Below are positions 1 through 24,653 of a stretch of 24,653 nucleotides of DNA, piece after piece (positions within the stretch are counted from its first letter, which is position 1; every line of letters starts with the position of its first letter). Made by a program: the position numbers and the translations under genes. The notes below the pieces were generated by a model. It had not been told where the DNA came from and made no database searches. It worked only from the letters and a program-made list of their open reading frames with translations. Source of the stretch: a virus. The stretch lies in the IMG/VR virus record IMGVR_UViG_3300032092_000239, positions 1-24,653 of that record. One strand, written 5' to 3'.

Positions 1-19
1 AACAACCGATTATACAAGA

Positions 20-48
20 GGGTGGGTACAATTGTACTCACCCTTTTT
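20..48 (+). terminator. Rho-independent terminator of an upstream gene
   Basis: Bases 20-29 (GGGTGGGTAC) pair with 34-43 (GTACTCACCC) as a 10-bp stem with one G-U wobble and an AATT loop. Five T follow at 44-48. This is the textbook shape of an intrinsic terminator and must serve a gene ending left of the window. The next promoter motif starts only four bases after the T run, so the unit starting at 81 is probably transcribed on its own. Confidence 0.85.
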
Positions 49-59
49 GTTTATATTTG
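32..59 (+). promoter_or_regulatory. Bacteroidota-type promoter (TTG / TAnnTTTG)
   Basis: TATATTTG at 52-59 matches the Bacteroidota -7 consensus TAnnTTTG. A TTG at 32-34, 17 bases upstream, can serve as the -33 element, although it lies inside the terminator loop. The ATG at 81 follows after 21 bases, so this transcript would have a short A/T-rich leader. It is the best of the six + strand promoter candidates here because both elements are present. Confidence 0.6.
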
Positions 60-80
60 CAGCGTTAATTAAATCAAATT

Positions 81-824
81 ATGAAAAATCCAACTAACCA
101 AATTAAGGACAGAGTGTTTGTCCTTACGAAAGAAAAAGCTCCGCTGAGCTACACCCTTCCATCAAGAAACACAAAACGTTTTTCTTTGCTCTACTTTGAC
201 GGGACCACAAACCGTGCGTTGCGTTACTCTAGAAACCAGAAGTCAGTATTTGAAGACGAACAGGACGACAAGGCAATCCTTGAGCCAATCGTATTTGAGG
301 ATGGAAACTTAATTGTTTCTGCAAGCAATCCAATTCTCGGAAAGTTTTTGGACATGCACCCATTAAATGGAGACGTGTTTAGAGAGTTAAACACAGAAAG
401 AGAAGCAGCTAAGGACATTGAGGAACTTAACATTGAGCTTGACGCACAAATTGCTGCTAGAAACTTGGAGTTAGAAACCATGCTGTCTATCGCTCATTTG
501 TTGTATGGCGGCGTTGTTGACACAATGACTACACCAGAGATTAAGAGAGACATCTTGATATACGCTAGAACATATCCAATTCAGTTCTTGGAGATGATCA
601 ACGATCCAGACTTGGCGGAAACTGCAATGGCCTCTAAAGCATTGTCTGCCGGTTTGTTTACAATGAGAAACAACAATCGTGAGATCTGGTTTAACATACC
701 TGGAAACAAGCGTAAGTTGATGAACGTTCAGCCAGGCGATGACCCAGTATCTGTATTAACTACGTTCTTTGAGTCAGAAGAGGGTAAGCCAATCGCAGAG
801 ATGGTACAGAATAAGTTGTCGTAA
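81..824 (+). CDS. Conserved phage protein, probably virion-associated (247 aa)
   Basis: Soluble 247-residue protein with no signal peptide or membrane segment. It opens with a basic, beta-rich stretch (residues about 10-50, including SLLYFDGT and LRYSRNQKSVFEDEQ). A segment about 'NPILGKFLDMHPLNG' (84-98) follows, then an acidic, coiled-coil-prone helix (105-135) and a helical C-terminal half. The pattern FDGTTNRALRYSRNQ plus a 'fLdmHPlnG' segment recalls conserved proteins next to capsid genes in Bacteroidota and T4-like marine phages, but I cannot name the family. The ATG at 81 lies 21 bases after a TAnnTTTG element and follows a terminator, so it begins its own transcript. A role in head assembly or structure is inferred only from its place ahead of the neck and tail genes. 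Confidence 0.7.
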   Translation: MKNPTNQIKDRVFVLTKEKAPLSYTLPSRNTKRFSLLYFDGTTNRALRYSRNQKSVFEDEQDDKAILEPIVFEDGNLIVSASNPILGKFLDMHPLNGDVFRELNTEREAAKDIEELNIELDAQIAARNLELETMLSIAHLLYGGVVDTMTTPEIKRDILIYARTYPIQFLEMINDPDLAETAMASKALSAGLFTMRNNNREIWFNIPGNKRKLMNVQPGDDPVSVLTTFFESEEGKPIAEMVQNKLS

Positions 825-831
825 TTATACG

Positions 832-839
832 TATATTTG
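832..839 (+). promoter_or_regulatory. TAnnTTTG promoter element before the 93-aa gene
   Basis: TATATTTG at 832-839 matches the Bacteroidota -7 box and sits four bases before the ATG at 844. The nearest TTG (816-818) is only 13 bases upstream, too close for a standard -33 box. The promoter would therefore be activator-dependent or weak. Initiation at the usual distance would put the transcript start at or beside the start codon. Confidence 0.45.
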
Positions 840-843
840 TTAT

Positions 844-1125
844 ATGGAAAAATTTTTAAGCATCCCAGTTACTAGCGAACAAAATCAGCTAGTTCAGGCT
901 ACAGGAATCATTTTGATTGAGCAAGCCTCTACAACTACAGTTACCATCACTTACGGTGGCGGTAAAGTGGTTACACTTACACATGCTACTGCTGGTGCAG
1001 GAGATGAGACAGAGCGTGATGCAATTCAAAGCGCCGTAGTTGCTGCCTTGCAGACTTCTTGGACTTATGTTACATACAGCGTATCTAATCTTCCATACGC
1101 AGTAAGTGGAATTGCCGTAGCGTAA
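844..1125 (+). CDS. Small phage protein, possibly capsid- or tail-associated (93 aa)
   Basis: A 93-residue, beta-strand-rich acidic protein. It has a central 'TVTITYGGGKVVTLTHATAG' segment (about residues 31-50) and a hydrophobic C-terminus ending LPYAVSGIAVA. There is no signal peptide or Cys pair. The ATG at 844 is chosen over an upstream start at 769 because that one would lie inside the preceding gene, whereas 844 is four bases after a TAnnTTTG box. The gene is monocistronic: a strong terminator begins 21 bases after its stop. Small Thr/Val/Gly-rich proteins of this size in phage head regions are often abundant decoration or stabilising proteins, and a separate promoter and terminator would fit high expression. 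That role is inference, as I do not recognise the family. Confidence 0.65.
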   Translation: MEKFLSIPVTSEQNQLVQATGIILIEQASTTTVTITYGGGKVVTLTHATAGAGDETERDAIQSAVVAALQTSWTYVTYSVSNLPYAVSGIAVA

Positions 1126-1146
1126 ACATTAACACTATTTAAAACT

Positions 1147-1177
1147 AAGGCCATCTCGAGAGGGGTGGCCTTTTTTT
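1147..1177 (+). terminator. Rho-independent terminator after the 93-aa gene
   Basis: An 11-bp stem is formed by 1147-1157 (AAGGCCATCTC) and 1162-1172 (GGGGTGGCCTT), with two G-U wobbles and the tetraloop GAGA. A run of seven T (1171-1177) overlaps the foot of the stem. It ends the short unit 844-1125 and insulates it from the virion operon that starts at 1195. Confidence 0.88.
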
Positions 1178-1179
1178 GT

Positions 1180-1187
1180 TATCTTTG
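1180..1187 (+). promoter_or_regulatory. TAnnTTTG promoter element of the virion operon
   Basis: TATCTTTG at 1180-1187 matches the Bacteroidota -7 box. It starts two bases after the T run of the terminator and lies seven bases before the ATG at 1195. No TTG is present 17-23 bases upstream, because the terminator stem occupies that space, so the -33 contact is missing or replaced. The terminator-promoter-start layout marks a transcription-unit boundary. Confidence 0.5.
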
Positions 1188-1194
1188 TGAGAAC

Positions 1195-1887
1195 ATGATT
1201 AACACGGTTAGAAATACTGTTATGGCTATCATAAACAAGGACAACAACGGTTATATTACACCGGATGAGTTCAACTTGTTTGCCAAGCAGGCTCAGCTAG
1301 AGATATTTGAACAACAATTTTACGATTACACTAACTGGGTTAATAAAAGAAACGCCAGAATGGCCAACGATGGCTACTCAGATATTCAAAAACAAATTGC
1401 AGAGAAAATTGATAGATTTAGCGAGCAAGCGACTCTTACGTATAATTCTGGTGCCGGCGCTTTTCCTGCACCTTCTAATTCTTATTTCGTTAACGTTCTA
1501 CTTTACGCTAACAAAGAGATTGAGTACGTGGCTCACACAAAAATTATGAACCTTATCTCGTCAAACTTGACGGCTCCCACTACATCGTACCCTGCGTACT
1601 ATGAGAAGGAGAATTTCTATTATGTATATCCGAGCACAATCCAAACGAATGTCAGCGCTCTGCACGTTCGCTATCCTGTTGATCCTAAGTGGACATACAC
1701 TGTCGTGTCAGGGTCGCCTATATTCAACCAGTCAGCTGTTGACTATCAAGACTTTGAGCTTTCGGAAAGCTCACAAAACGACTTAGTTTTCAAGATCCTT
1801 TCATACGCTGGTGTTAATATCCGTGAGAACGATGTAGTTCAGTTCGCAATGGCCGGAGAAAACGCAGAGTCAACCAAGCAATCATAA
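1195..1887 (+). CDS. Putative neck (head-tail ring) protein with EF-hand-like loop (230 aa)
   Basis: A 230-residue protein. Its N-terminus carries NKDNNGYITPDE (residues 14-25), which fits the EF-hand loop pattern with N/D/N at positions 1/3/5, G at 6, I at 8 and E at 12. A helical 'EFNLFAKQAQLEIFEQ' segment follows. The C-terminal half is beta-rich with an acidic 'DFELSESSQ' stretch and a 'ILSYAGVNIRENDVVQ' helix. This layout recalls a conserved neck-region protein of crAss-like and related Bacteroidota podoviruses. ATG 1195 is preferred to the in-frame GTG at 1165, which lies within the terminator stem. The next gene starts in the stop codon (TAATG, 1885-1889), implying translational coupling. 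Neck function is inferred from position just before the adaptor- and nozzle-like genes. Confidence 0.65.
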   Translation: MINTVRNTVMAIINKDNNGYITPDEFNLFAKQAQLEIFEQQFYDYTNWVNKRNARMANDGYSDIQKQIAEKIDRFSEQATLTYNSGAGAFPAPSNSYFVNVLLYANKEIEYVAHTKIMNLISSNLTAPTTSYPAYYEKENFYYVYPSTIQTNVSALHVRYPVDPKWTYTVVSGSPIFNQSAVDYQDFELSESSQNDLVFKILSYAGVNIRENDVVQFAMAGENAESTKQS

Positions 1888-2786
1888 TGGCATATATAAG
1901 CAACCAACAATACTACTCAGACCCCAACAATAACGGGGAGTACCAGTATGTCAGCCTTGCTGACGTAGTGAATAACTTCATGCTTATGTATGTTGGTGAC
2001 GACAAGTTGATCGGAACCGTGAACAGGTACAATGTGCTGTTCTACGCAAAGCGTGCGATCCAGGAGCTCAACTACGATGCGGCTAGGAATGTTCGTGTCC
2101 TTGAGTTTAGGATTGGCCCAGACCTTAAGTTGATACTGCCACCTGACTACATCAACTACGTTCGTATCTCATTGGAGAACGAGGGAGTGTTATTCCCATT
2201 GTTTGAGAGCAAGACTGTAAACTACGCACAGACATACTTAAAGGACTCTAGTGACAATATCCTATACGACATGAACGGAGAGGTTATTACGGGCACGTCC
2301 GAGCTTGACATGAAGAGAATCCAAGGGTATCCAAGGGAATTGTTCACTGGCGACGCTTGGGCAAACGGAAGATATGGATGGCTTGTAGATGGGTATTGGT
2401 ACTTTAACTACGACTTGGGCGGATACTTCGGCCTGAACGGAGAGACTGCCAACGGAAATCCGAACTTCAGAATCGATCAAGGATCTGGCGTGATCAACTT
2501 CAGCTCTCAGATGTCGGATCAATTATTGGTGATGGAGTACATCTCCGATGGTCTTGAGAACGGGGACGACTCATTGGTCAAGGTAAACAAGTTTGCCGAG
2601 GACTTCATGTATAGCTATATCAAGTGGTGTATTTTAAACAATCGTGTTGGAGTACAGGAGTACATCGTTCGTAGAGCGAGAGAAGAGAAGTCAGCCCTTC
2701 TTCGCAACGCAAAGATTAGGATGAGCAACTTGCACTCTGGTAGATTGTTGATGGTATTACGGAATCAATCTAACTGGATTAAATAA
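1887..2786 (+). CDS. Adaptor-like head-tail connector protein (299 aa, T7 gp11-type position)
   Basis: A 299-residue soluble protein. The N-terminal 'NNFMLMYVGDDKLIG' and 'RAIQELNYDA' helices (about residues 30-70) are followed by 'LPPDYINYVRISLENEGVL' (about 90-108) and a Tyr/Gly/Asn-rich, beta-rich centre. A helical, basic C-terminus ('RRAREEKSALLRNAKIRMS') completes it. The motif set, with a helical bundle plus a 'LPpDYinYVRIS' strand, matches in memory the connector or ring proteins of crAss-like phages. It is laid out like T7 gp11, the adaptor that joins portal and nozzle. It is coupled on both sides by one-base overlaps (TAATG at 1885-1889 and 2784-2788), directly before the nozzle-like gene. 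Specific ring identity cannot be decided without a structure-based search. Confidence 0.7.
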   Translation: MAYISNQQYYSDPNNNGEYQYVSLADVVNNFMLMYVGDDKLIGTVNRYNVLFYAKRAIQELNYDAARNVRVLEFRIGPDLKLILPPDYINYVRISLENEGVLFPLFESKTVNYAQTYLKDSSDNILYDMNGEVITGTSELDMKRIQGYPRELFTGDAWANGRYGWLVDGYWYFNYDLGGYFGLNGETANGNPNFRIDQGSGVINFSSQMSDQLLVMEYISDGLENGDDSLVKVNKFAEDFMYSYIKWCILNNRVGVQEYIVRRAREEKSALLRNAKIRMSNLHSGRLLMVLRNQSNWIK

Positions 2787-5700
2787 TGCAAATAACAAGG
2801 TCGCTGGTATCCGGCATAATGAATAAGGACCTAGACGAGCGTCTAGTTCCAAACGGGCAGTATCGTGATGCTCTGAACGTAACCGTAGGAACCTCTGAGG
2901 ATGCCGGTGTTGGCGCTGTGGCTAACGAGCTAGGTAATACACAGGTGAGCGGACTAGCCGCCGCTGCGACTGCTTTTTCTGGAAGTGCATTCTCTTTGGC
3001 CGGGGCCAAGACGATTGGCTCTATAGCTGTCCCTGCTGAGTTCTTGATTTTCTGGTTTGTTAAGGCTGTCACGGGCAATATCATCGCATCGTACAATTCA
3101 CAGACAGGTCTTACATCCATTATTGCAATGGACACTAGGGCCGGATCTGGCAATGTCTTAAACTTCAATTCTGAATACTTAATCACTGGCGTAAACTATA
3201 TCAGTGGTCTGTTATTCTGGACAGATAACTTAAACCCACCTAGAAGGGTTGACACCAAGGCATTCTACGCTTACAATAACTTTACAGAGGAGAGTATCAA
3301 TGTTATAGTAAAGCCACCATTAACGGCTCCTACACTAGCTCTTAGAGATGATTCAAGTGTGTTGTCTAATAACATCAAGGACAAATTCTTGTACTTCGCT
3401 TACAGGTACAAGTACGTCAACAATGAGTACTCTTCATTCTCTCCATTCTCTGAGGTTGGATTTCAACCAAGCGAATTTACTTTTGACTATGGAACTGGTG
3501 TTAACAAGTCAATGCAGAACAGGTGGAATATTATAGACATTTCATTCTCTACTGCTGGATCAAACATTAAAGAGATTCAACTGTTATTTAAGGACTCATC
3601 AAGCACAAATGTAAACGTCATTGAGAATCTAGTGCTGTCCGATTTGGTGTTGGGAAATGTCCAAGGTGTTACGTACAACGCAGGAACCCAAATTGCTAAG
3701 TTCTCAGGCTTTGCTAATAACAAGGTTTATGGTGTATTGCCATCAAACCAACTAACAAGACTATTTGACAACGTTCCGTTAAAGGCAAAGGCTCAAGAGC
3801 TAATTAGCAGCCGAATTATATACGGAAACTATACCCAGTTTTACAACATTGTATCCATAGCTGGCAAGGGCATTGTTCCAAATTACTCCGTAAGTATTGT
3901 TAGTGAAAGCAAGCTCAGTACTGGGTATGTTATAAATAGCCCGGTAAAGACACTTCACTCTGACAGGGGCTACGAGGTTGGAATATCCTACATGGACGAC
4001 TACGGTAGAATGAGTACCGTATTGACATCTAGTACAAACACAGCAAGTGTTTCATCGGCAAACTCAGATACAAGCAATTACTTAAAGGTTAACATAATAA
4101 GTGAGGCTCCAGCATTTGCTACCAAGTACAGGATATTTGTAAAGCAAGCAAAGGGACAATACTACACCATATTCCCAAACATTTTTTATACTGAGGGAAT
4201 TTACACCTACTTTATGATCAACGAGTCTGACGTGGACAAGGTTCACGCCAATGACTATATCGTATTTAAGGTAAATCCAAATGGCATTACGTACAGCAAT
4301 GCAGAGTTTAAAGTACTTGATGTAGTTGTAAAAGAAAAAGACTTTTTAAATAACAAAAAGAATCAGATTTCTGGCGTATACATGAAGGTAAAGACTGATG
4401 GGAATACCGCCTTTTCTGCAGCTAACCTGATCGTCAATAAAACATCAAGTAGAGGTGTAACTTCTGCAAGAAAGTCTAAGTATGCAGCAGGATTTACATG
4501 TGCAAGTCTAGGAGATCCTGGCGTATTGCCAATATTCTTCCCTCACTCTTTTACTGAAGATCCTGTTTTTTATGGAACGGGTGCAAATGACTTAGCTACT
4601 GTAAATAAGTCAGACAAGGTATTAGTAGATAGGCGTATAAGAATTGAAATTGATGGAAGAAATGCATCTGGTATAGATACCTTTAAAGTCTCAGTTCTTT
4701 CTACTGACGTTGCCGGAGCATCTCTCATTCAAAATGTAGCGATTACTGGTGTAAATCAAGTAATATCAGACGGAACGAGAGCCTTGTGTACAATTAGATT
4801 CGCCAAAACGACAGGACATACCATTGGAGATTCTTGGAGAATAAACCAAAGAGCAACTTGGACAGACTCTGCAGGCAGAACTATTTTCGGAGGACCTTTG
4901 GGCTTCACTGGTTTTGACGATCCATTTGGTGGCATTGCTGTTTTTCCCAAAGACGCCACGTCTATTAATGGAGGAGCTGTAATTACTATCAAGATAAACG
5001 AAACAAGAGTTGCTGGTGGAGAGGGCCAACCAGAACAAACATTTATCTCGTCAAGGGATTACATAAACATTGAGGAATGGTTCTTTGAGGACTCTATATA
5101 CGAGCAGTTCACAATGACTGCACGTAATCAAAATCAAGGTGCAACAACAGTGTTTTTTAGAAGGTGTAGCAACTACAGAAACATTCAGTCTGGAAGCCAG
5201 TCATGTACTCAGGTAGACCAAACAGACAATGGAGACATTAGGATGTTTATCCGTGGCCATGCAGATGCAGATAGCGACGACTTTAAGAGCGGAAACTCAA
5301 TTTCTTGTATTAGAGCAATACTTACAGTTGATTGTACGATTACACAGGCAAAAAACAAGACCATAATTGAGACACAACCAAAGAATACCGACATCGACAT
5401 ATACCACGAGACAGAAACATTCGCGGTTACCAATGGTCTACACTCTGGAACAAATGGTCAAAACCAATCTAGAGATACAGCCGGAACCATCCGGAAACCT
5501 GCAGTAGTAGAATTAAAAAATGTATACAATGCGTACTGTTTTAGAAATGGTGTTGAGAGCGATCGTATTCGTGATGACTTTAATGGATCTTACATGCAGT
5601 ACAGTCCACGTGTTTCTTCTACAATTGAGAATTATGAGCAGGAACGTGTTCCACACGGACTGACTTACAGTGGTGTTTTCAGGCAGGACACGGGTACAAA

Positions 5701-8700
5701 CAGATTAAACGAGTTCAACCTATCTACCGCCAACTTCAAGTACGTTGACCGCTTCTTTGGAAGTATTCAAAAGCTATACGCTCGTGACACAAACTTGATC
5801 GTATTCCAAGAGGACAAGATATCTACCGTTCTTTACGGAAAGAACTTGCTAAGTGACTCTACCGGTGGTGGAGCTATCGCTAGCATACCAGAGGTCCTAG
5901 GAACGCAGATCTCCTTTGTTGGCGAGTATGGTATTAGTCTAAACCCAGAGAGCTTTGCCACTTGGGGTAATGACATGTTCTTTACAGATGCAAGGCGTGG
6001 CGTTGTATTGACTATATCTGGAAATGACCTAGGAGAGATTTCTATCCAAGGGATGAAGGACTGGTTTAGAGACTTGTTTATTTCAGGGACTAATAAGCAG
6101 AAGATCGGGGTTCTAGATCCGTACAGTCAAATGTACGTACTAACCTCAAACGATATTACGTCTAGCCCTTGCCAATTGTCTATATCACCGCTATCTATAA
6201 CAACAGATAATACGGCAAAAACTGTAAACATATTTGATATCCAGTCAAACTCAGGATGGGTTATCACTGGAATGCCGGTATGGATGACAGTATCTCCATC
6301 GAGTGGAACCGGTGATCAAGACGTTATGGCAGACATTGCTCTAAACAGCACACTGGTTACAAGAAGTGCAGTTCTTACAATTACAGCTTCGTGTGGAAAC
6401 GTAGTTACATTCACTGTAATTCAGACAGGAAAGCAACTTGTAAGAAGAGGAAGCGTAGTCATTGGCGGAAGCGGAGACAGTGGGACTGTTAGCACGCAGA
6501 AGTATAACTACAGCAGCTCTGGTACACTTGGATACGAGTTTACCGATACATCCTTTACTCCGGCTCCGGTTAGCTTGTTCAATACCTTTGGAGCTCCTGG
6601 CGGTACCGATGGCGTTCCAAACCCTGGAGACACGGTTACATTGTATGCGTACAACACCACTACTAGCCCGTCTGGGATCCCAGCAACCCCATTTCTACCG
6701 GGCCTTGGGAACAAAGCGTACTACTTGGTGTCTAATACACAGTACACAAATGCAGACTACTTGACAATGTTGTCTCTTGCAACTCCCGTAACAATGACAC
6801 TTGCTGGTTCTGAGTATAGCGGTACGTTCACGTATCTTACGCCATCCAATGAGCAGTACTTGTACTTGCTTTGGGACTACAGGAATATCATAGCGTGTGG
6901 AGCTACGGCATCTTACTCTGGAACGGCATTGACATCTGAGACTACAGTAACTACTGGATCTGCAAATGGAAACGTTACATTTAACTATGACGCCCAGTCT
7001 ACACCAGACCGTTTTGTTATTACATTGAATGGTGGCGTAGTTGCAGATAGTGGATACGTTGGACTCAATAGCTCGGCTAACTACAACGCGTTGATAGCGG
7101 CTGGAGTTGCTGCTAGCGACATCAAGTTAGTTTCTCCATATGATGGCCTTGTAAACAATAGTACAGGGACTTTGAAGTTTACAAAAACTCAAACTGGAAA
7201 TCCAATACTTACCGTTTACTCTCCACTATCATCAAATGGATGGAGTGTTGTTACTGCGTGTGCGAGTTTGAATACCGTAACAATCGACACCACAAATGGT
7301 ACGTTAGCAAATGTTTGTGCTCAGACGCCGGCCACTGTTAAGTATCATAACGGGCCTTCGGCTACTCCTACAGTTGGTGTTATCGTTTACAACGAGTCTA
7401 CGGGAGCAACTATTTACAACGGAGGAAATGCATATCACAAGTTTGGCACGTCTTACGCATTCATCACATCAGCTGGTGTTATCACAGAGGTTGGATCTTG
7501 TGTTTGCGCTGAGACGTTCTCTCCGATCGTTACGATGTCTGACATTGAAATAGCGGTGGCGGCTGGTGTATCTATAAAAATTGCAGCAACAAATAACCCG
7601 ACAAGCTATAACTTGATCACTACCTGTACTAGTTTTACATTCTATGGTGGTATTGATGGAGCTGTGTTCTACGGTGCAAACTGCGAGACAGGATACTACG
7701 AGACATTCCCTGTATCTGCATACGAGACAAGTTCAAGGTGCTTTACAGCTGGAACAGTAACCAAGTTGTCTGGGTCTGCTGACGCTACGCTAGAGGCCAG
7801 TGGGTCTTGTGGTGAAACATCTTTACCATTTGGTATTACTTTTGATAGTACAAATGGATTCTTGTCAGGAATTGCAGAGGGACAGGGGCAGTACAAGGCT
7901 ACCTTTAATGCTACAAACTGCTTTGGAACTGGACCAAATACTACTATTAACATCTCAGCTGTTCAGCTAGATGCTCCTGCAACTGCATTCCAAATCAACG
8001 TAGACGATCAGGCTAGTGCCGCTGCCGCATGTGCACTAGTTCCAGAGGTTTGGGTGACCCTTTACCACAACGGATACTACACGTACCCAATACTTGGTGA
8101 CACGGTTTATATTCAGTCTAGGGGCGGGAATACTTTTGACGGAAATAACTTATGGTATGCTATCAATAATAATCAGGCAATTCAGATCAGTGATGATGGG
8201 GTTGTCACTTCGGTATTCAACTGCGGCTCAACGCCTCCAACACCTCCGACACCTCCAGCCGGAAACTACTACACCGCTGTTCTATGTAATAGTACATACA
8301 GTGCCGTCCTTTACGATGCTGTAGCTCGTGTTGTTGCGTCTGGAACTAAGTTGAAGACCACTGACGGGAACTGCTGGACTGTAGGAGCTGCGGTAGCTGC
8401 AATAGCGACTAGCTTCAACATACCAACAACTATCGTTACATTCGCAAGCTGTGCAACGTGCACTGGCGTAGTGCCGGCCCTTACAGAGGTATTCTTGACC
8501 GATTCTGGTACCAAGACTGGTGTGTGTGCTTCTCCTAACTATTACTCTTACTGGACTAATGGAACGGTAGGGACTAGTGGAACCTTGTACATGAACTCAT
8601 CTGGAACTATCGTAGCACCTTCTGGGTACTACAAGAATCAGGCAGCTCCAACAAATGCACACTACTGGAACGGAACGGCTTGGACACTGACAGAAGCTTG

Positions 8701-8704
8701 CTAA
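2786..8704 (+). CDS. Giant tail nozzle/muzzle protein fused to BACON, Ig-like and adhesion modules (1972 aa)
   Basis: The N-terminal signature 'DERLVPNGQYRDALNV' (residues about 17-32) and a long beta-rich region to about 1120 resemble the nozzle/muzzle (T7 gp12-type) proteins of crAss-like phages. A BACON domain follows at about 1128-1216, with the typical strands ('GWVITGMPVWMTVSPSSG', then 'SAVLTITAS' and 'TFTVIQTG'). A Cys- and Thr-rich beta region continues, including a putative He_PIG/Ig-like unit at about 1679-1725 ('LPFGITFDSTNGFLSG', 'ATNCFGTG'). A Pro-rich hinge (PPTPPTPP, about 1815-1825) leads to a Cys-containing module and a C-terminal Tyr/Trp/Gly-rich module ending TEAC. BACON domains in Bacteroidota proteins are associated with carbohydrate or mucin binding, so the C-terminal half probably contacts the host surface. 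The start overlaps the stop of the upstream gene. The family assignment of the first half is good; the module boundaries are by eye. Confidence 0.8.
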   Translation: MQITRSLVSGIMNKDLDERLVPNGQYRDALNVTVGTSEDAGVGAVANELGNTQVSGLAAAATAFSGSAFSLAGAKTIGSIAVPAEFLIFWFVKAVTGNIIASYNSQTGLTSIIAMDTRAGSGNVLNFNSEYLITGVNYISGLLFWTDNLNPPRRVDTKAFYAYNNFTEESINVIVKPPLTAPTLALRDDSSVLSNNIKDKFLYFAYRYKYVNNEYSSFSPFSEVGFQPSEFTFDYGTGVNKSMQNRWNIIDISFSTAGSNIKEIQLLFKDSSSTNVNVIENLVLSDLVLGNVQGVTYNAGTQIAKFSGFANNKVYGVLPSNQLTRLFDNVPLKAKAQELISSRIIYGNYTQFYNIVSIAGKGIVPNYSVSIVSESKLSTGYVINSPVKTLHSDRGYEVGISYMDDYGRMSTVLTSSTNTASVSSANSDTSNYLKVNIISEAPAFATKYRIFVKQAKGQYYTIFPNIFYTEGIYTYFMINESDVDKVHANDYIVFKVNPNGITYSNAEFKVLDVVVKEKDFLNNKKNQISGVYMKVKTDGNTAFSAANLIVNKTSSRGVTSARKSKYAAGFTCASLGDPGVLPIFFPHSFTEDPVFYGTGANDLATVNKSDKVLVDRRIRIEIDGRNASGIDTFKVSVLSTDVAGASLIQNVAITGVNQVISDGTRALCTIRFAKTTGHTIGDSWRINQRATWTDSAGRTIFGGPLGFTGFDDPFGGIAVFPKDATSINGGAVITIKINETRVAGGEGQPEQTFISSRDYINIEEWFFEDSIYEQFTMTARNQNQGATTVFFRRCSNYRNIQSGSQSCTQVDQTDNGDIRMFIRGHADADSDDFKSGNSISCIRAILTVDCTITQAKNKTIIETQPKNTDIDIYHETETFAVTNGLHSGTNGQNQSRDTAGTIRKPAVVELKNVYNAYCFRNGVESDRIRDDFNGSYMQYSPRVSSTIENYEQERVPHGLTYSGVFRQDTGTNRLNEFNLSTANFKYVDRFFGSIQKLYARDTNLIVFQEDKISTVLYGKNLLSDSTGGGAIASIPEVLGTQISFVGEYGISLNPESFATWGNDMFFTDARRGVVLTISGNDLGEISIQGMKDWFRDLFISGTNKQKIGVLDPYSQMYVLTSNDITSSPCQLSISPLSITTDNTAKTVNIFDIQSNSGWVITGMPVWMTVSPSSGTGDQDVMADIALNSTLVTRSAVLTITASCGNVVTFTVIQTGKQLVRRGSVVIGGSGDSGTVSTQKYNYSSSGTLGYEFTDTSFTPAPVSLFNTFGAPGGTDGVPNPGDTVTLYAYNTTTSPSGIPATPFLPGLGNKAYYLVSNTQYTNADYLTMLSLATPVTMTLAGSEYSGTFTYLTPSNEQYLYLLWDYRNIIACGATASYSGTALTSETTVTTGSANGNVTFNYDAQSTPDRFVITLNGGVVADSGYVGLNSSANYNALIAAGVAASDIKLVSPYDGLVNNSTGTLKFTKTQTGNPILTVYSPLSSNGWSVVTACASLNTVTIDTTNGTLANVCAQTPATVKYHNGPSATPTVGVIVYNESTGATIYNGGNAYHKFGTSYAFITSAGVITEVGSCVCAETFSPIVTMSDIEIAVAAGVSIKIAATNNPTSYNLITTCTSFTFYGGIDGAVFYGANCETGYYETFPVSAYETSSRCFTAGTVTKLSGSADATLEASGSCGETSLPFGITFDSTNGFLSGIAEGQGQYKATFNATNCFGTGPNTTINISAVQLDAPATAFQINVDDQASAAAACALVPEVWVTLYHNGYYTYPILGDTVYIQSRGGNTFDGNNLWYAINNNQAIQISDDGVVTSVFNCGSTPPTPPTPPAGNYYTAVLCNSTYSAVLYDAVARVVASGTKLKTTDGNCWTVGAAVAAIATSFNIPTTIVTFASCATCTGVVPALTEVFLTDSGTKTGVCASPNYYSYWTNGTVGTSGTLYMNSSGTIVAPSGYYKNQAAPTNAHYWNGTAWTLTEAC
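6167..6434 (+). other. BACON domain segment within the nozzle fusion
   Basis: This stretch encodes about residues 1128-1216. It shows the BACON pattern: an opening 'LSISPLSI' strand, a central W..(G)xPxWM-V-P-sGtGd core and a closing 'VTFTVIQTG' strand. A single copy is visible. Two flanking Cys residues (in SSPCQ and ASCG) are also present. The domain marks the change from the nozzle-like half to the surface-binding half. Confidence 0.7.
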
Positions 8705-8709
8705 TATCG

Positions 8710-8717
8710 TAACTTTG
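8710..8717 (+). promoter_or_regulatory. TAnnTTTG promoter element before the 248-aa tail gene
   Basis: TAACTTTG at 8710-8717 lies in the 17-base gap between the nozzle gene and the next ATG at 8722, four bases upstream of it. No TTG is found 17-23 bases before it; the nearest are at 8680-8682 and 8698-8700. There is no terminator in the gap, so the operon is probably read through and this element may supply extra or later transcripts. Confidence 0.42.
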
Positions 8718-8721
8718 CATA

Positions 8722-9468
8722 ATGGCTAACTATACTCTCACATACTCCCCAGCGCTTGAAGGGTGGACATCGTTCCACTCATATTTTCCAGAGTGGATGG
8801 AAAACATGAACAGCTTCATGTATACATTCAAAAACGGGGAGATGTGGAAACACAATACCAATGCAACTCGCAATAGGTGGTACAATGTAAATTACCCATC
8901 GACTATTACCGTTATATTGAACGATGCTCCGGCCGAGACCAAGATGTTCAAGACCCTGTCTTACGACTCTGACCACAGGTGGTCTGCCTCTGTAATAACT
9001 GACCTAAGCGCAGGGTCGATGGCAAGCAGCTACTTCGAGGAGAAGGAGGGTGGTTACTTTACGTACATTAGAAGAAACACCGGAACGGTAGACTTAAAGG
9101 CCATGTCATCACAAGGTGTTGGTAATGCTAGTGCTGTAACGCTTATTGCTTCAGTTACCTATAGAATTGACTTTACGTTCGATATTGGGTCAATCATGAG
9201 CATTGGTGACTTGGTTTATGTGGTTCCAGTTAGCACGCCTCTTATATCTGGCCAGATAACCGCTTTGACATCTAACTCTATTACAATCGTAATGGTAGTT
9301 GGTGGTACAATCCCAGCTATAGGGAACTTTATCATGGTTGTTAAAGATGCCGTTGCCGAGTCTTACGGAGCCAGAGGTTACTACATGGAAACAACTCTCA
9401 CAAACACTGACACAGAGGCTGTTGAATTATTTGCAATTTCTTCACAGATATTTAAAAGTTACCCATAA
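8722..9468 (+). CDS. Tail protein resembling the C-terminal domain of crAss-like muzzle proteins (248 aa)
   Basis: A 248-residue beta-rich protein without membrane segments. The opening 'EGWTSFHSYFPEWMENMN' followed by 'FTFKNG..WKHN' (about residues 12-45) resembles the segment that closes the nozzle domain in crAss-like and Cellulophaga-type podovirus muzzle proteins ('GWtSf.sy.P', 'f.F.nG.ly.H'). The C-terminus 'ETTLTNTDTEAVELFAISSQ' is likewise typical. The middle inserts a SH3- or OB-like, Val/Ile/Gly-rich stretch (about 130-205). It stands alone here, directly after the nozzle-BACON fusion, as if the muzzle domain had been split into two genes. It most likely assembles on the nozzle. This is a memory-based family match. 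Confidence 0.65.
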   Translation: MANYTLTYSPALEGWTSFHSYFPEWMENMNSFMYTFKNGEMWKHNTNATRNRWYNVNYPSTITVILNDAPAETKMFKTLSYDSDHRWSASVITDLSAGSMASSYFEEKEGGYFTYIRRNTGTVDLKAMSSQGVGNASAVTLIASVTYRIDFTFDIGSIMSIGDLVYVVPVSTPLISGQITALTSNSITIVMVVGGTIPAIGNFIMVVKDAVAESYGARGYYMETTLTNTDTEAVELFAISSQIFKSYP

Positions 9469-9474
9469 CTTCGC

Positions 9475-9482
9475 TATCTTTG
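9475..9482 (+). promoter_or_regulatory. TAnnTTTG promoter element before the GNAT-like gene
   Basis: TATCTTTG at 9475-9482 falls in the 21-base gap after the 248-aa gene, seven bases before the ATG at 9490. No -33 TTG is present at 17-23 bases. It could start a separate message for the GNAT-like and internal virion genes, which follow without further gaps larger than six bases. Confidence 0.42.
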
Positions 9483-9489
9483 CGTAGCA

Positions 9490-9897
9490 ATGGGTTTTCA
9501 GGCAAGGTTTCTTACAGAGAACGATTACGACAACATCTTATGTGGATGGTGGTCTGATTGGAGATGGACGCCTCCTTCCAAAGACTTTTTGCCAGACAAT
9601 GGCAATGGTGGAGTTATCGTATCAAAAGACGGTACCGACATCTGCGCTGGATATCTTTACTTTACCAACTCTAAAGCAGTATGGGTAGAGTTTGTGGTGT
9701 CCAATATTAACTACAAGGACAAGGATAGAAAGCAAGCTATTATGTTCTTAGTTGACACATTGACTGAATATGCGAAACTAAACGGAGCGAAGTACGCTTA
9801 TGTTTCTTTGAAGAGCCAGCCGCTGATCAATAAGTTTATTGAGTGTGGCTTTCAACAGGGCAGCGTTGGTTGTACGGAACTCATAAAAACATTATAA
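9490..9897 (+). CDS. GNAT-fold acetyltransferase-like protein in the virion operon (135 aa)
   Basis: At 135 residues it has GNAT size and order: an N-terminal 'RFLTENDYDNI' strand-helix, a 'DGTDICAGYLYFTN' beta pair (about 51-64), then 'AVWVEFVVSNINYKDKDRKQAIMFLVDTL'-type strand 4 to helix 3 (split here from 66 to 95). It ends with 'KYAYVSLKSQPLINKFIECGFQQG' (about 100-124), where the 'lin kFiecGF' segment is the usual GNAT C-terminal signature. The acetyl-CoA loop is not the canonical Q/RxxGxG/A; 'DKDRKQA' stands in that place, so binding is uncertain. One base separates it from the next gene. Its place directly before three internal-virion-type genes matches T7 gene 13, and it may be a structural or assembly protein rather than an enzyme. 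Confidence 0.65.
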   Translation: MGFQARFLTENDYDNILCGWWSDWRWTPPSKDFLPDNGNGGVIVSKDGTDICAGYLYFTNSKAVWVEFVVSNINYKDKDRKQAIMFLVDTLTEYAKLNGAKYAYVSLKSQPLINKFIECGFQQGSVGCTELIKTL

Positions 9898-9898
9898 A

Positions 9899-10636
9899 AT
9901 GCCGGCAGTAACATCAATCATAGCAGCAGCAGGAGCCGCAGCAAGCGCTGGACAGGCAATTTCTGCCAACCAAAGAAGAAAGAAAGACGAGGCAGCAGCT
10001 AAAACAGCGGCAGCTAATCTTCGTGGTTTAACAGAGACCGACTACTCGGCTGGACTACAAGTCCCAACAATGGGGTACAACTTGGCACAGCAGGGTATTC
10101 AGCAACAAGCAGCTTCTGGACTACAGGCCTTGCAAGAGACTGGTGCCGCTGGCGTTCTCGGTGGTGTACCATCACTAGTACAGGCTGGAAATCAGGCCAA
10201 CCAAGAGCTATCCGCAGACCTTCAGCAAGCCGAATACAACAGAGACTTGTACCGTTCACAGAACAGACAGGGCATTGAAGGTCGAAGAGTGGAAAGGGAT
10301 TTTGACATAGGCGCAAGCGAATTACAGGGAGCTCAGAGCTCTGCTTTACAAAATAGAGAGATGGTAAACCAGGGTGTTTCTGGTGCATTCGCTGGGCTAA
10401 CTTCAATGGGAGAGTCTATTGCTACAAACCAAGCGTTATACAAAACAGTCCCCAAGACAGGCGTTACAATAAACGATGCATTAGCCCCGTTCCAACAACC
10501 ATTGAATGCGGAGATGTTGGGTGGTCAAAAGGTTAAAGGTGCGCCACGAGGAACGATGCAGTACGGTAATTCTTCATACGCTCCTGGCTATAGCCCATTT
10601 GGACAAGTTTCAAGTTTAACAATCCCACGTAAATAA
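9899..10636 (+). CDS. Small internal virion/ejection-type protein (245 aa, T7 gp14-like position)
   Basis: The N-terminus is a strongly hydrophobic Ala-rich helix ('SIIAAAGAAASAGQAISA', residues 5-22), followed by a basic patch (NQRRKKDEAAAK). A long Gln/Ala/Gly-rich helical body comes next ('QQGIQQQAASGLQALQ', 'NQANQELSADLQQAEYN'), then 'GAFAGLTSMGESIATN', and a Gly/Pro/Ser-rich tail. A membrane-seeking Ala/Gly N-terminus plus Gln-rich helices is typical of podoviral internal virion proteins such as T7 gp14 that enter the envelope on DNA ejection. Its neighbours agree: one-base gaps on both sides, with a GNAT-like gene before and the 456- and 3116-aa proteins after. Sequence similarity to T7 gp14 itself is not visible; the call is by composition and order. 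Confidence 0.65.
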   Translation: MPAVTSIIAAAGAAASAGQAISANQRRKKDEAAAKTAAANLRGLTETDYSAGLQVPTMGYNLAQQGIQQQAASGLQALQETGAAGVLGGVPSLVQAGNQANQELSADLQQAEYNRDLYRSQNRQGIEGRRVERDFDIGASELQGAQSSALQNREMVNQGVSGAFAGLTSMGESIATNQALYKTVPKTGVTINDALAPFQQPLNAEMLGGQKVKGAPRGTMQYGNSSYAPGYSPFGQVSSLTIPRK

Positions 10637-10637
10637 G

Positions 10638-12008
10638 ATGCCAGAATATATAGGTTATCAAGGAAGGGCCAAGGGGGTCGATTGGGCTGGAATAGCCGAC
10701 AAGGCTATTACTGGATACAATACGATACAAAAAGATCGTGACGAGCAGCGTGCTTCGCTCGAGAAGTCTGCTGACGATTTAGTTGCTGCCTCAAAACTGT
10801 ACAAGCCTGGTCAGTCAAATGTATTTAACGAAAAGATTTTAGAGGGTGCTGACAGGGCTAGAACATATACACTAGATCTTAAGAAGGAATTGATGGCAGG
10901 AAGGATTACCCCTACCGAGTACAAGGCTCGTGTTGGAAAGATGTCTGGTGACTGGAAGGTAGTAGGTGACTTTGCTAAGTCTTACAACGATATTTTAGCC
11001 AAGAACACAGAGTACTTGAACGATCCAAAGGCGTCAGCTCTTGGGGCATACTTGTTGGAAAAGCAGGCAAGTGTTTCAGACTTGTCTGGCAAGAACTTCG
11101 TAATAGATCAGGGTGGAAGTATAGTTTTGTCTGACCCAAATTCTGGGATGGTAATTGACTTTATGTCTATGCTTAACCCAGAGAACCAAACACCACCAAA
11201 GCTTGACGTTATTACCGAGGTTGAGAGATTCACCAAGGGACTTGGGGAGACCTCTAAGTATGTAGGTGGATTGTGGACAACATCTCCAATCCTAAAGACC
11301 GACAATGAGTATCAAAAAGCAAAGGCCAACTTCACAAAGTCTTTACTTCAGAATCCAAGAGGTGCTGCAAGCATCTTGTCTGACTATGTTGGTGGATACG
11401 ATTTCTACGAGACCGAGCAGCAGAAGAAAGATATCGAAGCTGCAGGAGGAAAGGCCATTCAATTGGTTCAGGGACCTAATGGTATTGTAACGCCAAAGCT
11501 AACAGCAGACCAAGAGAAGGAGGCAAGAGCCGTCTTGGATAGATTGGTTGACTCACGTGTTGACGTCAAAAAAGACAAACCAGAGACTATTAGACCAGCT
11601 ACGCCAGAAAAGCCAGACGAGGGCGTCTTGAAAGTAAATAATAGAAGACAGTCAATTGAAGACATACTTGCAGACCCAGTTGGTCAATCAGCTCAGTTAT
11701 TAGATCAAGAATATAAGCCAGGACTGACAGTTGTTGATGTACAAAAGGTTGTCCCAGAAGGCATGACAAAGGACAAAAAGCCATTGCCTCCAGGGATAAA
11801 AATAACTAGGAGGAAAACATCTATCGATAAAAATGGAAAAGTTACAGAAACCATTTCGTCTGAAGATTATTATAACGACGCAGCAAAGCGTGCTATTAAT
11901 GACGTGTTGAATGTTGAAGAAAATATACCATATTTGAAGGTATATCCAACAAGAGAGCGAGTTGAAAAAGCAAAAAATACAACAATATCAGGAGGAACAG
12001 TTAGATAA
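10638..12008 (+). CDS. Medium internal virion protein (456 aa, T7 gp15-like position)
   Basis: A 456-residue charged, mostly helical protein lacking Cys and membrane segments. The N-terminal part ('GVDWAGIADKAITGYN', then 'DRDEQRASLEKSADDLVAA', about residues 13-52) is coiled-coil-like. A helical 'KKELMAGRITPTEYKARVGKMSGDW' region is present at about 83-107. The C-terminal third is Lys/Pro-rich and probably flexible ('KKDKPETIRPATPEKPDEG', 'KDKKPLPPGIKITRRK'). It lies between the small and the giant virion proteins, with a one-base gap upstream and six bases downstream. Production as the middle subunit of an internal core or ejection complex is inferred from order. I do not recognise a named family. 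Confidence 0.65.
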   Translation: MPEYIGYQGRAKGVDWAGIADKAITGYNTIQKDRDEQRASLEKSADDLVAASKLYKPGQSNVFNEKILEGADRARTYTLDLKKELMAGRITPTEYKARVGKMSGDWKVVGDFAKSYNDILAKNTEYLNDPKASALGAYLLEKQASVSDLSGKNFVIDQGGSIVLSDPNSGMVIDFMSMLNPENQTPPKLDVITEVERFTKGLGETSKYVGGLWTTSPILKTDNEYQKAKANFTKSLLQNPRGAASILSDYVGGYDFYETEQQKKDIEAAGGKAIQLVQGPNGIVTPKLTADQEKEARAVLDRLVDSRVDVKKDKPETIRPATPEKPDEGVLKVNNRRQSIEDILADPVGQSAQLLDQEYKPGLTVVDVQKVVPEGMTKDKKPLPPGIKITRRKTSIDKNGKVTETISSEDYYNDAAKRAINDVLNVEENIPYLKVYPTRERVEKAKNTTISGGTVR

Positions 12009-12014
12009 TAAAAT

Positions 12015-15000
12015 ATGACCGATTTAAAGCAATCATTAAGAGATTTTGTTGCAACAGCAAATAGTGGAAAGTACGCTGATGAGAATGTATTAATATCTAA
12101 ATTCCCAGAATTAAAGGGGTACGACATTGGAGTGTTAAAGGATTTTGTTGCTACCTCTAATAGTGGGAAGTATCAAACAGAGGACGAGTTGTTTTCCAAG
12201 TTCCCCGAGTTTGCAGTAAAAAAAAAAGAATTGGTTTCTCCTTCTCAACAAAAAGCTCAACCTACTTCGTTGGTTACTGGTGGGGCGATGGAAGGTGGGC
12301 CTTCGGTGCCTTCTGTAAATCCTCCAAGCAATAAGCTTCAAGAGGAATTATTCCAAAAGTCAAGGCTAGCCGCTAGTGCATTTGTCAATCCCATGAAGCC
12401 TGGGTATACCCCTGTCCCAGAGGCCGAGGCGAAGAAAGCTTTTTATGGTAAGGCTAATGTAGAAGCGGGAACTCTTAGGGGTATTCCTGGCGAAAGAAAG
12501 AGCACTATAAATAATCTTAATGATAAGTATAAAGACCTTGGAGTTCAATTTGAAGAAATACCTGGTAAGCTACAAAAAAGTTTTGGATTAGGAGACATTG
12601 TCGTAACGGCAGACGATGGTTCTACGCACATTGTTCAGTCTACAGGTGCTGATGAAAAATTAAAAGAAGAAGAGGCAAAGTTGCAGACGTTCTTGATGAG
12701 CAAGTCTGCTGGTGCAGAAAAGAAAGAGGTAACACCTATTGAGCTGTTAAGAATGTCTCAAGACGGAATCTCTGATATTGAGAAGAATAAATTCAAGAGG
12801 GTTTATACGCCAGAGATGATTAACGAAACTGTAAAGTTTGTTAATGATGAGGTTACTAAATCAAACAAGAAACTACAGGACATAAATAACCAGATCCAAC
12901 AAGTAAATAATGAGGCCGCAAGGTTAAATGGCATTATGGGGTCAGCCACTACAGAGGATCAAGCTAAGATAAAAGACCTAACAGATAGATATGATTTATT
13001 GATATCTGAATTTGATAGAGAAAAAAATAATGCGCAAGTAATATCTAGGCTAGGCAGCGAAGGCATTAATATGGCTGCAGGAGAACACGTAAAGTTATTA
13101 GAGCAACAAGGTAGTTTTGGGAAGTCTATATACAACCATACGATAAACGCGATTGGAGACGCCGTGAATGGAGTTTTCCAATTGGCTTCGCTTGGCGTGA
13201 TGGACAAGGGTGCTGCGTATGCACAAGACTTGACAAACCAATTTAAGGAGGAGTTTAAATACGCTGGGACAGAGGTGTATGAAGAAAATAGCAACATGGC
13301 TATGAAGGTTCTATTCTCTATGCCTGAGTGGCTTCCTATGGCCGCTATGGCGCCAGAGGTTGCTATGGCATATATGTTTAGCCAGGGAGTTGGGCGGAGA
13401 ATGGAGGAGGTTAACTCTAACGAAGAGACCAAGAGCTTATCTCAAGCAGAAAAGTTGGCTATGGTAGCACCTATGGCATACATAGAGGCCCAGTTAGAGA
13501 AACTTGGATTTGGGGCGTGGTTTAATAAAAACAAGGGTCTTGCATCCTCTATAGTTTTAAAAGCGGTATCAAATGTATCTCCCAAAGCGGGGGCTGCTGG
13601 TATTACTAAATTGATAAATACAGAAATAAACAATCTTGCAGTAAAGGGCCTTTTGAACGTAAGTGGGGCAATGTTGGCAGAGGCAGAGACAGAAAGCCTA
13701 CAATACGTCACAGAAAATGCAATGAGAGAGCTATATAACGTAGCAGAGGGCAGGCAAATATTTAAACAACCACAATTTGGGTCAGAGGCATGGGCAAAAG
13801 AACTTTCAGATAATGCAATTATGGGTGCTATGGGTGCCTCATTTGTGTCTGGTCCTATTAATATTGCACAACAAACTGCAAACTATGTAGTAGGCAAGTC
13901 AAATACAAACCAAACATTTGGCATTGTAAAGGACTTGTTGAATGATAACGTTGCAGAGAGCTCAATGATCACCCAATTAAACGCTGCTGTAAATGACGGT
14001 AAACTTTCAAAAGAAAAAGCACAAAATACTTTATACAACTTCAGAGAGGCCAAGGCGATCGCTAGGGACTTACCAGAGGGATTGAGCGAGGACAATCAAA
14101 GAGCCGCTTTTGACTTACTTGCAGAGAAGAGAAAATTGACAAAACAGATTGAGGGAAAAGATCCTTCATTGGTAAACAAACAAAAGAAGCGTATAACAGA
14201 AATTGAAAACCAACTAATAGACATATCAAATGCCGTTCAAGAGCAAACAACAAGTGAAGTACCTGTACAGCCAGAAGCCAGAGTTGGCGAAGAAGTGGTC
14301 GAAGGAAAACCCCAACCAGAACCTGAAGTCGTTACCGAAGAAGGTGCAGCCAAAAAAGAAGAAGTAAAGTCTGACATAGAGAAAAGGAGGCAAGAAGAGT
14401 TAGACAGTGTTGATGTATCTAAAGGAGGCAAGATTCCTCTTGAAGGATATGAAGAGTTCTACAACAAAGTCAACGAAAAATACGATGCAGAACTAGCTTC
14501 GTTAGAGCAACAAAAGACAAGCCCTAAAGATGACGAAGTAGCACAGCAATACATTGCCGATCTACAAGAGACCAAGCAATCTGATCCAGAACAGTACTGG
14601 TCTGTTGACTCTGTAACAGAAGAAGCGGCTAAAGAAGGTACCGTAATCACAGATGAAGATGGTGGCGTTGTGGTTTCTAAGGATGGTGACATTAAAGGTC
14701 TATTTAAGAAGGCTGCATCAAAGGCTAAGGGAGTTGCTCAGAAGTTGCTTCAGAAAGCCGTTGAGGCTGGTGGTATTAAGTTAGACAATTTCGATAACTA
14801 TCTTACTCCAGTTTACGAGAAGGCTGGTTTTAGGGTTGTATCTAGACTCCCATTCAACGAGGAGTACGCTCCGGAGGGATGGAACAAAGAAAAGCACGGA
14901 ACACCGGATGTCGTAGCAATGGTATACGATCCACAGAACAAGCTTGATATTCAAGAACAGAAGTTCGAAGACTACGATGAGGCTATGGCATATCGCGATC

Positions 15001-18000
15001 AACTCGTGGAGCAATCAAAGTCTGAGTATCCAATGCAAAGTAACTTCGATCAGGCTGTTAACAAGTCTGCTCAGGCACTTAACGTAGTGGCGCCGGATTT
15101 GAAGGTAATCGTTGGAGACAATATTGACGATGTACAGAACCGTATCGTAGAGGCTATCGCACCATTGATTGGAGAGAGACAGGCCGTACAGACAGCTGAA
15201 GAATTTGCTACTGGAACCAAGGGACAAACGATCTTTGTTGACGGCAAGCCTTTCGCTGTAGTATTCGATAAGACTACCGCAGATAGCCGTACCGCAGGAC
15301 ACGAGGCATGGGAAGTTATGCTGAACGATGCGTTCGGTAACGACCAAGCTAAGTTTAAGGAGTTTACAGCGGGCATTGACTCTCAACTAAGGGCTCAAGG
15401 TTTTGCTGATATCGCTGATGCTTTGGACGCATTCGCCAGCCAGAAGGGCTACGAAGCCGTAAAATACTCGGAGTACATGGCTGAGCTTGGTGGTATGTTG
15501 GTAGAGGCTGGTTTCGGAAAGGGCCCACTAACGGCTCAACAAAAGACATTACTACAGAAGATCGGTGACATCATCAATAAGTTTGCTGAGCTATTCACCG
15601 GCAAAAAGCAGTTCTTGGATCAGGCGACCCCAGAGGATATCCTTGGTTTCATGGTTACCATCTCTGAGAAGGTTGCTAAGGGTGAGGACGTGTCAAGATT
15701 CTTTAGAAAAGGAGAGAAGGCAAAGGCCACCGAAGGTGTGACATCTAAGAGTCAAATGCAGGCGATAGAAATTCTTGATGGTCCAAAGTTTGACAATAAG
15801 TTAAAAGAAGATGTGGCGTCTTATTTGAATGGTTTAAGAGATTCGGAGATCCCGCCAAATTCAAGTAGAGAGCTGTTGATGGAGCGTTTTATTAATAACG
15901 TTTACGAAGAAGTTGGATACTACCTTTATAGTAAGCCAGACGCAAGAAGTGCAGGGCTTACTTGGTACATAGAGGACATGGTTGAGTTTGAAAATAAGAT
16001 AAAAGTTGTTTTACCAGAGCTTTCAAATGAAAACCAATACAAGCTATTCCTTACAGTGTTGGCATTTACATCTTCTGGAACCAACCCTAACCAAAACTTG
16101 CTATACGCATACAATCTTTGGAACAACTCCAAGGATCCTAAAAACTTTGAATTCTCAAAGACGTGGGGCGAAAGCAAACTTTCTTTTATTGACAAAAAGG
16201 GCAAGTCTATAGCTAGTGGTATTATTGTAAAAGAAACAGCAAAAGAGTACACAGTTGAACTAATAGACTCATTGGGTCGCCCAGTAGTAGACAAGAAGGG
16301 AAACAAGAAGTACGAAAAAATATCAAAAAACTCAATGAAAGAAGGGTATCCAAAGTCAACTGGATATACCAACAGAGGCGAGATAATTATAGGACAGCTT
16401 GAGAAATTAGAAAAAATCTACAAAGATTTAGGATCTATAGATAAGGTTGTTAAATGGCTAGAAAGCCCACATCCAATATCCGAGTTAAGGAAGTACAACC
16501 AATCCGTCCCAGACGTTAATGGAAAGGGCCCCGGAGAAACAAATAAGGAATATGACCCCAAGAAGAATGCAGAGGGCGAAAGAAATGGTGCGTTTATATT
16601 CGGTGAAAAAATAGGATCTTTTTACCAAAACATGATTGGAATCGGAGAAACAATCACAATGGACTTGTGGTGGTCTCGTACGTGGAACCGATACATGGGC
16701 ACCATGATTAATACAGTCTCTGGAAAAAAGGAAATACAAGAGGTACCAAGAAGCGATCGCGAAAGAAATATTATGCGAGAAGCTGTGAAATTAGTTGCTG
16801 AAGACTTAAATTTGCAAGTAAGCGAACTACAAGCTGCCATATGGTATTTTGAACAGGAGCTTTGGACTAAATCTGGAAACAAGTCTCCTAGCTATAGCTA
16901 TGTTACAGCAATAGACGACTTAACTAAAAAACTAAAAGTAGATGAAGAAACAAGAACAAAATTACGAGCAGCTGAAGCAGATCTCACAGAAGCTGAAAAA
17001 AGAAGGCAGAATGCCGCAGAAAGAGCAGCTGCTGTTGTCGCTAGCAAAGGCGGCGAAATCCCTGGCTCTAAAGTAACGTCACGCTCACAGAAGTCTGTTC
17101 CAACGGTGGTAGACGAGGTGTTGACCGATGACGGAAAGGGTAACTACTTGTTTGTTCACTACTCAAGGGCCAAGCGTGACACCATTAAGCCAATGTCTGG
17201 CTCTAAAGAAAACTTCACAAGCCGCGAAGAGGTAGCAGCCATATCGTCTGTTGGTGGTGTTGCAATGTACTACACAAAGGCCGGCCAGAAAGAACAGGGC
17301 GTTGGCAACGTTCCACACACCGTGTTGGTTCCTAAAGACAAGGTTTACTTCTACGGAACTACCGAAAGGGGTAAGGTGTCTAACGATCCAGAGAACTTCT
17401 ATCCAGAAGCTCGACGCCGGTTCCAAGAGTACAAGAACATGAACAACCCAACAAGGCCAACCGAGTATGCGTTTGACTCAAACAATGCGGCTGCATGGAT
17501 AACTAAAGTCGCCGCAGAGAACGGATACGACATGGTTGTTACCAACTGGGGAGGACCAAAGAGCTACAGAGCTCAGACGGTAAAAGAGTTGACCCCAGAA
17601 GCCGAGTACACCGGATTCAAAGAAATCCCAGACGCTGTGTTTGAAGTTGGAGACGAGATATTTGTAAATGGTTCATACGGAAACGTAACGTCGGTAAGTG
17701 GAAGCGTTGTAAAGTACGAGGGAACTAATCGTTACGGTAATGCAGAAAGCGGCGGATTTGACTTGAACAGGCCAAATAATGCCATCATGATTGAGAAGGC
17801 TAAGCCATCTGTTACAACTCGCTCTCAAAAGGTTGAGGTAAAGACCATTCCTGGATACGACAGAATGCTTGATCAGGTTGAGGGTATCATGGACAAGACC
17901 ATGAATAGCCGCAATGGTTCATACAATAAAGCCACCGCTAATTCGATTGACTATATTCAGAAGTCATTAGTATACATAAATGCAGATGATTCTCAGCGTG

Positions 18001-21000
18001 AGCAGATCATACGTGACTTCAAGAAGATCAGAGGCGAGAAGTTTAAAGTAGCTCCGTCTGTGGCTAAAATCATGGGCCAGATAAAGGACGTGAAGCAGGT
18101 TACCGTAAAAGAGAGCACAGCGCTGAAGGATCAGATCAAGTTGGAGGCCAAGGCAGCCAAGGACTCTGCAGCCTTTGTAAAGCAGCTCCGCATGGACATC
18201 TCTAACCAACTAAAGTCTATGGTTGGCCGTGGTATGATGTCTGCTAGACAGGCAACTGCTATTATCTCTCGCTACGACAAGATGAACATCTTGAACCCTG
18301 TAATGCGTGACCGCTTTGTTGACTACATGTCTAGGGTATTCCAAAGCGCCGAGTATACGGACAAGATCAAGGAAGCGTCAAAGCTTCGCAAGACCATCAG
18401 AAAGGCTGCAAAGAATCCCAACAACCAAGCCGACAACTCAAAGCTTGCAAAGGCTTTTGCAGAGATCGATCCATCGCGTGTAGAAAACATCGACGACTAC
18501 CTAAATAATGCTGAGCAGATCCTTAAGTCTGTGTCTCGAACAACCGGTGACGTTAAGATGCGTTCATTGGTTAACATGACTGACATGGTTTCTTATATCG
18601 ACAAAGAGATACAAGAGCAGAGAAAGCAGATCAAGAATGAAATCTTGAGCAAGTACCAAGACTTGGTAGATGCTGGTGTGTTGGACAGCAAGATGACCAT
18701 CAACGAAATACAAAAAGTTGTTGATTCAATAAAAGAAACTGAAGACGAGTCTGAGGCTAAGGCCCAAGAAGCAAAAGCTGCTGTCAAGCAGATGATGGAA
18801 GAACTGTCTCCTATCTTGATTAAGATTGCAAGAACAGGCGAAGATCCATTTACTGGCGATCCTATCGACCTAACTTCCGATGAAAAGAGAGACCTAGTTA
18901 AATTGGCCAACATGGACATAGACAGCCTTTCACTTGCCGATTCGTTAAAAGCCGTTGAGTATGCAAACAACTTTATTTCAAATGGGATTTTCTCTGGTAT
19001 TGGAGCGATTGTAAGTATCAATGAAGGCTCGCTTGAGCCGGCCAAACTAAAGAAAGAGGGCGTAATGTCACTTAGGCTTAGGAAGTATTTTTCTCCAGGT
19101 GCCGGCAGGAAATGGGCCGAGCAACTTGGTACATTAACATTACTCAATAAATTATTGTTTCTTAGCAACGAAAAAGCAATAATGGTCGCCAACGCTTCAG
19201 GCGAGTCGGGCATTGCTAATGGAAAGGCAAAGGCTATCAAGATCGTTGAGAAGGCGGTCAAAGAATATACAGACAAGTTCTCTAGTTTAAAAGATTTCAG
19301 AACCGGAGAGAATATTATCGAAAGAGGTATTCTTGCATTTGTGTCAAGAACCGTGATCGGAGATAAATTCCAGGCGCAAGACGAATTTAATAGGCGCAAA
19401 ACCCTGATTGAGGAGACAATCCAGGCGCTAAAGGACCCAAATAACAGCACGGATGCCGACATCAAGAAAGGTGAGTTGATTGAAAAAGTCTACGACAAGA
19501 CTCTAAAGAACGCCAAAAACGTTAAAGAAGTGCGTGCAAATACTAGCGAGGTTAACAAGAAGGCTGTCGACTGGTGGGTAAATGAATGGTCTAAGCACTA
19601 CGAACGCATGGACGAGGTCTCTAGAAGCGTGTACAACACATTGCTTACCAGAGACGCGAACTTTACTCCTGACCGTTTCCAGTCAATAGACCTAACCACT
19701 GCAAGCGAAAACGACTTTGATTCTAGCTTCTTCGGTAGTTTTGAAAATGTAAGTACAGATAAGTCTGGTTCTTTGAAAGAGAACAGGCGTATCAAGAACT
19801 TGCCAAGCGACAAGAACGGAGCTAAGACCAGAATTGTAAACCTAGACTTCGACATGAACAATGCAAATGCTTTGACAAATGCATTGATTGACGTTGAGAC
19901 GGCCAGCTCTGTGTTGAAAGCGAAAGGATTTGTTACCTCTAAGGACTTTGGTAAAATATTCTCTAGCAAAGACGATGCGAAGCTGTACAAGAGAAGACTT
20001 ATCTCTTATGTAAATAACGTTAGAGGTAAAAACTATGTAGACCAGAGCGAGCTAACAAACATGGGCAAATCTCTTAATGCTATAGGATCTTTCGGTACCG
20101 CGAAGGCATTATTCAGTTTGTCACAACCTATAAAACAGTCTATTCCTCCATTGTTCAACACACTTGTACAGACAGGAAGACTTGATCTTGGAACACTATT
20201 CTCTGGTGGTAGCGCTTTTATCGACAGAACCGGTTATCCAATTATTAACCGTGGTATTAGTTCTTTGGCAGAATTGCAGGCAATCAACAAAAAAGTCGCC
20301 GAGGCCGAGAAAAACTTGTTGGCAAAAGGGATTATGGGTATCGCGGAGTACAATAACAAGATGCTCGAGATCTGGCTTCAAAAACCAGACGTGTTTACTG
20401 CACGTTCATCTTGGTTGTCGTTCTACATCAACAGCCTTAAAAAGCAAGGTATCAACACAAAGGGGTTAGACTGGAATACTCACGAAGTAAACAAGAAAGC
20501 GGCCGACTATGCGGAGCTTATGGTTTCGTCTCAACAGAACGTAAACGACTCTGACATGCAAGGTATGTTGTTCACCAACAAGACGCCATATGCAAAAGCG
20601 GTAAGAAAAGCATTGTTTACATTGATGACCTTCACGTTGAACCAAAAAACAAGGATCTGGTCAGACATGAGAACGCTGTCTAACAAAAAATTGACAAGCG
20701 AATCAGACAGAAAAGAAGCATTGTTATCTCTTGCTGGTGCCATTGTCGAACTTGTTTCTTTTCACTCAATAAGTCTTGGTGTGTCTTACATTGTTCTTCA
20801 GCCGTTAATAGACGCCATGATGGAAGCTCTTGGCTATGAGGACGACGACGAGGACAAAGAGCTCGAGAATAAAAAGCTTTTAATGAACAAGTCAGCATCT
20901 ATCGCTCAATCATTCTTAAAAGACTTTATCTTGCCTCCAATCCCTGGGATTGACGCTTTGGCTAGCTCAAAAGTAAATAGCATAATGGAAGAGTACGGTA

Positions 21001-21365
21001 TATCTGAAAAGATTGCAGCAGAAGGCTTCGGGATGGAAGAAGGAGAAAGCAAGTTTGAGCTATATGACAAACAAGACTATTCATTCCTTGACGTATTGGG
21101 TGGCGCCGGTATTGCCGCTGAAAAGGGCAAGGAGCTATTTGATTTTACTTCTCTCGCATCTACAGGAAAGTTCGACCTTGAAACTAAAGGTGGTTTAATT
21201 ACAAAGCAAATTCAAGAAGAAAACGAAGACTTGGCTAAAATAAATGCCTCAATAATGTCTGCGTATTATCTTGGGATATTGCCTGGAGAACTTGCCTATA
21301 TCGCAAGAAAGCTAGACAAAAAGATCAAGAAAGGCGCTGAGAGAGTTGAAGAAGACGAGGACTAG
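12015..21365 (+). CDS. Large polyvalent protein, giant internal virion/ejection protein (3116 aa)
   Basis: Visible order: two 33-residue repeats with core 'DFVATxNSGKY' (4-66); a coiled coil (about 275-340); hydrophobic segments (about 429-460 and 550-620); a GNAT-like unit at about 880-975 ('GLFKKAASKAKGVAQKLLQK' to 'GTPDVVAM'); and a zincin-like unit with H1096-E1097-xx-E1100 and E1157 ('YMAELGGML'). A phage-specific domain follows at about 1245-1685 ('GAFIFGEKIGSFYQN', 'TMDLWWSRTWNR'), then an ART-like unit at about 1710-1860 ('LFVHYSRAKRDTIKP', 'AMYYTKAG'). The tail is long, Lys/Glu-rich and helical, with a hydrophobic stretch at about 2900-2940. This matches large polyvalent proteins that phages package and eject. 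T7 gp16 occupies the same place in its operon. Domain identities other than the general class are candidates. The stop overlaps the opposing gene's stop at CTAG. Confidence 0.78.
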   Translation: MTDLKQSLRDFVATANSGKYADENVLISKFPELKGYDIGVLKDFVATSNSGKYQTEDELFSKFPEFAVKKKELVSPSQQKAQPTSLVTGGAMEGGPSVPSVNPPSNKLQEELFQKSRLAASAFVNPMKPGYTPVPEAEAKKAFYGKANVEAGTLRGIPGERKSTINNLNDKYKDLGVQFEEIPGKLQKSFGLGDIVVTADDGSTHIVQSTGADEKLKEEEAKLQTFLMSKSAGAEKKEVTPIELLRMSQDGISDIEKNKFKRVYTPEMINETVKFVNDEVTKSNKKLQDINNQIQQVNNEAARLNGIMGSATTEDQAKIKDLTDRYDLLISEFDREKNNAQVISRLGSEGINMAAGEHVKLLEQQGSFGKSIYNHTINAIGDAVNGVFQLASLGVMDKGAAYAQDLTNQFKEEFKYAGTEVYEENSNMAMKVLFSMPEWLPMAAMAPEVAMAYMFSQGVGRRMEEVNSNEETKSLSQAEKLAMVAPMAYIEAQLEKLGFGAWFNKNKGLASSIVLKAVSNVSPKAGAAGITKLINTEINNLAVKGLLNVSGAMLAEAETESLQYVTENAMRELYNVAEGRQIFKQPQFGSEAWAKELSDNAIMGAMGASFVSGPINIAQQTANYVVGKSNTNQTFGIVKDLLNDNVAESSMITQLNAAVNDGKLSKEKAQNTLYNFREAKAIARDLPEGLSEDNQRAAFDLLAEKRKLTKQIEGKDPSLVNKQKKRITEIENQLIDISNAVQEQTTSEVPVQPEARVGEEVVEGKPQPEPEVVTEEGAAKKEEVKSDIEKRRQEELDSVDVSKGGKIPLEGYEEFYNKVNEKYDAELASLEQQKTSPKDDEVAQQYIADLQETKQSDPEQYWSVDSVTEEAAKEGTVITDEDGGVVVSKDGDIKGLFKKAASKAKGVAQKLLQKAVEAGGIKLDNFDNYLTPVYEKAGFRVVSRLPFNEEYAPEGWNKEKHGTPDVVAMVYDPQNKLDIQEQKFEDYDEAMAYRDQLVEQSKSEYPMQSNFDQAVNKSAQALNVVAPDLKVIVGDNIDDVQNRIVEAIAPLIGERQAVQTAEEFATGTKGQTIFVDGKPFAVVFDKTTADSRTAGHEAWEVMLNDAFGNDQAKFKEFTAGIDSQLRAQGFADIADALDAFASQKGYEAVKYSEYMAELGGMLVEAGFGKGPLTAQQKTLLQKIGDIINKFAELFTGKKQFLDQATPEDILGFMVTISEKVAKGEDVSRFFRKGEKAKATEGVTSKSQMQAIEILDGPKFDNKLKEDVASYLNGLRDSEIPPNSSRELLMERFINNVYEEVGYYLYSKPDARSAGLTWYIEDMVEFENKIKVVLPELSNENQYKLFLTVLAFTSSGTNPNQNLLYAYNLWNNSKDPKNFEFSKTWGESKLSFIDKKGKSIASGIIVKETAKEYTVELIDSLGRPVVDKKGNKKYEKISKNSMKEGYPKSTGYTNRGEIIIGQLEKLEKIYKDLGSIDKVVKWLESPHPISELRKYNQSVPDVNGKGPGETNKEYDPKKNAEGERNGAFIFGEKIGSFYQNMIGIGETITMDLWWSRTWNRYMGTMINTVSGKKEIQEVPRSDRERNIMREAVKLVAEDLNLQVSELQAAIWYFEQELWTKSGNKSPSYSYVTAIDDLTKKLKVDEETRTKLRAAEADLTEAEKRRQNAAERAAAVVASKGGEIPGSKVTSRSQKSVPTVVDEVLTDDGKGNYLFVHYSRAKRDTIKPMSGSKENFTSREEVAAISSVGGVAMYYTKAGQKEQGVGNVPHTVLVPKDKVYFYGTTERGKVSNDPENFYPEARRRFQEYKNMNNPTRPTEYAFDSNNAAAWITKVAAENGYDMVVTNWGGPKSYRAQTVKELTPEAEYTGFKEIPDAVFEVGDEIFVNGSYGNVTSVSGSVVKYEGTNRYGNAESGGFDLNRPNNAIMIEKAKPSVTTRSQKVEVKTIPGYDRMLDQVEGIMDKTMNSRNGSYNKATANSIDYIQKSLVYINADDSQREQIIRDFKKIRGEKFKVAPSVAKIMGQIKDVKQVTVKESTALKDQIKLEAKAAKDSAAFVKQLRMDISNQLKSMVGRGMMSARQATAIISRYDKMNILNPVMRDRFVDYMSRVFQSAEYTDKIKEASKLRKTIRKAAKNPNNQADNSKLAKAFAEIDPSRVENIDDYLNNAEQILKSVSRTTGDVKMRSLVNMTDMVSYIDKEIQEQRKQIKNEILSKYQDLVDAGVLDSKMTINEIQKVVDSIKETEDESEAKAQEAKAAVKQMMEELSPILIKIARTGEDPFTGDPIDLTSDEKRDLVKLANMDIDSLSLADSLKAVEYANNFISNGIFSGIGAIVSINEGSLEPAKLKKEGVMSLRLRKYFSPGAGRKWAEQLGTLTLLNKLLFLSNEKAIMVANASGESGIANGKAKAIKIVEKAVKEYTDKFSSLKDFRTGENIIERGILAFVSRTVIGDKFQAQDEFNRRKTLIEETIQALKDPNNSTDADIKKGELIEKVYDKTLKNAKNVKEVRANTSEVNKKAVDWWVNEWSKHYERMDEVSRSVYNTLLTRDANFTPDRFQSIDLTTASENDFDSSFFGSFENVSTDKSGSLKENRRIKNLPSDKNGAKTRIVNLDFDMNNANALTNALIDVETASSVLKAKGFVTSKDFGKIFSSKDDAKLYKRRLISYVNNVRGKNYVDQSELTNMGKSLNAIGSFGTAKALFSLSQPIKQSIPPLFNTLVQTGRLDLGTLFSGGSAFIDRTGYPIINRGISSLAELQAINKKVAEAEKNLLAKGIMGIAEYNNKMLEIWLQKPDVFTARSSWLSFYINSLKKQGINTKGLDWNTHEVNKKAADYAELMVSSQQNVNDSDMQGMLFTNKTPYAKAVRKALFTLMTFTLNQKTRIWSDMRTLSNKKLTSESDRKEALLSLAGAIVELVSFHSISLGVSYIVLQPLIDAMMEALGYEDDDEDKELENKKLLMNKSASIAQSFLKDFILPPIPGIDALASSKVNSIMEEYGISEKIAAEGFGMEEGESKFELYDKQDYSFLDVLGGAGIAAEKGKELFDFTSLASTGKFDLETKGGLITKQIQEENEDLAKINASIMSAYYLGILPGELAYIARKLDKKIKKGAERVEEDED
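12036..12212 (+). repeat. Two tandem 99-base repeats encoding 33-residue units
   Basis: The start of the giant gene encodes two copies of a unit with core 'L(R/K)DFVAT(A/S)NSGKY', then an acidic stretch and 'SKFPE(L/F)'. Residues 8-33 and 41-66 align with no gap at a period of 33. At DNA level the copies differ at many third positions, so the duplication is old or selected at protein level. The unit may be a small helical or cell-wall/virion-docking motif; its function is unknown to me. Confidence 0.85.
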
Positions 21366-22474
21366 AACAAGTGAGTGATTCTAGCGACCTGCCCGTGCTC
21401 GGGGTGGTGGAGGAAGCCTTCCACCGCCTTGGGTGATCCGGTGTAACCATTTCTATGGTGCCAGCTATCTGTTCCAGACGGTGATCGAAGACTCTCCACA
21501 GTGACACCGATGTAGTCCTTAGACGTCTTGTGGTGTACGTGGTGTGTATACACATAGCGATGCTTGGTCTGTGACCATGACAGCGGTGACTCTTGAGCCA
21601 TAAGCAATGGCAAGTCCTGTGCCTTGGCACCATCTCCATGTGTAGATCCAATCATATTGGTCCCGTACGTGTAATACTTTCTGTGTGCTATAGAGCAGTC
21701 GAAGGTAATGTTTTCGCACTTTGAGAACCATGACTGAATCGTGTCGGCCAAAAAGAATCCATTTGTGTAGTCGTGGTTAGACGGGTTGAAGCAGAAGTGC
21801 ACGTCTGCAACCGTTACCAGCATCTCAAGTATCTCAATGTAAAGCTGCTTGGCAATCAAGAAGTTATCGTACCACATTCCATCGGTGTCCTGAAAAGTAC
21901 CAGACGTAGTGGTCCTCCTTGGAGTGTCGATGTGCAGGATATCGTTTCCAGCAATAAATAAGATCTTATCAATATTGAATCCAGCGGTCTTGTCTAGGAT
22001 TCCCTTGACTCCCTCTCTGACTCTTTGAACAGCAATTTGGTTATTGTAGTCCTCGCCTGTCTCAAAAGAGCTAGCGAGCTTTCCAATGTGAATGTCTGCA
22101 GGATCGATCACCAGTAGGTGCCCGTCCTTGCTTTGACTTCTATGGATGTGTTGGTACAAGGGTGCATAAGACTTCATCTGATCGATGATATCGTCTCTGA
22201 TCTCCTCGTAAGATGGGGCAGCGTCTCCCTTTACGTTCATAGAGAAGTTCTTTCCCTTGTGCCAGTAATACTTTACCTTGTCAACGGGAACTCCTATTAC
22301 GTTGCACTCTTCAACCAAGGCTCTGTGCTTGGTGATTTGTCTGCATACCTCTTTTCTCACTGTCTCTTCAGACATTGGCAGATTGTACTTGTCCTTTAGG
22401 GACTTAGCAATCTGGGTCTTATTGAGTTTGCCTTCGGCAAAAAGCTCAACAGCCTCTTGTTTATATGATTTCAT
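21362..22474 (-). CDS. SbcD/Mre11-type calcineurin-like metallophosphoesterase with N-terminal HTH (370 aa)
   Basis: The five metal-binding motifs of calcineurin-like phosphoesterases are in order: D127-I-H129, N177-D178 (AGNDILH), N233-H234-D235 (PSNHDY), H279 (STHGDGAK) and H312-x-H314 (THHVHHK). Residues 17-45 look like a helix-turn-helix ('NKTQIAKSLKDKY', 'SEETVRKEVCR'), a DNA-binding start not found in SbcD itself. Phage proteins of this kind are probably nucleases or phosphatases in DNA processing, with two Mn or Fe ions. The ATG at 22474 lies 14 bases inside the end of the upstream 61-aa gene, so the pair is cotranscribed. Its stop shares CTAG with the stop of the giant + strand gene, and no terminator is visible between them. 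The exact substrate cannot be told from sequence. Confidence 0.85.
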   Translation of the reverse strand: MKSYKQEAVELFAEGKLNKTQIAKSLKDKYNLPMSEETVRKEVCRQITKHRALVEECNVIGVPVDKVKYYWHKGKNFSMNVKGDAAPSYEEIRDDIIDQMKSYAPLYQHIHRSQSKDGHLLVIDPADIHIGKLASSFETGEDYNNQIAVQRVREGVKGILDKTAGFNIDKILFIAGNDILHIDTPRRTTTSGTFQDTDGMWYDNFLIAKQLYIEILEMLVTVADVHFCFNPSNHDYTNGFFLADTIQSWFSKCENITFDCSIAHRKYYTYGTNMIGSTHGDGAKAQDLPLLMAQESPLSWSQTKHRYVYTHHVHHKTSKDYIGVTVESLRSPSGTDSWHHRNGYTGSPKAVEGFLHHPEHGQVARITHLF

Positions 22475-22646
22475 TTGTGTGGGTCGCTTGAATATCCTTT
22501 AACAAAGGTATCATAGCCTCAACGATCTTCTTCACTTCCTTGTTCTCCTGGTCCATCATGGCCTCGTAGAGGTCTGTAGACAGGCTGTTCAACTCATCCA
22601 TAACCGAGTTGACGTAGTTAGATATGTTTTTGTGTTCTGGTTTCAT
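22461..22646 (-). CDS. Small helical acidic protein (61 aa)
   Basis: A 61-residue, all-helical, acidic protein with two likely helices ('ISNYVNSVMDELNSLSTDLYEAMM' region, about residues 8-31, and 'KEVKKIVEAMIPLLKDIQ', about 36-53). It has no Cys and no membrane segment. The ATG at 22646 is used; a longer version would need a TTG at 22679. It overlaps the metallophosphoesterase by 14 bases, so the two are translationally coupled and may act together. A TAnnTTTG element on the - strand (22720-22713) lies 66 bases before this start. It is short, but overlap, codon-like composition and promoter support it. Function unknown. Confidence 0.6.
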   Translation of the reverse strand: MKPEHKNISNYVNSVMDELNSLSTDLYEAMMDQENKEVKKIVEAMIPLLKDIQATHTNEII

Positions 22647-22712
22647 GGTATTTAAAACAATGGGGCCGGAAAATTCCAAACCCCAATGTTACCCAACGAG
22701 ATATGAACAAGG

Positions 22713-22720
22713 CAAAGATA
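22713..22720 (-). promoter_or_regulatory. TAnnTTTG promoter element for the - strand pair
   Basis: CAAAGATA on the + strand reads TATCTTTG on the - strand, a match to the Bacteroidota -7 box, 66 bases before the ATG of the 61-aa gene. A CAA (TTG on the - strand) at 22746-22748 is 25 bases upstream, slightly beyond the usual -33 spacing. Together with the + strand element at 22833 it makes the 166-base gap a divergent promoter region. Confidence 0.4.
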
Positions 22721-22763
22721 ATCAGACTATAGCCTGAGTTATTAACAAATTGTACGCAAACAT

Positions 22764-22789
22764 TTGCCACTATTTCTATTTACTGGCAA
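22764..22789. promoter_or_regulatory. Inverted repeat in the divergent promoter region (possible operator)
   Basis: TTGCCA at 22764-22769 and TGGCAA at 22784-22789 form a 6-bp inverted repeat with 14 bases between them. It is midway between the divergent TAnnTTTG elements, where a dimeric regulator could control both directions. The half sites are short, so chance occurrence is quite possible. Confidence 0.3.
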
Positions 22790-22832
22790 TTGTGAGTAAT
22801 TCTGCCGCATTATAGTTCGGCGTAAAATTGTT

Positions 22833-22840
22833 TATTTTTG
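22833..22840 (+). promoter_or_regulatory. TAnnTTTG promoter element before the PRTase-like gene
   Basis: TATTTTTG at 22833-22840 matches the -7 consensus and stands five bases before the ATG at 22846. No TTG lies 17-23 bases before it. It is in the same position relative to the start codon as the elements at 832, 1180, 8710 and 9475. Confidence 0.45.
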
Positions 22841-22845
22841 TAACA

Positions 22846-23325
22846 ATGTATATAGACCACATAAAAGAATACCAGATGATTCAAAGTTTGATTCGTCAGG
22901 TGCCAGCAGTAGACCCAATTACCACTGTTGTATTAAATGTGTCTCCGGACTACTCTAGTAGTATCTCGATGCACATGGCTCATCATTTGTCTGTAGGGGG
23001 AAAGATGCTCGACATGTTCCCTGTTGACGTTCCTTTTCCAAAAGAAAGCAAGGAATCGTATGAGAATTTATTTAGAAAGTCTTCAGCATTTTTCCCGGGG
23101 GTGTACGACAAAGTGATCTTGTGCGAGGCCGCTGTATTGTCTGGGAATAATTACATTTGGATAAAGCAAGTTCTATTAGACTTGGGATATAAGAATGACC
23201 AAATCATCACCACCTCATTGATAGAGATGACCACTAGTGTTTTTAATTGCGACTATGTAGCAGAGTATTCGACAAAGATGCCGGAGTTCTATTACGAGCG
23301 GTACAATAAACACTGGGACGCTTAA
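22846..23325 (+). CDS. Putative phosphoribosyltransferase-fold phage protein (159 aa)
   Basis: A 159-residue cytoplasmic protein. Its centre 'FPGVYDKVILCEAAVLSGNN' (about residues 84-103) fits the strand plus loop where phosphoribosyltransferases carry their PRPP-binding 'vvlvDDvxxTG' motif, but the acidic pair is reduced to E and the TG is SG. The following helix 'YIWIKQVLLDLGY' and strand 'QIITTSLIEMTTSVF', then the C-terminal 'MPEFYYERYNKHWD', are features I recall from a widespread uncharacterised phage family with this fold. The ATG at 22846 is chosen because it follows a TAnnTTTG box by five bases; an in-frame TTG at 22828 would place the box inside the gene. It sits between DNA-processing and nucleotide-reduction genes, which would suit nucleotide metabolism. 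Catalytic ability is doubtful. Confidence 0.6.
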   Translation: MYIDHIKEYQMIQSLIRQVPAVDPITTVVLNVSPDYSSSISMHMAHHLSVGGKMLDMFPVDVPFPKESKESYENLFRKSSAFFPGVYDKVILCEAAVLSGNNYIWIKQVLLDLGYKNDQIITTSLIEMTTSVFNCDYVAEYSTKMPEFYYERYNKHWDA

Positions 23326-23336
23326 AAGCAAATATA

Positions 23337-23473
23337 TGCACAAAGTAGCGAAAAGCAATACCTTGTGCAAAATCCTTATTTGCTATTTTTGGCACATTTA
23401 ACCATTATATTGTGCAATTTGTGCTATTTTTGGCACATTTAACCATTATAATGTGCAATTATTGTACAATAAT
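23337..23473. repeat. Iteron-like cluster: two 39-base direct repeats, TTGTGCAA motifs and a 16-base palindrome
   Basis: Copies at 23381-23419 and 23422-23460 (TGCTATTTTTGGCACATTTA... to TGTGCAATT) differ at one base and repeat with a 41-base period. TTGTGCAA appears at 23363-23370 and 23410-23417, with ATGTGCAA at 23451-23458. The reverse motif TGCACAA lies at 23337-23343, giving a 7-bp inverted repeat with 23363-23369. Each long copy also contains GCACA...TGTGC. A perfect palindrome ATTATTGT/ACAATAAT occupies 23458-23473. The region is A/T-rich and non-coding, between convergent genes. It could be a replication origin, a protein-binding array or an RNA-processing site. Confidence 0.8.
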
Positions 23474-23519
23474 GTCCTTTAAGACACCCAAAACTATGTC
23501 AAAATGAGCTTTATATGAC

Positions 23520-23581
23520 CGGTTATTCCGCCATTACTTGGTTTGTTGTCAAATAATGGCGGGTTATACGGATAATAACCG
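23520..23581. repeat. Long imperfect stem between convergent genes
   Basis: CGGTTATT (23520-23527) pairs with AATAACCG (23574-23581). Directly inside, CCGCCATTA (23528-23536) pairs with TAATGGCGG (23554-23562). The only interruption is an 11-base bulge on the right arm, giving 17 bp in two blocks. TTG/CAA (23538-23540 with 23550-23552) adds three more pairs after one mismatch. No T run follows on either strand, so it is not a standard intrinsic terminator, though it could stop or process both converging transcripts. Confidence 0.65.
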
Positions 23582-23587
23582 ATTAAT

Positions 23588-23615
23588 GTCCAGTTAATTT
23601 ACATAAAAACTGGAC
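23588..23615 (-). repeat. Hairpin at the end of the ribonucleotide reductase gene
   Basis: GTCCAGTT (23588-23595) and AACTGGAC (23608-23615) form a perfect 8-bp stem with a 12-base A/T loop. It touches the last base of the reductase stop codon. On the - strand it is followed by ATTAATCGG with no T run, so it may be a 3' end stabiliser or a weak terminator acting with the stem at 23520-23581. Confidence 0.5.
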
Positions 23616-24653
23616 TATGAAACTTCGCAACCGGTTCCTCCAGCGCAAGCAGCTTGGTCCATTAGGCTCGTCTTGTCGCTAATCTCTACAATTTTTGCGA
23701 CATCCAAAGCGTTAAGATTTGTAACGAGTTGATCGTACTTCTCCTTTGTAATGGTCTCGAACGGAGTCTGAACGTACGTTCCAAGGTCCTTTGGCAAGAA
23801 AGATAGTCCGTTGAAGAACTGCTTGTTCTCCCACAACCACTCTCCAACTGCCGGCCACTCTGACTGACCCATGCTCACCGTAGCGCTCACGTTGTGTGTG
23901 TTATCTCCACGCACGTGTCCCGGTGTGATCCAGTACTCGTGGAAGTACTTTACACGCTCCAAGAACTGAATAGCGTTCTCGTCATTTCTAGTGATGGCGC
24001 CAACCGGTGCAGACTGCGGAACAGACACGACAGCTTGATGATGTGGCTTGAACACGTCGTCCTCCAACATCTCAGGATGGTAGATCGACAGGTACGTGTA
24101 CATCGCCTCATTCTTTCCAATACGCATCCTGCGGACGTAATACTCGTCGTGCCATGCGTGGATACCAGACGAAGTCCCCAAGACCAAGGAAGAGGTCCCA
24201 GATGGCTTCACGCATGTTATACGAGCTGCCGGATTGATTCCGATCATCTCAGACACAGACACGTTTGCGTATATCGCTTGGTTAACGGCCAGCTGAAGGT
24301 TCATCTTCATCACCGGACCGCTAGCGATCCCGGTCATCCCGATTCCCAACAATGCCTCGCGCTCTGTGGTTTCTTTCCAGATCGGACGCAGGTAATGGAA
24401 GTCAGTGTAAGATGCCTGCATGGTTCCAATAACAGAGGCCCAGTACACGCGATCGTTCAAGTCGTCTTGGTCCTTGATGTCAGAGGCATTTACCTCTACC
24501 AAGTTACAGAACTGAAATGGGTTCAACGCAATCTCGGCGCATGGGTTGGTGCCCATGGTCTCGTTGTCGCTGAAGTAAAATCCGGGCTCTCCAGAATTGC
24601 TCAGCTCAATTTTTTTCCATAGACCAAGGAACTTCTCCTTAGATACACTATCA
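23615..24653 (-). CDS. nrdJ: Adenosylcobalamin-dependent (class II) ribonucleotide reductase, C-terminal part
   Basis: The frame stays open to the window edge, so the N-terminal part is outside; about 346 residues are present. Visible signatures are GEPGFYF; N-P-C-A-E, whose N, C and E are the active-site triad; and FCNL, whose Cys lies 11 residues after the active-site Cys. That spacing is as in the monomeric class II enzyme of Lactobacillus leichmannii and not the longer spacing of class I. KPSGTSSLVLGTSSGIH, the conserved phosphate-binding loop, follows. The C-terminus has ACAGGTGCEVS, a Cys pair for re-reduction by thioredoxin or glutaredoxin, here spaced C-x5-C. The enzyme makes deoxynucleotides with a B12 radical, so the host must supply cobalamin. 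A 242-aa antisense open frame is a shadow. Confidence 0.88.
   Translation of the reverse strand, partial: DSVSKEKFLGLWKKIELSNSGEPGFYFSDNETMGTNPCAEIALNPFQFCNLVEVNASDIKDQDDLNDRVYWASVIGTMQASYTDFHYLRPIWKETTEREALLGIGMTGIASGPVMKMNLQLAVNQAIYANVSVSEMIGINPAARITCVKPSGTSSLVLGTSSGIHAWHDEYYVRRMRIGKNEAMYTYLSIYHPEMLEDDVFKPHHQAVVSVPQSAPVGAITRNDENAIQFLERVKYFHEYWITPGHVRGDNTHNVSATVSMGQSEWPAVGEWLWENKQFFNGLSFLPKDLGTYVQTPFETITKEKYDQLVTNLNALDVAKIVEISDKTSLMDQAACAGGTGCEVS

Follow-up and report, generated by a model that had tools for sequence, protein, structure and literature searches.

A two-dyad intergenic element shared by uncultured podovirus-like phages as a candidate paired operator

We examined an intergenic repeat array in a 24,653-base IMG/VR virus record with podovirus-like genes, the whole of which is referred to here as the window. 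The terminase of a relative (G005) gave 93 matches in INPHARED, 68 Flavobacterium and 15 Cellulophaga phages among them, and because these phages make up most of the matches a Bacteroidetes host is probable. The array occupies part of the gap at 23326-23614, between a 165-aa gene on the plus strand and the C-terminal part of a ribonucleotide reductase (RNR) gene on the minus strand. A preliminary description had placed it among genes of DNA and nucleotide metabolism, which is true of the RNR; the other neighbour has no known function. The window also holds two very large ORFs, one of 1972 aa (2786-8704) that matches a virion structural PHROG and one of 3116 aa (12015-21365) that matches only families of unknown function. 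The genes and features around the array are the following:

21362-22474, minus strand: 370-aa exonuclease-like gene
22461-22679, minus strand: 72-aa gene, which in lineage A lies downstream of the array
22828-23325, plus strand: 165-aa gene (PHROG 29004, function unknown), with a promoter-like site TATTTTTG at 22833
23329-23336, minus strand: inferred promoter-like -7 element TATATTTG, with TTG at 23356-23358 and a 19-nt spacer
23381-23419: 39-nt direct repeat, copy 1
23398-23417, minus strand: dyad site 2, TTGCACAATATAATGGTTAA, centre 41 bp from that of site 1
23422-23460: 39-nt direct repeat, copy 2, start spacing 41
23439-23458, minus strand: dyad site 1, TTGCACATTATAATGGTTAA, near-invariant core
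23458-23473: 16-nt palindrome ATTATTGTACAATAAT, outer arms mostly kept among relatives and centre not, missing in some
23474-23520, minus strand: outer conserved block of the element, GGTCATATAAAGCTCATTTTGACATAGTTTTGGGTGTCTTAAAGGAC
23519-23571, minus strand: inverted repeat after the RNR stop, stem CCGCCATTA..TAATGGCGG, TTGACA kept in the loop
23589-23614, minus strand: hairpin TCCAGTTTTTATGTAAATTAACTGGA directly after the RNR stop, also present in relatives
23615-24652, minus strand: C-terminal part of the RNR, the contig ending inside the gene

The two near-identical 39-base repeats first noticed in the gap agree at 38 of 39 positions and exceed chance expectation, the longest one-mismatch repeat across 200 dinucleotide shuffles of the gap being 15 nt. 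The gap is also A/T-rich as described, with 32% GC against 43% for the window. The motif said to recur in both orientations does so as a shorter core, GCACA/TGTGC, which the gap holds seven times (the mean of shuffles is 0.94, and none of 1000 reaches seven); the exact TTGTGCAA occurs there twice, both times on the plus strand, and once elsewhere in the window, at 13864. The perfect 16-base palindrome is present but weak when taken alone, one of at least 16 bases arising in 25 of 1000 shuffles. Beyond the dyads, the 39-nt identity is specific to the window: in the relatives L004 and L007 the second copy diverges after its first 19-20 nt.

The gap, described as a convergent one with little need for promoters, does hold promoter-like sites, TATATTTG on the minus strand (23336-23329) and TATTTTTG on the plus strand inside each repeat, at 23384 and 23425; a scanner of the E. 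coli type run over the gap found neither promoter nor terminator. TAnnTTTG is given in PMC9723704 as the -7 box of flavobacterial sigma-A promoters. TATATTTG resembles this Bacteroidetes promoter in sequence, with a TTG 19 nt upstream, and lies past the minus-strand end of the array; the promoter neighbours the array rather than forming part of it, and is missing at C-type places. TATATTTG is kept in L004, L005 and L007 and takes the form TATCTTTG in L008, L009 and L047. The inverted repeat at 23519-23571, whose stem letters change together among relatives as judged by eye, is a possible RNR terminator.

Convergence of the flanking genes is a feature of the window and not of its relatives. In the nearest of these by RNR (L004, 97% nt; L007, 95% nt), what follows the same TATATTTG is a small-RNA hairpin and a tRNA-like sequence, then the 72-aa gene and that of the exonuclease. 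All of these share the direction of the RNR, and the minus-strand promoter-like motif leads first into a small RNA and then into the nuclease operon. The window has this stretch replaced, at ~22820-23327 (breakpoints ~22820 and ~23327), by the oppositely directed 165-aa gene, and the convergent arrangement is therefore local. We found one other relative of the 165-aa gene, at L185 2492-2977, beside the same small RNA on a B/C-group contig; occurring twice in the same kind of non-coding hub in two phage groups, it is perhaps a cargo gene.

Relatives were gathered by tblastn with the RNR, which yielded 64 viral loci, and by an 18-base core pattern, which yielded 30 IMG/VR stretches. A profile built from ten elements (that of the window and nine from the 30 stretches) recognised the element, of ~120-200 bp, in 24 of the 30, and the other six (L106, L109, L115, L121, L124 and L125) look like chance or unrelated matches. 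Two phage groups have the element, at three kinds of place, and the profiled contigs that carry it do so at a single locus. In group A, the type of the window, it follows the RNR. In group B/C, where terminase and portal share the PHROGs of their group A counterparts but are distant from them, it lies either between the RNR (a DnaA_C gene in L130) and a 136-aa gene, or beside the small RNA, adjoining a 95-aa gene. From the sequence we read these two B/C genes as a 'lipoprotein' (136 aa) and a 'GroES' (95 aa); neither has a PHROG or Pfam match. G021, of 69,485 bases and probably complete because its RNR is split over its two ends, carries one copy of the element; a second copy per genome was sought and none was found.

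Presence of the element is uneven even among close relatives. It accompanies the 136-aa gene at 13 of 50 loci, a count that leaves out L017 and L042, and four of the 37 loci without it have at most 302 nt upstream. L190-L192, which are close to the C-type contigs (in the 136-aa gene they share 89-92% identity with the C-type contig G015), are without the element after the RNR. The two 67-kb records G026 and G027 gave no profile hit; their only core matches have three mismatches and numbered one in G026 (two in the reversed control) and two in G027 (none in the control), and 17 against 13 over all 17 records. The 68-kb G008 keeps nothing of the element except a promoter-side remnant, and the closest INPHARED genome (MW202828) is without it. 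The element of L111 gave four short matches only against the known phages of INPHARED, the literature search found no description of the element, and no exact core match occurs in genome_contigs (contigs of at least 3 kb), on which ground an attachment site or prophage was set aside. Between the window and nine B-type loci the element is 78-87% identical and the RNR 61-71% (nt), whereas between the window and L005, of its own lineage, the RNR is 92% identical and the element 69%, a figure that depends on the alignment as the L005 element is rearranged. Since element and RNR divergence are out of step, the element appears to move independently of the RNR.

What the relatives have in common is a 20-bp imperfect dyad, TTGCACAwTwTAwTGGTTAA, in two or three copies. 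In 15 aligned elements site 1 reads TGCACATTwTAATGGTTAA, invariant except at one A/T position. A scan with a matrix of the symmetric half-site, derived from five versions of site 1 and with a threshold set after the sequences had been seen, detected two or three dyads in 23 of 26 regions and none in L010, L011 and L012. The distance between neighbouring dyad centres was 41 bp in 23 of 26 cases, many of them from closely related records and hence not independent, and 40, 72 and 114 bp once each. Linker sequence differs among relatives, and the dyads are partly inverted in L005, L008, L009 and L047. Common descent accounts for part of the regular spacing, and the change of linkers at fixed length argues for constraint. 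Outside the element, ten whole loci held a single dyad, or 0.008 per kb. The dyads, when sought in relatives, were thus found conserved there and not scattered over unrelated places, and the original suggestion of a protein-binding array is well supported by the 20-bp dyads, their rigid 41-bp register, their retention in relatives, their rarity elsewhere and the want of a supported RNA structure.

An RNA element was rejected. RNAalifold returned -3.5 kcal/mol for the element, with a covariation term of 0.02 and a double change in one of 11 predicted pairs, and since this is not a supported structure the array is taken as a DNA site; the A loci and the window also gave no Rfam hit that reached the gathering score. 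At site 2 the central columns vary independently by eye, and we do not claim symmetric covariation of the dyad halves.

We read the array as a paired-operator control site for a dimeric DNA-binding protein, and give this reading a probability of roughly 45%. The two imperfect dyads, with half-sites TTGCACA and TTAACCA, would be recognised in double-stranded DNA, and the 41-bp spacing of their centres, close to four helical turns, would set two dimers on roughly the same face, where they could cooperate; dimer binding, cooperativity and transcription as the target are what we infer. Placed behind a likely terminator, the array would serve as an accessory control module, and in positions after the RNR or, in lineage B, ahead of the 136-aa gene, the bound protein would most likely tune the promoter whose Bacteroidetes-type motif lies 10-106 bp downstream. 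We regard it as an accessory modulator because relatives keep the promoter motif without the array (L190-L192, L011 and L012; in L010 the motif is absent at that place). Favouring an operator are the 41-bp register kept while linkers differ, the near-invariant site 1, the single locus, the want of a supported RNA structure, the divergence out of step with the RNR and the nearby promoter motif: all 20 A- and B-type elements have TAnnTTTG on the strand of the last site, 10-106 nt past it. Against it stand the C-type elements with no following motif (TAnnTTTG was not found after the array in any of the three distinct ones), the persistence of the motif without the array, and the variable distance between the two (10, 26, 36, 45, 63, 72-74 and 106), which has no helical phasing.

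The OR and OL operators of phage lambda are cooperative, with a centre spacing of about 23-24. The array resembles them in its several dyads of ~17-20 bp, held in fixed register near a promoter, with half-sites that are similar and not identical, and differs in the 41-bp spacing, in the window's lack of an adjacent repressor gene, in the variable distance to the promoter and in its absence from close relatives. It also counts against an operator that no regulator tracking the element was found among the phage genes searched, DnaA_C and serine recombinase also occurring where the element is missing. A regulator of the Cro/CI type was rejected, HTH_3 exceeding the cut-off in one of 18 records (G010), within a GIY-YIG-like fusion whose GIY-YIG match falls just under the cut-off; a further HTH_3 match, in G014, is below it. 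A gene for a GIY-YIG-like and HTH_3 fusion lies between the RNR and the array in L013 (3825-4376, minus strand).

The array could instead be a replication origin, its dyads acting as iteron- or DnaA-box-like sites for a phage initiator beside an AT-rich stretch and a promoter, a reading that we consider possible but unlikely; the initiator would perhaps be the small DnaA domain-IV-like protein of these phages. The single locus per contig fits an origin, as do the helicase, primase and RNR genes that neighbour the element in lineage A and the repeat-rich stretch of ~1.3 kb, free of long genes, beside the C-type element. Stand-alone DnaA_C matches occur in 11 of 24 records, in all groups (eight over the cut-off, the C-type ones below it), and in L130 the DnaA_C gene is directly upstream of the element, but DnaA_C also matches in 7 of 13 records that all lack a core with fewer than three mismatches. 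Elements of lineage A are among the 0.1-1.1% lowest-GC windows, the corresponding ranks outside this lineage being 31% in G021 and 11% in G020. One-mismatch DnaA boxes cluster most strongly at the element in G001, G002, G004 and G005, with three or four within 250 nt; the exact box TTATNCACA is nowhere in the element. The likeness to iteron origins and DnaA-box clusters thus consists in short repeats in AT-rich DNA, one-mismatch boxes and a stand-alone DnaA_C, and it ends at the dyads themselves, whose free inversion is unlike plasmid iterons, at the want of exact boxes and at the skew. DnaA boxes were accordingly rejected as the explanation, there being no exact box and DnaA_C not tracking the element.

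The GC-skew check suggested by the preliminary description gave a divided answer. Skew flips at most 300 nt from the element, with a maximum there, in four C-type contigs (two with identical values) and reaches its maximum within 60 nt of it in G004 and G005; in five others of lineage A the change lies 0.9-1.3 kb from the element. Throughout lineage A gene orientation, which switches ~1.5-2 kb away, is a confounding factor. All seven B-type contigs, however, keep the sign of skew across the element, and in G021 the element lies at no extremum, a local maximum being found near 46 kb, at the C-type place, which there is without the element (two minus-strand ORFs at that place may explain it). 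The element is moreover absent from the two 67-kb records, from G008, from L010-L012 and from the closest INPHARED genome, the IMG/VR records among these being possibly incomplete. With skew inconsistent between contig types, presence patchy and orientation free, the proposed role in replication is not supported. Were it nevertheless correct, the array would be a mapped replicator in this phage group, where we know of none and the literature search gave none either.

Small DnaA domain-IV-like proteins (PF08299, ~110-160 aa) are encoded at G009 17061-17252, G008 689-889, G001 808-1002, G021 55517-55723 and G024 7521-7709, and the signature GGRDHSTVIHG is seen in three loci. The ~1.3-kb region without long genes, at L149 11900-13300 (G020) and also in G015, contains the repeats TTTAGAATCATTCTAAA, TTGAAAATCAATAAGTTA and TGTGCGTGTGTATGCGAGCG and is 81% alike in the two; it is perhaps a better origin candidate than the array.

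We think it doubtful, though conceivable, that the array is a plug-in control site, that is, a freely oriented, single-locus two-dyad module that keeps a rigid 41-bp register, is moved by recombination among two phage groups and three kinds of place, and subordinates its neighbour (late operon, small-RNA/tRNA cluster or origin region) to a shared regulator or initiator. It is also unlikely that the array is an intergenic module of little intrinsic function which spreads by horizontal exchange because these non-coding hubs are places of recombination between the phages. Divergence of element and RNR that disagrees in both directions would fit such passive exchange, as would the reordering of array, promoter region, small RNA, GCCAGT hairpin and 165-aa gene between places and between the two groups, and the patchy presence with the 136-aa gene, at 13 of its 50 loci; a spacing that stays at 41 bp as the linkers change requires constraint, however, and neither the near-invariance of site 1 nor the restriction to one locus per contig, as opposed to many copies, suits a mere passenger.

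A site for partition, packaging or site-specific recombination, after the manner of F sopC or a resolvase site, is improbable. According to PMC9178275, the sopC centromere of the F plasmid comprises twelve 43-bp repeats, each with a 16-bp inverted repeat, and the array resembles it in unit length and in having one inverted repeat per unit; the array has two or three units only, and no ParB_N match was obtained in the 18 records searched, so a ParB centromere was rejected. The lineage B element does lie upstream of genes leading to terminase, but in lineage A terminase is distant (at 35-37.5 kb in G005, with the element at 8.3 kb), and the packaging role first proposed finds no support. Lineage B/C encodes a serine recombinase, and five B/C carriers of the element have it; a serine-resolvase site was rejected as the recombinase is absent from all ten lineage-A records (G000-G009) and present in six records without the element. 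Overall the serine recombinase occurs in 11 of 30 records, in group B/C and not in the group A records; that of G021 (54811-55503, Resolvase and Recombinase domains) lies beside the DnaA_C gene.

Regulation in uncultured Bacteroidetes phages is little known, and a conserved cis element of strict geometry offers a handle for fishing out the protein that binds it. It also suggests that phage groups exchange non-coding control modules, and do so independently of genes.

Beside the array, relatives carry a phage small RNA, a hairpin with a near-invariant 22-nt loop, CUGCAUACCGUnAGAUCUGCUC, that contains a self-complementary AGAUCU. The CUGCAUACCGUnAGAUCUGCUC hairpin is present in 30 IMG/VR stretches, including contigs of 111 and 114 kb, and absent from the window; many copies have a TAnnTTTG motif upstream and often a U-run. 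Examples are:

L004, ~6395-6480: small RNA
L104, 9753-9806: small RNA
L120, ~620-680, minus strand: small RNA

In 14 chosen examples (12 of the 30, plus L005 and L011), with the stem drawn by eye, the stem covaries: both sides are changed in 12 cells, where shuffles average 2.9, and the score of 0.447 is reached by none of 500 shuffles, further pair types being less striking (24 of 500 shuffles). No Rfam family matches the small RNA at gathering score, three weak matches lying off the hairpin, and no bacterial contig in genome_contigs has the exact motif. ARAGORN reported no tRNA in L004, L007, L011 and L012. By eye, tRNA-like sequences (for example AGCCAAGTGGCG..GGTTCGAGTCCTTGCTTGGCTAC) can be made out in L004 (~6475-6580), L007, L011 (~6330-6440), L012 (two) and L026, with unusually long D or variable parts.
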